Shown here one piece after another: positions 1-64,000 of a stretch of 64,000 nucleotides of DNA (within the stretch, counting starts at the first letter, position 1; each line of letters begins with the position of its first letter). The notes beneath the pieces are model-generated. The model saw only the letters and a list, made by a program, of their open reading frames with translations, did no database searches and was not told the DNA's origin. This stretch comes from Synechococcus sp. PCC 6312 (GTDB lineage Bacteria > Cyanobacteriota > Cyanobacteriia > Thermosynechococcales > Thermosynechococcaceae), in NCBI RefSeq assembly GCF_000316685.1, contig NC_019680.1:3233407-3297406 (forward strand), written 5' to 3'. The translations under genes and the position numbers were made by a program.

Positions 1-568
1 GCACGCCACATTCATAGGCTGTGGATAACAACGAGGTGTGGGGGCGATTCAGCTTAACTTCTACTTCCCGGACATATTGGCCCAAGAGATAATGAAATTC
101 CGCTGTCCCCATCCGCCGTTGAAAAGGAGCCGAGCGCAACACTTGTCGAATAAAGGCATCGGTTTCCAGGAGCACGTCATAGTCAAAAATAATGTCATAG
201 ATGCGAATTTGGCTCTCTTGACGCAGTTGGACATCATCCACAAACGGATGACTGGCGTATAAATCCATCCCCAAGGCGTAGTGAATGTCGTGATAGAGAT
301 TGGCTCCGGTGCTGATGATGTAGTCCACAAAGCCGGCCCGCAACAGGGGTGCTAAGGCGGAAATCCCCAGGCCGGTCGGAGTCATGGCCCCAGACAAACT
401 TAAGCCCACCGTCACACCGGGTTGAAAGACAGATTGGGTGAGTAACTGACAGGCTTCCCGTAACCGTCCAGAGTTGTAAGCGGTGAAATAGTTATTAATT
501 AAATCCACAACACTCACGTCAGCACTAATGGGAGTTGGGGTAATCGGTTGTGTAAAAGTTTGAGACAT
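1..568 (-). CDS. Deoxyhypusine synthase-like protein (5' part; runs off the window)
   Basis: The frame opens at ATG 568 after a good ribosome site (GGAGG nine bases upstream) and stays open to base 1, so the C-terminal part is outside the window. The first 189 residues include the stretches FTAYNSGRL, GAMTPTGLG, ISTGANLYHD and YDVLLETDAF, which fit the NAD-binding fold of the deoxyhypusine synthase family. Bacterial members usually make homospermidine or act on other polyamines rather than modifying eIF5A; which reaction applies here cannot be read from this part. The catalytic lysine region lies beyond the window edge. No partner gene is seen next to it. Confidence 0.85.
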   Translation of the reverse strand, partial: MSQTFTQPITPTPISADVSVVDLINNYFTAYNSGRLREACQLLTQSVFQPGVTVGLSLSGAMTPTGLGISALAPLLRAGFVDYIISTGANLYHDIHYALGMDLYASHPFVDDVQLRQESQIRIYDIIFDYDVLLETDAFIRQVLRSAPFQRRMGTAEFHYLLGQYVREVEVKLNRPHTSLLSTAYECGV

Positions 569-1023
569 GAAAAAAACCTCCAAAGGAATCGAGAACCAGG
601 CCTGTACCCTGAATTTTCCCGAACAACATTGAAATACAGTCCAACTAGAACGCTGTTACAATCAATTCTCGAAATACAACAGCAACTTAGAAGACTTAAT
701 TGACTGAAAACCTAGCTTGGGCAATGGGCAGTCATCTGCTACCCCTGACCGACCCAGTTTGTTGAAAAACGCTCAAACAAACCCGTAGTTGCAGGCCGAT
801 CAGGTGATACTGGGCCCCTCACAGCCATCTACCCAGGATAGGGTTGGGTCTGATAATCGCCGTTGTTGGAGGGCAACGGTTAAATCCCAGATCGTGAATC
901 GGATGTATCCCATCAGAGTCAAATTCAAATTTTTCACTGCTTTGCCTAGACGTGACACAGATGCGATACCACTATGACATAAATAGACTAAGTTTTACTA
1001 AGGTTCGAGCCAGTCAGACGGAT
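569..1023. other. Intergenic region without a recognisable gene
   Basis: About 455 bases between the start of the deoxyhypusine-synthase-like gene and the 3' end of the anti-sigma gene. It should hold the promoter of the former and the terminator of the latter. One short plus-strand open frame (789-977) has no similarity I recognise and no clear ribosome site, so I do not call it. No RNA gene was recognised. Confidence 0.4.
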
Positions 1024-1641
1024 TTAGGGTTGGGGGGAGGGACTCAAATCCAATGTCCGACGATCCAGGCCAGGTTCCGTCTGGGTAGAAACAGGAATCG
1101 CGACTGGGGGGCGATCTAAGGTCAGCATTAAGTTAGCCGTATTGTCCAAGTCTAAGTTATTTTGAGGTTGATAGAGATTACCGCTGGGAGTGGTTCTGAT
1201 GGCGGTTGGGGTCAAGTCGGCCGCTGCCGTTTCGTTTAAGGGGATGGGAGAGAGCAGGCCTGGAAAAATGCTGCTCAAGACTCCGACCAAAGCGGCTGCG
1301 GACACTGCACCAACCCCTGTCCAGGCCAAGAGGGTGCGGGGCCGATTTTGGGCTTTAGCAAGGACTTGATTGGCCAAGGTTTCCGCTGAAGTTGTCAGAG
1401 GACAAGGAGCCTGGTGCAAGCTCTGTTGTAGTTTCAGGAGGCGGTGGTAAAGATGCTGATAATCCGGTTCTGTGGCTAACCAGGCCTCGACTTGGGCCCG
1501 TTGGGCGGGTGTGACTTCCCCATCCAGGTAAGCACTGAGAAGTTCAAAGCGTTCTGCCTGGCTGCGGTCTGGGCTATTCGGCGGGGTGGATTTGGGGGAA
1601 AAGGGGGTCGGGCTGTCCATAGGGTTAGTGGGGGTAGGCAT
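1024..1641 (-). CDS. Anti-sigma factor, membrane-anchored (partner of the SigG-like sigma)
   Basis: A 205-residue protein encoded 22 bases downstream of the ECF sigma gene on the same strand, the usual sigma/anti-sigma order. The N-terminal part (about residues 30-85) has the helical anti-sigma domain pattern LLSAYLDGEVTPAQR, common in zf-HC2 type anti-sigma factors, but the zinc-binding His/Cys set is not evident. One hydrophobic segment (about 104-130, LLAWTGVGAVSAAALVG) is likely the single membrane span. The remaining C-terminal part is low-complexity and presumably on the other side of the membrane. The role, holding the sigma factor inactive until stress, is inferred from context. Confidence 0.75.
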   Translation of the reverse strand: MPTPTNPMDSPTPFSPKSTPPNSPDRSQAERFELLSAYLDGEVTPAQRAQVEAWLATEPDYQHLYHRLLKLQQSLHQAPCPLTTSAETLANQVLAKAQNRPRTLLAWTGVGAVSAAALVGVLSSIFPGLLSPIPLNETAAADLTPTAIRTTPSGNLYQPQNNLDLDNTANLMLTLDRPPVAIPVSTQTEPGLDRRTLDLSPSPQP

Positions 1642-1663
1642 TAGGAGTTAGCGGGAGGGAAAA

Positions 1664-2380
1664 TTAAAAGTTTTGAGCATCCAGATGGGGCTGAAGTTGG
1701 ACTTGGAGGCGGGCGCGGGCGCGAGCAATGCGAGATTTGACCGTTCCAAGAGAGACTCCGGTAATGGCGGCAATTTCTTCATAGGCCAGGCCGTCAATTT
1801 CCCGTAAAACAATGGTTGTCCGAAAGGACTCTGGCAGATCTGCGATGGCCTGGTGGAGTTGGGCGTAAAACTCATCCGTAGAAAGAACATCATCGGGACT
1901 GGGGTCTGCCGCCGCAATTTCCCAATTCATTTCCCCATCAGAGGTGACTAAGGGAGCATCTAGGGACAAGGGGGCCTGGTGGCGTTTGCGCTTACGCAGT
2001 TCATCATAGAAAAGATTGGTGGTAATTCGGCCCAGCCAACCCCGAAATTTATGGGGATCTTGCAGGCGTTTAATATTCCGATACACCCGAATCCAAACCT
2101 CCTGCACCAAATCTGCCCGGTCATCCCAATCCGGCGCCAGGTGATAGATAACCCGCTCCACGTGGGATTGGTGTCTTCGCAACAGTTCTGTAAAAGCAGC
2201 CCGATCCGGACTTAACCCGGCCTGGCAACGCAGGACTAAATCTGGATTTGCAAGTTTTGATACCGGAACAGCCACCCCAGAACAGGTCTCCTCTGCGAAC
2301 GAGCGAAGCTCTCCAGCGAGCGATCTTTGCTCTCCAACACCAGGCCAAGATAAGGAAATAGTAGAGGTCATGGCTGTCAT
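1664..2380 (-). CDS. sigG: ECF RNA polymerase sigma factor, SigG-like
   Basis: 238 residues. Sigma region 2 is seen at about residues 60-130 (FTELLRRHQSHVERV, DLVQEVWIRVYRNI, FRGWLGRITTN) and region 4 at about 175-230 (LPESFRTTIVLREIDGLAY, then the helix-turn-helix VSLGTVKSRIARARARL). Regions 1 and 3 are absent, as in group 3/ECF factors. In cyanobacteria this protein followed by a membrane anti-sigma is the SigG arrangement, tied to envelope or oxidative stress. The N-terminal 40 or so residues are poorly conserved in type, and ATG 2371 is an equally possible start because neither has a clear ribosome site. Confidence 0.85.
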   Translation of the reverse strand: MTAMTSTISLSWPGVGEQRSLAGELRSFAEETCSGVAVPVSKLANPDLVLRCQAGLSPDRAAFTELLRRHQSHVERVIYHLAPDWDDRADLVQEVWIRVYRNIKRLQDPHKFRGWLGRITTNLFYDELRKRKRHQAPLSLDAPLVTSDGEMNWEIAAADPSPDDVLSTDEFYAQLHQAIADLPESFRTTIVLREIDGLAYEEIAAITGVSLGTVKSRIARARARLQVQLQPHLDAQNF

Positions 2381-2506
2381 TAGTCTAGAGTAGGGTCAAT
2401 TTGTGCGGCCGGCCATCATCCCGAGGGCGAGCTACTTACTCAGACCGTCAAGAGCGGCAATTGTTCCCAGACCCAGCCCAAGAGTCACCCAGTCGCCCTC
2501 CGCTCA

Positions 2507-3634
2507 TTAACCATTTTTAACCCCTGGGGCCTGGGCTAAGAGGGCAGTAATAATCTTTTCGTTAGCTTTCGGAAACGGGTAATCAGGCAACTCTGCAACC
2601 GTCACCCAACGGACTTCCTCACAGGCTAGGGGTTGGGGGTCTCCCGATAGATACTGGCAGTGATGCACAACTAAGGTAACTTTGAAATGGCTATAGGCAT
2701 GATCCACCCGAATAAATTCATCTCCCACGGCAATCTCAATGCCAATTTCTTCTTGGATTTCCCGCTGGATACAGGCCGGAATTGTTTCGTTCGGTTCAAC
2801 TTTGCCCCCCGGAAATTCCCATAACCCCCCTAGTAACCCATCTGCGGGCCGCCGATCAATCAACACCTGTTCCTGAGGGTTCCAAATGACCGCAACACCA
2901 ATAATTTTGTGGGGAATTGGCTGACTGGGAATCGTCATGGGGAGTTTGCTAACCAGGTTTTCTTGATGGGCCTGGCAATAGTTTAACCAAGGACAGGCCT
3001 GGCAATGGGGATTTTTGGGTAGGCAGATCGTGGCCCCTAAATCCATCAAGGCCTGGTTAAATTCACGGGGGAAAGAGGGATCCAGGAGCGTGGTGGACAG
3101 TTGCCAAAGTAATTTTAGGACTTTTTGGGGAGGCTGTTTCACCGCATAGAGTCGGGCTAAAACCCGCTTAACATTGCCATCCAAAATGGGCTGGGGTTGA
3201 TTAAAGGCCGCGCTGAGAATTCCCCCAGCGGTGGTTTGACCAATACCCGGTAAGCCCATCACCAGTTCAATATCTTGGGGAAACTTGCCGTTGTATGACC
3301 TGAGAATTTTCTGGGCAGTGGTGTGTAAATTACGAGCGCGGGCGTAGTAGCCTAATCCTTGCCAGAGTTTGAGCACCTGTTGCTGACTGGCCTGGGCTAG
3401 AGTTTGGAGAGTTGGTAAAGCTTCTAGCCAACGTTGATAGTAGGGAATAACTGTTTGCACCTGGGTCTGCTGGAGCATGATTTCCGAAATCCAGATGGCA
3501 TATGGATCTTGAGTATTCCGCCACGGTAAATCTCGACCAAATTCAGCATACCAACCTAATAAGGCCTGGCGCAGTTGGGGAACTGGCAATAATGCGGAAC
3601 TGTAAAGTCCTGAACTATCTTTGACTATCGCCAT
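2507..3634 (-). CDS. mutY: A/G-specific adenine DNA glycosylase with NUDIX-like C-terminus
   Basis: 375 residues, a full-length MutY that removes adenine mispaired with 8-oxoguanine. The catalytic Glu51 lies in SEIMLQQTQ, the helix-hairpin-helix is GLPGIGQTTAGG (about 127-138), the catalytic Asp152 is in LDGNVKRVLA, and the iron-sulfur cysteines are C204, C211, C214 and C220 (spacing 6-2-5). The C-terminal domain from about residue 240 carries a complete-looking NUDIX box (GGKVEPNE, then REIQEEIGIEI), so this may also recall MutT-like 8-oxo-dGTP recognition. It is flanked by unrelated genes and probably transcribed alone. Confidence 0.95.
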   Translation of the reverse strand: MAIVKDSSGLYSSALLPVPQLRQALLGWYAEFGRDLPWRNTQDPYAIWISEIMLQQTQVQTVIPYYQRWLEALPTLQTLAQASQQQVLKLWQGLGYYARARNLHTTAQKILRSYNGKFPQDIELVMGLPGIGQTTAGGILSAAFNQPQPILDGNVKRVLARLYAVKQPPQKVLKLLWQLSTTLLDPSFPREFNQALMDLGATICLPKNPHCQACPWLNYCQAHQENLVSKLPMTIPSQPIPHKIIGVAVIWNPQEQVLIDRRPADGLLGGLWEFPGGKVEPNETIPACIQREIQEEIGIEIAVGDEFIRVDHAYSHFKVTLVVHHCQYLSGDPQPLACEEVRWVTVAELPDYPFPKANEKIITALLAQAPGVKNG

Positions 3635-3756
3635 CCACTCACTTGAAATCTCAGGCTTACCTCAATATAGTCATTTCTGCCAAAACTGAGACATTCAAGA
3701 GTACCACCCGTAACAGTTATTTTTGTGTTTCACTCCTAAGCAAAATAACTATCCAT

Positions 3757-4071
3757 CTAGAGTTCATGACTATTGGCTAAGGACTGTTCCATTTTTAGAC
3801 GCTGTTCAGCTCCCCGGAGGAAATAACCGCTCATCAAGGCAGTGGCTAGGAGTCGGCCAAGGTTTTCTCGATTCGTGGTGATGGTGACATCAAATTCCTG
3901 GGGAGGTAAATGACCGAGCAAACTCATGATGTGTTGATCCATTAGGGCCATCACTTCTGGCGAACTTGGGCGAGACATCCGGGACACGGTTTCCTGATCA
4001 AGACCTTGGAGATAGTCACTTAAGCTAATTGGGGTCGCGGGGTCGGACATGGAATTTAAGAATTGATCCAT
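3757..4071 (-). CDS. DUF760 family protein
   Basis: A small soluble protein of about 104 residues beginning MDQFLNSMSDP. The pattern PEVMALMDQHIMSLLGHLP and ITTNRENLGRLLATALMSGYFLRGAEQRL matches the DUF760 family of cyanobacteria and chloroplasts, whose biochemical role is unknown. The frame is open up to an earlier start at 4092, but AAGGA lies about ten bases upstream of ATG 4071, so I prefer that start. No operon partner is evident. Confidence 0.8.
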   Translation of the reverse strand: MDQFLNSMSDPATPISLSDYLQGLDQETVSRMSRPSSPEVMALMDQHIMSLLGHLPPQEFDVTITTNRENLGRLLATALMSGYFLRGAEQRLKMEQSLANSHEL

Positions 4072-4233
4072 AAGATAGCCATCCTTCTGCAATCTTAGCC
4101 CTAGTTTTGGCTTAACCCTACTTTAACAAGTGCAGCGACAGGGCCTGGGGGGATAAAACCATAGAAACGTTGACGGTTTTCCGATCCATAAATGTTTCCT
4201 ACAGCAAATCAGAATATTCCTCCAGCAGAGTTA

Positions 4234-4560
4234 TCATGTCTCGGAGTCGCTGTTTACTTCGGGCACTGGGGGCAAGTTGGCATCCCATGATTGCTGCAAG
4301 GCATTTAGTTTGGAGTCGAGTTCGATAAGCCGCTCGATCTCGCTCTCTTGCTGCAATTTCTCTTGTTTCAATAGCAGTTTCTCTTGTCTCAATAGCAATT
4401 TCTCGTGCTTCAGTCTCTCGATATCGGCGTTGATGTCCAGCGTGCCACTCAAGGCCGAGATTAACCACCAAAGCCGTTGTTGCAGCGAGGAAAGTCCAGA
4501 AGCTCCATTGGAGTTAGGTGAGGGGGAAACGGGTGATGGGGATAGATTCGGAGTTGCCAT
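4234..4560 (-). CDS. Hypothetical coiled-coil protein
   Basis: 108 residues starting MATPNLSPSPVSP after GAGG four bases upstream of the ATG. A hydrophobic stretch (LQQRLWWLISALSGTL, about 26-41) is followed by a charged repetitive helix (KLLLRQEKLLLKQEKLQQE, about 53-71) likely to form a coiled coil. The repeats come from imperfect 21-bp units in the DNA, which also keep a second minus-strand frame open (4199-4471). I chose this frame on its start codon and ribosome site. Function unknown; not assigned to a family. Confidence 0.5.
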   Translation of the reverse strand: MATPNLSPSPVSPSPNSNGASGLSSLQQRLWWLISALSGTLDINADIERLKHEKLLLRQEKLLLKQEKLQQESEIERLIELDSKLNALQQSWDANLPPVPEVNSDSET

Positions 4561-4798
4561 AAAACCTCAATAGTGCAGTCAGAGCAAATAAAAATGTGGT
4601 CAGGGCGCGGGGCAGTAGTTCGAGAAAACTGATCATTCCCCTAGTTTACAAAAGCTAAATATCCGCTGTGGGTTCTGAGATGTTGATCAGGCCTGGTCGC
4701 TATAATTTGGAGGGTTGTTGTGTTGAATACACTGGTTTGATTTGTTTGTTAGAGCTTTGCTCGATCGATCGTTGCAATCCTTTAGCATAGGGATTTTC

Positions 4799-5533
4799 AT
4801 GACTCCAGGCCCCGTTGTTTTAATTACTGGTACCGATACAGAGGTGGGTAAAACCTGGGTAACTTCAGCCCTATTTGCCTATTTCCAAGCCCATGCCCCT
4901 AAGCTGAGAGTCGCACTGTTCAAACCCTTGCAATCTGGAGCAGTGGGAGACCAAGAGCACTATCATTGGTTATTTGACTTAGAGCAATCCCCCGCAGAGG
5001 TTAATCCCGTCTCATTCCAGGCCCCCTTAGCTCCTCCCTTAGCGGCGGCCCTAGAAAATAAAGAGATTGATTTAGCTCCCATTTGGCAAACCCTGCAACA
5101 TCTCCGGGCCAATTACGATTTAGTCCTCATGGAAGGCATTGGCGGCTTAGGGTCTCCGATTACCTGGGAATGGACAGTGGCAGATTTGGTCGGGGCCTGG
5201 CGAATTCCGATTGTGTTAGTTGTTCCCGTTAGGTTAGGGGCGATGGGACAAGCGGTGGCAAACCTAGCATTGGCAAGAGAGAAAAAACTCACTGTCCGAG
5301 GCCTGATCCGGAATTGCCTGACTCCTTGCACCGATATGCAACTTGCACAATGGGCTAATCCAGAGCTTTTAGAAACCTTAACCCATCGGCCCGTACTGGG
5401 GACATTACCCTATTTAGGAAAGAATGTAGAAAAAGATGACATCCCCACGCTTGCCAATGCGGCGGCAAATTTACAGTTAGAAGCCCTCTTTCCCGAAATC
5501 CTAGGGACAGGCCTGGAGCTTCATCATCTCTAA
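4799..5533 (+). CDS. bioD: ATP-dependent dethiobiotin synthetase
   Basis: Closes the ureido ring of dethiobiotin from 7,8-diaminopelargonate, CO2 and ATP. The P-loop TGTDTEVGKTWV stands at residues 11-22, where it belongs if translation starts at ATG 4799; the frame extends further upstream to 4742, but those 19 residues are not typical. FKPLQSG (about 42-48) and the MEGIGGLGSP loop (about 111-120) match BioD. About 244 residues, the normal size. It converges with dacB on the other strand and the two coding regions overlap by 33 bases at their 3' ends. No other biotin gene is nearby. Confidence 0.93.
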   Translation: MTPGPVVLITGTDTEVGKTWVTSALFAYFQAHAPKLRVALFKPLQSGAVGDQEHYHWLFDLEQSPAEVNPVSFQAPLAPPLAAALENKEIDLAPIWQTLQHLRANYDLVLMEGIGGLGSPITWEWTVADLVGAWRIPIVLVVPVRLGAMGQAVANLALAREKKLTVRGLIRNCLTPCTDMQLAQWANPELLETLTHRPVLGTLPYLGKNVEKDDIPTLANAAANLQLEALFPEILGTGLELHHL

Positions 5534-6922
5534 AGCAATTCGATCCAGACGTGGGCGTAAACTACTCCCTTCGACATTGCTTTGATTGACAACAATACTG
5601 AACACCAAAGGCGAGAAATTCGGGGGATAGGCATAGCCGGATAAGGCAGCAACACCCTCTAAGGTTCCTGTTTTTGCCCAGATAGTTCCTTGAGCAATCG
5701 TATTCTTAAAGCGGTTTTTGAGGGTTCCATTAACTCCGGCCTGGGGTAAAGAGTTTTGAAAGACTGGCCAGTAGGGCTGCAATCGCTGCATCTGGAGGAG
5801 TTGGATGAGAGCTTGTGGAGTCACCCAGTTAGCTCGCGATAACCCAGAACCATCTTCAAGATGATAGCTATTTGATGCCAGGCCCCAGGTGCTTAAAATT
5901 TGTGTGATTTGACTAGGTTGAATAGTTGCGGTGACTTGCTTCAGGGTTTCGGCGTAAAAATTATCACTCTGGCGGTTGGTCTGGTTAATTAGCTCTGTTA
6001 AAGGCGGCGATGACAAGCTATACAAACGTTGTCCCATTGGCCGGCTGGGGCTGTTTTGAATCTGGACGCGGTTGATCTGAATCCCGACTCGGCTTAGGGC
6101 AGCCCGCCACTGATTGAGGATATAAGGATAGGGATTGAGCAATGGGATATCCACAGGTTCTGGTTCGCTGCCGACTCGGAGTTGCCCCATAACCCGGACA
6201 ATTTTCTTCGCTTCATCTAATTTGGTGTCAATAAACTCCTCATCGGAGGTTGCCACAGTCCGGGTTTGATTAACAATCTGCCAGTCCTGACTTAGTTCCG
6301 GGTATGTCCAGGCCAGGTGGAGAGGTTTATTTAATTCTTGGGGAGTAACAACTAACGGTAAAGCATTACGATTCAAGGCCAAGCGGGTAATTGGGGCAAT
6401 TTCACCATCGGCAACATCAGCTAAAGACCAAGTCGGATTCAAGGGCGGATCGGCAAAAGGCAGACTGGTGATCTCAAGAGTGTCAATGTGGCGAATTCCC
6501 TGCTGCCAGAGAGATTGGGCCATTTTTTCTAGATCAGAAGTCTTCAAGCTCGGATCTCCTCCTCCCACCAATCGCACCCAGGCCCAATCTGCTCCTGCAC
6601 CTTCTCCAAAAACCTGTGTAGATAGCTGATAATTCGGGCCAAATTGAGCCAGAGTTGCGGCCGTTGTAATCAGTTTGAGATTAGATGCGACTAAAAACCG
6701 CTGATTGCTCTTGTAGGTATAGAGCCAGTCGGGAGTCCTGCTGCCATTGGGATCATTCAGAGTCGTAATTGCAATTCCCCACTGTCCCTGAGCATAGGCG
6801 GGTGTGGTTACTAAGGCATCCAGATTCTTTGATAAATTAGCAGGACAAATGGCCCAGATTGGGGTCGGAACCAAAACAAGGAAAGGCAGCCCTACCAGAA
6901 TTTCAGCCCATTTGCTCAACAT
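5501..6922 (-). CDS. dacB: D-alanyl-D-alanine carboxypeptidase/endopeptidase (PBP4, S13 family)
   Basis: 473 residues with an N-terminal signal-like segment (VGLPFLVLVPTPIWA), so the enzyme should act in the periplasm on peptidoglycan. The three active-site motifs of S13 peptidases are visible: SNLK (the SxxK serine, in FLVASNLKLITTAA, about residue 80), SDN (in RQSDNFYAE) and KTG (in WAKTGTLEGVAALSGY). VGGGDPSL and DGSGLSRANWVTP are further family landmarks. It lies 12 bases downstream of the pentapeptide-repeat gene on the same strand, so the two may be co-transcribed. Its 3' end overlaps that of bioD. Confidence 0.92.
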   Translation of the reverse strand: MLSKWAEILVGLPFLVLVPTPIWAICPANLSKNLDALVTTPAYAQGQWGIAITTLNDPNGSRTPDWLYTYKSNQRFLVASNLKLITTAATLAQFGPNYQLSTQVFGEGAGADWAWVRLVGGGDPSLKTSDLEKMAQSLWQQGIRHIDTLEITSLPFADPPLNPTWSLADVADGEIAPITRLALNRNALPLVVTPQELNKPLHLAWTYPELSQDWQIVNQTRTVATSDEEFIDTKLDEAKKIVRVMGQLRVGSEPEPVDIPLLNPYPYILNQWRAALSRVGIQINRVQIQNSPSRPMGQRLYSLSSPPLTELINQTNRQSDNFYAETLKQVTATIQPSQITQILSTWGLASNSYHLEDGSGLSRANWVTPQALIQLLQMQRLQPYWPVFQNSLPQAGVNGTLKNRFKNTIAQGTIWAKTGTLEGVAALSGYAYPPNFSPLVFSIVVNQSNVEGSSLRPRLDRIALEMMKLQACP

Positions 6923-6934
6923 TTTTGATAGGAG

Positions 6935-7489
6935 TTAATGAAACATCAGACGATAGGGCATTTTCGGTTGATAGGCTCCCTCTAAGTTCACCTGGGTCAA
7001 ATTAGCACGATTCAAACGGGCAAATAAGAGATTGGTTTGTTCTAAGTTGGCCTGCTGAAAATTGGCCTGGCGTAAATCTGTATATTGCAAATCGGCTCCG
7101 GCTAAATCCGCGCCTTGAAAATTGGCCTGGTTGAAGAGGGAATGCCGCAGGGAAGCCATGATCAGTTTGGTTTGGCTTAGGTTGGCCTGGCGAAGGTTTG
7201 TCCGATCCATATACACCGCCGTCAGGTTTGCCCCGCTCAAGTTAACTCCTTGCAAGTTGGCCTGGGTGAGAACCGCATTGCTCAAGTCTGCCCCACTGAG
7301 GTTGGCATTAGTTAAGTTGGCCCCTGACAGGTTGTAGCCTTTTAAGTCAGCCCCACTCAAATCGCAACTAGGGCAAGTATTGGTTGTCAGCAATTGGGCC
7401 ACATGATCCGGGTTAGCAGCCAGAACATTACTACTCCAGGCCAGGCCAATGCCCAATACCTCAATCACCTTAATGGCAAACCCTTTCAT
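6935..7489 (-). CDS. Exported pentapeptide-repeat protein
   Basis: About 184 residues starting MKGFAIKVIEV; the open frame extends to 7516 but the later ATG gives a clean signal peptide ending near VLAAN. After a CPSCDLSGADL segment follow roughly 20 pentapeptide units of the A(N/D)LxX type (GANLTNANLSGADLSNAVL and so on), which should form a right-handed beta-helix. The two cysteines in NTCPSCDL are a common lead-in in cyanobacterial members. Function unknown. It precedes dacB by 12 bases on the same strand. Confidence 0.85.
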   Translation of the reverse strand: MKGFAIKVIEVLGIGLAWSSNVLAANPDHVAQLLTTNTCPSCDLSGADLKGYNLSGANLTNANLSGADLSNAVLTQANLQGVNLSGANLTAVYMDRTNLRQANLSQTKLIMASLRHSLFNQANFQGADLAGADLQYTDLRQANFQQANLEQTNLLFARLNRANLTQVNLEGAYQPKMPYRLMFH

Positions 7490-7623
7490 CTCACACCTCA
7501 TCCTGTCCTGTGGCAAACTGCTTCACCCTATTATTTAATCTCAATTTCCTAGTTTCGTCAGGCAATCCGGCCAGAATCTTAACTGGGGTAAGACCTGTCT
7601 AATTTTATGCTAGTACAAAAATT

Positions 7624-8061
7624 TTAAACTAGCTCAATGGGTCGCTCCAACACCGCTGCAATGTTGTAGGGGCAATCTTTCGGAAAATCTAAATTTGTTT
7701 CTTTGTATGCATCCAAGCGAGCGTTTTCATAGACCTCTGCAACCCACTCATCAGTTAAATAACGCTTTAGGACAGGGCTGTCTTTAAGATAAAACCGGAT
7801 GTTATTGCGTTCCCGTTGAATAGTCACCTGCCAGCTTCGAGAGCGTCTTTGGGGTTGATATTCCCACTTGAGGAGATGATGCACAATCAACCGGAGACTA
7901 CTTAACAAGCGATCCCGCTCCCGTTTTGACAAATCCCGCACCTCCTCCACCAAGTTTTCAATATCTAACTCGGTAAATCGACCCTGGGCCAATAAATCAG
8001 CCATCGTTTCTGCCCAGAGGCCAAAATCCTGCTCATACAATGGTTTACTTGACTCTCCCAT
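7624..8061 (-). CDS. DUF29 family protein
   Basis: 145 residues. LYEQDFGLWAETMADLLAQGRFTELDIENLVEEV at the N-terminus and LLIHHLLKWEYQP-type and SW-rich central segments (here LIVHHLLKWEYQPQRRSRSW) identify the DUF29 family, which is abundant in cyanobacteria and has no established role. The C-terminal part (YKETNLDFPKDCPY) is also typical. No partner gene is evident. Confidence 0.88.
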   Translation of the reverse strand: MGESSKPLYEQDFGLWAETMADLLAQGRFTELDIENLVEEVRDLSKRERDRLLSSLRLIVHHLLKWEYQPQRRSRSWQVTIQRERNNIRFYLKDSPVLKRYLTDEWVAEVYENARLDAYKETNLDFPKDCPYNIAAVLERPIELV

Positions 8062-8121
8062 TTTGGTAATCCGTTATGGTTTCCTGATGGTTGCTAATTT
8101 GCTAATTTTAGATAGTCCTGA

Positions 8122-8751
8122 CTATGAGCGTTTAGATTGGCCTAACTCTTTTTTGAGTCGCTCTAACTCGGATAGAAGGGAATTACTTTGTAGTTTTTGG
8201 GGTGGCCCAACATCTGGGGCCGATGACTCGGTTGTTTGCTGCACTGGCTGAGTGGTTTTAGGCTTTGAGGGTTTCCGTCTGTTGCCAATGGCTTCCCTAA
8301 TAAGGTATTCAGATTGGAAAAAGAAGGCCCCAAACACTAGCCCAATGGTCAGAATCATCCCAATCTCTTGATCTGTGTAGTGGCAATAGGAAGAATAATA
8401 GCGAAAATATCGACTGCAGGACGCAAGAGCAAAGGGTGACATCACCAGAAAGGTTAGGATACTTCCCACGATGATCGCTGTTCCCTCATACCAAGATGAC
8501 CACCGGGGAAACCAGCCAGGGAGTTGACGGCGGAATAGGGACTTATGAACTACTGCCAGAAAAAAGATGGGGATGATTAGCCCTACCAATGCCCCAATGG
8601 CTAGGGGGGCGGGATGCTTGATTGATCCAGAAACTATTGCAGCCATAGAAGTAGTGGCGATCATGGCATAAACCACCACCATCACAAAAAACAAAGCCAG
8701 CCCAGAGCGTATCCAGTTGACAGGGTATGGAATCCAACGGGGCCATCTCAT
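8122..8751 (-). CDS. Hypothetical multi-pass membrane protein
   Basis: 209 residues with four hydrophobic segments (about 15-38, 48-68, 88-110 and 128-150) and a charged cytoplasmic-looking tail containing a short coiled coil (SLLSELERLKKELGQ). Four cysteines or tyrosine-rich residues lie in the loop CSRYFRYYSSYCHY. I do not recognise a family. It ends about 60 bases upstream of the DUF29 gene on the same strand, so a shared transcript is possible. Confidence 0.7.
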   Translation of the reverse strand: MRWPRWIPYPVNWIRSGLALFFVMVVVYAMIATTSMAAIVSGSIKHPAPLAIGALVGLIIPIFFLAVVHKSLFRRQLPGWFPRWSSWYEGTAIIVGSILTFLVMSPFALASCSRYFRYYSSYCHYTDQEIGMILTIGLVFGAFFFQSEYLIREAIGNRRKPSKPKTTQPVQQTTESSAPDVGPPQKLQSNSLLSELERLKKELGQSKRS

Positions 8752-9097
8752 GATTTAAGACCCAATAGCTACCGGTTCAAGACGACCATGAGCAGCCTTA
8801 GCAATTTTTGCAATCTGTTTAAGTGGTCAATTATTGATCCGACTAATTATGAAAGGTTAACCACAACGCCGTTTTACCGCAGTTTATGACCTGGGATGAA
8901 CCAGGTGGGAACGCTGGCATCGGCTTAAAGTTTCTGGCAACTAAGACCAGTGTACCGCCACCAATGGATTTGGCTCCCGTTGTTTTAAGTTATAGATCAA
9001 AAAACGATATTGGCAGTCACCAACGCCGCAGTCAAACCTATGGGCTATTTTAACAGAGGTTACTGGGCTGACAAGTCTCTGGTTGTCGTGGCGACCG
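8752..9097. other. Intergenic region without a recognisable gene
   Basis: About 345 bases between the ROK kinase gene and the membrane-protein gene. An imperfect inverted repeat around 8888-8911 (CCTGGGATGAACCAGGTGGG) could form a short hairpin, but it is not followed by a T-run. Nothing else was recognised. Confidence 0.3.
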
Positions 9098-9994
9098 TTA
9101 AGATGCTTCAATTAAATCCCAGGCCAGCTTTGCCGCGCCAACAATCCCGGCTTGATTACCTAACTCGGCCCGAATAATTTTTAAGCCCTCTCGCGAACTC
9201 GGAAGCACCCGCCGCTCCACTTCCGCCCAGAGAGACGGTAAGAATAAGTCCATCGCCGCACTCACCCCCCCGCCAATCAAAACTGCCTCTGGAGTTAAGA
9301 CATACAAAAAGGTGGCCAGGCCAGCGGCTAAATCTTGACCAAAGGTGGCCCAGAAGGCTAAGGCATCCCCATCTCCCGCCCGGGCCTGGGCCGCTAAGGC
9401 TGCTGCATCCATCCCGGTACGTCTTTTGATGGCCGTGGCAGAAGCATGTTGTTCCAGAGAGCCTTGATTGCCGCTGTTACAGGGATGGCCATGCAAATCA
9501 ACGGTAATTAACCCCAGTTCGGCAGCTGTACCATGGCGACCGATAAAGAGCTTTCCATCTAACAAAATACCGCCCCCCACCCCTGTGCCCAAGGTCAAGA
9601 GAATGACATCTTTGAATGTCCGACCCGCTCCCAACCAGGCCTCGCCGACTAAGGCACAATTGGCATCATTAGCTAAAATGACGGGGCGATGGGTGAGTTT
9701 TTCCAGGGTTTCGGCCATGGGGACGTTCTGCCAGTTATCGAGATTAATCGCCACTCGCACGATTCTGCCAGCCCGATCTGTGGGCCCAGGGACTCCCATG
9801 CCAATGCCTAAGGTTTTGTTGTCTGGATCCAGCTTTTCGAGGGTTTCGACAATGGTTTGAATGACTGCTGTGGGTGAGGCCGGGCGTGGGGTTGGCACAG
9901 TGAGCTTTTCTAAGCAAATTCCCTCCGGGTTAAACCGGCCAAATTTAATTGCTGTACCACCGAGATCAATCCCCAGTACCTCTTTACCAGACAT
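9098..9994 (-). CDS. ROK family sugar kinase, probable glucokinase
   Basis: 298 residues, full length for a ROK kinase. LGIDLGGTAIKFG (phosphate 1), the DANCALVGEAWLGAG segment with the catalytic Asp (about 107), LTLGTGVGGGILLDG (phosphate 2) and VLIGGGVSAA (adenosine) are all present, so ATP-dependent phosphorylation of a hexose is likely. The usual ROK zinc signature, CxCGxxGCxE, is here CNSGNQGSLE: only the first of the three cysteines remains, although the glutamate and the preceding HGTAAELG histidine are kept. Substrate is not decided by the sequence; glucose is the common one in cyanobacteria. Confidence 0.85.
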   Translation of the reverse strand: MSGKEVLGIDLGGTAIKFGRFNPEGICLEKLTVPTPRPASPTAVIQTIVETLEKLDPDNKTLGIGMGVPGPTDRAGRIVRVAINLDNWQNVPMAETLEKLTHRPVILANDANCALVGEAWLGAGRTFKDVILLTLGTGVGGGILLDGKLFIGRHGTAAELGLITVDLHGHPCNSGNQGSLEQHASATAIKRRTGMDAAALAAQARAGDGDALAFWATFGQDLAAGLATFLYVLTPEAVLIGGGVSAAMDLFLPSLWAEVERRVLPSSREGLKIIRAELGNQAGIVGAAKLAWDLIEAS

Positions 9995-10112
9995 AGCGGC
10001 TATCCATCTATCTTGAGAGAGTGATCCCCCAGGTTGCTGGCTTGGATCTTGCCATATTCTGTTTGTGATTCCGTGATCTTGGCTGATTAATCCCCAAAAT
10101 TGACCTGGTGAC

Positions 10113-10610
10113 TTAGGGCTGGAGGTGTGGGATAGCTTGGGCCAAGTTTGGTTCTGTCGCGGCCTGGAATTGGGGGGCTAGGCTGGCCTGGCAACTTTTG
10201 AGTAGGGTTTGATCGGCTGCGCTCGCTTGCAAGGGGTGGAGTTCTCCTAAATTCACGGTCACTGGATAACTGGAGGCCTCAAAGCTATCCAACATTAGGG
10301 CATTAATGGTTCCCGCTTGGACGGTTCCCTGAAAGCAATCATAGGAAGAATGGGGCATATAGACTGCACCTGTAATCCCATTATTGTTAACCTCAAAAAC
10401 CATGTAAGTTTGGCGGAGTTGGCCGGGTCGGGATGATTCGCCATAAAGATAAATGCCATTTTTCAGGTTTGGCATCCCTGTGGTGGGTTTGGAAATGGCC
10501 AGTAGTGGCTTAGGGCCGGGATTGGCTTGAACTGGCACAGTGGTGCTTAATGCTCCTGCAAGTGTAAAAGTTGCTATCCCCACCAGGCCTGGCCATGAAA
10601 TTCTTAACAT
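10113..10610 (-). CDS. Hypothetical exported protein
   Basis: About 165 residues from ATG 10610 (a GTG four codons earlier is an alternative). The N-terminus MLRISWPGLVGIATFTLAGAL ends in VPVQANP, a probable signal-peptidase site. The mature part has NGIYLYGESSRPGQLRQTYMVFEV and two cysteines (YDCFQG and KSCQAS) that could pair in the periplasm. I recognise the type as a cyanobacterial secreted hypothetical but no characterised family. Confidence 0.65.
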   Translation of the reverse strand: MLRISWPGLVGIATFTLAGALSTTVPVQANPGPKPLLAISKPTTGMPNLKNGIYLYGESSRPGQLRQTYMVFEVNNNGITGAVYMPHSSYDCFQGTVQAGTINALMLDSFEASSYPVTVNLGELHPLQASAADQTLLKSCQASLAPQFQAATEPNLAQAIPHLQP

Positions 10611-10782
10611 ATTGTTACCCACCCAATAAACCTGTCATGCTTCGTGAGTCTGGAATAGAGTTGACCGCTACCTAGTTTTAACTCTAGGGATTTGAGGGCA
10701 GTCTCGGCTTCACCCACTAGCATGAGTCCAGTAGAAGAGGGGCGAAAACAGGGGTGTGACAGTAGTGGCACAGGCACAAAAT

Positions 10783-12029
10783 TTAGAGTTGCAAAATTCG
10801 TTGGGCTTCCCGTTGACCGCTGAGTAAGGCTCCGTGGACAGTGGCGGGGTATTGCTCCTGGGTCGCCTCTCCAGCAAAGAACAGGTGTTGACCGATGGGT
10901 TGGGCTAAGGTTTGATAATCTGCCGGACTGGCCCCCGGTGGAAGATGGGAATAGGCCCCCCAGCTAAAGGGATCCTGCCCCCAGCGAGTGATGAGGGTTC
11001 CAGTCGGTGCGGGAATCTTGGGGCCGAATATGGTTTGGAGCGTGTCCAGGCCCGCCTTGATAATGTCTGCATTCCCCAAGCTCTCAATGTATTGCCCATA
11101 GGTGCCCGCATTAAATCCGAGTAGGACGGGTTCCTTGATCACCGGATAGAGATTCAACCATTCACACCAATGCCCTTTTTCGGGGGAGACGTAGCCGAGG
11201 AGATCTGATTCTGCCCAAAAGGCCTGGGGAAACCGAAAATAGGCTTTGTTCAAAACCCCCATTCCTAAGCGTTGGATTGCTGCTTCCTTAGTTTTGGGCA
11301 AAGGAGGGGTAAAACGAATACTGCCTTTTTTTAAAACTCCTAAGGGGACGGTAATGAGGACAGCATTGGCTTGGAAACCTTGGCGGTCTGTCCTAATTTG
11401 AACTGATTGGGGATTTGAGTAGTCAATGGCCTGGACAATTTGTCGGAACTCAACAGAGAGGGGCGTTGGTTTTTGGGCTAAGACTTGGACAATTTGGGCA
11501 TACCCCTGGGGAAAGAGAACATCACCCCCATCAAAAGCCTGACCAGCATCCCAATAGCGGGCCGATAAATCTCCAATGTCGCTAGCAAATTCATGCTCAA
11601 TGGTGGTGTTCACGACATAGTTTAGATAGCGTTGCTGAGTGGAGGTTAACGTTTGGTTTGCGAGAACTCGGTTAATTCCCTCTTGGAGAGATTGCTGGGT
11701 CGGGGGGTCTTGCTGGTCAACTAAGGATTCCCCTCTATCCCATGGATCCAGGATGCACCTAAATCTAAGGGCAGGCCATCTAAACTTCGATTAGTCCAAA
11801 CCCGCCCGCCAATTCGATTCCGTCCTTCTAAGACCAAGACCCGCTGACCCTGATCCTGAAGTATCCTGGCCGCGGCCAGGCCCGCCACCCCTGCCCCAAT
11901 TACAATCACATCCCAGATTTGATCCAGATTGGTTGCTTCACGCAAGGGTTTGGCCTGATCCCAACAACTGGCTAAGGTTAACCCCAGACCCCCACCACCG
12001 AGCAGTGTTAAGAATCGCTGTCGTCTCAC
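10783..12029 (-). pseudogene. Flavin-containing amine oxidase, broken by an internal deletion
   Basis: The 5' piece (11721-12029) encodes a twin-arginine-like leader [13 protein letters not shown], the FAD-binding [14 protein letters not shown] and the family hallmark RIGGRVWTN ... [13 protein letters not shown], then hits TAG. The 3' piece, in another frame, can be read from just after that stop (VDQQDPPTQQSLQEG, then YLNYVVNTTIEHEFASD) to the C-terminal FAD motif FAGEATQ. In intact polyamine-oxidase-like proteins several tens of residues separate GNP from the second part; these are missing. So a frame-changing internal deletion near 11718 has most likely inactivated the gene. The first ATG overlaps the recR stop codon by ATGA, indicating coupled translation. 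Confidence 0.8.
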
Positions 12030-12628
12030 TCCAATTCTCGCCGTCCTTCCAGAGCTTTTGCTAAGGTCATCTCATCGGCATATTCTAAATCCCCACCCAC
12101 GGGTAAACCAAAGGCAATCCGGGTCACTTTGACAAAGGGCTTGAGGAGTTGGCCCAAGTAGAGGGTTGTAGTTTCCCCTTCAATACTGGGATTAATAGCT
12201 AAAATAACCTCGATGACCCGTGCTTGGCTGGCCCGTTGGATCAAGGGATGAATTTGTAATTGTTCAGGGCCAATGCCATCCATTGGTGAAATCAATCCGC
12301 CTAAAACGTGATATTTGCCCCGATATTCACGGGTTTTCTCAATGGCAATCACATCGCGAGAGTCGGCAACCACGCAAATGAGGCTATCCTCACGGGTTGG
12401 AGTCCGACAAATGTCGCAAACCGGTTCGGCCGATAGATGAAAACAGACCCCGCAGACCCCTACTTGTTGTTTGGCATCGAGGAGAGCTTGGGCAAGGGCC
12501 TGGATTTCACTTTCGGGACGTTTCAGTAAATGTAAGGCTAGTCGCTGAGCAGACTTGGGGCCAATGCCAGGGAGTCGTTGCAGTTGTTCGATTAAGCGAG
12601 CCAACGGACGCGTATAAACCGTACTCAT
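12026..12628 (-). CDS. recR: Recombination mediator protein RecR
   Basis: 200 residues, standard size. The helix-hairpin-helix [20 protein letters not shown] (about 17-36), the four-cysteine zinc finger [16 protein letters not shown] (about 59-74) and the TOPRIM domain ([14 protein letters not shown], about 84-97; the GL-rich [16 protein letters not shown] segment) are all present. RecR works with RecF/RecO to load RecA on gapped DNA. Its stop codon overlaps the start of the amine-oxidase pseudogene. Confidence 0.95.
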
Positions 12629-12717
12629 AAACTTTACTAATCCTCAACTGCCCTTCAACCTGACTCCCGGGCCCCCTCTATTCTCCCTTAATTGCTTCCA
12701 AGTCCCGAAAGGAATCT

Positions 12718-14391
12718 CTACTTAGGGGGGGATGCTGCCGCCTCAATTTGGTCCGGAGTGAGGGATTGAGTCAGGGTGGCCTTCATTTGGGGTTGACTGA
12801 GTTTGGCCAGATAGGCGGGAGAAAGGTAGGCCTGGAAGTTGGACTGACCATTAATATAGGCCTGCATAAAGGCCACAGTCACGGCCTGGAGTTGATTGCG
12901 GGCAATCCCAGGATCAGAACCGACAACAAAGGGGGGTAGAGCATTGGGGCTGTTCTCTGGGGGTAAATCGCCCATTGTGGACATATGCGTCCCACCATTG
13001 AGCAAGACTAAGTATTTTGGGGCAGAACTCAGGCGGGAAAAGGGTTGAAATTGTTCAACTAAGGGGGGAGCAATAAAATCTTCACTACCCGCTAGAACCA
13101 GCATCGGAATTTGAATTGCTTGAAAGCCGGTTGAGCCATAAATTGTTCCCCCGATGGGGTTAATCGCCATCGCTGCTTGAATCCGACTATCGCGAAAATT
13201 GGGTAGGGGGCCAGGTAGTCTAGTGACTTTGCAATCAAGAATCACAGAAGGCTTAATGATTGTCTCTGGATTTTGGCAAGCAGCAGTCAGGGTGGTACTA
13301 TCTTGGGTCGCTCCAGCCAAGGCCCAGGTATCGTAACCGCCAAAGGAATGTCCCAGCAACCCAACGGTTTGGGTGTTGAATTTCACCTTAGAGAGTTGAG
13401 CCAGATAGTCAAGGGTGACGGAAATGGATTGGGGCCGATTAATGAATTCTTGAGGGAGAATTTCTTCGGGAATTTTACCAGCCAGAAACTCCGTTTGCCG
13501 GGTTGCATCACTGCCTGGGTGATCAAGAATGGCCACTCCAAATCCATAGGAAGCCAAATGTTCAGCCAAATAGGCAAAGGTGTTGAGGTCTTCCCCCAGG
13601 CCTGGTGAAATGACAACTAAGGGGATTGTCCCAGAAATATTAGGAACATAGAGGGTAACAGGAAATTGAAAGTTAGCTGTCTTGTTATTCAGGGTTAGGG
13701 ATTGAACTTGCCAGGTATTCGGGCCAGGTGCTGTTAGATCCACAAGGGTACTGGGAAGATTAGGGGATTTAGCGAGGGCAGTTTGACTCTGTTGATTAAC
13801 AATATTAATGACTGCTTTAGTGGTACTAATTTCACTGAAAATGGCATTGACCAGGGGAATGGCCTGGGCAGCATCAATATTAATTGTGGCATCAGGAAAA
13901 TTCTCGATGACACCCAAAAGTGTTAGTCCTTGGGGGGCCTGGGCTGCCTGAATCAAGGCTGTTTTTAAGCCACTAGCACCTGATTGCCGATTACTGGTTT
14001 GAATAAACTGGCCCAAAACATTTAACACTCGCTGACCGGCCGGTGTATTGAGAAGTTGGGATGTTCCTTCGGTTGGAAATGTAATTTTTTGCTGTAACGC
14101 CGAACGCAATGCTGCCAAATCACCTGCACTCAGAAATGTCCCCAAAGGAGCTAAGTTGGCTGGCAGTTCTCCCGTTTGACTAAAACCGGTCAAGTCTTGG
14201 GTTGTGGCTGTGATTGTAATGCCGGCTAAAGATACTGTTAGGGAATCCGCTCCCAAGGCTGGGCTGCTCACAACTGCTCCCAGTAATACCCCTAAACCAA
14301 GGCTCCAACTCCAAAGTTTTTCTAATTTTCGAGAGTGATGTTTAAAGGCTATAGGCATAACGTTAGGGAATTGGGGAGATAACCACCGCAT
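12718..14391 (-). CDS. DUF1400 alpha/beta hydrolase, exported
   Basis: 557 residues. A signal peptide-like segment (LWSWSLGLGVLLGAVVSSPALGADS, written here in two parts LWSWSLGLGVLLG and AVVSSPALGA) leads into the DUF1400 domain (about 50-190, LAGITITATTQDLTGFSQTG) and then an alpha/beta hydrolase domain. The nucleophile elbow is LLGHSFGGYD (GxSxG), and an acid/His pair is plausible at GSEDFIAPP and NGGTHMS. This cyanobacterial combination is annotated as a dienelactone-hydrolase-like or lipase-like enzyme, substrate unknown. ATG 14358 is an alternative start giving a shorter leader. Confidence 0.8.
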   Translation of the reverse strand: MRWLSPQFPNVMPIAFKHHSRKLEKLWSWSLGLGVLLGAVVSSPALGADSLTVSLAGITITATTQDLTGFSQTGELPANLAPLGTFLSAGDLAALRSALQQKITFPTEGTSQLLNTPAGQRVLNVLGQFIQTSNRQSGASGLKTALIQAAQAPQGLTLLGVIENFPDATINIDAAQAIPLVNAIFSEISTTKAVINIVNQQSQTALAKSPNLPSTLVDLTAPGPNTWQVQSLTLNNKTANFQFPVTLYVPNISGTIPLVVISPGLGEDLNTFAYLAEHLASYGFGVAILDHPGSDATRQTEFLAGKIPEEILPQEFINRPQSISVTLDYLAQLSKVKFNTQTVGLLGHSFGGYDTWALAGATQDSTTLTAACQNPETIIKPSVILDCKVTRLPGPLPNFRDSRIQAAMAINPIGGTIYGSTGFQAIQIPMLVLAGSEDFIAPPLVEQFQPFSRLSSAPKYLVLLNGGTHMSTMGDLPPENSPNALPPFVVGSDPGIARNQLQAVTVAFMQAYINGQSNFQAYLSPAYLAKLSQPQMKATLTQSLTPDQIEAAASPPK

Positions 14392-14442
14392 AGGATTGAT
14401 TGCCTTAGAAAGACTTTCGCTACCATACTCTGTTTAATTGAG

Positions 14443-14877
14443 ATGAATCAAGATACACCGATAGTTGACCAGGGCAAACGCATACCCAAAGAGGTAAAGA
14501 TGGGAATGCCCAAATCAAGACTTTTCCATGACTACCCTCATCAGCCCCACATCCAACTTACTATCGCACTTTCAAGCACTAGGGGAACCGAGAGCAGCAA
14601 CCTTGTTGGAGCACAAACTTTTGCCCAAGCGGTGCCTAGCCATTGGGGAATTGAGAATCAACGCCATTGGGTCTTGGATGTGGCCTTTAGGAAAGAGCAT
14701 TCATGCATGCGCAAAGACCATGCCCCTAAAAGCGTTGCTTTGATTCGACATAGAGTTCTCAATCTCTTCCAACAAGATCCCTCGACCCAGGCCGGACTGA
14801 AGTCAAAATGACTCAAAGCTGGATGGAACAATGATTACCTCTTTTGGATACTTGTCGCTTGAGTATGCGTTTCCCCT
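14443..14877 (+). pseudogene. ISAs1-family transposase remnant
   Basis: A decayed transposase. From 14528 one frame gives an N-terminus like that of ISAs1 transposases (MTTLISPTS, LLSHFQALGEPRA); from about 14590 another frame gives the C-terminus (VPSHWGIENQRHWVLDVAFRKE, then APKSVALIRHRVLNL). The centre of the protein, including most of the catalytic region, is missing. Near the end an in-frame TGA (14809-14811) stands where family members read on; the expected continuation LKAGWNNDYLFWILVA follows directly to a TGA at 14875. So the element carries an internal deletion and a nonsense change. No clear terminal repeats were found. Confidence 0.75.
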
Positions 14878-15094
14878 GAGGTAGAGAGCATAACCTTACC
14901 TGTTTAGGAATAACTGGAATTAAAATAGGCATTAAGATCTCTCGATAGAGCTTGGAGATCCGATGCTCATCTAACTTGACATGCGAATCTGTCTAGAGTG
15001 TTCTAAATGAACAGTTAGCTGGGAGTGAAAGTGGCATTTTAGTAGAAAGTAGGCGCGTTTTTAGCTCTAGTTCTTTTTGCGGCCCCGTTGACCC

Positions 15095-15730
15095 ATGACT
15101 AAAACCATCCTCATGACCCAGGCCATTTCCAAACAGGGCGAACTTTGGCATGGTGCGTTGACCTCCCAGGGGATCACCGTGATTTGGGAGTCTAATAGTG
15201 CGGATTTGGTCCAAGTGTTAGCGCAAATGCAGGCAGTGGGTCTAAAGTTACCCGATCTGCTCCTGATTGATATGGGGATGGAGGTGACTAATCCCTATCG
15301 GTTCTGCCAGTCCTGTCAGCAGGATTATCCGGGCTTAAAAATTGTCATTACCGTTGGGGAAGAGCGCGCCATTAGTCCCGCCGAAAAGCGTTGGGCCATT
15401 CATCAAGGGGCATTGGATTTACTGCCTGGCCTGCAACAAAACTCCTTGATTACCAGTGTTGTCACCCATCTCAGCCGCGTTATGGAACTTTTAGGAGAAC
15501 CACTCCAGCAAGAGAGTCTCATGGCTGCCCTCAGTAAAATTAGTGCGTTGCAACAGGCTGTTTCATCTCCCCCCCAATTGCCCTCTTTGCCGCCGTTACC
15601 GAAAGTTCCCCCTGCCCCGCCGGAAACTCCCAGTAAATATCGAGGCACAGAAGTCCGGGAAACACCTCCTGAGTCACCTCCAGTCGGTGATAGTTCAACG
15701 CGACGGCGTTATCGAGGTTCCAGTTACTAA
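15095..15730 (+). CDS. Receiver-like (pseudo-receiver) protein with proline-rich tail
   Basis: 211 residues. The first ~120 fold like a CheY receiver (alternating strands, LLLIDMGM at about 53-60 with an Asp at the phospho-acceptor place, KIVITVGEE strand 4), but the acidic pair at the end of strand 1 is absent (KTILMTQ) and the conserved lysine after strand 5 is not evident. Phosphorylation as in a normal response regulator is therefore doubtful. After a helix follows a proline-rich linker (LPSLPPLPKVPPAPPETP) and a basic tail with KYRG and RYRGSSY, which may bind a partner. Role unknown; it is isolated from its neighbours. Confidence 0.6.
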   Translation: MTKTILMTQAISKQGELWHGALTSQGITVIWESNSADLVQVLAQMQAVGLKLPDLLLIDMGMEVTNPYRFCQSCQQDYPGLKIVITVGEERAISPAEKRWAIHQGALDLLPGLQQNSLITSVVTHLSRVMELLGEPLQQESLMAALSKISALQQAVSSPPQLPSLPPLPKVPPAPPETPSKYRGTEVRETPPESPPVGDSSTRRRYRGSSY

Positions 15731-15780
15731 GTCAGCCCAACCTATTCTGAAACTGAGATAGCCTGAGAACAACTCTGCTT

Positions 15781-18180
15781 TTAGACAGGATAGAGACGGA
15801 TTGTTAGAAGATGGCTTAATTGTTGTCCTAAGCGATAGGCCTGATGATCGTAAAGCTTGAGTTCGATAGTGCGAGGGAGTGATTGGATAAAATCCCGGGC
15901 CTGGTTGAGATGGCAGCCGGAGATATTGGTGAGGATATTCCCTGCATCTAAAGCTACTTCCGAGGAAAGGGGAGCATCGGCCCAAAGTCGCCATAATCGG
16001 GGGGGAATTAACTTACCCTGCTCAATCCGTTGTAGCCCTTGAATTGAAGCCAAAACCACCAAGCGATCTCCAGTCCCGAGAATCATGTCATCCGTAGGAA
16101 AAAATTTCTGTTTGCGCTCACCACCAATCGTTTCCCCTTGCTTTTCATAGAAAATCGGTACCACCCCATAACCATAAACCACCTCTGCCAGGCCCAGACC
16201 GAGGAGGCTATCTCCCATGGCAACTTGATAGTCCGTCACCAGAATCGTGCGATCCTGTAAGCGAAACAATCCGAGAATATTTTCCCCCAAGGCAGCGGCG
16301 GCAAAGGCTTCGGCAGCTAAGGCGTAGGCACAAAGAGAACGGGCCCCTGGGAGTAAGTCCCCTAGGTTTTCGCTCAGGAGTTGATCAAACGTGCGAATCA
16401 CCAGGCTGAGATCCCCTTGGGCTTGATCTCTCGCAATTAGGGCCGCCTCCAAATTCAACATTTGATCATCACTCGTCAGGATGATGCTTTTGGCAGTGGC
16501 TAGGTTAGCGGTTTCCATTGTCCGAATCACGTCACCACTGAGATAGGGGATGGTCAGGGGAGGTATATTTTCTCCCGAATTACTAATAATTACTAAGGGC
16601 TGCCGAATCCTTAAGAGAATATCCGCCACCTGTTGCCCTAAGCGACCAAAGCCTACCAAAATGACATGGCCGGCCTGGGGCAGGGGGGGACGGCGTTTGA
16701 GGAAACTAAAGCGCGACTGCAAAAGTTGCTCAGTGACTAAGCCCAAGACTCCCAAAATAAACAACAGGGCCATCAGGGTCACCAGGAGGCAAAAGGCCAT
16801 CACCCAAAAGGGAATCGCCTCCGGTTCCAGGCCCCCGAAAACATCACCAAAACCACCCAGCAAAAGAATAAACCCTGAGAAAAATGCCTTTTGCCAGGTC
16901 ATATTTGGGACATTAAACCGAAGGAGGAGGGTTGAAATACCCCACAACACTAACCCCAGGCCCAGGCCTCGGGCAATCAGCCAGCGCCGTTCTTCTCGCC
17001 GTAACCAGTCCCAACTGGCATTCATGTTTTGCCCCCAGGCCCAGGGATTCAATAATTGCTGCAGAAATTGTTGCTTGGCCCGATTCGTGGGTATTTCTCC
17101 CTGTACTCCCAATCCCCCAGAGACCAATTCCACCCAAACCAGGCGATCCCCTAAGCCAAGGGTATGATCCGGCCGCCACTGATGAAAAATGCGAGACTCT
17201 GAGGCAGGGAAAAAACAGGCATGGCGACTGGGCCTGGAAGTCTGAATGCTATTGGCAGGTTCAAAAATACTAAACAGACGTTGATGGCGGCGGGGCCATT
17301 GGTAGGCATTAACTCCCAAAAAGCGGGTATTAGCAGTTGTAATCCGATGTTCAACCACCCGTAATTGCTGATTATTAATGGCAAACAACCCCAAGGTTCC
17401 TTCCCCCAGTCCAGCCAAGGCAAAACTCGGGGCTGGCAATTCCGTGGGATCGAGGGCGACAAAACGGCCTAACTTTTCCCGGAGGAGATGATTCAAATTC
17501 TGCCGGGCCGAGCGCACGACTAAATGGACGTTGGGGTTTAATCGCCGGGCGGCAATGGCTGCGGCTACGTTGGTTGCCTCATCGCTGGTGACTAGTAAGA
17601 TAGCTCGACAGTCCCCAATCCCGGCCTGCTCCAACACTGAAGCCTGACGACAATCCCCAATAATTAAATTGGCCCCCAAGGTATCGGCAATCCCCTGCAC
17701 CTCCCAGGCCTCCGGTTGGGACATTTCAATCGCCGTCAATTGGACGGGGAAAGCTGGCGTGGCAAATTGCTGTAAACAGTCGTAGCAATATTGGCCCAAA
17801 CTGCCTAGGCCACAGATGATGAAATGGTTTGCCAGACGCATTTCGGAGGGAATTTCCGTATCGCCACCGGGATCTAACGGCCGATGTAACCGCTGGGGAG
17901 AGAGGGGCGGATGTCTGACCTGCCAACGGGGAAAGGCTTCATTGGGGCGAGCGGCAAATAGGGTCACAGGGGGTGGAGGCCAAGAACCCGATCGAGAGCG
18001 CAGGGAAACCCAATAGTCCCCTAGCTGTTGATTCAGGGCTTCCGGTTCTGGAAAATCCTGGGCCGTAATCCAACCATATAAACCATGATGAGTCGGTTCC
18101 CAGGCCACGATTGCGTCCGGCCAGATTTCCCTTAACCATTGACCAAAGGCAGGAATAAAACGCTCGCGGGACTGAACCAT
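15781..18180 (-). CDS. Potassium-channel-like protein with two RCK/TrkA domains
   Basis: About 799 residues starting at ATG 18180 (a TTG two codons earlier is possible). After a ~115-residue leader come a first TrkA-N domain (HFIICGLGSLGQY), its C-terminal part, then three hydrophobic segments between about 390 and 500. One loop contains LLLGGFGDVFGG, resembling a K+ selectivity filter (GFGD). A second TrkA-N domain (HVILVGFGRLGQQVADILL) and TrkA-C follow. The architecture resembles Castor/Pollux-type or other RCK-gated channels. It begins 11 bases after the permease gene, at the end of a run of four same-strand genes headed by a coiled-coil protein and a histidine kinase, suggesting regulated ion homeostasis (inference). 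Confidence 0.75.
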   Translation of the reverse strand: MVQSRERFIPAFGQWLREIWPDAIVAWEPTHHGLYGWITAQDFPEPEALNQQLGDYWVSLRSRSGSWPPPPVTLFAARPNEAFPRWQVRHPPLSPQRLHRPLDPGGDTEIPSEMRLANHFIICGLGSLGQYCYDCLQQFATPAFPVQLTAIEMSQPEAWEVQGIADTLGANLIIGDCRQASVLEQAGIGDCRAILLVTSDEATNVAAAIAARRLNPNVHLVVRSARQNLNHLLREKLGRFVALDPTELPAPSFALAGLGEGTLGLFAINNQQLRVVEHRITTANTRFLGVNAYQWPRRHQRLFSIFEPANSIQTSRPSRHACFFPASESRIFHQWRPDHTLGLGDRLVWVELVSGGLGVQGEIPTNRAKQQFLQQLLNPWAWGQNMNASWDWLRREERRWLIARGLGLGLVLWGISTLLLRFNVPNMTWQKAFFSGFILLLGGFGDVFGGLEPEAIPFWVMAFCLLVTLMALLFILGVLGLVTEQLLQSRFSFLKRRPPLPQAGHVILVGFGRLGQQVADILLRIRQPLVIISNSGENIPPLTIPYLSGDVIRTMETANLATAKSIILTSDDQMLNLEAALIARDQAQGDLSLVIRTFDQLLSENLGDLLPGARSLCAYALAAEAFAAAALGENILGLFRLQDRTILVTDYQVAMGDSLLGLGLAEVVYGYGVVPIFYEKQGETIGGERKQKFFPTDDMILGTGDRLVVLASIQGLQRIEQGKLIPPRLWRLWADAPLSSEVALDAGNILTNISGCHLNQARDFIQSLPRTIELKLYDHQAYRLGQQLSHLLTIRLYPV

Positions 18181-18191
18181 CCTCAAAGCCC

Positions 18192-19412
18192 TCAGGATAT
18201 TTCCACGTTATACACCCAAACATAGGCCAGTCCCACAGTTACTAAGGTCAGGGGCAAGCCAAAGCGTAAATGTTCCCGAAAACTTAAGTGATGGCCTTTA
18301 CTCCGGGCCGCCTCCACCATAATTAAATTAGCCACCGAACCAAATAAACTCAAATTTCCAGCCAAGGTGGAGCTAGCAGCGAGGAGTAACCAGGCCTGGG
18401 TGTCATCTGGGGCAATCAAGGGCGTAAGCAACAGCACCGCTGGGACGTTAGAAATCAGGTTGGATAAAACCACCGTTAGTCCCGCCAGGCCCCAGGGATT
18501 GGCCACAACTGGAGTCAGGGATTGTAAGAGGTTGAGATGGCGCGTGGCCTGGGTCAAGATAAACAAGCCCGCAAAAAGCAGCAACAACATTCCATCTACT
18601 TGTCTTAAAACTCGTTCGGCCTTGATCCCGCTAATCACCAACAACACCGCCGCCGCGGTCAAGGCAACGGGCCCCAAGGGTAAACCCACCATAAACCCCA
18701 CTAACATCAGACCTGCAACCCACAGGCTTTTAGTCAGCAATGGCTGTAACAGGCGCAGTTTGGGCAAGGCCATGACCGGAACTGGTTCCCAGACCCGAAT
18801 TTCGGGGTAGAGCCACCAGAGCCAAGCCAGTTGAATCCCGATCCCCAAGATGGCTACAGGCGCTAACTGCCTTACGAACAGCCCATAACTGATCCCCGAC
18901 AAAGAACCAATCAAAATATTTTGGGGATTGCCACTCAAAGTAGCCACCGAGCCAATATTAGTCGCACCAGCCAGGGCCAAGAGATAGGGAATTGGGTTCA
19001 GGTTTAAGGCCGCGGTCATCGCCAGCACTAAGGGTGTTCCCACCAAAACCAGGGTGTCATTCAAAAAGAAAGCCGACAATAGTCCACTGCCCACGCTCAA
19101 CAGCACCACCAGGCCCCAAGGGCTGCGGGTTAAGCCCAGCATTTGTTGTAACGCTAGGTTAAAAAAACCACCATAGCCCAGGTAGAGGTTGACGATCATT
19201 AAACTGAAGAGGAAAACAATGGTTGTGGGATCAATGGCCTGCCAGGCCTGGGGTAACGTGACCACCCCTAAGCCCATGACGGCCGCCGCCCCCACCAAGG
19301 CAATGGCCGCCCGATTTAAGGGCAATCCTGGCCACTGCCCCATTGCTAACCCTAAATAGGTAATCCCTAAGACAAGCATGGTTAAACCTGTCTGTAGCCA
19401 GGGCATCAGCAT
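18192..19412 (-). CDS. ArsB/NhaD/SLC13-type anion or sodium-proton permease
   Basis: 406 residues with about ten to eleven membrane segments. The motifs FFLNDTLVLVGTPLVLAMT and GATNIGSVATLSGNPQNI are signatures of the ArsB/NhaD/citrate (IT) superfamily; NISNVPAVLLLTP-type repeats (LISNVPAVLLLTPLIA) occur in the second half. Such proteins export arsenite, exchange Na+ for H+ or carry dicarboxylates, and sequence alone does not decide between these. Its start overlaps the end of the histidine-kinase gene by 7 bases and it is followed 11 bases later by the RCK channel gene. Confidence 0.82.
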   Translation of the reverse strand: MLMPWLQTGLTMLVLGITYLGLAMGQWPGLPLNRAAIALVGAAAVMGLGVVTLPQAWQAIDPTTIVFLFSLMIVNLYLGYGGFFNLALQQMLGLTRSPWGLVVLLSVGSGLLSAFFLNDTLVLVGTPLVLAMTAALNLNPIPYLLALAGATNIGSVATLSGNPQNILIGSLSGISYGLFVRQLAPVAILGIGIQLAWLWWLYPEIRVWEPVPVMALPKLRLLQPLLTKSLWVAGLMLVGFMVGLPLGPVALTAAAVLLVISGIKAERVLRQVDGMLLLLFAGLFILTQATRHLNLLQSLTPVVANPWGLAGLTVVLSNLISNVPAVLLLTPLIAPDDTQAWLLLAASSTLAGNLSLFGSVANLIMVEAARSKGHHLSFREHLRFGLPLTLVTVGLAYVWVYNVEIS

Positions 19413-20701
19413 TCAGGTAGATGACCTTCAGAGGCATTGGGGAGAGCTAGCAAAACGGCCGTGCCCTGACCGGAATCGGGGGGAAAGGGACTTTGGATGG
19501 TCAAACTTCCTCCCATTTGGGCGACTAAGTTTTTGGCAATGGCGATCCCTAAGCCTGTACCGGGAATCGTGCCCTGGGCCTGTTGTCCCCGATAGCCCCG
19601 CTCCCCGAGATGAAGGAGATCTCCGGGGGGAATTCCTGGGCCGGTATCCACAATTAATAAGCCTTGGGTCGTCGGGCTCAGTAGCCGGGTTTGCAGATGA
19701 ATTTCTCCCCCTAGAGACGTATATTTACAGGCGTTATCTAAGAGATTACCCACAATATCTTGGAGGGCAATTGGATCAATGAGAGCCGGGGGAAGCTGGG
19801 GGGCCCATTCGACCTTTAGGGTAATCTCCGATTCACTGGCCCGGGCCTGGACAGCGGTGAGGAGGGGTTGAATTGTGCCCACTAAATCCGTTGGTCTAAG
19901 GTTGAGGGCCGCAGGGGCTAGACTGAGGCTGGCGGTGGTCACGGGGGCTAATGGGTGGGGGGAGGCTTCTAAGGTGGCTTGAAATTGTTCCACTAAGGAT
20001 TGTAAGCGTTGCCCTTCCTGCCAGATACTTTCCACAATTGGGCGGTTTTTATCCGGGGCCTGGAGGCGTTTGAGGAGGAGTTTTGTCAGAGTTTGCAGGG
20101 CCATTAAGGGATTGCGGAACTGGTGGAGTAAATTGCCTAAAACATCCTGTTGCTGCGCCAAAGTGGGGGCCTGGGCCTGCGATAGCCACTGATGCCGCTG
20201 ATCCATTACACAACCAATTGCTAACGTATTTGCCACCTGCTGTAATTGCTCCTCTTCCCAGGCCTGCCAATTTCCCCCCAGTCGCCGCACCACCAGCACA
20301 CCCAAGGGGAGAGATTCATAGATCAACGGAAAAATCAAATGCTCTGACTCAGGGGACATCCGTTGCCAAAACTCAGTCTCTAAGCAGGAAGGTGGGGATC
20401 CAGAAGCCGGGGGCAGGCTGGGTAAGGGCCGACTTGGGGCTGAAATTCCCTCAGAACTGGCAGATAAACCCTGGGGTTCTCGAAAACTCACAGACTGGGG
20501 TGGCAGAGCAGAGAAGGGTAAAGAGTCGAGGTTAGCAGTCGCATTGGCATCGGGATACACCAACACCGGCAACCAACTGCGGCGATCTCCTGATTCTTCC
20601 GTCAGATAGACCCCAAAACTACTAATGCCTAAGTGATTGACCGTTAGCCGGGCCTGGGAACGACACAGTGCCACATATTCCGGACTAGCGGGCCACAACA
20701 T
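19406..20701 (-). CDS. Sensor histidine kinase
   Basis: 431 residues, soluble. The N-terminal ~180 residues look like a GAF-type sensor (LIFPLIYESLPLGVLVVRR). The dimerisation/phosphoacceptor helix has LGNLLHQFRNPLMALQTL with His at about 192, in place of the more usual HE-L. The ATPase domain shows the N box DIVGNLLDNACKYT, G1 VDTGPGIPP and G2 GTGLGIAIAKNLV. No response regulator is encoded next to it. Its 3' end overlaps the permease gene by 7 bases, so translation is probably coupled, and it follows the coiled-coil gene by 14 bases. Confidence 0.88.
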   Translation of the reverse strand: MLWPASPEYVALCRSQARLTVNHLGISSFGVYLTEESGDRRSWLPVLVYPDANATANLDSLPFSALPPQSVSFREPQGLSASSEGISAPSRPLPSLPPASGSPPSCLETEFWQRMSPESEHLIFPLIYESLPLGVLVVRRLGGNWQAWEEEQLQQVANTLAIGCVMDQRHQWLSQAQAPTLAQQQDVLGNLLHQFRNPLMALQTLTKLLLKRLQAPDKNRPIVESIWQEGQRLQSLVEQFQATLEASPHPLAPVTTASLSLAPAALNLRPTDLVGTIQPLLTAVQARASESEITLKVEWAPQLPPALIDPIALQDIVGNLLDNACKYTSLGGEIHLQTRLLSPTTQGLLIVDTGPGIPPGDLLHLGERGYRGQQAQGTIPGTGLGIAIAKNLVAQMGGSLTIQSPFPPDSGQGTAVLLALPNASEGHLPEC

Positions 20702-20715
20702 TGGAATAACGTCAC

Positions 20716-21180
20716 TTAGAAATGGGATTCAGCTAATTTCGAGTTGACCCCAGCCTCAGGAAGCATGCCGGCAAGCTCACCCGTTCCGGTCACATATTCA
20801 TCCAGGAGGAGCTTCTCCACAGGCAATAGATCGGGATCGGGATCCATATTTTGCTCTTGGATGGTTTCTTCCACAAGGGCCATCTGCTCCTCGGCTTCTA
20901 ACAGGGCTGCTTCTAACTCCGAGGTCAATTCTGGGGCAAATTGGTTCTCAGCCGCGTTCAGTTGGGCATAGCGTTGCCGGAGATCCTCTAGCTCGGCCTG
21001 GAGGCTGGTATTTTCGTTGGCCAACTGTTCTGACAATTCTTTGTAATGTTTGAATGCCAATAGGAATGGAATTAGCTTTTCCCGTAAGGTCATTTGCTCG
21101 ACATCCAACTGGGTAAACTTATCGGCTAACTGCACATAGGCTTGGCACAGGCGCAGATAACGGTGGGCAGTATTACTCAT
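20716..21180 (-). CDS. Hypothetical coiled-coil protein upstream of histidine kinase
   Basis: About 154 residues from ATG 21180 (MSNTAHRYLRLCQAY). The frame is open up to 21318, but the upstream residues are unlike a coding leader. Segment 45-75 (HYKELSEQLANENTSLQAE) is a strong coiled-coil candidate, followed by an acidic C-terminal region. No family recognised. It is first in a run of four same-strand genes with the kinase, permease and RCK-channel genes, spacing 14 bases. Confidence 0.6.
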   Translation of the reverse strand: MSNTAHRYLRLCQAYVQLADKFTQLDVEQMTLREKLIPFLLAFKHYKELSEQLANENTSLQAELEDLRQRYAQLNAAENQFAPELTSELEAALLEAEEQMALVEETIQEQNMDPDPDLLPVEKLLLDEYVTGTGELAGMLPEAGVNSKLAESHF

Positions 21181-21734
21181 AAATTTTACTAGGGCAATAG
21201 GCTTTAGGTACGTTATAGCGAATCTGAGGGGGAAAATTGGGGGATCAACTTCTGGATTAAACAACGCCAGGGGGCAATTCAGGTCAACTCTGCCCCTAAC
21301 TCGGTCAAAACCAGTCAAAAATTCATAAACATTAAGAAATACCTAAGATTGAGTTTTATCAAAGATGGATATTGGATATAACCTCCTTCCTGGTACCAAC
21401 AACCCCCAGGAACCCAGCCAATGGTGACAGAACCATCCTTGGCGGACTGTAACAAATTAAACGATTGTCCCGGCCTGCTTGTTATAGAGCTAGGATGGTT
21501 TCGGCCAGGAGTATCACCTCTATGTTTCTTATATTGTGGTCATCAATCATTTCTCCAGCCTTGAGCCTGATGCCCCTGATGAGAAGCTAATCCCAGTGAG
21601 GATGAGCCAAGACTTAAACGAATTTTTTTAACATTCTCTAGAATTTTTGAAATTGAGCGAGTATTCTAAAGGTTTAATCCTTGCTGCTGAAGTAAAGAAA
21701 TTATTTCTGGGGATGGTTGCCATCTCATTTATTT
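21181..21734. other. Divergent intergenic region
   Basis: About 550 bases between two divergent genes, so it should carry promoters in both directions. A TTGATTT/TTGCGA-type site for the Crp/Fnr product could not be picked out with confidence. No gene, RNA or repeat recognised. Confidence 0.35.
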
Positions 21735-22430
21735 ATGCCTGAAGCTCGAGGCCATACCGAATCTTATTTATCCCTAGCGGACAGTCCTTTTTTTCGTGGG
21801 CTGCCGGCCAATGTGGTAGAACAAGCCCTCGCCCATGTCGTAACCCGACAACATCCAGCCAATCGGGTCATTCTTCTGGAAAATGATTGGGGAACCTCAG
21901 TCTATTTCATCCTCAGTGGTTGGGTAAAAATTCGCACCTATAATATTGATGGCAAAGAAGTCACCTTAAATATCATTGGACGTGGGGAACTATTTGGGGA
22001 AATGGCTCCTCTTGAAGAAGTCCCCCGCTCTACGGATGTGATTACGCTTACCCCGACAGTGGTGGCGAATTTGCCTGCTTTGGATTTTGTTAATCTGGTC
22101 AACACCGAACCCCAGGCCGGGATCCGCCTTGCAAAACTCATGGCCCGGCGTTTACGGCAACTCAATCGCAGATTACGACTCCGGGAAGCGGATAGCACGG
22201 CGCGAGTGGCTGATATTTTGTTGTTTTTGGCCGATGGCCAGGGCAAACAAGGTACGGGGGGTATTGAAATTCCTAACCTTCCCCATCGGGAGTTGAGTAG
22301 TTTAAGTGGCATGGCCCGGGAAACGGTGACTCGCGTCTTAGGTAAGTTGGAGCGCAAAGGGATGATTAAACGGGGGCAAGATACCCTCTGCATCAGCGAT
22401 CCCCGAGCCTTAGAAAATCTTTTGCTATAG
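21735..22430 (+). CDS. Crp/Fnr family transcriptional regulator
   Basis: 231 residues from ATG 21735; a TTG at 21717 would add six. A cyclic-nucleotide-type sensor barrel (about 20-125, ILSGWVKIRTYNIDGKEVTLNIIGRGELFGEMAPLEE in two pieces: ILSGWVKIRTYN and GRGELFGEMAPLEE) is followed by the dimer helix and a winged helix (HRELSSLSGMARETVTRVLG, about 185-204). The phosphate-binding RSA signature of cAMP-binding members is replaced (PRSTDV), so the ligand is unclear. No FeS cysteines are seen. Confidence 0.85.
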   Translation: MPEARGHTESYLSLADSPFFRGLPANVVEQALAHVVTRQHPANRVILLENDWGTSVYFILSGWVKIRTYNIDGKEVTLNIIGRGELFGEMAPLEEVPRSTDVITLTPTVVANLPALDFVNLVNTEPQAGIRLAKLMARRLRQLNRRLRLREADSTARVADILLFLADGQGKQGTGGIEIPNLPHRELSSLSGMARETVTRVLGKLERKGMIKRGQDTLCISDPRALENLLL

Positions 22431-22491
22431 GTTTGGGATGTTTCGGTTAGAGTGGAGGTTGTGCCATTTGCTGCGCTCAGTCGTTTAATCT

Positions 22492-23583
22492 ATGCTCAGA
22501 TCTGGAATTGTCGGGTTGCCCAATGTCGGGAAATCTACCTTATTCAATGCCTTAGTTGCCAATGCCAAGGCCGAGGCGGCCAATTTCCCCTTTTGTACGA
22601 TTGAACCCAATGTGGGCGTGGTTGCAGTTCCCGATCCCCGTTTACAGGTTTTAGCGACTATTTCCCAATCCGCTGAAATTGTCCCTACCCGGGTTGAGTT
22701 TGTTGATATTGCTGGCCTAGTGAAGGGAGCAAGTAAAGGGGAGGGCCTGGGCAACCAATTTTTAGCCAACATCCGGGAAGTGGATGCCATTGTCCATGTG
22801 GTGCGTTGTTTTGACGATGACGATATTATTCATGTCTCTGGTTCGGTGGATCCCAGCCGGGATATGGAGGTGATTAATCTAGAATTGGCTCTAGCTGACT
22901 TGTCCCAAATTGAACGCCGGATTGAACGCACTCGCAAAACAGCCCGGAATAGCAAAGAAGCCCAAGTCGAATTAGCGGGCCTGGAAAAGCTGTTAGAGAC
23001 ATTGAATAATGGTGAACCGGCCCGGAAAACGCAGCTAACTGAAGACGAGGCGGCCGCTACTCAATTTTTAGGACTGTTAACCTCTAAGCCTGTTATTTAT
23101 GCCGCTAATGTTGCAGAAACGGAACTAGCCTCCGGGAATGAATGGGTTGAACAGGTTAAAACAATTGCCCAGGCCGAGGGGGCGCAGGTGGTGGTGGTGT
23201 CGGCCCAAGTGGAGGCTGAGTTAGTCGAATTATCCCCCGAAGAGCGAGCCGATTATCTAGCCAGTTTGGGTGTGACCGAAGGCGGCTTACAATCCCTAAT
23301 CCAGGCCACCTATGATTTGCTGGGGTTACGCACCTTTTTTACAACGGGGCCAAAAGAAACCCGGGCCTGGACGATTCACCAAGGGGACAAAGCACCCCAA
23401 GCAGCCGGAACCATTCACACGGACTTTGAACGCGGCTTTATCCGGGCGGAAACGGTGGCTTACCAAGATTTAGTCACTACAGGATCAATGACTGCGGCTA
23501 AAGAGAAGGGCTTAGTGCGAAGTGAAGGCAAAGAATACGTTGTCGAAGAAGGCGATGTCATGCTCTTTCGCTTTAATGTCTAA
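22492..23583 (+). CDS. ychF: Redox-regulated ATPase YchF (Obg-related)
   Basis: 363 residues, full length. G1 [14 protein letters not shown] (residues 7-20), G3 DIAGLV, a coiled-coil insertion (about 130-170) and the C-terminal TGS domain ([14 protein letters not shown] onward, ending DVMLFRFNV) are all in place. The G4 motif is the non-canonical NxxE form typical of YchF (NVAETEL), which explains preference for ATP over GTP. It is linked to ribosome-associated and oxidative-stress functions. Confidence 0.95.
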
Positions 23584-23708
23584 CTAGAAACTTGTGATTA
23601 GGATTATCGGTCGAGTCTCAAATTTCATCAAAATAAACATTAATAAAAAAGTTCTTTTTCAAAAAAATATATTCAAAGCATATTCAGTGGTATCGGAATC
23701 AATACTAT

Positions 23709-24160
23709 ATGGAGCAGTCTTCTCGCTCAGGAAGATATATACAGCAAATAGAGGGTTATAAAGCCTTTATCCCTAACCACTTGCCGCCCAATCCTGAAAT
23801 TATTATCGATCAGGCAATGTGGAATTTATGATCTCAAGCTGATCGAGCCTTAGGCCGACTAGATAGAGCAACTGATGCAGTGCCCCTAAAATTGTCCAAT
23901 TAAAAGAGGAACATCGTCAATTAATTTTGAGTACTATGGGGCGCAGATCAGGGAACGCCATAAAGTTACTCGAAAGCCTCTACTCCAAACCAATTTTTAA
24001 GGTAGAGTACGTGCAAATAATCACAGGTCTATCCCCTGCTAATGCCAACACCTTAATCCAGGATTTGAGTGATATAGGTCTTTTACATGAAATTACTGGA
24101 CAAAAGCGGAATCGGGTGTACTCCTACGCCCCATATTTAGTTGTCTTTGAAGATGAATAA
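23709..24160 (+). pseudogene. Fic-family protein remnant
   Basis: The N-terminal piece starts at ATG 23709 (MEQSSRSGRYIQQIEGYKAF, LPPNPEIII) and matches the Fic N-terminal domain; TGA at 23829 interrupts it inside WNL/SQADRALGRLD, and the frame then continues normally before losing homology near 23890. The C-terminal winged-helix piece is in another frame (KEEHRQLIL, then GRRSGNAIKLLESLYSKP, to 24160). The whole catalytic centre with the HPFxxGNGR loop is absent, so no AMP-transferase activity is possible. A 77-residue open frame from 23933 could still be translated as a lone HTH-like domain. Confidence 0.78.
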
Positions 24161-24170
24161 GACAGTAAGA

Positions 24171-24899
24171 TTATTTCTGCAAGTTTTCCAGGCCCGCCGT
24201 TACCTTCCCTGACTGCAACTTATCACCCTGTTGAATGCTATCGACAACATCCATCCCCTCAGTGACATAGCCAAAGACAGCGTAGTCTCCATCAAGAAAC
24301 TGGACATCTCCCAAGGCAATATAAAACTGGGCTGAAGCTGAATCAGGCATTTGGGAACGAGCCATAGCGACCGCGCCACGGGTATGGGATAGTTTGGGAG
24401 GTTGGGTAATGCCAGCACTCTTAAAGGTTTTGCTATAGACGGGCTCAGTGGCACCTTGGGGCAAAATTTCTAGGGGAATGTAACGGGGCTTACCAGTGGC
24501 GGGATCTACAAAGGAACCGGTGCCATAGGCCTGGGGATTAACATTGGGGTCTTTGGACTGGGGGTCTCCACCTTGGGCAACAAAGGGCTGCGGACTGCGA
24601 ATGACCCGATGAAAAATGGTGCCATCATAAACACCGCGCTCAACAAGATCAACGAAGTTTCCAGCGGTATAGGGGGCATCTTGGCCATTGACCACAATCG
24701 TAATCGGCCGACCGTTGACCGTTAAAACAACAGTGGCATCACCATTCAAACGAGGTCCATTCATAGGGGTTGGGCTTTGCGCTCCAGGTACAGAACTGGT
24801 ATCGGCTACAGAGGCAGGAGACTGACAAGCCACAATCAACCCCGTCAAGGCAATCAATAGGATTACGTTGAGGATTTTGAACCAGCGTTGACCTAGCAC
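24171..24899 (-). CDS. Cyclophilin-type peptidyl-prolyl isomerase, lipoprotein
   Basis: About 242 residues. I place the start at GTG 24899, preceded by GGAG nine bases upstream; it gives a normal-length lipoprotein signal ([13 protein letters not shown], Cys at about 25). The frame is open to 24923. The cyclophilin domain covers about 60-240 ([52 protein letters not shown]). It should assist folding of exported proteins outside the cytoplasmic membrane. The adjacent Fic remnant converges on it. Confidence 0.88.
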
Positions 24900-24995
24900 A
24901 GTAAGATTCTCCACAAATACCAACGTTTATCATCCCCTAAATTGGGTCTGGCTGTCTTCCTTAGGGCTGGAGAGTTAAGGAGAGGGAGAGTTTAG

Positions 24996-25379
24996 CTAGA
25001 AGTAACGGCGGATAAAATCTCGCAAGCGGAGGAGGGTGAGGGATTGCCCTAAATCTAAGGGAAGTAGGGAAATGCCCTCCAAGCTAGACTGCACCCACCC
25101 TTCCCCCCAGTACCATTCGTGAATACCATCAATCCCCCGGCGCAGGATTAATTGCAAACCATGACTAGCGACCTGTTCCACCTGATGTTCAACGGCAATG
25201 GGCCCCAACCAAGTTGTAAAGGTTAGGCCGGGGTAGAGGCGTTCCGGTAATCCAGCACTGAGGCGTTGCGGCCACAACCACTGTTCCATCAACTCTGGCT
25301 TCGTCAGGCTGTCATAGAGTTGAATTTCAGTGGCCGGAATTTCGATGCGGATTTGGCTACGTTGAAAGTTACCGAGCAT
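24996..25379 (-). CDS. SRPBCC-fold hypothetical protein
   Basis: 127 residues. The pattern IRIEIPATEIQLYDSLTKPELMEQWLWP followed by short beta strands and LIL-RRG-IDGIHEWYWGEGWVQS resembles small START/SRPBCC (Bet v 1-like) proteins that bind hydrophobic ligands. It is shorter than most. Ligand and role unknown. Confidence 0.65.
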   Translation of the reverse strand: MLGNFQRSQIRIEIPATEIQLYDSLTKPELMEQWLWPQRLSAGLPERLYPGLTFTTWLGPIAVEHQVEQVASHGLQLILRRGIDGIHEWYWGEGWVQSSLEGISLLPLDLGQSLTLLRLRDFIRRYF

Positions 25380-25527
25380 AGCAGGCCTGGGGATGTCTCC
25401 TCTTCAGTATGCCAAGGCGATGATTGTTCTGGTAAAGCTAGCAGGGTTTCAGGCGAGAGAGAACCTTAACCGACAAGCTGAACATGATTAAAACCCTGGA
25501 AAAGCTACCCTTGTATCCCGATGCGAC

Positions 25528-26697
25528 TTAGGCCTTAAAGGGTAAATCTTGGTTGACTTCATCAATGATGGCCTGTTCTTGCTGATTAATTTCCTCAATA
25601 TAGTGATCGAGAATTTGGCTTAATCTGGGGGAGTAAAACCGATGCAGACTGTAATTGGGTGTTGCCGGAAATCCACGCCGTTTTTTATGACGACCACCCG
25701 CTCCAGGGTCAAACATTTGAATGCCTTGGGAAATAGCCCAGTCTATCGGTTGATAATAGCAAGCTTCAAAGTGGAGGCAATCTATTTCTTCAAGGCTGCC
25801 CCAATAGCGACCATACAAATTCTCAGCTTTACGAATACAAAATGACATTCCGACTGGATGCGTTCGATCCCCCTCCCGATAGGCTGTGGCAAGGACAACC
25901 CGCTCTTGAAAGTCTGGATGGAGTTGCTCAAAGAAGGCTTTAGTTAAGTATTTACTCCCCCACCAGCCAAACTTATCGCAGGTATCCCCATAGAAATGAT
26001 ACATCCGACTTAAAAGTGTCTGACTAATTTCGGCCCCAGTATGAACAGCTATCTCAAGCCCGGCCTGGCGCACTGCTTTCCGCTCTCGTTTAATATTCCG
26101 GCGTTGGTTGGCATTAAAGTCAGCTAAGTAATCCGTAAAGGTGGTGTAATTGCGATTTTTCCAAATATAGCTGTGATGTAACCAGGCCCGGTAGCCACAG
26201 GCTTCAACCAAGGGTTGCCAATTCGGATCCACAAAGAGGAAGTTACAGCCAGAGAAGTGATTGGCCTGGGCAAACCGATCAATTTCCATCAACATTGCTG
26301 CGGTTAAACTGGCTTCATCCTCCCCAGGAGCCATTAAAAACCGATAGCCTTGGGCCGGGGTAAAGGGGGTCATGCCGAGGAGTTTGGGATAGTAACGAAT
26401 CCCCAATCGTTGGGATAAATCAGCCCATTGGTGATCAAAAACAAATTCCCCTTGACTGTGACCTTTGATGTAGAGCGGGGCAGCAGCAATAAGAGTTCCC
26501 TGTCGCCAAACGGTGAGATGTCGGGGTAACCAGCCGGCCTGGGGAATGGCACTGCCAGAGTTTTCCAGATTTCGTAACCAATGCCATTCTAAAAACGGGG
26601 TTGCTAGGGGTAAGGCTAAGGCATCCCAGGCCCTTTGGGGAATTTGCTCAATCCGGTCCACCCATTGCAAAACTAGACTTCCTGTCCCTTCACCCAT
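25528..26697 (-). CDS. FemAB/DUF482-type GNAT acyltransferase
   Basis: 389 residues. WHWLRNLENSG near the N-terminus, FTDYLADFNANQRRNIKRERK in the centre and GRYWGSLEEIDCLHFEACYYQPIDWAI (quoted in parts: GRYWGSLEEID, FEACYYQPIDWAI) are hallmarks of the DUF482 family, annotated as peptidoglycan-related or GNAT acyltransferases. The C-terminal GAGGRHKKRRGF is also typical. Substrate unknown. In the uninterrupted chromosome it would follow the sulfurtransferase gene by about 65 bases on the same strand; the island now separates them by 27 kb. Confidence 0.82.
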   Translation of the reverse strand: MGEGTGSLVLQWVDRIEQIPQRAWDALALPLATPFLEWHWLRNLENSGSAIPQAGWLPRHLTVWRQGTLIAAAPLYIKGHSQGEFVFDHQWADLSQRLGIRYYPKLLGMTPFTPAQGYRFLMAPGEDEASLTAAMLMEIDRFAQANHFSGCNFLFVDPNWQPLVEACGYRAWLHHSYIWKNRNYTTFTDYLADFNANQRRNIKRERKAVRQAGLEIAVHTGAEISQTLLSRMYHFYGDTCDKFGWWGSKYLTKAFFEQLHPDFQERVVLATAYREGDRTHPVGMSFCIRKAENLYGRYWGSLEEIDCLHFEACYYQPIDWAISQGIQMFDPGAGGRHKKRRGFPATPNYSLHRFYSPRLSQILDHYIEEINQQEQAIIDEVNQDLPFKA

Positions 26698-26773
26698 AAC
26701 CGGATTGTTCGCGATGACTGCCCATCTAGTGTGACATATTTTTTCTGGGAAGTTTCTTGCCTAGATTTGATAG

Positions 26774-26785
26774 GAACACCAATCA
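26774..26785. other. Putative left attachment site
   Basis: GAACACCAATCA, identical to 54175-54186. Reading on the minus strand past this copy gives TGT TCC TAT CAA ATC TAG, so joined to the sulfurtransferase it would restore an ending WCSYQI. Confidence 0.72.
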
Positions 26786-27060
26786 TTACAAATAGAGCTT
26801 AAAACCATTGATACAAAAGGGTTGATCCAAGGGTTCTGATTAGATGTGCCCCCAAGTAGTGATTGTTTGAATAAATGGGAGAGTAGAGTTTTAAGATACC
26901 GCCGGGGTTAAATTCCCTGTCTTTGGCGTTTCATCTGCCAGCCCCAGAACTGGTATGGACAGTAGGGTGTCAGCCCGTATTCAGTTTTGGATCGTGTTAT
27001 CTCTATGTACTTATGGCTAGACTCCTTATACATCTGGCAACTTTCATCAAATCTTGTAAC
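26786..27060. other. Left end of the island, no gene called
   Basis: Together with the short stretch up to the acetyltransferase start this is a gap of about 360 bases. The only open frame on the plus strand (26923-27174) overlaps a better minus-strand gene and has no ribosome site. No inverted terminal repeat was seen. Confidence 0.35.
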
Positions 27061-27276
27061 TCAACTCATAAGTTCCCGTTGAGCCGCCTCAGTAATGACC
27101 CGCCGCAGCCACGTTATACGCTCAGCTTGAGGAAGTTGATGGATAGCGGCAAAAACAGACTTGCCAACCTTTAATGCAAGGGGACGCTGCTCAAGTGGCT
27201 CGTCAGGCATTGCACCAATCGGTTTGCGGATTTGGGCCACAAACTCGGGGGTAAGGACAGGGGTAGGATTAGCCAT
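27061..27276 (-). CDS. Small hypothetical protein (WLRRVITEAA type)
   Basis: 71 residues: proline-rich N-terminus, a short helix (KVGKSVFAAIHQL) and the C-terminal helix ERITWLRRVITEAAQREL. I recall this C-terminal pattern in small cyanobacterial proteins of mobile DNA, without a known function. It could be a small DNA-binding or antitoxin-like protein; this is a guess. Two copies of a GTTAAC-centred palindrome lie upstream of its start (27403 and 27458). Confidence 0.55.
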   Translation of the reverse strand: MANPTPVLTPEFVAQIRKPIGAMPDEPLEQRPLALKVGKSVFAAIHQLPQAERITWLRRVITEAAQRELMS

Positions 27277-27402
27277 AGCTCCATTAGGGGTTCATCAGTC
27301 CGAGATCAACTATAGCATAGTATTTCCTGGTTACTAGGTTTTTTTGGAGTGCGGAAGGGTCTGGCGCAAAAGTCTAGGTTTTTGGCTAAGAACTACTTGA
27401 TG

Positions 27403-27420
27403 ATTGCGGTTAACAGCAAT
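27403..27420. promoter_or_regulatory. GTTAAC-centred palindrome, copy 1
   Basis: ATTGCGGTTAACAGCAAT, an imperfect 18-bp palindrome, located upstream of the small gene that starts at 27276. Identical to copy 2. A likely operator for a dimeric regulator; the 141-residue HTH-like protein encoded nearby is a candidate (inference). Confidence 0.5.
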
Positions 27421-27457
27421 TGGGATGACTGTTTTGATCAAGTAACGTGCCGTTTGG

Positions 27458-27475
27458 ATTGCGGTTAACAGCAAT
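27458..27475. promoter_or_regulatory. GTTAAC-centred palindrome, copy 2
   Basis: Same 18 bases as copy 1, 55 bases further from the small gene, i.e. about five helical turns apart centre to centre. Confidence 0.5.
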
Positions 27476-27499
27476 CGTTGGTTCTTGTAGTCTGACTAT

Positions 27500-27982
27500 C
27501 TACGGCATCGGATGCTCAATGAGTACAGGCCCCTCTGGAGCAAACTGGGGGGCATACAGCCTTGTAGAGTCCAGCCCCATCAGAGTTCCAATCGGAATTG
27601 GAGTTCTTAGTTGCTCCAGTCCTTTAACTTCCCAAAAGACAGCCCATTACGGCGAATCAGTCTTTGTTGACTCAGGACGAAACATGGCATTCCCTGGATA
27701 GTGTCCCCGCCGAGATTCAACATGACCAATATAAGTGGCCTTCCACGTCACCATCCGGTCTAAAGACTGCTCCTCCTGGGAATGTGAGGCATAAATAAAG
27801 ACATCTACGGTCTTCTCGCCCCTTAACTTGTCAACTTCACGGAAAAACTCAAAGGCGTTGCTACCAAAAGCTATCTTGGGACTCAATTCAGCATCAAGTT
27901 GTATGGAAACAGCCTCTAACCCAGAAGCTAGGTGCATTTCAGGGACAGGAGCTAGGATTGCAAAGGCATGAGTCGAAGTCAC
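27500..27982 (-). pseudogene. Hypothetical protein gene interrupted by one TAA codon
   Basis: Translation should start at GTG 27982: AGGAGG stands six bases upstream, whereas the earlier ATG (27997) has no ribosome site. The frame reads FAILAPVPEMHLASGLEA, KTVDVFIYASHSQEEQSL, YIGHVESRRGHYPG, then meets TAA at 27647-27649. Directly after it the same frame continues with WAVFWEVKGLEQLRTPIP and RLYAPQFAPEGPVLIEHP to TAG at 27500. The smooth continuation indicates a single nonsense change in a ~160-residue protein. I do not recognise a named family. A 111-residue truncated product is still possible. Confidence 0.6.
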
Positions 27983-28072
27983 GGTCTTCCTCCTCATTTT
28001 GTCGGAACAGGAGTAGGCAGATATAAATTCTACTCAGATTTTTATCTGGATTACCCACCTTGTTCCTACCCA

Positions 28073-28090
28073 ATTGTCGTTAACAGCAAT
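28073..28090. promoter_or_regulatory. GTTAAC-centred palindrome, copy 3
   Basis: ATTGTCGTTAACAGCAAT, one or two bases different from copies 1 and 2 but with longer symmetric flanks (CCAATTG ... CAATTGG). It lies about 90 bases upstream of the GTG start at 27982, a promoter-like position. Confidence 0.5.
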
Positions 28091-28226
28091 TGGTAGTAGG
28101 TCACCCCAGCAAGAATAACCTGAAGCATGAAGAGGGGAAGTCCAGCATGGAGCCGAAAACCTCCCCTCCGTTTGAAATCGGGAGCTAAAACGGTTTCACC
28201 TCGCCACCTGGGATAGACGCAAACCT

Positions 28227-28637
28227 CTAGGGATGCCGCCTCCGCTTCCGTAGCCGTTGAGGGCCAATCACCGACATTTTCAAGCTGGCAGTTTTCAAGA
28301 CGGTACTCACCAGGATGGAAAGATCAGCCTCTCCCCGAAGCTGACGGTAGTAGAGATAAGCATGAGGCTGATCAGGAAACGCCAAAGTTAGCTCTAGTGT
28401 TTCAAGAGTCGTGACCTCCATGTCCCGTTTACCTTGCAGCCACCGAGAAAGCTGGGCTGAGTCCATTGCCCGGCCATAGCCATACATATTCAAGAACGTG
28501 ACCCGCTGACAGATTTCCGCTTGCGGAATGTTGTAGAACTCAATCGTCTGCTTGAATGCTTCTTGATGCGTCAGCAACTTCCGCCCGTTAATAACGGCAT
28601 TAATCTCACGGCTGCCTACTTGTTTGCCTTGTGTCAT
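28227..28637 (-). CDS. Helix-turn-helix-like regulator candidate
   Basis: 136 residues from ATG 28637, which has GGAGG seven bases upstream; a TTG five codons earlier is overridden by that site. The central part (FYNIPQAEICQRV ... MDSAQLSRWLQGKRDME ... LETLELTLAF) has the spacing of an XRE-type HTH: helix, turn, SAQLSRWLQGKR recognition helix. The C-terminal is basic (QRLRKRRRHP). It is a candidate for the protein binding the nearby GTTAAC palindromes (inference). Confidence 0.6.
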   Translation of the reverse strand: MTQGKQVGSREINAVINGRKLLTHQEAFKQTIEFYNIPQAEICQRVTFLNMYGYGRAMDSAQLSRWLQGKRDMEVTTLETLELTLAFPDQPHAYLYYRQLRGEADLSILVSTVLKTASLKMSVIGPQRLRKRRRHP

Positions 28638-29506
28638 TGCAATTCCTCCCAAGGAGTTATAAATACACTTTTATCGAAACATATTAAAAACTAAATGTGT
28701 ACGCAAAGAGCAAAATAAGGCAAAATTATCCAAAAGTCCTTCTGGTTAAAGGCTGTGGACTATCTGAAGTGGCCCTTGTATGACAGGAGTAGGGGAGGAC
28801 AGGCAATGGGCTTAGATGCCATGACCTATTGCTTTATGCCTCTATTCATCTGACTGCTAGGGCATAGCAATTCTTGCTAACCACAGTTGCAAGCTGTGTC
28901 CTTCTCCATAAATCTGTGGTGTGAGCAGTTCTTATTAGCTAAGAACGCCAAGTAGTTTCACTCATAACGTCTTAGGGGTGAGCATGATAGGAAGTGTTTA
29001 AGGCTAAGTTATTGAGTGCCGTAATTGTCCTAAGCGTGTTGTGAGAGGCGATATAGACTGGGGGCTGATCTTTGTAAGTCTGCTGAGATTCAATTTTGGT
29101 ACTAACCATTGAAAAATAGGACATTCTTGTTGCAAATCTCATTGATCTCTCTGGAGTCTCTATTTTTATGTTCAAGAAGCGTTACACTTTAGGAGTTTTG
29201 GGTATCAAGTGCAGGGTGAAAATATCAAAAAATCTGGAAGAAGCGAGTTGGAAAGGCTGGCTTTGTTGCACGAATTTGCGCGGAAAGCGTCACTATATAG
29301 CACTACACATTTAAGACCAGATACAGACAAGTCAGGAAAGGCTTTTAGACAAGGCTTGTGAGATTCAAATTTGCTCAGAACAGTCTGCGTAATGCTACAG
29401 AACCCATTTGAGATTTGATTCTGCTGTTGTAAGTCTTGTAGACACCTTGTTTTTATCTGTTTCCTGAAAGCGCCACATTGCATGAAAAAAAGAAGTCAAA
29501 CAGAGC
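28638..29506. other. Large intergenic region, left flank of DISARM
   Basis: About 870 bases. Two minus-strand open frames (28972-29175 and 29205-29483) look non-coding in composition and have no ribosome sites. A GGCTTTGTTGCACGAAT stretch near 29259 resembles the outer end of IS5-group elements, but no transposase piece or second end was found. An A/T-rich promoter region for the HTH gene lies at its left side. Confidence 0.35.
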
Positions 29507-30307
29507 CTATAAGCCTGGCACTCGCTCGATTATTTTTCTAGCAACTAGCATCTCAAACTGAGAGCGAATGGCTTTAGCTATGGTGCGATTTCGCATTAAT
29601 AATCCAGCTTCAATGTTGCGCTCGTGGGCAGCCTCGGTGAAATTGGCCGAAGTAACTAGCAGACTCTCTTCATCGACAACAACGCACTTAGCATGAAGAC
29701 ACGCGTTAGACTCTGCTGTCATCAGCATGGTACGGGGATCGTGAAAGACTTCTGGCAGACGCTGCCCAGGCCAGACGTGGTGGCGAAAGGTTTCGGAAAA
29801 TTCCCGTAACAGGATAGAGGATGGGGTGCGATCTTGATATTTGCGTTGGACATTGAGGAACATTCTGACCTGAAGATCAGGATTGGCATCCATACGGCTC
29901 GCTAGAGGACGAAAGAGGTTATGAACTTTTATTCCCTGGTCAATAGCAAAGCTGGAAATAAGGACGCTATGTTGGGCACTACTAAAAAGTTCGCGAACCA
30001 CGATGCCGGTGTCTCGGCTTTCTGTACCAGGTACTTCTGGCCCAGTCCAAACCAGGTCTACCTGATCTTGCTTGGACTGGGATGCGGCACGTTCCTTAGC
30101 GAGTAATTCCAGTATGTAAGCGAGTTGAGTGCGAGCCAGGCCCTGCTGGTGTAAGTGGTTAATTTCCTTTACAACTGCGGTTAACCCCTGTTCGGGGACA
30201 TAGCTACATAGAGAGACCGCTGAAACCGGTAGATTGAGTCTGCCAGCCTTCAGTGCCTCAGCGATACCTATGAGCGCTGGACGACTTAGCTGCACAAAGG
30301 GAGACAT
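29507..30307 (-). CDS. drmC: DISARM phospholipase D-like protein DrmC
   Basis: 266 residues. A single HKD motif is clear: HAKCVVVDEESLLVTSANFTE, split here as HAKCVVVD (about 203-210) and SANFTEAAHERNIEAG; the upstream half-domain has SAQHSVLISSFAID. A PLD-fold protein of this length directly after a DUF1998 protein and a DrmA helicase is DrmC of the DISARM defence system. In published work DrmC was dispensable for protection in one system. Its ATG overlaps the drmB stop codon by one base (TAATG). The gene appears intact. Confidence 0.85.
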   Translation of the reverse strand: MSPFVQLSRPALIGIAEALKAGRLNLPVSAVSLCSYVPEQGLTAVVKEINHLHQQGLARTQLAYILELLAKERAASQSKQDQVDLVWTGPEVPGTESRDTGIVVRELFSSAQHSVLISSFAIDQGIKVHNLFRPLASRMDANPDLQVRMFLNVQRKYQDRTPSSILLREFSETFRHHVWPGQRLPEVFHDPRTMLMTAESNACLHAKCVVVDEESLLVTSANFTEAAHERNIEAGLLMRNRTIAKAIRSQFEMLVARKIIERVPGL

Positions 30308-32199
30308 TAATACAACCTGTTAGGGAAGAACTCGGCCCCCAAACCCTCAACAGTGCTAGTAACTAGGGCGCGATCGAGCATTTCGTTGCGCCGTTCGCAG
30401 GAGGTTTCGGCAATCAACAGACAACCGTGGCAGGCGGCCCCATGTAGAAAGCGATCTTCCTGAACACTATCGGGTTGGTGCCCAGCACAAACGGGGTCAT
30501 TAGAGCAGAGGCGACCTTGCTCGAGGGCCTTGCCGAGATGGTATTCAATGCGTCTACCAACCTCTACCAAGCCTCCTAAAGTGCCTTCAGAACCAGATGC
30601 GCCCGTGTGAAGCAAGATGCCATAACCAATCTCTGGAAAGGCATAGATGCGCTCCCGGATAGCGCTAGAAGCATAGCCACATTCTAGGGAAACCGCTGTG
30701 ATCAGCAAATGAGATAGAGAATGAAGCATGATGTAGGCTTCACCGGGAAATTTGGCCTTATCCTCAGGGATGCCACGGTTCTGAGTCCAGCGTCTAAAGC
30801 CACGACGGAGGGCTTCACCACGGTCTTTGACATTTAGATCTTGCAGCCAGTTTTCGACCTGTTCTTTGTGGAAGCTAATGAAAACACCCTCTCCTAGGTT
30901 CTCAATGGCTGGTACCCACTTAGGTTCAAAGTCTAGTGCCGCCCGCCGTACACCAATGGCGAGGTCATCGATTTCCCCTTCAATGTTGGTTTGGGCTGCT
31001 TCAAAGCGGGTGAAGCCGATCAGGGCCAGCACCTCCCGAAGGCGATGCACCAGGACAACCTTATCGATGAAGGGTCGCCATTTAGACTCTAAAGAACTGG
31101 GTTTTCGAGTATAGCCTTCAAATATCTTGTCGCTGGATAGGGCTTCTTTACCTCGTTCTTCGGGGCAGGCCAGCAGGGCTTCTAGTTCTACTTGTTTAAT
31201 ACTTTTCTCAGGGGCAGAAAGCCCGGCTTTGCGGCACTGGATTTCAGTCCAGACAGCATCAGCTCCAAACTCCGCTAGGTCGAAAAATTTGGGCTTCCGC
31301 AGTTCCTTGATGACATCAGCAATGTCTTCTGTGTATTGCAGGTCTTCTACATAGAAGCGGTCAACCGCCTTCTTCAGATCAGCGTCCTTATCGGGCATCG
31401 AGATGACACTAAGAATCTGACTAAAGTAGGCGTTACTAGCTGATCGCACTAAGAGTCGGTTGTACTCAGGCTGGTCTGTGGCGATAATCTCGCCGATGTT
31501 GGTGACTCGATGGCGACGGCAGGGTTCTTATCCTTGAGGGCCAAGCCAGGGGCGGTGTCCTTCACAAACACCCAGTACCTTAGAATCCGTGACTTTAGCC
31601 TGGGATAAGGGACGTAGGCTCCCGCACTGCTCAGAGCGCACGAAAATTTCTTCAAAATCGTTGCCTGAACCAGCTTCATCTAACCAGAGCTGACCCCGGC
31701 ACCTAGACTGGAAATCATTGTGGACAAAGGCATTCCAGTTAATGTCGCTAAGGTGGCCATTGGTGCAGTCCTGCACAAACCGTACTGGAACTGCCTGCAC
31801 TCGTTTGCCTTCAAATTTCGCTCCTCCCTTCACGGAACTCCAGGAAATCAAGGGGCGGGTGCGGTAGGATTTGCCAGCCCGCTCGATCGTGCGATCAATC
31901 TGAGCGAGAAACCAGATGGGGAAGACCAAGGCATCAACGCCACTGAAGGGCACTTTTGGGTCACTGGCTTTGCAAGGGGGGGCAAATAGTTTAATGTCAT
32001 GCCCGTCGGGAAGGTTCAGGCTCCTTGCAACCTTGTACTTTAGCCAGTCTTCTCGGATGAATTGTTTTTCGCCTTTCCAGTAACTGAGTCCTGAAATAAT
32101 CACCGACCGGGCGGGCAAATCTACCATCGAACCGGGGCCAAAGGTAGTGAGTATCTGGCTCTGGCGAAGTTCGCCACTGGCCTTCTTGAGCTGGCTCAT
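30307..32199 (-). pseudogene. drmB: DISARM DUF1998 protein DrmB, interrupted by an in-frame TAA
   Basis: Read through one TAA (31528-31530), the frame is continuous for about 630 codons. The first part ends CEGHRPWLGPQG; after TAA it continues EPCRRHRVTNIGEI and LLVRSASNAYFSQIL, exactly as expected of DrmB, so no bases are missing. The C-terminal half has the DUF1998 hallmarks ILLHTGASGSEGTLGG, CSNDPVCAG and ACHGCLLIAETSCERRN, with cysteines likely binding a metal. DrmA and DrmB form the DISARM core that blocks incoming phage DNA. The start overlaps the drmA stop (ATGA). Unless suppressed or internally restarted (ATG 31449 is one option), the core complex is lost. Confidence 0.82.
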
Positions 32200-35100
32200 T
32201 CGTCGTCTCCTTTAACTCCTTCCATGGTGTACGGGTCTCGAATCCAGAGGTTGACGGTGGCTTCCACATCGCGCAGACTACGCTGGGCCTTGAACTTTTG
32301 CTCATCGATAGGGCGCTGATCCGCAGATAAATCTAGGGCATCGACCAGAAGGGCAGGAGCTAGGTCTGCTTCTTTTTGGTACTGTAGCCGGGGGTCGCGG
32401 GTCAAAATTCGTTCCCAGGTATCGAGGGGGTCGGTAACTTGCGCTCGCACTCTTATCCGCAGGTCATTTGCCGTTTCACCATCTAGGTCAGAGCTGTGAC
32501 CTTCGGCCCGACGGGCAATGGCCTCGACCATAGGAGCTACCGCTGCCCGTTGGTCAGTTAGGTTAGAGGCTCCTAGGGGGGAGGTCATCTCTGGCACTCC
32601 GAGGCGGGCAAGGGCAACGGTGACACCAGCCAGCCCCCGATCTAACGCCCGAGGGGAAAATGGGGTAACACTGGTCGCCTCTACTGCCCGGTAGAAACTG
32701 TTGTGCCAGCTTTGAAAGCGCTCGTAGTGAGAGCGATCGCGGGGCCGGTGAATATTCATCAGCGTTACGACTAAACCGGGCTTATTCTGAGCCCGCCCAA
32801 CCCGGCTGGTGGCCTGAATGTATTCAGCAGCAGTCTTAGGCTGACCCAGCACTACCATTAGACCCAGGCGTACAATGTCGAGACCAACCGAAATCATGTT
32901 GGTGGCCAGGGCAATATCGACTCGCTCATCTTCATGAAAGGATTTGGAGAGGCGGCGTTTTGTGTTCGCAATTTTGTTAGTACTCACCCGTGAAGTTAGT
33001 TCTTCAGGCACCTCATCAATCTTCCGGTTATAGAATGGGCCAACTGATTCCCCCTCCCGCAGGCGCTCACCGTACTTATTGAGGCGAGAGTTGACCTCGT
33101 CCTCAACAATGCGCCGGCTACCCCCTAGCTCCCGCAAGGAGTTGAAGTACCCCATCAGGGTCATGTATGGGTCAGCAGGGTTGTCTTTCTTACGTTTACC
33201 TCCGGCCTCAACCCATTGTTTCTGGGCGGCAGCTAACAGAGCCAGATAAACCCGGAGCAAAATTACTTTCAAGCTGCGGCCCTGGGCAGCAACCCCTACA
33301 TAGAGCCGACCGGGACTTGAAAAGTCAGTTTTAGCAAAGAAGGAATCATGGCGATCTGGGCCTGGAGGCGGAAAGATATCCACATGGTTGCGGCCAAACA
33401 GGGACTGAATCTGGCGGCTGGCGCGGCGCACGGTGGCGGTGGAGGCAATTACCTTAGGTCTAATAGTTTGGCCATTTTCTTCGCGACAGCACAGCGTATC
33501 TATCGCTGTTTTATAGAGTCCCACCATGGTACCTAGGGGGCCAGAGATCAGGTGCAGCTCATCCTGAATGATTAAGTCAGGCGGGGGCAGATAGCCTTCT
33601 AGGGGATGTCCAGCCAGGGTCGTGTCGCCAGGGCTGTAGAAGCCTTCGTTTTCCTGGTAGTGAGTAACGCGGCCAAACAGAGCTCCAGTTTGTCCGACCC
33701 AGGGCAATCCAGCAAATTTATCGACCGTGGCGATAATAAAGCGGGGCAGACGGCGGTAGATCGGCTCGTCTACAGCCAGAATCGGTAAGGGATTATGGCT
33801 ACGGAAGTCACAATCTCGTTTGACGCATACGACCTTAAGGTTTTTGGGAGCATCTTCTGTAGGTAAGAGCTGAAAGGAGTTGGTGGTGAAGCCTTCGCCG
33901 CACCAGGGGCAGCGCTCTAGGGGGATGGGTGAAGGTTTGCTTTTGCTGTCGTGCTTAAAGTCCAGAGTACGCTGGCGAGCCGAATGCTCATCTTTATCGC
34001 CCCGTTTACCCATGCGGTTGGGGGTGGAGCTTTGGCCAACCCAGAGGCCGATTTCAAAGGGCCAGGTACCCAGCTTGTCCGGTACTTTTTGTCGTTCTAA
34101 CTCCAGGGCGCAGATCAGACGCGAGGCCCGTTCTAGCTGGTCGAGAGTGAGTAGGCGTAGGGTGTAGCGCATCAGCACGCTCATGCCAGCAGCTTGAATG
34201 CCGGGGTACTTGAGCCGCCGCAAAATCAGGGTAAAAGCTGCCAGGCCCAGGTAGGCCTCAGTCTTACCACCGCCGGTAGGGAAGAACAGGAGATCTACTG
34301 TCTTGCGATCATCATGCTCTGGATTGGCCAACCCGACTAGGTTGAGCAAAATGAAGGCTACCTGAAAGGGCCGCCATGTGGGTTCTAAAAAGCTCTCAGG
34401 GGGTTTACCCTCTTCTTGGCTGAGTTGGTGGCGACGAGCGGTGGCGATCGCCCGGTTGGCCACCTGAAAAGCCTCTAGTATCTGGGGGTCAGCCAGGGCG
34501 TTGAGACCGGACTCAATGCGATCGCAAACCCCATTTGCCCGATCCAGTAGATTTCTAGCTACGTCAGCGGCTTCCTGGGGACTAATGGCCATGGCCCGCT
34601 GGGTTGCAATCCAGGCCCGGTACTCGGTGACTAATGGCCCTACCATGCCTCGAATGGTGGCAGCATCGCGGGCTAGAGCGAGAGATTCCATGCCGAGTTG
34701 TACCCCTTTGGGTGCTGTTGGGGCCACCCTGGGCACTTCAGCGGTAGGAATCCAGGTGGTGCAAACCTCGGTGCAGTGACTGCCATCAGGCTCTATAGCT
34801 AAAGCCGAAACGTTGTGGCCCACGGCAAATTCGTAGTCGTCACGGTACTGAAGAGCAGCCACAGCCTCATCCCAATCGTCGGTGCTAACGCTTCGAGGGT
34901 CGGGTCGGGGCACAAATCCTTCGGGGCAACGAATGTTGAGATGGGTTTGAAAGGCAAAGGTAGAGTCACGGTCTCCAGAGGTAAGCTGGCGATAGTTGAC
35001 TAAAAAGATTGATACTGCCTTAGTGCCGTAGGGAAAACGATCGTCTAGCACAGGCCGGCAGATGACCACTAGGTTGAGGCCACTACCACCAGGAAGATCA

Positions 35101-35603
35101 ATGGCGTAGGGTTCTGAGCTTTCTTCAATACGGACAGGAACAACCGCTTTCTGAGGGACACGCTGCCAGCGGTCAGGCTTTTTCTTGCTTTTACCCCGCT
35201 CCTGGGGGTCTTCCTCAAAATGCTCTTCAAGGTTGGTTGACATGGGCAGATAGTCGCCCCAAGTCACATTAGCTTCGACGGTTTCAGTTTTGCTGGAGAC
35301 TAGAACGCTGAGTCCCATAGAAGATGGAAATAGGGCCTTGCGGGCAGCGGGCTTTTCGGGATTACTGCTGTCTTCGCTGGAATCGCTCTGGGTGACTTCT
35401 TCGGGGATGTTATCGTCGGCATCATCGTCGGAGCGAATATCGGGTGGTGCGCCATAGGGGGCTAAGAAACCTGTGAGGTACCACTTGGAAGGGGCCTGCG
35501 TGAGGACTTCATTAGCGTGCTTGGTGTCATTGGGGGCAGGGCCAACCAGGTCAATGTTGAGCGCATCTACTAGGGTGGCGCGAATTTCAGCGGAGGTAGT
35601 CAT
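32196..35603 (-). CDS. drmA: DISARM helicase DrmA
   Basis: About 1135 residues from ATG 35603; the frame is open to 35669, but ATG 35603 overlaps the stop of the upstream DUF5615 gene by ATGA and begins the typical MTTSAEIRATLVDALN. Superfamily 2 helicase motifs: Walker A FPTGGGKTE (about 440), a CPWCGEGF/CVKRDCDF zinc insert (about 560-610), DELH box (IIQDELHLISGP, about 676), SVGLDI and QATSRVGRA (about 930). DrmA with DrmB forms the DISARM core complex. Intact. It holds three GCGATCGC octamers (32733, 34444, 34518), unlike the backbone. Confidence 0.9.
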   Translation of the reverse strand: MTTSAEIRATLVDALNIDLVGPAPNDTKHANEVLTQAPSKWYLTGFLAPYGAPPDIRSDDDADDNIPEEVTQSDSSEDSSNPEKPAARKALFPSSMGLSVLVSSKTETVEANVTWGDYLPMSTNLEEHFEEDPQERGKSKKKPDRWQRVPQKAVVPVRIEESSEPYAIDLPGGSGLNLVVICRPVLDDRFPYGTKAVSIFLVNYRQLTSGDRDSTFAFQTHLNIRCPEGFVPRPDPRSVSTDDWDEAVAALQYRDDYEFAVGHNVSALAIEPDGSHCTEVCTTWIPTAEVPRVAPTAPKGVQLGMESLALARDAATIRGMVGPLVTEYRAWIATQRAMAISPQEAADVARNLLDRANGVCDRIESGLNALADPQILEAFQVANRAIATARRHQLSQEEGKPPESFLEPTWRPFQVAFILLNLVGLANPEHDDRKTVDLLFFPTGGGKTEAYLGLAAFTLILRRLKYPGIQAAGMSVLMRYTLRLLTLDQLERASRLICALELERQKVPDKLGTWPFEIGLWVGQSSTPNRMGKRGDKDEHSARQRTLDFKHDSKSKPSPIPLERCPWCGEGFTTNSFQLLPTEDAPKNLKVVCVKRDCDFRSHNPLPILAVDEPIYRRLPRFIIATVDKFAGLPWVGQTGALFGRVTHYQENEGFYSPGDTTLAGHPLEGYLPPPDLIIQDELHLISGPLGTMVGLYKTAIDTLCCREENGQTIRPKVIASTATVRRASRQIQSLFGRNHVDIFPPPGPDRHDSFFAKTDFSSPGRLYVGVAAQGRSLKVILLRVYLALLAAAQKQWVEAGGKRKKDNPADPYMTLMGYFNSLRELGGSRRIVEDEVNSRLNKYGERLREGESVGPFYNRKIDEVPEELTSRVSTNKIANTKRRLSKSFHEDERVDIALATNMISVGLDIVRLGLMVVLGQPKTAAEYIQATSRVGRAQNKPGLVVTLMNIHRPRDRSHYERFQSWHNSFYRAVEATSVTPFSPRALDRGLAGVTVALARLGVPEMTSPLGASNLTDQRAAVAPMVEAIARRAEGHSSDLDGETANDLRIRVRAQVTDPLDTWERILTRDPRLQYQKEADLAPALLVDALDLSADQRPIDEQKFKAQRSLRDVEATVNLWIRDPYTMEGVKGDDE

Positions 35604-35986
35604 GGCAAAGGCTCTTGTGGGGCGGGTTCTTCTTGATAAATGCGAACAGTCCCTTTCTGAATGATCCACAATTTCCCAGTGATATCCATTGTCTTTAAGG
35701 CATTCACTAAGGTTTGTATCGCCTCTAACAAATCCGAGTGACTGGGTTGTTTGGGTAACCGTAGGACGGCAATGCCGCTATAGAGTGAGGGCTTAAATTG
35801 AAGTGGATTACTAAAATCTAAATCTAGTGTTACCAAGCATCGTTGCTCCTGCTGGCATACCGAGATCACTTTCGTGTCAGGAGCACTGATCAGATTTTGC
35901 TCAACAATGGTCGCCACATCATACCCGGCTTGTCGCAATAGATTTTGCCCACGATAACCAATGTTTTCGTCTAGCTTAAACTTCAT
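35600..35986 (-). CDS. DUF5615 PIN-like toxin
   Basis: 128 residues beginning MKFKLDENIGYRGQNLLRQAG, the N-terminal signature of DUF5615 (Mut7-C/PIN-like) proteins with acidic residues D6, E7 and later LVTLDLDFSNP. These are toxin candidates, usually paired with a DUF433 protein, as here (overlap ATGA at 35983-35986). Its own stop overlaps the drmA start, so translation of toxin and drmA is probably coupled. Confidence 0.8.
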   Translation of the reverse strand: MKFKLDENIGYRGQNLLRQAGYDVATIVEQNLISAPDTKVISVCQQEQRCLVTLDLDFSNPLQFKPSLYSGIAVLRLPKQPSHSDLLEAIQTLVNALKTMDITGKLWIIQKGTVRIYQEEPAPQEPLP

Positions 35987-36231
35987 GCGGCTGATTCAAT
36001 GGGTACATCTACAAATCGTTCTCTCGCCATTTCGGCTCCGTAGGCTAGACAGGCTAAAACATCGTCTGTGGTCAACTGCGGATATTCTTCTAGAATTTCT
36101 GAGGTGGTCATACCGCTCGCCATAAAGTCTAAAATCAACGACACCCAAATCCGATGTCCCTTGATGCAGGGTTTGCCAAAGCAAATGTTGGGGTTGACGG
36201 AAATACGTTGTAGTAGTTCTTGTCGGTTCAT
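35983..36231 (-). CDS. DUF433 antitoxin
   Basis: 82 residues. ISVNPNICFGKPCIKGHRIWV, then SLILDFMASGMTTSEILEEYPQL and TTDDVLACLAYGAEMARER make a complete DUF433 domain with its winged-helix part. Pairs with the downstream DUF5615 protein and likely represses the pair's own promoter. It lies 43 bases after the PIN toxin gene of another pair. Confidence 0.82.
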   Translation of the reverse strand: MNRQELLQRISVNPNICFGKPCIKGHRIWVSLILDFMASGMTTSEILEEYPQLTTDDVLACLAYGAEMARERFVDVPIESAA

Positions 36232-36274
36232 ATGTCAAATTCTTCGCAATTTAGTGTTTAATCAGAGTCTGCTA

Positions 36275-36682
36275 TCAAGGTAAGAGAGCAAAATATGGAA
36301 ACTGATTTGACTGAATGATGTCAAAATGCCTCCGATCTAACGTCAAAATATTTTGAATTTTGTGTTGATCTGCAAGACTAGCGAGACTGGCATTTACAAA
36401 TCCAATGGGGATGTCAGAATAAGCCCTCATAACTTCTATTGCCTTGCTGATATCTGACGCATCCATACCTAAATAGCTGAAGGCACCTGAGTTGACATCT
36501 TCAAAAAAGGCTCTCGACACTCTTTCTCCTAAATATTTAGTGACCATGTAGTCTACTTCCGGCAAAATAGAAACAGGAACAACCAATTCAAATAGGCTAA
36601 CAAGTCTAACGACATCGGCGTGGTGACGATCCTTTCGATTGATAAGGGCTATAACACCACTTGTGTCAGCCAGCATTTTCAT
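36275..36682 (-). CDS. PIN-domain toxin (VapC-like)
   Basis: About 135 residues from ATG 36682, whose first bases overlap the stop of the antitoxin gene (ATGA); the frame runs on to 36694. MLADTSGVIALINRKDRHH (Asp5), LPEVDYMV (Glu at about 43) and the late TLDRRHFDII (Asp) supply the metal-binding acidic set of a PIN ribonuclease. ASLASLADQHKIQNILTLDRRHF is in the family's usual order. Confidence 0.8.
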   Translation of the reverse strand: MKMLADTSGVIALINRKDRHHADVVRLVSLFELVVPVSILPEVDYMVTKYLGERVSRAFFEDVNSGAFSYLGMDASDISKAIEVMRAYSDIPIGFVNASLASLADQHKIQNILTLDRRHFDIIQSNQFPYFALLP

Positions 36683-36915
36683 GGTTCTTGCCACAGCAAA
36701 TCATCCACCCGTTCAGACAAGTCAGAATATTCACTCTCGCCCAGGCCGACTGACTTAGCCTGTACTCTCTGTAGGGCAAAAACATAGAGATTTAGGGCTT
36801 CTTGTACTAAATCGGAGACGGTTTTGTCTTGATTCTTAGCAATGGCTTCCAAATTATCCTGGAGGGGCTTGGGTAAAACAATGGGTGTTCCTTCCATTTG
36901 CTCTGCTCGTTGCAT
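36679..36915 (-). CDS. Ribbon-helix-helix-type antitoxin
   Basis: 78 residues: IVLPKPLQDNLEAIAKNQDKTVSDLVQEALNLYVF fits a CopG/RHH strand-helix-helix. The C-terminal part (SEYSDLSERVDDLLWQEP) would wrap the toxin. It overlaps the PIN toxin gene by four bases, typical of toxin-antitoxin pairs. It follows the end of the drmMI pseudogene by 38 bases on the same strand. Confidence 0.75.
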   Translation of the reverse strand: MQRAEQMEGTPIVLPKPLQDNLEAIAKNQDKTVSDLVQEALNLYVFALQRVQAKSVGLGESEYSDLSERVDDLLWQEP

Positions 36916-38249
36916 ACTGGGATTCCTCTCCCATCATAGATTTACTGATGGGGCTACATCTCCAGGCCAGGGATTGTGGAAGGTTCTGCCTTGGACTTAC
37001 CCTTTTTGGTGCCTCTAGCGGTTGAGGTGTTAGCTTTCTGGGCTGCTTTATGCCCCCACACTTCTTCTAAATGCCGCTGCTGGTTAAGTTCAAGGAGGCG
37101 AGCGAGGACTTCATCATGGGTGGCTTCAGGCCATTTGTAGCGCCAGGGAAGTTTGCGGTTGCCAGTTTTGACGAGGGCATCGAAGGCGGTGGCTTCTGCG
37201 GCGGTCGGGAAAAAGAGGTCACCGGAGGCAATGCGGTCTTGGGCTGTGGCGGGTAGGTCATCGGGGTCTGTATCGAGATAGTCGAGGGCAAAACCGCAAG
37301 TGGTGTCAATGTCATCCCAGCCGTAGGCAGCGAGGACGGCGCGATCCATTTGATCGTGCAGGTCACGGAGATGGAGAATGTCGGGGTTGTTCTCGGTGGG
37401 GTTGTGGAAGCGGTTGTAGGTGTCGGTGAGACCCTGATTATTGCGAATCATCAGGTTGGCGCAGTATTCGTAGTAGGTTTTGCCAATGGCTTCGAGGGCG
37501 GGGTTGTTTTCCCAGTTGGCAGGAAAGCGGAAGGTCTCAAAGCAGTCAGAGGGGTTGTAAGTAGATCGGTCCTCTAATGTTGCACTAAAGAATTGTGTCC
37601 AAATTTCATGAACGTGAGACTGCATTGATGCAAAGTATGAATGTTGATCAAGTGAAAAAACAACCAGCTTGTGACTGAAAACTAATTTGGAAGGTAAAAA
37701 AACAAAGTTCAGATATTTTGTAGCGGCAGCAGGTATAACTAAAACTCGATTACACTCCGCTATCGCTCTAGCAAGTTCTCTTCTATCTGCTCCAAATAGC
37801 CACCACTTAGCTGCTACAGTGCGATTCCAGTTATTTTTGGGTGGCAATGTAATTCTTCCTGGCTTAACCTTCTCCTCAACAATCGCCATCAAATCTGGCT
37901 ACTGTCGCACCTCTGCCTCGGTCATCTCCCCAAAATTAATCACATAACGACGATGGGCGTGGGTCGGGCTACTGTTCACCTCCTCACCGCCAATGTAGGG
38001 AAAAATGCGCTCGGCATTGCAGGGGTCTTTTTCAATCAGACGGTGCATTTCGGCAATGGGGGTCGCTTCTGGGTTGGTGTCATCAAAGGTAAAGCCCATG
38101 CCCAGCACATAGCTACCGATAAAACTCTTACCTTGATTTGCTAACAAAACCTGTGGATCATCATTTCCGCCTTTGGCAAACAAAAACGCCGTAATTTTTT
38201 CAACAGGTTTGCCGTCGAGAATGATCCAGGGTCTGTAAGGCATAATAAT

Positions 38250-38633
38250 TTACCAAATCCGATTGATACCATAGAGATCGAATACAACATCGGCACTAAC
38301 TAAAGGAACTTGCTCGACCAGGGATTGAGTGATGAGCAATCGGTCGAAGGGATCACGGTGCTGAGAGGGAAGAGTTGAGATCGCGTTGAGATGCGGAATC
38401 GCGATAGGTAAAATATCCATCTCATTGTTCTGGAGTTGCAACGGAATAAATTCGTTAAATGGCTTCGGTAGCGTGAGTTTGCTAATACTCACTTTGATGG
38501 CGATTTCCCAAAGGCTGGCCACACTCACCCAAATATTCACATCAGATTCGATCAGAGATTTCGCGACTGAACTCAATTGAGGATCGTTGTTCACAAACCA
38601 TAGAAATGTATGTGTGTCCAGTAGAATTCTCAT
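38250..38633 (-). CDS. PIN-domain toxin VapC
   Basis: 127 residues: MRILLDTHTFLWFVNND (Asp6), WVSVASLWEIAIKVSISKL (Glu), SQHRDPFDRLLITQSLVE (two Asp) and SADVVFDLYGI make a complete PIN domain of the PilT type, expected to cut RNA. It overlaps its antitoxin by ATGA. It sits inside the drmMI gene. Confidence 0.85.
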   Translation of the reverse strand: MRILLDTHTFLWFVNNDPQLSSVAKSLIESDVNIWVSVASLWEIAIKVSISKLTLPKPFNEFIPLQLQNNEMDILPIAIPHLNAISTLPSQHRDPFDRLLITQSLVEQVPLVSADVVFDLYGINRIW

Positions 38634-38839
38634 TCCATATACTCTCGAAAATCCTCTAGAGGAGCATCAAAGTCAGGAGCTATCCAAATTTGTCCTGCGG
38701 CACTACCACTCTGACGGCGTTTCTTGGTGGGTGGCAGTTCTTGTACGATGATTTGAATCTGCTTACCCTCCAGCGCTTCCGGCAAGGGAGTATTTAAGGT
38801 AATCGTGCCGTTTTGACACGTTGCAGTAAGAACAATCAT
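38630..38839 (-). CDS. Antitoxin of the VapBC pair inside drmMI
   Basis: 69 residues from ATG 38839 (MIVLTATCQNGTITLNTPLP); the frame is open back to 38941 but that part is out-of-frame drmMI sequence. LPEALEGKQIQIIVQELPP followed by a charged linker and WIAPDFDAPLEDFREYME is the layout of cyanobacterial antitoxins with a beta-strand DNA-binding half and an acidic toxin-binding tail. Confidence 0.75.
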   Translation of the reverse strand: MIVLTATCQNGTITLNTPLPEALEGKQIQIIVQELPPTKKRRQSGSAAGQIWIAPDFDAPLEDFREYME

Positions 38840-39810
38840 GACCGTTTTACCTAAGTAGCCAAAACCTAGCACACTGGCATTCAGCGAGTGACTTTCATAA
38901 TATGCACTAAACTCACAACCACTGCCGCTAATCCGGGCCATTTATAACGGCGGGTCGCGTTGTAAATCATGCCGCCATTGTTGCAAATAAACCGGAGCCC
39001 TGTACTGCGGGTGTCGCCCTGGGCAATGGTGTTGGTGGCGATGAGTCCCATAGTGCCGCCAGACCGTAGAAGCGTGTGGGATCGCCTAAAAAAGTGCGCC
39101 ACCACGTCCGCGTTGCCATGGGATTCGTGATGCACGATTTTGAGCCAATCGATATAGCCTTCAGGATTACCGTTGATGGTGGTATTTTTACCCGCGAACG
39201 GTGGATTTCCCACAATCCCATCAAACCCCGGATTCTTTCGATCAAACACCTCTGGAAACTCAATGTCCCAACTAAACGGCGTGATCGGTTTGGTGGCCTG
39301 GCGGAGAGCATTAGAAATAGTTTTGAGTTGGATAGAGGCTTCGTTGTCTTCAGTATCGATTGCTTGCCGGGAGTTACGGACAAGTGCAGTGTACTCCGAG
39401 AGCTTGGCATCACGCTCCTTCTTGCTGCTGCCATTAAAAAACGCCGCAATCTTCACATCGCCAATCAGCTTGGCTTCCTCTAGCTCCAGTTCTGCCCGCT
39501 GCCATTGGGACAGTTTTGCCTCGGCATCCTCATCCGTCCGCGTATCCAGCGCTTGAATCTGCGTTCTATACGCCTTCGCCCGATCGACCTTCTCCTTCAA
39601 GTACTTAAACAGCGGTAGGTCTTGCGTCGGGTCTTTGCCAAAGCTGCCAATCTCTGCCCGCGTCAGCCCCACCAGTGAATCCCCACACTTCAGTGCATGA
39701 TCGACAAAGGTAAAGGGTTGATCCTTCGCCAGAGTCACCAACCACAGCGACAACTTTGCCAGATTTACCGCAAAAGGGTTCTTATCCACCCCATATAGAC
39801 ACCGCTGGGC

Positions 39811-39818
39811 CACCCACC
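39811..39818. repeat. 4-bp tandem duplication in drmMI
   Basis: CACCCACC on the plus strand (GGTGGGTG in the gene). With one copy the frame reads YARRLVAQRCLYGVDKNPF across the site; with two copies it shifts. Confidence 0.7.
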
Positions 39819-42354
39819 AGGCGACGGGCATAGAGGAGGGGTTCGATCTCGGCAGGTAGATCGGCGGGCTGGCCATGGGTATCCCACGCCTCCACCAGCT
39901 TCTCCGCTAGTTGGCGACAGGCCTCCACCAAAAATGCAGCCGAACCCATCGCTAGGTCGCACACCTTCAACTCCAAAATTTGCTCTGGCGTGGGATGGTC
40001 ACCCAACTGCTCAAAAATGGGGCGCAGTGTCGTCGCTACAATCGGCTGAGTCAACTTCCGAGGCGTATAGTGCGACCCTGTCCGGCGGCGTTCTTCCCCC
40101 GGCTGAAGATAAAGAGACCCCGGTGGCAAAAGATTGGGGGTTCTCGATGACACCCGACTGCCCAGCGCTTCCATGATGTCGTCAACCGTCTTGGCTTGCT
40201 TCAGTGCCGTTGCTCCCTTGGCAGTCAGCTCGCAGTCAGCCTCTTTTTTCAGAACCTTGTCCCGACTTCCCGGCTTCTCGGCCAGTAGTGCCTCTAAATT
40301 CACCACCACATCCTTTGGCCTCACCGCAATCGAGAGGGACTCAGCTACCTCCACCTCATAGCCCATAATCGCCTCATACACCGAGCCGATCTGCTCCACA
40401 TCCAAAGCGCGGTAGGAGAGGCGTTCGCCATTCAGCATCAACAGCTTGTCCAGCATCCGGTAAATCACGCCATCGGGAATACGAGGCGCGGCTACCCGGC
40501 CATAGGACTGAAACTGGCTGGCCTGGGGTCGTCCTTCTAAAAACGGGTACTCATCCGGGTCAAACAGTTGCCCATGACGGGCGGGGAGATATGCTGCGTC
40601 GGCCCCACCCCCGTCATAGACCAGCCGAAACAAACTCAGCAGTGTAGCCCAAGCCCCATAACGTTGATCCATCGTGTCGGGGTAGTTGCCTGCATCCTCC
40701 CGCAGCTTTTCGTAGAGACCAGAGACAGCATAGTGACGCTGGTAAACCTCATCATCTGGCATCAACCCCTCGTCTTCGGCATAGAGGAGAAACACCAACC
40801 GCATCAAGGTGGTAATCAGGCCCCCGTAGATATGTTGCGGGTCATTTTCCGCTAGCTTTCGCAGCAGATTCCCATTCACCGCCGCATCAGCCGCTTGAAA
40901 ACCCCGCAGCAGTTCCCACAGGGCATCGAGTACCTGTTGTGCTAGTTGGGTTGACACCTGGGCCTGGTAATTGCGGCTCTCCACAAGCAGGCGACCTAAC
41001 CGCTGGTTTTCCGGCACATTAAACAGGCGATCAGCCCCTAAGAGTAAGTCCAGCGCTCCCAGAATTAGCCGCCCCGGTACTTCTGTCATCGCCTGCACTG
41101 GAAACGTTAGGTATCCCGACGACTCACCACTGGGCGCATACACCAACCGAATCTCAGTGGCATTCACCAGTACCCCTGCTGCAATGCCCGTTTCCCGCAG
41201 TAGCCGCTCAAACTTGGCCTGGAAACTTGCCTGCCACCCTTGCCCTGAAACTGCCGCTGGGTCATCCTCGTCAAAGGGCAGGCCTGGAGACAGTTCCTGA
41301 ATCAGCAAAATCCACTGGTCGCTGTCGGGGTCTTTAACACCATAGGTCGGCCGCAGAGTCTCCCCATAACTGGGTAACACCGCCGAGAGGTTGTCTGGGA
41401 GGTCTGCTGTGGCCACCAAGTCCTGGGGCATCCAGTTGAGCACCTGCTGGGTAAAAGCCGGGAAGTCCTTAATCCAAGCAATGCCTTCATCTCGCTGGGG
41501 AGAAATAGCCTCAGTGGAAACAATGGCCTGCAAGCGCTCTTGAATATCTACAAGCTTGGCGCGATCGATCACAGCCTGAGCTTTGATGAGGGCCGGCGGC
41601 GAAACGACTAAGCCAACGGGTTGCAGTAGTCCAAGCCATTCTTGGTGTCTAAAGGTGTCGAGATCGGTGGAGGGCATTAGCGTTACTTCAATGTGCGACT
41701 TAAGTAGATTTAAAGCTATTTACGTTTTTTCTTCATCGCTTTATTGATCTTGCTAACCAAAACGTAGAACTCATCAAAGTAGCCATTTTCGATGGTCGCC
41801 TTCTCTTTAAACTTTTTTAGCCTTTCTGCTTTAAGCTTTTGCTTGGCACTTTTTGCCAAATTCTTTTCGCTTCCCATTGCCTGAACAGCAAGGTCAGGAA
41901 ACTCTGAAAATACTTCACTATTCACAGAATCTGGCAATAATCCTTCTATATCTTTCTTGCCGGATTCATTCTTGCCAACAGAAAAATAGTCTTCATTACG
42001 TTTTAATTGAAGCTTTGAAAGTGCATTAGAGACTTTGTCGTCTGCATCCAGATCATACGTAATGATTATGCGCGTAAAGCGATTGAGCAAAAATTTAAGA
42101 AGAATTAAATTGTCAAAGAAGCCAACTCCTCCATATACAAATACTTCTCCGTTTAAGTCAAGTTTCTTTTCCGCATGCATACCTTCAGACAGAAGATGAA
42201 AATACTCTTTATCAATTTCACCCTCAACCAGAAGCAACTCATCTGAGTTCTTAAAGATAATTTCTTTCCATTCTTCAAAGGATGCCTTGTCTATGCCTAA
42301 GGATACTGCGAAGGGTTCCATCCAGTTTTCTTGGCTTGTTGTATCCCAGAAGTA

Positions 42355-43255
42355 TAGTAATTACAAATAAGTCTTAGAGATTGCGGTTGGCATAGTCTCG
42401 AATAATGTCATCAATGGCGGTGTCTGGCGTTGCATACTGTCTTCGTTTCTTCAAGGCAGCAAAATCGTGCTCAATCTTGTTAAAGTCTGGCGAGTATTTG
42501 GGTAGGAAGAGCACCTGATGCGCGCATTGGTGGGCAATGTCTCGAATCACATTTTTCCGGTGAATCGGGGCATTGTCTAAAATCAACACGGACGGGACTT
42601 GGAGGGTCGGTAATACCCACTCAGACAGCCATTTCTCAAAACATCCGGCATCAACGCTTCCCTCAACTACCATGGGGGCTAATAGAGCATCTTTGCATCT
42701 GGCCATGAGTAGATTTTCCCGTTTTTCTCGTTTTCCGGTTCTGTCTGCAAAAAGCTTGGTGCCTCGTTGGGCCCACCCCCAGGGTTGAGAGACTCGGTTG
42801 TCAAAGCCACTTTCATCGATGTAAACGAGACATCTCGACCCCTGTCGCTTCACAATCTCCTGTAATTGCTTGAGATAGACTTGACGTTCCTGAGGATTGC
42901 GTTCTCGATACTTTTGCTGTTTTTTTCGGGTAATTTTCATCTGCTTCAGGGCATACCAAATGGCGTGAATGTTCACCCCGAAATGGGCTGCTCGGTCACA
43001 GAGGCGGGCATTGGGGTGGTCTTTAACGTGCTGTTCTAGAACCGCCCAATCGAGCTTGCGCTGACGACGTTTGACAACGGTGGGACGTAAATCCTCTCGG
43101 TTCAACCAGTTATAGACCGTTGCCGGACACACCTGAAACCGACGAGATGCCTCTGCTTTGCTGCCACCCTCTTTTACAAAGGTCACGACTCGGGTGCGCA
43201 AATCCATGCTGTACGGCATTGACTTTTCATCTTTACTTCTTAATTGAAAGTACTA
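42355..43255 (-). mobile_element. IS630-family insertion sequence
   Basis: 901 bp flanked by TA (42353-42354 and 43256-43257), the target of this family. The ends are imperfect inverted repeats starting TAGTAATTACAAATAAG and TAGTACTTTCAATTAAG (14 of the first 17 match). Removing the element and one TA restores the interrupted frame exactly (GAG ACA TAC TTC TGG). Confidence 0.88.
42374..43219 (-). CDS. IS630-family transposase
   Basis: 281 residues, uninterrupted. N-terminal HTH (TRVVTFVKEGGSKAEASRRFQV, here cited as VTFVKEGGSKAEASRRF), then a second DNA-binding helix region, and the DDE catalytic domain: VYIDESGFDNR, VLILDNAPIHRK and LPKYSPDFNKIEHDFAALKKR (Asp, Asp, Glu). The single full reading frame suggests recent insertion and possibly retained activity. 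Confidence 0.92.
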   Translation of the reverse strand: MPYSMDLRTRVVTFVKEGGSKAEASRRFQVCPATVYNWLNREDLRPTVVKRRQRKLDWAVLEQHVKDHPNARLCDRAAHFGVNIHAIWYALKQMKITRKKQQKYRERNPQERQVYLKQLQEIVKRQGSRCLVYIDESGFDNRVSQPWGWAQRGTKLFADRTGKREKRENLLMARCKDALLAPMVVEGSVDAGCFEKWLSEWVLPTLQVPSVLILDNAPIHRKNVIRDIAHQCAHQVLFLPKYSPDFNKIEHDFAALKKRRQYATPDTAIDDIIRDYANRNL

Positions 43256-44353
43256 TATGTCTCTCGGAGCTGTTTGCCTACAATTTTTCTACACAATAGA
43301 AGATTGCAGTTAGGTTGCTCTAGGCTCAACATATGTGGGCTATGTGTAGTTGCTATGACCTGAACCTGAAATTCTTTTGACAAGTCCTGTAAAAGCTTTC
43401 CAAATTCAGCTTGAGCTGATGGGTGAAGAAAGCTCTCTGGTTCTTCAATTATGATAATGGGTGTAATCTTGTCCGACTCTGAAGCAGATTGGCTCATCCT
43501 CCTAGCTTGAAGAAGAGACAGAAGTATCTTTGTTCGGTTTTGAGTGCCGCTTCCCCAATCTTGAAGCGGTACTCCATGCTTCTTGTCTCCCAAAGAAATT
43601 GCCATCGGAAATCGCTCCAAGTTCATCCTTGGAATGGCAATCTCTACTTCATATTTATCATCTAATCTGCCAAGAAGATCTACAATTTCTTCTTTATGCT
43701 TTTGAGCAATGGTTCTTAAGACCTTAAAAAAGATTATCTTGGGCGTTATTAAGTTTCATCTTATGCGTTGCAGCAATGTCACCAAAAACCTTATATGAGT
43801 CGCCTAAGAAGAAGCTATCTTTTTGTTTTGTTGAGTTGTGAAATACTAAGACTCCAGAAGATATAAGTCTCTTATGTATCTCTTGAACCACGAAATAATC
43901 TTCTACGGGTTCTTCCTCGATGCTATTATCCATTATTATGAAAACGCTTTCTCGAGATGAATCCTCCTCAAACACCTTTCCAAGCTTAAGCTTGATTTCA
44001 TTAGGTGGCCATTCCTTTTCGAGGAATCTGGATATAAATCTAAACAATCCTGCATCCAGATCTTTTGAGATGGTGATAAAGATACTTATTTCTATTGATT
44101 CTCCTGACTCTTTCCATTGAGGTTAATCATTCCCAAAATCAATTTCTTTATCCCTCACAATCCCCATAAAAGGAAGTTCCTCATCTTCCTCAAAGAAGAG
44201 AAATATTGCTTTTAACAAATTTGACTTACCTGCATTGTTCTTCCCTGATATAGCAGTGTAGTAATTGAAAAAGGGGAATTCGCAGTCAGTTATGGACTTG
44301 TAATTTTTGATTTTAACTCTGTCAATTCTCATGGCTTAAACTCATTTTTCTGG

Positions 44354-47300
44354 TTAACTTGAAATAGGCCACAAATACACAATCCCTACTGGTTCAATCC
44401 GCTCAGCCTTCACCGTGTAGGCCTGCTGAATCCGCTCCGGTTCCGTCACAATCTCGTCTTCAAGCTGCTCCACCCGCGTCCGCCAGTGCCGCCGATCTGC
44501 TTCAATCTGCCGCATCTCATCTCGGTTAAACAAGCCCAGTTGCAACGTCTCATACTGCCGCTCCTGCTTCAGAATTCTGTCCCGCTGCTCCTCCAGCAAC
44601 GTCTTCATCTCCACCGCCTCCCGCTCACCCCGCTGGGTCAACTTGCGCTTGGCACTTTCCGTCAACTGCTGAGAACGTCGCTCCAGATGAGGCAGCAATT
44701 CCTCCACATCTCTGGCAGTACACTCCTTCATCCGATCCATCAATAAAGTTGGCACCTCCTGCAAACGACGATTGGCCAGCGATGTCTCCAGAATTTGTAG
44801 GACATCCCGCTTTTCCCCTTCCGTTAATGGCCGCAGTTTGCTTCGTCCCCTGGCCTGGGGGTCTAGCCATTCCGCCGCTACGGTCACAATTTCATCATGC
44901 AGCCGGGCCGCTCTCTCCCCGTATAACGACAGCCGCCCCAGCATAATCACCCTAGGAATAGGGTCATCAGTCCGGCACATACAGGCACGAGTCAGCTCAT
45001 CGTATAGAAAACCCTGGGATAAGAACCGCCCCAACAGCCGCTGCACCATGCGATGCTCCAAGTGAAGATGCACCACCTCCCCATCTAGAGACCCCGGATC
45101 ACGAAATACAATCGGGCGAATAGGGGCTTCTTTGCGCCATTCCCACAGTTTTTGTCCTCGCTGACGCGGTGCCCGCAGAGTGTCGAGAGTATTGGCCCAG
45201 GTCAGGTCTGCCCCGGATTGTTGGTCGAGGGCGGGTACTTCCCAGCGACTACACTCATCGTTGTCTACGTCCTCTGGTGCCGAAAGCGGTCTAAGTCCTG
45301 GTGCCCCCATTAGTTCCAGCGATACCGATAAAGCATCGCGAAAGTGGCGATCACTCAGGCTTAGCCACTCTTTTGAGTCGCGTAACATCCCCTCTAGCTC
45401 CACCTGTTGCTGCCGCAGTTTATCTTGCCGCAGCCGGATAGCCTCTAACTCTTCTTCTATCGCCCCGCTCCGCCCTTTAGAGACATCGTCAGCTTCGTCT
45501 GCCCCATTGATGGCACTGGCTAATGTCTCAGCCTCGTTGGCCCAAATACCCTTCTCCAACAGTTTCGAGACATTCTTTTCAATCACGGGTGATAGACTAC
45601 CCAACTCGTCGTGGATGCGCTTAGTCTTTTGCACCAGCACATCAATCACCCGGTCTTCGGGCCGCTGGGGTAACACAAAGTAGTGGCATCGCACTTCATC
45701 GGCTCGCTGGAGCTTGCGATCGATGCGACCATTGCGCTGCTCCATGCGGCTGGGGTTCCAGGGCACATCGAAGTGGAATAAGTCGGCACAGTAGTTTTGT
45801 AGGTTTACCCCCTCCCGCGCCGCATCGGTTGCTATCAAAATTCGCAGGGGGTGCTGGGCCGGATCGGCGTTGAAGGCGGCTTTGATTTCCTCGCGGCGAT
45901 CATCGCCCATACCGCCGTGGAAGATGCCAATGCGATCATCTTCACGATCAGAACCAGCAATTATGCGCTTAAGTTGCTGCTCGAGGTAGCGCTTAGTATC
46001 GGCATACTCAGTAAAAGTGAGGACTCGTCGGTTGAGCCAGTGGGCACCAGGCTGGCCCAAGTTAGGGCCAAGATTCTGCCGCAGCCAATTTTCCAGGGTC
46101 AAAATTCGGCTGTCGGGCTGTCGTCGGTTCAACTCAGCGATTTGAGTCATTGCCTCCAGCAGCTCTAGCTCCTCGCGGGAAATGGCTTCGCCTGCGGCAT
46201 AGGTAGCCTTTTCCATCTGGCTATCTTCTTCAGCAGTCACCTCCTCCTCTTGTAGGTCAGCCCGGTCATCGTCGCACCCAGGACTCTCTAACAGTAGGGA
46301 AAGACTACCCTGCCTAGTGACTTTATGCTGGGCCTGGCGCTCAATAGCCCGTCGATGGACGCGTAGGGTGCGGGCAAATGCCTCAATAGATGACAGCAAA
46401 CGCTTTTGCAGGTTGGTCATTACCAGCATGGCGGTGGTTTGGGCCGAGCGGGGAGAATCTTTCAGCCGCTGCTCGCAACAGGTGCGGTAGTTTTGCAGGA
46501 GCCGAGCCAACACTAGCTCTGGAGCATCTTCAGGTAACCCGTCGATGATGACCGATATAATCTCCCGCCGGGGAAAGTCGGGTTCATTAATTGCTCGCAG
46601 ATATTGCTTGAGTCGCCGCACCATAACAGCATCCAGCAGCTTTTTGTTGCGCACTGGCACCCCCCGGCAAAACCTTTGGGGGTCGAGAATTTCTAGCAGA
46701 GCTGCAAAGCTGTTGGAGTGCCCGTTATGGGGAGTAGCAGACAAAAATAGCCGATGCTCAAACCGGGGAGCCAAGTCGCGGACTACCTTGGTCAGTTGGG
46801 AGTCGATCGCATACCGAGAAGCGCTAGCCGGAGCCGCATTGTGGGCTTCATCCAAAATCAATAGTGCCCCTGCTGAAAACTCACCCAACCAATCCCGCAA
46901 GGGGGCGGCGTAGGTCTCATCCCGCAGTAGTGCATGGGAAATGATGAAGCGGGTATGGGTCTTCCAGGGATTGATACCGTAGCCCCGTTCTCGCCGCTTG
47001 GTAGAAACAAAGTCACGGTCAAACACAATAAAGGTGAGACCAAAGCGACTCTCCATCTCCTCCTGCCACTGGCGCACTACCGACGGTGGGCAAGAAATCA
47101 CTACCCGCTTAATCTTCTGCCGCATCAGCATCTCGCGCAGAATAAGACCCGCTTCGATAGTTTTGCCCAAGCCTACGTCGTCTGCGATAAACAGATTAAC
47201 CCTGGGCATCCGCAGGGCCTTGCGTAGGGGCTCTAGCTGGTAGGCTTTGACCTCAATTCCTGCCCGATAGGGGGCCTGAAATAACTTTGGCTCAGTAGAG

Positions 47301-47596
47301 GTAACGCAGTTCCACCGTAGCGCATGGAGGTAAGCCGAAAAGTAGCGGGGCTGATCAAATCCTTTATGAGCCACAGACTCCCAGGAGGAGGTTTCGATCA
47401 CCTGAGCGTCGACCTCCCGCTCCCAAAATACCTCTAGTGTTTCCCCCTGGGCATCATCCTCCAGGCAAGCCAAGCGTACCAGAGTGTCTCCTGTAGCCAC
47501 AGGAGCGGGGGTGATGTCTTCCACCAAAAATTGGCGCGAACGCACATGGACGATTTGACCAGGGCTGAGGGTATTGCTGTTCTCGGTGCCTGCCAA
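44354..47596 (-). CDS. drmD: DISARM SNF2-like helicase DrmD
   Basis: 1080 residues. A SNF2/SWI-type superfamily 2 helicase: Walker A IADDVGLGKTIEAGLILREM (about 130-149), DEAH-like LILDEAHNAAPAS (about 240-252), SATPHNGHSNSF, and in the second lobe TDAAREGVNLQ and MEQRNGRIDRKLQ (about 590-625). A long C-terminal helical region (ERRSQQLTESAKRKLTQRGE) follows. DrmD marks class 1 DISARM and pairs with DrmMI. Intact. It should be first in the operon, with its promoter in the 47.6-48.2 kb gap. Confidence 0.88.
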   Translation of the reverse strand: MAGTENSNTLSPGQIVHVRSRQFLVEDITPAPVATGDTLVRLACLEDDAQGETLEVFWEREVDAQVIETSSWESVAHKGFDQPRYFSAYLHALRWNCVTSTEPKLFQAPYRAGIEVKAYQLEPLRKALRMPRVNLFIADDVGLGKTIEAGLILREMLMRQKIKRVVISCPPSVVRQWQEEMESRFGLTFIVFDRDFVSTKRRERGYGINPWKTHTRFIISHALLRDETYAAPLRDWLGEFSAGALLILDEAHNAAPASASRYAIDSQLTKVVRDLAPRFEHRLFLSATPHNGHSNSFAALLEILDPQRFCRGVPVRNKKLLDAVMVRRLKQYLRAINEPDFPRREIISVIIDGLPEDAPELVLARLLQNYRTCCEQRLKDSPRSAQTTAMLVMTNLQKRLLSSIEAFARTLRVHRRAIERQAQHKVTRQGSLSLLLESPGCDDDRADLQEEEVTAEEDSQMEKATYAAGEAISREELELLEAMTQIAELNRRQPDSRILTLENWLRQNLGPNLGQPGAHWLNRRVLTFTEYADTKRYLEQQLKRIIAGSDREDDRIGIFHGGMGDDRREEIKAAFNADPAQHPLRILIATDAAREGVNLQNYCADLFHFDVPWNPSRMEQRNGRIDRKLQRADEVRCHYFVLPQRPEDRVIDVLVQKTKRIHDELGSLSPVIEKNVSKLLEKGIWANEAETLASAINGADEADDVSKGRSGAIEEELEAIRLRQDKLRQQQVELEGMLRDSKEWLSLSDRHFRDALSVSLELMGAPGLRPLSAPEDVDNDECSRWEVPALDQQSGADLTWANTLDTLRAPRQRGQKLWEWRKEAPIRPIVFRDPGSLDGEVVHLHLEHRMVQRLLGRFLSQGFLYDELTRACMCRTDDPIPRVIMLGRLSLYGERAARLHDEIVTVAAEWLDPQARGRSKLRPLTEGEKRDVLQILETSLANRRLQEVPTLLMDRMKECTARDVEELLPHLERRSQQLTESAKRKLTQRGEREAVEMKTLLEEQRDRILKQERQYETLQLGLFNRDEMRQIEADRRHWRTRVEQLEDEIVTEPERIQQAYTVKAERIEPVGIVYLWPISS

Positions 47597-48240
47597 TGGT
47601 TAATCTCCAATTCACCGCTAGAAAATGTGCATGGATAACGTTACTTACAAGTTGAGCATAGGCTAATCAGCCATGAGTTTCAGCGACAACCCTGCCCCAT
47701 TGACTAATAGACCATATTGCCTTGGAGAAGTGCTGGTCGCAACAACGAGTCAAATACGTAGCCTTATTCTGCTACTTTCACATGGGATGTAACGATAATT
47801 TATACAGTCATAAAATATCACTACCCTCCATAGTCACCTAATTACTAAGAAGTACCCGTAGACTTCCTATCGCCCCGAATTTTCGGGCAACTAGAAGCAA
47901 AGTGGGAGTGACCTTGTCTGGAAAAAGTAGACAGTGGACTTAAGCGGGAACAGGACTGGGGCACAATCCTGGTAGACCTTGCAGAAGAGACAAGCTATGA
48001 CAACTTCAAGTCGGAGCTAGCCGTTTACCAAGGCAAGGAAGGGCGAAACTACGAACATTCACTTCATAAAGTATGGGTGTTATGCACGACCTCCAGACTT
48101 CTCGGTAACTCCGGCGCTACCTAACGGAGCATGGACTAACCGCAGCAGCAGTAATAGCCAGACCCGCAAGCACCATCTACGGTCTATGGGTAACAAGGTG
48201 AGGCTATTGCTGTCGCCCGCAATTCAGAAAAGAAGCCCCC
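47597..48240. other. Intergenic region upstream of drmD
   Basis: About 640 bases, expected to hold the DISARM promoter. A plus-strand frame without a usual start (47912-48124, 70 codons: REQDWGTILVDLAEETSYD, FKSELAVYQGKEGRNYEH) reads like real protein and may be a fragment of an older gene. No repeat or RNA gene recognised. Confidence 0.35.
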
Positions 48241-48589
48241 CTAGACAGAATCATTCATCCACTCACACTTCGGGCAATCCCAGTGAGCTGGAGGCGAAGA
48301 TGCAGGGGGAAAACGTCATCACATCTGGGACAACAGCCCGAAATAATGGATGTGACTCTAATAAGTGGAGGCGGTTTTCAGCGGACACGACACGGCGAGT
48401 GACAACCAACTCCCCGTTGTAGTAGGCAGCCCCAACAGGTTCCCATAGATCGGTGTCATAACCTGGCTCCGGGGCATAATCTGGGCAGGCATCACTGCTC
48501 GGCCCACAGGGATGAATAGCACAGACCAAATACTGGCTGTGGGCGTTCATCTGACAAGACTCACACTGCTGAGATTTAGGCACCTGCAT
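48241..48589 (-). pseudogene. Cyanobacterial zinc-ribbon protein gene, frameshifted
   Basis: The N-terminus QQCESCQMNAHSQYLVCAIHP, DLWEPVGAAYYNGELVV and HPLFR is typical of a small cyanobacterial Zn-ribbon family. Beyond that the expected second half is spread over the other frames: CCPRCDDVFP in one, and HWDCPKCEWMNDSV (to TAG at 48241) in the third. So at least two small indels, one probably in a run of five C, have broken the CxxC...CxxC ribbon. The uninterrupted frame of 108 residues ends at 48263 with a nonsense tail. Confidence 0.62.
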
Positions 48590-48714
48590 CTGTTTCAGCT
48601 CTTAGCACACCATCTAAGTCCCCTTCTTCGCCCCCCATTTAGAGTTAATCCTAGTAACAACAGCAAACTAAGTGTGACCACATCCCTTAGTGGGAACTAA
48701 ACCCCAGGAACTAT

Positions 48715-49143
48715 TTAAGTTAGTTTCACCTGCTTTCGCATAGGCGGAAAGAGCATGGAACCATACGGTCTCAAGCAGGTGTCTTCAACAACACTGGTTT
48801 CAGCCGGTGCATCCTCAGTCCGCACCCAATGAAGTAGAGGTGTTTCATGGGGTTTGCAATAGTAATAGTCAGGAAGCCAGCGTCTTTTTGATGTTATCCA
48901 CACCTCCACTCTCTGTCCCTCGGTGTAACTGGCTCTTGGCCGAAAGAGCCTCTTTGAGCCTGGCATCTGAGACATTGCCACTTCCTCGGAAGTCTCCCAC
49001 CTACAGATTGCAGAAGGATTGACATCAAACAAAATACCATTGTGGTTCTCTACGGTAATGGAGCCTTTGCTCACATCTACAACCCGATAAGCTACCCCTA
49101 ACTTTCCGTAAACCATAGAACCAACAAGATGAAGATTTTCCAT
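48715..49143 (-). CDS. Hypothetical protein of the island, next to iterons
   Basis: 142 residues. The ATG follows GGAGG by five bases. GSMVYGKLGVAYRVVDVSKGSITVENHNG reads like a small beta-barrel, and FRPRASYTEGQRVEVWITSKRRWLPDYYY like a second one. No family recognised. The gene begins just past the iteron array, so its promoter may be controlled by whatever binds the repeats. Confidence 0.65.
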   Translation of the reverse strand: MENLHLVGSMVYGKLGVAYRVVDVSKGSITVENHNGILFDVNPSAICRWETSEEVAMSQMPGSKRLFRPRASYTEGQRVEVWITSKRRWLPDYYYCKPHETPLLHWVRTEDAPAETSVVEDTCLRPYGSMLFPPMRKQVKLT

Positions 49144-49196
49144 AAAGACCTCCAGAACAACCTTTAGAATTGGCGGAACAGATAGAAGGGAAAAAT

Positions 49197-49416
49197 ATCG
49201 TCACAATCGTCACAACCGTCACAGAATGCCTAAAAGCCTTGTCTGGAGGCACTTGTAGCTGTGACGATATTTGTGACGATACTCATAATCCGTGACGATA
49301 CTTGAGCAGTTTGTGACGATGACGTGACGATACTCTTTGAAATATCGTCACAGCCACAATCCTTACCAAGCAGGGATTCTCCCAACAGAGATAGAAGATG
49401 TGACGATTGTGACGAT
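49197..49416. repeat. Iteron array, candidate replication origin
   Basis: Eleven copies of TGTGACGAT (or a one-base variant) in 220 bases, on both strands. Minus orientation: 49197, 49206, 49215 (ACCGTCACA on the plus strand), 49344. Plus orientation: 49260, 49272, 49291, 49312, 49323, 49399, 49408. The leftmost three and rightmost two are in exact tandem of 9 bp. The array lies just 3' of the replication protein gene, as in origins of phage-satellite islands such as SaPIs. I take it as an origin by analogy. Confidence 0.7.
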
Positions 49417-49458
49417 ACTTTCATCAAACTTTCTGGTTAGGGATGCTGAAAGAGGGTG

Positions 49459-51887
49459 CTAGAACTCGTTGAGGCGCACCTTGATTTCAATCAAACGAGT
49501 CCCAGTTCCAGCTCCCCGTTCGGCAGAAATCAAAATGCCAACAGCAGCCAAGTCAGGCTTGAGGCGATTCAGTTGGCGGGATAGAGAGTTTGTCGCCTTG
49601 GGCCAGACCCGTGACCTGACAACTGAATCCTCAACGTAGTTTTCCAACTGCCTCAAAAGTTCAGTGGCCGTTCCCTTGAAGTTGCCCTGATCCGCAACCA
49701 TCAGCGAAATTGCCTCTGCCAGGGGCGAAGCCTCTAAGACTACTTGCCGAGAGAGTTCACGGTTTTTCTCAAACACTTCCAAGAAACCCTCATCTTTAGC
49801 AGGGTTAATCCCTAGTGCCTGTTCTGCTGCCATGGCCAGCTTGCCGTAATCAGCCAGTCGGGGTAAGTCCTTATCAGGCAACGTTTCCCGAATCGCTAAG
49901 GATTGAGAGGGAAGGGTAAGCAATGCGCCTAGAATTGCAGGCTGCATGGCTTCTAGCTTGGCTTTAAGCTGCTGCTTGGTCAGTCGCTTGGACTTGTCAA
50001 TCTCTGGCAACTGCACCATCAAGAGACGGTCTGCAAGGTCATCACGGGTGACCACATGATCAATAGCGGTAATGATTTGGGGCCTGGAAAACTCGAAGTT
50101 AGTTTCGCCGTCCGTCTCGAATAAGGTACGGGTTACGTGTCCAAAGCCTGTCGCAACCCGGCAGACGATGTCCGACTCTGCTTCAGAGATAAAGGAGACG
50201 TTATCGTAGCCCATGAGCCACCGCCGAGACCCTGTGATCCCAACCTTATGAGCATCCCCAGAAATATGAATCAGGGAAGCTTTGGAAGGGTCAATGGTGC
50301 TTTTCAGAAACTCTGCCAGGGTTGTTTTCCCACTACCCCGACACGCTACCAACAGCAACACTGGATAGTCGCCAAATGGGGTCAAACAGTAAATCCAGAA
50401 GGTAACGATCATGAGCCAAGTCCTTTTAGCCTCGGGAGTCTGAGCATCTAAGCCCATTAGGGTTTTGAAGTCATTGAGGTCGCCACCTTCGACAGGAATG
50501 GGTAATGGCAGCATGGAGGATGGCCGCCAAAAACGCACAGGAGGACGATCCACAATGCGCCAGCCTTGAGCATCAATCTCCACGGCTTGCCATTTATCAT
50601 TGCCCAAGTCCAAATAGATTTTGCCTTCATGCTCGGCAACTCGGAGCCAGACTTTAATCTCAGGCCCTTCATGGTTCGCCAAGGCTTCCAACGTGGTGCG
50701 GGCAGCGGTAAAGCCGTCAGAGTTGAGGCATTTACCACTCATTTCGTATATCCGCCGAGCGACCCATCGCTTAAATTCAGGCGAGCGCAAAGGGTAGGTG
50801 TGACGGCAATCCTCCACAATCACATCGACATAGGCTACCTTTACAGAGTCATGGAACAAGTAGCACTCCTTCTTGCACAGGTTTACCACCAACTCAGCGA
50901 CAGATGACTCCTTCTTCTGTTGCCCGGCCTGGGATTGGTACTTTTTCAGTGCGCTCAAGTCTGTCCCAGTTGGCTTGAGCACCTTGTCATAAAAACCGTT
51001 GTTCCGAAGATCAGCAACGCTAAAGTGCTTCAACAGTTCAGAGAGAATTGCTTCCTTGACGATGCCAGCAATTTTCGTTGCTTCGGTATCAATATGACCC
51101 CGCTCTTTCAGCCAGTCCACATGATTAGGGAGCAAGGTAGCCAGCCATTCAAACACCCCCATTGCATTCTCAGAAACAAGAGCAGCTAGGGCTTCTGCCG
51201 TGGCAAGAGGATTCTGATCCAACCACTCATCAAATCCGACTTTTTCTTTACTGGTAGAAGGAAAGCCACCAATCCTCACCTTGAGTAAAATACCTGTACG
51301 AACCAGAGCAGCAGCAACAGAGGGCTTTTCAATACCGTCAGAGTCGGTTAGGTACTCTTGGAATTTACCTGCGAGTGGGTGCTTAAAACCCGTTTTTTGG
51401 CCGGCCTCAATATCTGCCTTCGTTCCTAGCCAAACACCAAATGTTGAGACAACCCGAATCCCCCGAAGTGCTGCCTTTGCCGCACCAATCACGTCCTCAG
51501 TGCCTAGAATGACAGGCTGCTCAGTGTCAGGGTCTAAAACTGTTGTGGGGTCATAGACCAGACCCTTTGCCTTATCACGTAAAGGCAGAATGTACTTACC
51601 AGTGTGAGTGAGAGGTGGAAGGTCTTTAGATGCCCGATGTTCATTGATCTTGGTTAGGTGTGCCTGCTCAGATTCTTTAGAGTCATACCAGTTCCGGGCA
51701 ATTCCGAGCGTTCCCCCTTTAGAAAAGGGGAAAAAAGAACTCCATCGGGACTGGCAGCCACTTTACCAAAGCCGTAAGCCTTGCTTGTAGCTTCATCATA
51801 GGACAGGTGACGGATTCCGAGTAACTCGCAGTCTTCAGAGGTTAGACCCCGATGAGCGAGATAGGATTTGTGTTTGGTAGTAGTCAT
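49459..51887 (-). pseudogene. DUF3854/AAA replication protein, frameshifted near its start
   Basis: From ATG 51887 the first frame reads KSYLAHRGLTSEDCELLGI, SPDGVLFSPFLKG and then leaves at a run of five G (near 51715). The second frame, open from there to 49459, continues GTLGIARNWYDSKESEQAHL, HTGKYILPLRDKAKGL, then VVSTFGVWLG and YLTDSDGIEKPSV (TOPRIM-like DUF3854) and a P-loop ATPase (VACRGSGKTTLAEF, DNVSFISEAE, IITAIDHV). Six G would join them. Together about 810 residues, a primase-helicase-like Rep for an integrative element. A 677-residue product from ATG 51492 would still contain the ATPase. Confidence 0.72.
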
Positions 51888-51983
51888 TACCTTTTTCTCC
51901 ATATAGGTATTACTTGGAGTCAAAGGCGGTTAAACTTAGGTTGAGTTAGGTTTTGCCGCCTTCGACAAAGACTTTTGAAACCC

Positions 51984-52214
51984 CTACAGATTGCCGTCCG
52001 TGGGGGTTTCGCACGTTTTAGGGCCGCCGCCCGTAGGATTTTCGATGAGTTGCCGAATATCTTGAACCCGCCAAACCGTAGTTTTTGAGCCAAGTTTTAC
52101 GCCACGGGGAAATCTACCCGAGCGGACACCAGCCCACCAGGTACTTTTACTCACTGGGATAAATTTCAGGACATCATCAATTCGTAAGAAGCCGTCTTTG
52201 GGTAGTTCAGACAT
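51984..52214 (-). CDS. AlpA-family excisionase/regulator
   Basis: 76 residues: FLRIDDVLKFIPVSKSTWWAGVRSGRFP is the MerR-like winged helix of AlpA/excisionase proteins (LRxxxVxxxxxxSxSTxY pattern), followed by GVKLGSKTTVWRVQDIRQLIE. Such proteins help excision or control the integrase. The direct repeats at 52268-52302 stand just upstream of the start. Confidence 0.82.
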   Translation of the reverse strand: MSELPKDGFLRIDDVLKFIPVSKSTWWAGVRSGRFPRGVKLGSKTTVWRVQDIRQLIENPTGGGPKTCETPTDGNL

Positions 52215-52267
52215 AAGCCTGTTGCTCCACTACACAACAGGCTCAGCTTGAAATGTTTTAATCGCTC

Positions 52268-52302
52268 AAAACCGCAATGCGGAAAATAAAACCGCAATGC
52301 GG
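52268..52302. repeat. Two 15-bp direct repeats, hairpin-forming
   Basis: AAAACCGCAATGCGG twice, 20 bp start to start, each with the inner palindrome CCGCA-A-TGCGG type. They lie between the end of the 171-residue gene and the AlpA-like gene. On the minus strand each stem runs into a T-rich stretch, so they may act as terminators; binding sites for the excisionase are the other reading. Confidence 0.6.
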
Positions 52303-52303
52303 T

Positions 52304-52819
52304 TTAGTCAAGTTCTCTCATTTCATTCAGATATTTCCTGGCAGTGTTATCAGAAATACCCGCTAAGGACATAAACTTGGCTGTTGCTTCCTTTTTTGAA
52401 ATGTCTACATGCTGTGATTCCAGCAATCTTTTGACTATCTCTAATAATGTCCTACGCTCGTTGGGGTGCAACTTTTTCTCAAGACCACTTACCACTCGAC
52501 TTTCTTTGAATAAGAATGGTGGGTATTGATCTTTACTTTTTGCCCACTTCCTTAAGTCTTCTCGACTAACTGGGATTGGCTCCATCTCAGAACAACTGCG
52601 ACTGAATTTTGGGTTAATTCCGACTCGCAGTTTATTACCAGCGATTTTGTCGCCCCGATACCCACCTACTTCTTGTTCGATGACTCCCATCAATGCTTCA
52701 ACATTGCTTGGAATGTTGTTTGTATCTACTCGATTTGGGTCAAGCTCACACCATAGGCAGGCAGCGTTAAAAATAGTAAAGTCTTTTACTAAGTCCCAAA
52801 TAAAAAAGTCAATAGCCAT
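52304..52819 (-). CDS. Hypothetical protein of the island
   Basis: 171 residues: FFIWDLVKDFTIFNAACLWCELDPNRVD at the start and RKWAKSKDQYPPFLF in the middle are reminiscent of accessory proteins beside phage integrases, and ERRTLLEIVKRLLESQ ... SDNTARKYLNEM suggests a C-terminal HTH. Its ATG shares one base with the integrase stop, so the two are translated together. Function unknown. Confidence 0.7.
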   Translation of the reverse strand: MAIDFFIWDLVKDFTIFNAACLWCELDPNRVDTNNIPSNVEALMGVIEQEVGGYRGDKIAGNKLRVGINPKFSRSCSEMEPIPVSREDLRKWAKSKDQYPPFLFKESRVVSGLEKKLHPNERRTLLEIVKRLLESQHVDISKKEATAKFMSLAGISDNTARKYLNEMRELD

Positions 52820-54003
52820 CAGACTTCCTTTAACTTGTCTAAATAATCTGCCCAGGCCTGCATCATCTCCCGCCGCTCAGGTAAAAATGTGGTTCTGTTA
52901 TAAGCCCGTCCCAAAGGGTCACGAATACAATGGGTTAATTGGAGTTCGATAATGCCGGGGGGGTAATGTAACACCTCCTCTAAAATCGTTCGGCCTGTTG
53001 TACGAAATCCATGCCAGGTATGTTCTTCTCCTGAGATTCCTAATGCTTTTAACGCTTCACTAAGCGAGCCATGAGACATTGGGCGTTCCTTATCCCGTCT
53101 GTTAGGAAATAAATAAGTACCATGCCCGGTTACTAGGTGCAATTCTTGGAGAATCGTAATAGCTTGATTGCACAAAGGAACGATGTGATCAACGTTCCGT
53201 TGAGTCGAAAGATAACGCCATTCTTTTGCCTCAAAATTAATCTCCTCCCACATTGCACTTCGTAACTCACCCGGTCGAACAAAGAACAGAGGAGCCAACT
53301 TAAAGGCAGAGCAGATAACAAACGTGCCCCAATACCCATCAATCAACCTAACCAACCACCCAACATCATCTAGCTTGGTAATAGCGGGGAAATGATTTGC
53401 TTGCTGTTTTGGTGGCAATGCTCCTCTTAGGTCTTCTCCCGGATTGCGACTAGCTCGACCTGTAGCCAAGGCATACCCAAACACCCGCCTACAATTTCCC
53501 AATTCTCGATGGGCGGTTTCTACTACACCACGAGCCACAACTCTTTGTAAAACAGCTAGTAATTCAGGAGCCTCGATCTCACCAATGGGACGATGCCCAA
53601 TAAACGGAAAAATATCAACTTCAAGATTGTGCAGAACATCTTTGGCATGAGATACTGTCCAGCCTGAGGACATGGTTTCCCACCACTCGCGAGCGACCGT
53701 CTCAAACGTATTTGCAGCATTAAAGGCTGTTAAACGTTTCTGGGATTGCCGCTCGTTAGAAGGGTCTTTTTCATCAGCTAAAAGCCTCTTTACCTCATCT
53801 AGGCGTTTGCGAGCCTCTTTCAATGAAACCTTGGGATATGCCCCTAAACTGATTCGTTTCTCTTTACCCTGAAAACGATACTTAAACCGCCATCCCTTAG
53901 AGCATGGGGGGCGAATCTCTAAGTACAGGCCCTCACCATCCCATAGCCTTATTGTTTTCTCGGTTGTCTTAATTGCCTTGATTTGAATATCCGTGAGCTT
54001 CAT
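52819..54003 (-). CDS. P4-type tyrosine recombinase (integrase)
   Basis: About 394 residues from ATG 54003 (MKLTDIQIKAIKTT); the frame is open to 54033. The N-terminal Arm-binding DUF4102 domain (GLYLEIRPP, KRISLGAYPKVSLKEARKR), a SAM-like core domain, and the catalytic domain with RPGELRSAMWEE (Arg), HTWHGFRTTGRTIL (His-x-x-Arg), LTHCIRD (His) and AYNRTTF (Tyr) are all in place. It catalyses integration at the attachment site about 170 bp away. It reads away from the attachment site towards the element. Confidence 0.93.
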   Translation of the reverse strand: MKLTDIQIKAIKTTEKTIRLWDGEGLYLEIRPPCSKGWRFKYRFQGKEKRISLGAYPKVSLKEARKRLDEVKRLLADEKDPSNERQSQKRLTAFNAANTFETVAREWWETMSSGWTVSHAKDVLHNLEVDIFPFIGHRPIGEIEAPELLAVLQRVVARGVVETAHRELGNCRRVFGYALATGRASRNPGEDLRGALPPKQQANHFPAITKLDDVGWLVRLIDGYWGTFVICSAFKLAPLFFVRPGELRSAMWEEINFEAKEWRYLSTQRNVDHIVPLCNQAITILQELHLVTGHGTYLFPNRRDKERPMSHGSLSEALKALGISGEEHTWHGFRTTGRTILEEVLHYPPGIIELQLTHCIRDPLGRAYNRTTFLPERREMMQAWADYLDKLKEV

Positions 54004-54146
54004 ACGGGTGGCACAAATTTTAAGGCATCTCATTTGTATCCCCTATTGTGCCCCCACTTGCCCCTAGATGTCTATAGACTAAACAAGACCCAGTTAGACA
54101 TTCAAGTAAGCTAGAAGCCTTATTCTGAAAGAAGTCTGAGGCAGTC

Positions 54147-54986
54147 TTAGACTGTCTCAGACTTGAATGACATAGAACACCAATCACTCCAACTGCCCGC
54201 ATACAGTTTTGCCCCCGGCCGGCCCGCTAGCTCTAGTCCCAAGAGATTGACACAGGCTGTAACCCCAGAGCCACAATAGACCACCAGGCCGGCGGAATCG
54301 TCTAACTGCTGCCAATGGGCTTGGAGTTCCGGTACAGATTTCACAAAACCTTGGGGATCAGTAATCTCTGTCCAAGGATAGTTCACGGCTCCTGGAATAT
54401 GCCCAGCAATGGGATCAATGGGTTCAATTTCTCCTCGGTAACGGGCCGGTTCGCGGGAGTCAATTAAGACGCGGTTCGGATCTGGCTGATAGTCTTTGAC
54501 AAACTGATAATCAACCACCCAATCGAAGCGGGGCCTGGGCTGGAAATACCCTGTTTGTGGGACAGGAATTTCTTGAGAAATGGGCAGTTGGGCCTGGCAG
54601 TAGGCTTGATATCCCCCATCCAACACCGCAACCTGATCATGCCCTAACCAGCGCAGTAACCACCACAAACGGGCCGCAAAGCAGGAGCGAGAATCATCAT
54701 AGGCCACGACCCAGGTATCGGCATTAATTCCACATTTAGTTAAGGTTTCCCCAAGCGTTATTGGATCAGGAAGGGGATGGCGGCCTCCATGGGTTTCCAC
54801 CGGCCCAGATAAGTCCCGATTGAGATGTAAATAGTAAGCTCCTGGAATATGGCCCTGTTGATAGTGGCTCTCCCCCAGGCCTGGATCACTTAAGGAAAAG
54901 CGACAATCAATCACCACCAGGCCGGGCTGACCCAAGCGCAATCTTAACCATTGCACCGAGACAACTGCTGTCGGTTCTAACGTCAT
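54147..54986 (-). CDS. 3-mercaptopyruvate-type sulfurtransferase with island-supplied C-terminus
   Basis: 279 residues. Two rhodanese domains; the second has the active-site loop VVYCGSGVTACVN with CGSGV-TA of mercaptopyruvate sulfurtransferases, not the CRxGxR loop of thiosulfate rhodaneses. GHIPGAYYLHLNRDLSG and SREPARYRGEIEPIDPIAGHIPGAVNYPW (given in parts: SREPARYRGE, GHIPGAVNYPW) are family landmarks. The last eight codons after SWSDWCS (MSFKSETV) come from the island. Joined to the left repeat, the gene would end SWSDWCSYQI. The enzyme is likely still active, since the change touches only the extreme end. Confidence 0.85.
   Translation of the reverse strand: MTLEPTAVVSVQWLRLRLGQPGLVVIDCRFSLSDPGLGESHYQQGHIPGAYYLHLNRDLSGPVETHGGRHPLPDPITLGETLTKCGINADTWVVAYDDSRSCFAARLWWLLRWLGHDQVAVLDGGYQAYCQAQLPISQEIPVPQTGYFQPRPRFDWVVDYQFVKDYQPDPNRVLIDSREPARYRGEIEPIDPIAGHIPGAVNYPWTEITDPQGFVKSVPELQAHWQQLDDSAGLVVYCGSGVTACVNLLGLELAGRPGAKLYAGSWSDWCSMSFKSETV
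54175..54186. other. Putative right attachment site
   Basis: GAACACCAATCA, identical to 26774-26785 and lying in codons for DWCS of the sulfurtransferase, 172 bases from the integrase start. Confidence 0.72.
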
Positions 54987-55199
54987 ATCGTATTACCTAT
55001 TTAGATTGCATAGGAGTGAGTTGAAAAGCCTCTTGCTGTTAATATATCTGAGGTGTTCATGAGCTAAAATAGTCGCCGTAATGGCATGACCTTGGATGGA
55101 TTATCTATCATTAAAAGCTCTTTCAAGTTTCAAGTCATAGTTAAAAACTATAGCGTTACTGATATCAGAATAAATAGAAGTAAATTAGAATATAAATTG

Positions 55200-56429
55200 T
55201 TATATCTTAATGGGCTGATAGGGAGCCGAACTCTTTTGCCCAATCACTGTTAGAGCAGCCAGTAATAACCACCCCAAAGCGTTATTAGCCGCTTGAAAAT
55301 AGGTCACATCCAGCAATCCGTAGGCAACCGTTCCCAAAAAGCCCAAGCCATAGCCTAATTGCCAGCCGCTTTGAGAACTGTGGGGATTAAAAAATTGAAG
55401 CCAAACTCCATTCCCCCAGGCCAGCCAGAAAACGATTCCACTCAGTAAAATCATGGCAGGTAAGCCCGCTTCCACCCCTAGGGTTAGCCAATAGTTATGC
55501 AAGTGGGCCAGTTCCGGATAATTCGGAATCATCGTCATTGTGGGATAAAGCTCTTTAAAGTTGCCTAGCCCCCAGCCAAACCAAGGTTTTTCGACAATGA
55601 GCCGCCAGCCCAGGGGCCACAAGCTAAAGCGAGGATCACTCGTAAGATCTGGGCGACCACTGACCCCCGCCACACTGAATAAGCCCACCAGGAGCAACCC
55701 CAAACTAGCCATTAAAATTGGCCATACTAGCCTCCGTTGCCAGGCAATCCCAAACAAGGCTAATTGCAAAATAATGGCCCCCCACCCTGTTCGAGAGGCT
55801 GTGGCTAAAATCGTTAAGGCATTCATGACAGCCATTCCATAGATTAAGCCTGAGGGAAGAACAACATTTCGCCAAGGAGTTGGGTAATGTATCGGCTTTT
55901 CTCGAGCTTGCCAACATAACCCTAAGCCTAAACCAAAGATCATCACTAGGTAACTCGCTAAGAAATTTGGATCACCAAACCAAACGACAACCCGGTCTGG
56001 GACGATATTGATATAGTCATTAATCACTGGCCACTGATCATAATTTGGCCAACCATATTCACGATAGAGAGCTTTAATGAACCATTCTCCTAAGGCAAAC
56101 AGATTTAAGGGCAAGGCTCCTACAACAAGATCAGCGGCCAAGATTGGTAATAAAGCCCTTTTTTGATTGAAAATAACTTCTAGACCTAAGAAAAAGACAA
56201 AAAAGGGGATAAAGTGAACCAGTTGTAAACAGGCCTCACCTCGGTTTACCGCCCCCCAAGAACTGATGATCAATAAAAGCGTTAATCCTAAAAACAAGCG
56301 GGCTTTGAGCGTATGCCCAATCCCAGGCCAGCCCCTCTGCCAACCTTGGCCTGCACTAATCAGAAATCCTAGTAAACTCAGTACAGTTAAATTGGGCAAT
56401 AAGAGGCAGCTAAGGCGCAGAATTGGCAA
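55200..56429 (-). CDS. O-antigen ligase/polymerase-like membrane protein
   Basis: 409 residues with about ten membrane segments. It starts at TTG 56429, backed by AGGAG seven bases upstream. The Wzy_C region has FGDPNFLASYLVMIFGLGLGL, ATASRTGWGAIILQLALFG, and EKPWFGWGLGNF then HLHNYWLTLGVEAGLPAMI with the conserved HxHN-type loop. Members polymerise or ligate surface glycans; some cyanobacterial relatives were once called IctB. Substrate unknown. Confidence 0.82.
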   Translation of the reverse strand: MPILRLSCLLLPNLTVLSLLGFLISAGQGWQRGWPGIGHTLKARLFLGLTLLLIISSWGAVNRGEACLQLVHFIPFFVFFLGLEVIFNQKRALLPILAADLVVGALPLNLFALGEWFIKALYREYGWPNYDQWPVINDYINIVPDRVVVWFGDPNFLASYLVMIFGLGLGLCWQAREKPIHYPTPWRNVVLPSGLIYGMAVMNALTILATASRTGWGAIILQLALFGIAWQRRLVWPILMASLGLLLVGLFSVAGVSGRPDLTSDPRFSLWPLGWRLIVEKPWFGWGLGNFKELYPTMTMIPNYPELAHLHNYWLTLGVEAGLPAMILLSGIVFWLAWGNGVWLQFFNPHSSQSGWQLGYGLGFLGTVAYGLLDVTYFQAANNALGWLLLAALTVIGQKSSAPYQPIKI

Positions 56430-56838
56430 GTTTTATCTCCTCTAGGTCAAATAGTCTGGCTGGTGTCGTGGCCAGTAATGGGCAACAGAGAAACCCCTAG
56501 CCTTTGATCATAGGGCCTCATTTCTCCAAAATGATTCAAGGTTATACACATTACCTACACTGTTCTGAAATCATTGAAATCCTCTAGGCATTGCCAATAA
56601 ATTACGTTCCGACTTGCCTCTATTCAGTCCTCAATGAGTGATCCAATACGTTAACCGATGGAGTGAGCCGGAAAGGTATCCTCTCGCCCTGCAAATTTAG
56701 GTAAAACAAGGCTCAAATCAGAAAATTATAGTTACAAGATTTCTAAGGGTTTGAGGGCAACAAAGCAGACCAGTCAAGCGATGTTAATTCAATAATCATC
56801 ACAGATTCAGAATAGCGAACAGCCCATGGAACAAAGAT
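56430..56838. other. Intergenic region without a recognisable gene
   Basis: About 410 bases between the ligase-like gene and the end of rpaA. It should hold the rpaA terminator and the ligase promoter. No RNA gene or repeat recognised. Confidence 0.35.
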
Positions 56839-57591
56839 TTAGACAGGTACATTGGCTTTGATACTGATCCCAGAAATTTCATCACCTGTGTTGGGTAATT
56901 CCAAGCAGTAGCCGGCCCCGTAAACCGTTTTGATGTACTTCGGATGTCGGGGATCTGGTTCCAGTTTTGTCCGTAGGTGGCGAATATGGACGCGAATCGT
57001 TTCAATATCATCATCGGGATCGTAACCCCAAACTTCCGTGAGAATATCGCTGGGGGAAACCGTTTGTCCATGTCGCTGTAATAGGCAGTGGAGGAGTTCA
57101 AACTCTAAGCGGGTCAGTTTAATATTTTTGGTGAGCCAGATGACTTCAAACCGCTCTGGAATTAGGGTCAATGGCCCATAGCTAAGAATTTCTTTGTGTT
57201 TGGCGGCATGGGGAATTCGATCCGTGCGCCGCAGCAAGGCCCTCACCCGAGCCAACATTTCTTCGATTTCAAAGGGCTTGGTTAAATAATCATCAGCCCC
57301 AGAATTAAAGCCTTCCACCTTATCTTGGGTTTGACTGAGGGCGGTTAACATCAAGACGGGAATGATGGCTGTGCGTTCATCGCGGCGGAGGCGTTGACAG
57401 ACCGTAAAACCATCGACCCGCGGCAACATCAAATCCAGCATGATTAAATCTGGTAGCAGTTGTAGGGCGAGGGCTTGACCTTGAATCCCATCAGCGGCCT
57501 GGGTGACATCGTAGCCAGCAAGCTCTAGGTTGAGACAGACAAGCTCGGCAATGGCTGGATCGTCATCAATGACCAAAATCCGGGGCTTCAT
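56839..57591 (-). CDS. rpaA: OmpR-family response regulator RpaA
   Basis: 250 residues. Receiver domain with [10 protein letters not shown], phospho-acceptor Asp53 (LIMLDLMLP) and [19 protein letters not shown]; then the winged-helix domain ending [27 protein letters not shown] (parts: [32 protein letters not shown]) and [15 protein letters not shown]. This close match to the clock-output and phycobilisome-association regulator is what names it. Its normal kinase is SasA, not encoded here. Confidence 0.93.
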
Positions 57592-57870
57592 AAAACGTTA
57601 CTGAACCTTAACAACTACCATATAAATCTTGATGAACTGTACGGATTATAAACATAAAAATTTATTTACATCAATGTATTTTCCAGATTGCCCTGCACCA
57701 CGATGTCCATCCTAAAAATTTTTGTTTTGACAATTACTAACTAACTACACCTCCCTATGCTCTTTGGGCCAATACCGTTTGCAGTTTCGCATCTAGGACG
57801 ATCGGGATAAGCTGGGTCAGCACTGGTCAGAGAAGGCTAGACCGATATAGTGGGATAGTGCCTAGGTTTA

Positions 57871-59292
57871 ATGTCTATGCTCCAAGAAGCCTATTATCGT
57901 CAACCCACCTGTCAACTTTGGCTCACGGGTGAGAGTCATCCTCTCTTGGCCTGGGCAACTCGCCAAGCTTGGGAAAATTTACAATTTACGCTCCGCTTGT
58001 CCCCAGCCGAAGATACCCGTCATCTCGCGGAAAGCCCCGTTATTGAAATCCATGGCCAGCGATCAGAATTAGAGGCCCTTTATCGTTGTGTCAATAATTA
58101 CATCCAGGCCCTATTAGCAAAACGGCGACAGGCCTTCACAGAGCAAGCCCAACCCATGCGACTCTTCGCCCCGGCCAGTTTGGATCAGGAGATCAGTACC
58201 CTAGTTTCGGACGTTTTTGCCCCAGCAGGAGGGGATTTATCCGGCTCTCCAGCCATTTTCCTCACCCAGGTCTCTCCTTTGTCCCATCATCTGCATCTAG
58301 GGCCTTTAAGATTAACTTGTTCAGAAGCCCAAGAAAACTTTGATCCCTCGGTTTTACCCTTGAGCCTCTCCCAGTTATTTGATCTCGGTAATCTTTTAGG
58401 GGAATGCTGGCCGCTGTTACAGCCTCAACCAGGCCTGGGGGCGCGGGTCTATGGAGCTTGGCAAAAAACACCCGTGTGGGTACAAAGTACGGCGGTGGCG
58501 GCGGTCGTTTTAGGGGTGACAACAGCCTTGATCCCTTGGCTCCAACCGGAAAACCAGTTTCTCTCCCAGGAAATGGCTCCTACGGAAATTCCGACCCAAC
58601 TGAATTTACCCTTACCCACCCTCCTTCCCAAGGCCCCGGCCGATTTAGGGGAAGTTCCACCTCCTGCCAACTCACCCCAGGCCTCTGTCAACTTGCGCCC
58701 GATACCTTTACCCCCCATTCCCCCCCCAGTGCGTACAGCTAGTCCCGTTGAGGAAGCACCCAGCCCGTTCTTACCCCGCCCCGCCCCACCCCAGGCCAAT
58801 GCTCCCCACGCCCGGATCACCATTCCTGCCCCAACTACTCCAGCCAAACCAGAGGAGAATAGTCGTCTTGAAACTGGCCTGGACAGTAACGTCATTACCT
58901 CTCCCAGTGCTGGAGCCGCTGCCCTCAGGCCCTTGCCCCCCAATGCCCAAAGTCCAGTCCGCTCACCGGCCGCCGTTGCCCGTTCCCTTAACTTGGATGT
59001 GGCCAGTGGTCAGTCTGTTGCCGCGGTGCGGAGTTACTTTAGTCAACGCTGGCAGCCTCCTGCAGAACTAAGTCAAACCTTGGAATACACCCTCATTCTT
59101 AACCCCGATGGCAGTCTTCAGCGGGCCTTACCCCTCAACCGGGCCGCAGAAGTTTATATTGACCGCACCCCTATTCCCTTGGCCAATGAACCCTTTGTTG
59201 CGGCGACCAATGCTCCGGCCCCAGTCCAATTACGGTTGGTGTTAGAGCCAATGGCCCGCGGCGGCGGTGTGCAAGTCTTTAGTGCCAACTAG
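57871..59292 (+). CDS. DUF4335 family protein
   Basis: 473 residues. The N-terminal ~180 residues (AYYRQPTCQLWLTGESH, EALYRCVNNYIQALL) form the DUF4335 domain of cyanobacteria. One membrane span (WVQSTAVAAVVLGVTTALIPW, about 209-229) is followed by a long proline- and alanine-rich region and a small C-terminal domain (LEYTLILNPDGSLQRALPLN). ATG 57877 is an alternative start. Role unknown. Confidence 0.82.
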   Translation: MSMLQEAYYRQPTCQLWLTGESHPLLAWATRQAWENLQFTLRLSPAEDTRHLAESPVIEIHGQRSELEALYRCVNNYIQALLAKRRQAFTEQAQPMRLFAPASLDQEISTLVSDVFAPAGGDLSGSPAIFLTQVSPLSHHLHLGPLRLTCSEAQENFDPSVLPLSLSQLFDLGNLLGECWPLLQPQPGLGARVYGAWQKTPVWVQSTAVAAVVLGVTTALIPWLQPENQFLSQEMAPTEIPTQLNLPLPTLLPKAPADLGEVPPPANSPQASVNLRPIPLPPIPPPVRTASPVEEAPSPFLPRPAPPQANAPHARITIPAPTTPAKPEENSRLETGLDSNVITSPSAGAAALRPLPPNAQSPVRSPAAVARSLNLDVASGQSVAAVRSYFSQRWQPPAELSQTLEYTLILNPDGSLQRALPLNRAAEVYIDRTPIPLANEPFVAATNAPAPVQLRLVLEPMARGGGVQVFSAN

Positions 59293-59295
59293 GGA

Positions 59296-60027
59296 TTATT
59301 TAGTTGTGGCGGTTGTCGCACTGGTCAGGAGATAACGACCTAAAGCGGGTAACTGTACCGTCTCAGCCGTCAGGAGCTTGGCCCACTCTTGGCGAACTTG
59401 GGTACTACTGGGTTGCTTGGCTAAAACCGTCAGGGCATCGTACCAGAGGCCAGCCTTAGCAAAGATCTGAAACCGATTCAGACCTTGGGCATTGGTCAGT
59501 GCTGTCTGCACATTGGGGGCTAAATCCACCCGCCGCACCCAACCTTCCACATAAACAATTTGGGAGGGATCGGGATTGGCTGGATCACAAATGAGACTTA
59601 ACACCCAGCGATAATCTTGGTTGGGAGCTAGAGTCTGATTGGCCCAGGTAAACCGATCCAAAGGAGGGCGACCTTCTAAAAGAAAGGTGGTGCGATCTAC
59701 GAGGGTTTGTTCAGTCTCTGTGGCTTTGTAGAGCATCATTTCGCCAACTTGATAGTTGTTCTTTGGTAAATACCAAAACACTGTTGGATTAGCCGCCGTG
59801 GTTAGGCCAATGTTGGAGCGGGGCATGAGGGCTGTCAGACCTGGCTCTTTTTGGGCTAGATCAAATTTACACGTCCCCCGAGTCGCCGCCCCTTCCCGAT
59901 TACCCGGCCGGCCGAGGTTACTGGGAGGAACAAAATCAGCCCAGGCCAGGCCAGCGTTGAGCATTAAACCCAGTCCCAAAACACCAGCCATGATCGGTGT
60001 GACATTAGCGAGAGATTGCAGTTGCAT
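59296..60027 (-). CDS. DUF928 exported protein
   Basis: 243 residues from ATG 60027, which has GGAGG nine bases upstream; the frame runs open to 60168. A signal peptide ends near AGLAWADFVPP. The DUF928 region shows GTCKFDLAQKEPGLTALMP, PTVFWYLPKNN and QDYRWVLSLICDPANPDPSQ. Function unknown. Converges with the DUF4335 gene, three bases apart. Confidence 0.85.
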   Translation of the reverse strand: MQLQSLANVTPIMAGVLGLGLMLNAGLAWADFVPPSNLGRPGNREGAATRGTCKFDLAQKEPGLTALMPRSNIGLTTAANPTVFWYLPKNNYQVGEMMLYKATETEQTLVDRTTFLLEGRPPLDRFTWANQTLAPNQDYRWVLSLICDPANPDPSQIVYVEGWVRRVDLAPNVQTALTNAQGLNRFQIFAKAGLWYDALTVLAKQPSSTQVRQEWAKLLTAETVQLPALGRYLLTSATTATTK

Positions 60028-60278
60028 GGGGAGTATCCTCCAGGTTATTGAATCCCATATCTTCAGCTTAAGGAGGTCAAGCTCAGAAAACTGTGATAGC
60101 TTCCCCCCGTCTTTGTTGATATCCATCACTGCCCTGGAGTTCCCAACCACCGGCTGCGGGATGATCATTGCACCTTGTAAGCCCCGTTCAACGATGGCCT
60201 GGCTGATATGCTCTATCTAAACTCATAGTTCCAAATTCGATGAGTATCATGGACATTAGCACTACTTAATATTTAGTA

Positions 60279-61679
60279 ATGATTGTTGACCCACCTGCAG
60301 AAACCCTTGTCATTCCAGTACCGCCCACCACAACGGGATTCAAGGGCTGGCTGAAGCGTACCGTGTTTTTGGGGCAAGAACCCACCCCGGAACTGCTGGC
60401 AATCCTGTTGGTGTACTTTGTCCAGGGTATTTTAGGCTTGGCCCGACTAGCTGTGAGCTTCTTTTTCAAAGATGAGTTAGGTCTGACCCCAGCCGAAGTG
60501 GCCGCCCTCATGGGAATTGTCGCCTTGCCTTGGGTCTTGAAGCCTTTATTTGGCTTGCTTTCCGATAGTTTACCCCTCTTTGGCTATCGGCGGCGTTCCT
60601 ACTTAATTTTGTCTGGGTTCTTGGGCTGCGGGGCCTGGGTCTATCTTGCTTTGGGTGTAACGGCTCCTTGGCAAGCCACCTTGGCCATTGCCCTGAGTTC
60701 TTTAGCAATTGCTGTCAGTGATGTGATTGTGGACTCTTTAGTTGTGGAGCGGGCCAGGGGAGAATCTGCTAGTACGGCGGGAACCTTGCAATCCCTCTGC
60801 TGGGGGGCAACAGCGGTAGGTGGTATTATCACAGCTTACTTTAGTGGACAGCTTTTGGCCCACTTCAGTACAGATACAATTTTTTTAATTACGGCGACGT
60901 TTCCGCTGCTTGTCTCAGGGGTAGCTGGCTTGATTCATGAAACCCCTCTCAGGGAACGCCCTAAACTCTCAGCCACCTGGACGCATATTCTGGATGTTGC
61001 CCAGGCCCTGAAGCAAAAGCAAATTTGGTTGCCCGTGGGTTTCTTATTTCTCTGGCAAGCCACTCCCAGTTCCGACTCAGCCTTTTTCTTCTTTACGACT
61101 AATGAACTTGGGTTTGATCCCGAATTTCTCGGGCGAGTCCGCTTAGTCACCAGTTTGGCGGCCCTGTTGGGGGTGTGGATCTTTCAACGATTTTTACGGG
61201 GACTACCCGTTCGGACAATTTTCCTCTGGAGTACGGTTCTTTCGGCTGCTTTGGGGATGACGACGCTGCTGTTGGTTACCCATGCTAATCGGGGCCTGGG
61301 CATTGATGATCACTGGTTTAGTTTGGGAGATAGCTTAATTCTGACAGTGATGGGGCAAATTGCCTTTATGCCTGTATTGGTTTTGGCCGCCCGCCTCTGT
61401 CCACCAGGGATTGAAGCGACCCTTTTTGCCTTGTTAATGGCGATCTCCAACTTGGCGAATTTGGTCTCTCACGAAACCGGCGCACTCCTAACCCACTGGC
61501 TAGGGATTTCTGACCAAGAGTTTGGGCGGCTGTGGATATTAGTGGTGGTCGCCAATCTCAGTACCCTCTTGCCTTTGCCCCTGCTAAATTGGCTCCCAGA
61601 CCAGGCCCCAACTTTTCCGACCCCAGTTTCCGCTGATATTGCTGAAGGGTCTGAATTGGAATCCATCACGAGCGGTTAA
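60279..61679 (+). CDS. Folate/biopterin transporter (FBT/BT1 family)
   Basis: 466 residues, about 12 membrane segments. LARLAVSFFFKDELGLTPAEV, WVLKPLFGLLSDSLPLFGYRRRSYLI (parts: WVLKPLFGLLSD, LFGYRRRSYLI) and SDVIVDSLVVERARGES are diagnostic of the BT1 family shared by trypanosomes, plants and cyanobacteria, where the Synechocystis member carries folates. It precedes the FAD-oxidoreductase gene by three bases. Confidence 0.88.
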   Translation: MIVDPPAETLVIPVPPTTTGFKGWLKRTVFLGQEPTPELLAILLVYFVQGILGLARLAVSFFFKDELGLTPAEVAALMGIVALPWVLKPLFGLLSDSLPLFGYRRRSYLILSGFLGCGAWVYLALGVTAPWQATLAIALSSLAIAVSDVIVDSLVVERARGESASTAGTLQSLCWGATAVGGIITAYFSGQLLAHFSTDTIFLITATFPLLVSGVAGLIHETPLRERPKLSATWTHILDVAQALKQKQIWLPVGFLFLWQATPSSDSAFFFFTTNELGFDPEFLGRVRLVTSLAALLGVWIFQRFLRGLPVRTIFLWSTVLSAALGMTTLLLVTHANRGLGIDDHWFSLGDSLILTVMGQIAFMPVLVLAARLCPPGIEATLFALLMAISNLANLVSHETGALLTHWLGISDQEFGRLWILVVVANLSTLLPLPLLNWLPDQAPTFPTPVSADIAEGSELESITSG

Positions 61680-61682
61680 ATA

Positions 61683-62789
61683 ATGACTAGCCTGACTCCA
61701 ATGCCGATCCAGGGTGATCCCGGTGGTGATGTTTTTGATGTCATTATCGTTGGGGCTGGTTTATCGGGTCTAACCTGTGGGCAAGAGCTACAGCGGTCTG
61801 GACAACGGGTTCTAATTTTAGAAAAGTCTGCTGGCCTGGGGGGGCGAATTGCGACGCGGCGGATTGGGACAGATTGTTGGCTCGATCATGGTGTCCCGGC
61901 CTGGATAGCCCCCCCAGACTTTGACGATTTTCCCAATTGGCCCCAGTGGCAAGCCTTAACAACCGAGCTATTAACTAAGGAAATAATCCAGGCCTGGCCC
62001 GAGTTCACCCCCACTCAGCCCTCCGAACTTAGTCATTTTCAAGCTTATGCTGCTCCCCAAGGGATGACGAGCATTGCCAAACATTTAGCCCAAGGGTTAA
62101 GGATTGAGCGGCAACAGCGGGTCACGATGATTCAGGTGAATCCAGACCCCCAACTTTGGCAAGTGACCACGGTCAACCCCAAGGAAGTAGCCCAGGCCTG
62201 GTGGTGTAAGACCTTAGTTCTTGCGATTCCCGCCCCCCAGATCCACGAACTTTGCCGGCCCTTGAGCGATCATGGCCTGGCCCTGGAGTTTCTCCGCCAT
62301 CTGGCCCAGGTGACTTACGATCCCAGTCTGACAGTGATGGTTGGCTTTGCCCCAGAGTTGAGGTCAGCTTTACCAGCCCTACCGGCCTTGGATCCGGATG
62401 ATTCGCAAATTTGCTGGTGGGCCTGGGATAGCCAAAAACGACCGCAGCCAGCCCCTCCTGTGATTGTTCTCCACAGTACCCCGGACTATGCCCAGGCCAA
62501 TTTTGAGGCTGTTCCCCTTGCAGATGCCGGTTATTACCTCTGGGCCTCGGTGCAGAAAAAATATGACTTACCAGATCTATTGACAGCCCCCAACTGGCTA
62601 CAAGTCCATCGCTGGCGATATGCTCAAATTACTCAAGGCTATCCCAGGCCCTACCTCATTGCCCCGCTGTCACCGACTTTGATCTGTTGTGGTGATTGGT
62701 GTGGCCAGACGAACCCGGCCTGGGGGTTGGGGCGGGCCTGGGCATCTGGCATGGAAACCGCAAAGTTACTCACACACCCTCTCGCCTAG
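61683..62789 (+). CDS. FAD-dependent oxidoreductase (renalase-like)
   Basis: 368 residues. DVIIVGAGLSGLTCGQELQ with the GxGxxG dinucleotide site (about 20-38), ILEKSAGLGGRIATRRIG and the C-terminal LICCGDWCGQTNPAWGLGRAWASG fit FAD-containing amine-oxidase/renalase-like proteins. Follows the transporter gene by three bases, so they are probably one transcript. Substrate unknown. Confidence 0.82.
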   Translation: MTSLTPMPIQGDPGGDVFDVIIVGAGLSGLTCGQELQRSGQRVLILEKSAGLGGRIATRRIGTDCWLDHGVPAWIAPPDFDDFPNWPQWQALTTELLTKEIIQAWPEFTPTQPSELSHFQAYAAPQGMTSIAKHLAQGLRIERQQRVTMIQVNPDPQLWQVTTVNPKEVAQAWWCKTLVLAIPAPQIHELCRPLSDHGLALEFLRHLAQVTYDPSLTVMVGFAPELRSALPALPALDPDDSQICWWAWDSQKRPQPAPPVIVLHSTPDYAQANFEAVPLADAGYYLWASVQKKYDLPDLLTAPNWLQVHRWRYAQITQGYPRPYLIAPLSPTLICCGDWCGQTNPAWGLGRAWASGMETAKLLTHPLA

Positions 62790-62806
62790 TTTTAGTTCCC
62801 TAAGGA

Positions 62807-62983
62807 CTAGTCGCTGGCTCCCTCTAGGGCCTCAGGTGTAGCATTTTCAGATTCTTTGGCCTCATTACGGTTGTCATTGAAGAAGCGGCGGCCAAAGCGA
62901 CCCGGAGACCGTTTACGAAACTTGCGGGCATAGGCCTGGTTACGGAGGGCTTTTTCTTTTTTAGGATTGCGGCGTTTAGCCAT
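62807..62983 (-). CDS. Small basic conserved protein (58 residues)
   Basis: Too short for ordinary gene calls. MAKRRNPKKEKALRNQAYAR then KFRKRSPGRFGRRFF and an acidic tail. AGAGG stands about six bases upstream of the ATG. The strongly basic N-terminal half suggests binding to RNA or the ribosome (inference). I recall such a small protein as conserved in cyanobacteria, without a function. Confidence 0.68.
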   Translation of the reverse strand: MAKRRNPKKEKALRNQAYARKFRKRSPGRFGRRFFNDNRNEAKESENATPEALEGASD

Positions 62984-63253
62984 GCTGACCTCTAGGTAAT
63001 TGGGCAGTGAACGGTGGAGGAAGAAAATAAACTCAAATAACTATGAAGCTGAGTGGGGAAAACCAGAGCCTCATAATTTGCGCGAATAACCATTGTACCC
63101 GATTTAATTTGATTCTCGGATAGTTTTTGGGGTGAGTGTCAGATACTCTGGTTGACATTGAGCCTATCTGACCCTATAACTACAAAGTCTTTTGACGCTT
63201 CAACGCCTAACTATTGAAGCCAGTGGCTTGAGCCGTTTCTCATTTTAAGCTGT

Positions 63254-64000
63254 ATGACACAAAGTAATATCCCCGGCTTTCTTGTGGAGCCTGAAGAAAA
63301 AATCACCCAACTCCGCCAACTCCTGCACCAGGCCAGTTATGCCTACTATGCCCTGGATAATCCGATCATGGAGGATGCCGTCTATGACCAGCTTTATCAC
63401 GAACTCCAGGCCCTCGAACAAGAATTTCCGCAGTTTATTACCCCGGACAGTCCTACACAGCGGGTCGGAGAAAAACCTGCTAGTCAATTTGTTTCAGTGC
63501 AGCACCATATCCCACTCTATAGCCTGGAAAATGCCTTTGATTTTGGCGAAATGCAGGCCTGGGAAGTGCGCTGGCAGCGGTATTGGCAAACGAATCAAGG
63601 GGCCGAACTGCCTACACCCGAATATGTCTGCGAATTAAAAATTGATGGCTCAGCGTTAGCCTTGACCTACGAAAAAGGTGTCTTACTCCGTGGGGTCACG
63701 CGGGGGGATGGCTCGGCTGGGGAGGATATTACCCCCAATGTCAAAACAATTCGTTCGATTCCTCTGAGATTAAATTGGGATAACCCGCCAGAGATTGTTG
63801 AAGTTCGGGGCGAAGCCTTTTTGGGGTTAGATGTCTTTCACCGCATTAACCAAGAGCGAGAAGCCAAAGGAGAAGCCCTGTTTGCCAATCCCCGTAACGC
63901 CGCGGCCGGGACTTTACGGCAACTGGATGCCCGGATTGTCTCCCAACGTCAACTAGATTTTTTTGCTTATACGCTACATTTGCCTGAGACCGATGATTTA
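63254..64000 (+). CDS. ligA: NAD-dependent DNA ligase LigA (5' part)
   Basis: 249 residues from ATG 63254 to the window edge. The N-terminal Ia domain ([21 protein letters not shown]), the adenylation site [14 protein letters not shown] with the catalytic KxDG lysine (about 128), [14 protein letters not shown] and VEVRGEAFL are all present. Seals nicks during replication and repair. The OB-fold, zinc finger and BRCT domains lie outside the window. Confidence 0.95.

Follow-up and report, generated by a model that had tools for sequence, protein, structure and literature searches.

The 64-kb window (the whole stretch of DNA that was analysed) carries, between positions 49197 and 49416, eleven non-overlapping copies of the iteron TGTGACGAT, eight of which are exact while three contain one mismatch. 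The array starts 44 bp beyond the stop codon of a minus-strand rep gene (49459-51492), and integrase, AlpA and rep genes are all read from the same strand (Table 1). The original prediction had described eleven iterons on both strands, some of them in tight 9-bp tandem, just 3' of a primase-helicase-like gene, and the array agrees with this description in each respect. Seven copies lie on the plus strand (starting at 49260, 49272, 49291 [CGTGACGAT], 49312, 49323 [CGTGACGAT], 49399 and 49408) and four on the minus strand (49197, 49206, 49215 [TGTGACGGT] and 49344), with the tight 9-bp tandems standing at both edges (49197/49206/49215 and 49399/49408). These edge tandems form a 23-nt inverted repeat that is 96% complementary. 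Between the two outer iteron sets, the middle of the array holds further iterons and is not clearly A/T-rich.

Table 1. Features of the island, with positions and strands given for the window
Feature	Position	Strand	Basis or remark
Att core, tentative, second 12-bp copy, just past FemAB gene	26774..26785	+	weak
Segment beyond the DISARM cargo	27454..29264	-	shares 84% identity with the second island's segment past BREX
DISARM cargo: drmD, drmMI (broken), drmA, drmB (broken), drmC	29507..47596	-	
IS630-type transposase gene inside DISARM stretch	42374-43219		
Module shared with second island	48025..51797	-	100% identical to C1:880-884 kb (inverted), there beside BREX
108-aa protein	48263..48589	-	DUF6464-like segment; within identical module
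142-aa protein, directly after rep and array	48715..49143	-	same-place relatives in four other loci
Edge tandem, three iterons, A/T-rich border (GGGAAAAATA)	49192..49223	-	inverted-repeat arm I1
Iteron array, 11 copies, predicted origin	49197..49416	.	counts and conservation beside Rep relatives
Box 2, GACAAGGCTTTTAG in rep direction	49230..49243	-	Gibbs motif over 45 spacers
Box 1, GGTAAGGATTGTGG in rep direction	49354..49367	-	Gibbs motif over 45 spacers
Opposite edge tandem, two iterons, inverted relative to the first	49399..49421	+	inverted repeat and iteron count
Rep ORF with start codon, 677 aa, SF3/D5-like helicase and C-terminal winged helix	49459..51492	-	
Rep N-terminal end, other frame, 89-aa ORF	51654..51923	-	homology up to T6 run near 51738
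AlpA-type regulator/excisionase, 76 aa	51984..52214	-	PF05930 E 7e-8; PHROG excisionase
171-aa protein between integrase and AlpA	52304..52819	-	conserved in G035 element
P4-type tyrosine integrase	52819..54033	-	Arm-DNA-bind_3, Phage_int_M, Phage_integrase
Att core, tentative, GAACACCAATCA, 3' end of rhodanese gene	54175..54186	+	weak

An array of this kind is not expected by chance. All eight exact copies of TGTGACGAT in the window fall inside the array, against 0.16 expected, and none of 100 shuffled versions of the window reached eight. Within the 230-bp array region the most frequent 9-mer occurs eight times, while the maximum across 2,000 dinucleotide shuffles was two. In the genome as a whole (G000; 3.72 Mb, two contigs), the exact iteron is present 45 times: eight copies in the window, eight in a second array (C1:882378-882597) and 29 as isolated singles. 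Since its occurrences are confined to two array sites and isolated singles, TGTGACGAT is not a scattered repeat family; genome-wide scatter is what the original prediction had named as speaking against it. A separate repeat, CCAGGCCAA, is present five times inside 600 bp at positions 7001-7600 of the window and bears no relation to the iterons.

The P4-like integrase and AlpA-like protein that had been named in the prediction are encoded here by a P4-type tyrosine integrase gene and a gene with a PF05930 match, and the DISARM genes lie inside the same island, in keeping with the proposed integrative element. In this cargo, drmMI is spread over several frames and drmB is in two pieces. We tentatively place the ends of the island at a short and weakly matching 12-bp repeat, one copy of which precedes the start of int by 142 bp; this distance fits that in two other elements, whose int genes start 97 and 165 bp after the tRNA. 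The window contains no tRNA gene that could serve as the target, and Rfam gave no match in its 24-64 kb part. Synteny was of no help in locating the attachment site: in relatives, the genes for rhodanese and FemAB do not stand side by side, so that an empty site is not demonstrable. A segment of about 100 bp (26889-26989) recurs twice elsewhere in the genome, at C1:861016 and at C1:321355, and one of these copies sits just inside the end of the island carrying BREX.

The Rep protein

The Rep frame stays open up to position 51759. In relatives, the N-terminal part of the protein is encoded in a single frame, while the window sequence shifts by one base at a T6 run near 51738, and this shift is common to both identical copies of the module (window and C1:880 kb). 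It could be explained by a mutation, a systematic sequencing error or slippage. The T6 run does not match the pattern X_XXY_YYZ of a canonical -1 ribosomal slippery site, and a lost T is therefore the simpler reading. At the split itself (51730-51745) the T6 run is followed by CCCCTTTTCTAAAGGGG, and the relatives are in frame there.

The window Rep gave no significant family when compared with Pfam, NCBIfam and PHROGs, a sequence search of solved structures returned P-loop ATPases only, and DUF3854 was detected above threshold in the G010 relative only. The structure model of Rep has high confidence in the helicase, from roughly residue 290 onward, and in the C-terminal winged helix, but not in the N-terminal 180 residues; the C-terminal domain occupies about residues 680-760 of the 766-aa frame. 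Among solved folds, it comes closest to the SaPI5 primase-helicase (Z 20.5, 375 residues, rmsd 5.3), followed by the poxvirus D5/E5 helicases. Judged from this model, the helicase part is SaPI5/D5-like and does not show the succession of DUF3854 and a DEXDc helicase by which CyRepA proteins are defined; a predicted helicase with a C-terminal DNA-binding domain next to its own iteron array is instead the arrangement of SaPI/pFP11-type iteron replicons.

Rep relatives, their arrays and the sister islands

Relatives of Rep were found in eight of the 58 related genomes searched (the own genome included; two of the matches are weak) and in 16 of 390 genomes of the same class; a narrower Rep alignment searched against genome contigs yielded 16 loci. 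Further relatives come from Chamaesiphon, Petrachloros, a Thermosynechococcus MAG and MAGs named Nitrospira, Gemmatales, Acidiphilium and Hyphomicrobiales, while plasmid-borne ones, small plasmids among them, are present in Streptomyces, Methylobacterium, Methanothrix and Stanieria (pFP11, pH6Ac, pM44602 and Stanieria plasmids). When we inspected the DNA beside these genes, the check that the original prediction had proposed, an iteron array directly after the part encoding the helicase and winged helix was found at 25 of 40 loci, compared with 0.8% of 1,680 background windows; an array was counted when some 9-mer occurred at least four times in the 400 bp that follow the Rep match. Some of the 15 loci under this threshold derive from contig ends or from a degraded gene. 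Arrays are thus present in related islands, whose lack of them would have weighed against the prediction, and on these sequence comparisons the repeat-plus-rep unit is found again in many bacteria.

The iterons differ from element to element (TGTGACGATA, GCGGACGATA, AAGGACGCTA, GGTGACAACG, TCTGACGTTT, AGGGACGCAC) and share the core GACG, and the arrays, with 8-14 copies each, follow a common plan. Two to three outward-pointing tandem iterons with A/T-rich borders occupy each edge; the inner iterons are mixed, and as a rule two of the spacers are long. When 45 spacers were subjected to a Gibbs search, the motif NNNAAGGGTTTYAG emerged with 7.85 bits, against 5.2-5.7 bits in eight shuffled sets, and two AAGGGTTTYAG-like boxes belong to the plan. 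Hairpins in the spacers were considered as well; their folding did not go beyond that of shuffled sequences, and we therefore treat the spacer signal as a sequence motif. At 18 of the 25 loci the array is contained in the Rep reading frame; at two it straddles the stop codon, and at five, the window included, it is positioned past it. The persistence of the plan in such varied positions relative to coding sequence speaks for selection on the DNA itself. Distances between iterons show a weak correlation with those between winged helices (Mantel rho 0.22, p 0.009), and with helicase distance partialled out it is 0.18 (p 0.03). We count this correlation as supporting evidence only, because the iteron registers were set by hand.

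The second array of the genome is the mirror image of that in the window and is part of a 4.04-kb module. Over 3,773 bp (window positions 48025-51797), a block that comprises rep, the iterons and two small genes, there are no differences between the two modules, and at both edges the identity runs into diverged sequence. The second module adjoins a BREX system (BrxA, BrxC, PglX, PglZ, BrxL) and has a type I R-M system on its other side; it resides in an island of 45.4 kb (C1:860865-906359) that is bounded by a 55-bp tRNA-Val repeat. On the simplest reading of these sequences, the two islands would be related, would carry different cargo and would have exchanged their rep-ori module recently. 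A third island at a tRNA-Ala (C1:2.02-2.04 Mb; 30.7 kb, 84-bp att) carries an MmeI-type R-M gene, and is a decayed relative whose Rep has 69% identity and a break and whose array is shortened.

Seven islands of 8.6-45.4 kb are flanked by direct repeats that derive from tRNA ends, including compact ones of 8.6 kb (G062), 9.0 kb (G035), 11.2 kb (G073), 14.2 kb (G155) and 14.7 kb (G046), and in most of the seven a tyrosine recombinase gene adjoins the tRNA. The G035 element is colinear with the window in the order int, p171, AlpA, rep, iterons and small protein. The 14.7-kb element, inserted at a tRNA-Thr, encodes what the translations suggest to be type I R-M proteins (HsdR, HsdM and HsdS), so that defence cargo of a third kind accompanies this Rep family. 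The 9-kb element contains a weak match to a terminase small subunit (L026:15328-15777; E 5.5e-4 over 57 residues), and the 8.6-kb element encodes a Rad52/Erf-like annealing protein (L091:12941-13423).

A putative Rep-bound origin and the nature of the element

From the predicted fold of Rep, the place of the array and the relatives, the array is most probably the replication origin to which Rep binds in an integrative, replicating element with defence genes, a reading to which we assign a probability of roughly 80%. The integrase and the AlpA-type factor would excise the element, and Rep would bind the iterons through its C-terminal winged helix. The outward-pointing edge tandems may position helicase rings on the origin of about 220 bp, for which the AAGGGTTTYAG-like boxes would provide a second element; the SaPI5/D5-like helicase would then open the DNA, perhaps at the A/T-rich borders, and priming would fall to the TOPRIM-like (DUF3854) N-terminal domain of Rep itself where this is intact. 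Such an element, presumably self-replicating and transferable, would carry exchangeable defence systems, here DISARM and elsewhere in the genome BREX. It would offer a testable replicon for cyanobacterial islands with large defence systems and a possible route for the movement of DISARM and BREX, and an intact rep-ori unit might find use in cyanobacterial shuttle vectors. A constant plan with changing iteron sequences, mostly located in coding DNA, would moreover amount to a natural experiment on the co-evolution of an initiator and its binding sites.

Iterons lie directly 3' of the Rep gene in the origins of SaPIs and PICIs (PMC7581432, PMC6092414), and the C-terminal domains of SaPI Rep and SCCmec Cch2 bind such downstream iterons (PMC7581432). 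The likeness to SaPI-type satellites asserted by the original prediction is upheld by the layout of the array and the SaPI5-like helicase fold. SaPIs and PICIs (SaPI5; Gram-negative PICIs such as EcCICFT073) share with the window a helicase fold joined to a C-terminal DNA-binding domain, an iteron origin 3' of rep, int and AlpA genes on the same strand and defence or accessory cargo. They possess an archaeo-eukaryotic primase domain, whereas the window family is TOPRIM-like (DUF3854), and a central A/T-rich region between two iteron sets, in whose place the window has inner iterons and two boxes. Furthermore, the array of the window family is usually inside the rep frame, sequence identity is about 10%, and a helper is unproven. 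The SCCmec Cch/Cch2 systems are likewise integrative and have a D5-like helicase with repeats downstream of the helicase operon that are bound by the C-terminal domain, but they use serine recombinases, a CCPol-MP primase and three short iterons. P4-like satellites have a P4-type integrase, AlpA, a primase-helicase and defence cargo in common with the window, while their Rep and origin layout differ; none of the window-island proteins scanned with PHROGs, which included part of the small ORFs, matched psu, sid or delta.

Plasmids supply the other set of counterparts. The Streptomyces theta plasmid pFP11, whose RepA is reported to bind iterons (PMC3583192), encodes a homologous helicase/winged-helix protein with 31% identity, which from the place of its gene would be this RepA. 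Its 13 iterons (AGGGACGCA) follow a similar plan with a box-like TATGCGGCTTTTGG; unlike the island in the window, pFP11 is a free plasmid, and its array is found about 550 bp past the stop codon. The CyRepA initiators of pSYSA, pCC5.2 and pAQ1 have an N-terminal DUF3854 as does the window family (detected in the G010 relative), but are described with a DEXDc helicase domain, and a search with the window Rep gave no match to these three plasmids.

An array between rep and the next gene could in principle be an operator through which Rep or AlpA controls the downstream genes, with no origin involved. This is very improbable, given that the array is contained in the rep frame, and does not precede a gene, at 18 of 25 loci, that 8-14 symmetric copies with tandem edges fit origins better, and that the pFP11 iterons fall within the reported replication locus. 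For the putative origin, the question is then what kind of element it serves. At somewhat less than even odds, we consider an integrative, plasmid-like element that needs no phage helper, its rep-ori unit driving a low-copy replicon which excises on occasion and is mobilised in some other way. The related Reps on pFP11, pH6Ac, pM44602 and the Stanieria plasmids, the common plan of the pFP11 array, and the known role of DUF3854 Reps as initiators of cyanobacterial plasmids (PMC10079941) all point this way; against it stand the satellite-like order of tRNA att and AlpA, and no partition or transfer gene was noticed among the compact-island proteins scanned. A helper-dependent, PICI-like satellite that a cyanophage induces and packages, with the array as its origin, appears unlikely, though it would account for int, AlpA, rep and ori lying co-oriented in the order seen in Gram-negative PICIs (PMC6092414), for the compact relatives of 8.6-14.7 kb, for the defence cargo, and for the terminase-like and Rad52/Erf-like matches in two of them. 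The terminase match is short and of marginal E value, no capsid or packaging gene was seen among the scanned proteins of the window island, islands of 27-45 kb are big for satellites, and Rep relatives are also borne by plasmids. More doubtful still is the wider proposal of a cyanobacterial satellite family, with relatives elsewhere, whose iteron-plus-box origin usually sits in the rep tail and which spreads DISARM, BREX and type I R-M systems as exchangeable cargo on phage infection.

The window copy itself may be partly decayed and its activity perhaps lost, as the reading frame is shifted for the primase-like end of Rep and DISARM genes are broken. Taken to its end, this would mean a dead remnant, that is, an origin genuine by descent beside a non-working Rep in an island that neither excises nor replicates, and we regard this as a real possibility of a little less than even likelihood. 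The frameshift common to both module copies, the broken drmMI and drmB genes and the transposase gene within the DISARM stretch speak for it, but the array is intact and the ORF of 677 aa for the helicase and winged helix is open. The pFP11 relative (574 aa) also lacks the TOPRIM-like part and adjoins a separate primase-polymerase gene; by analogy, the 677-aa Rep of the window may be sufficient without its primase-like end.
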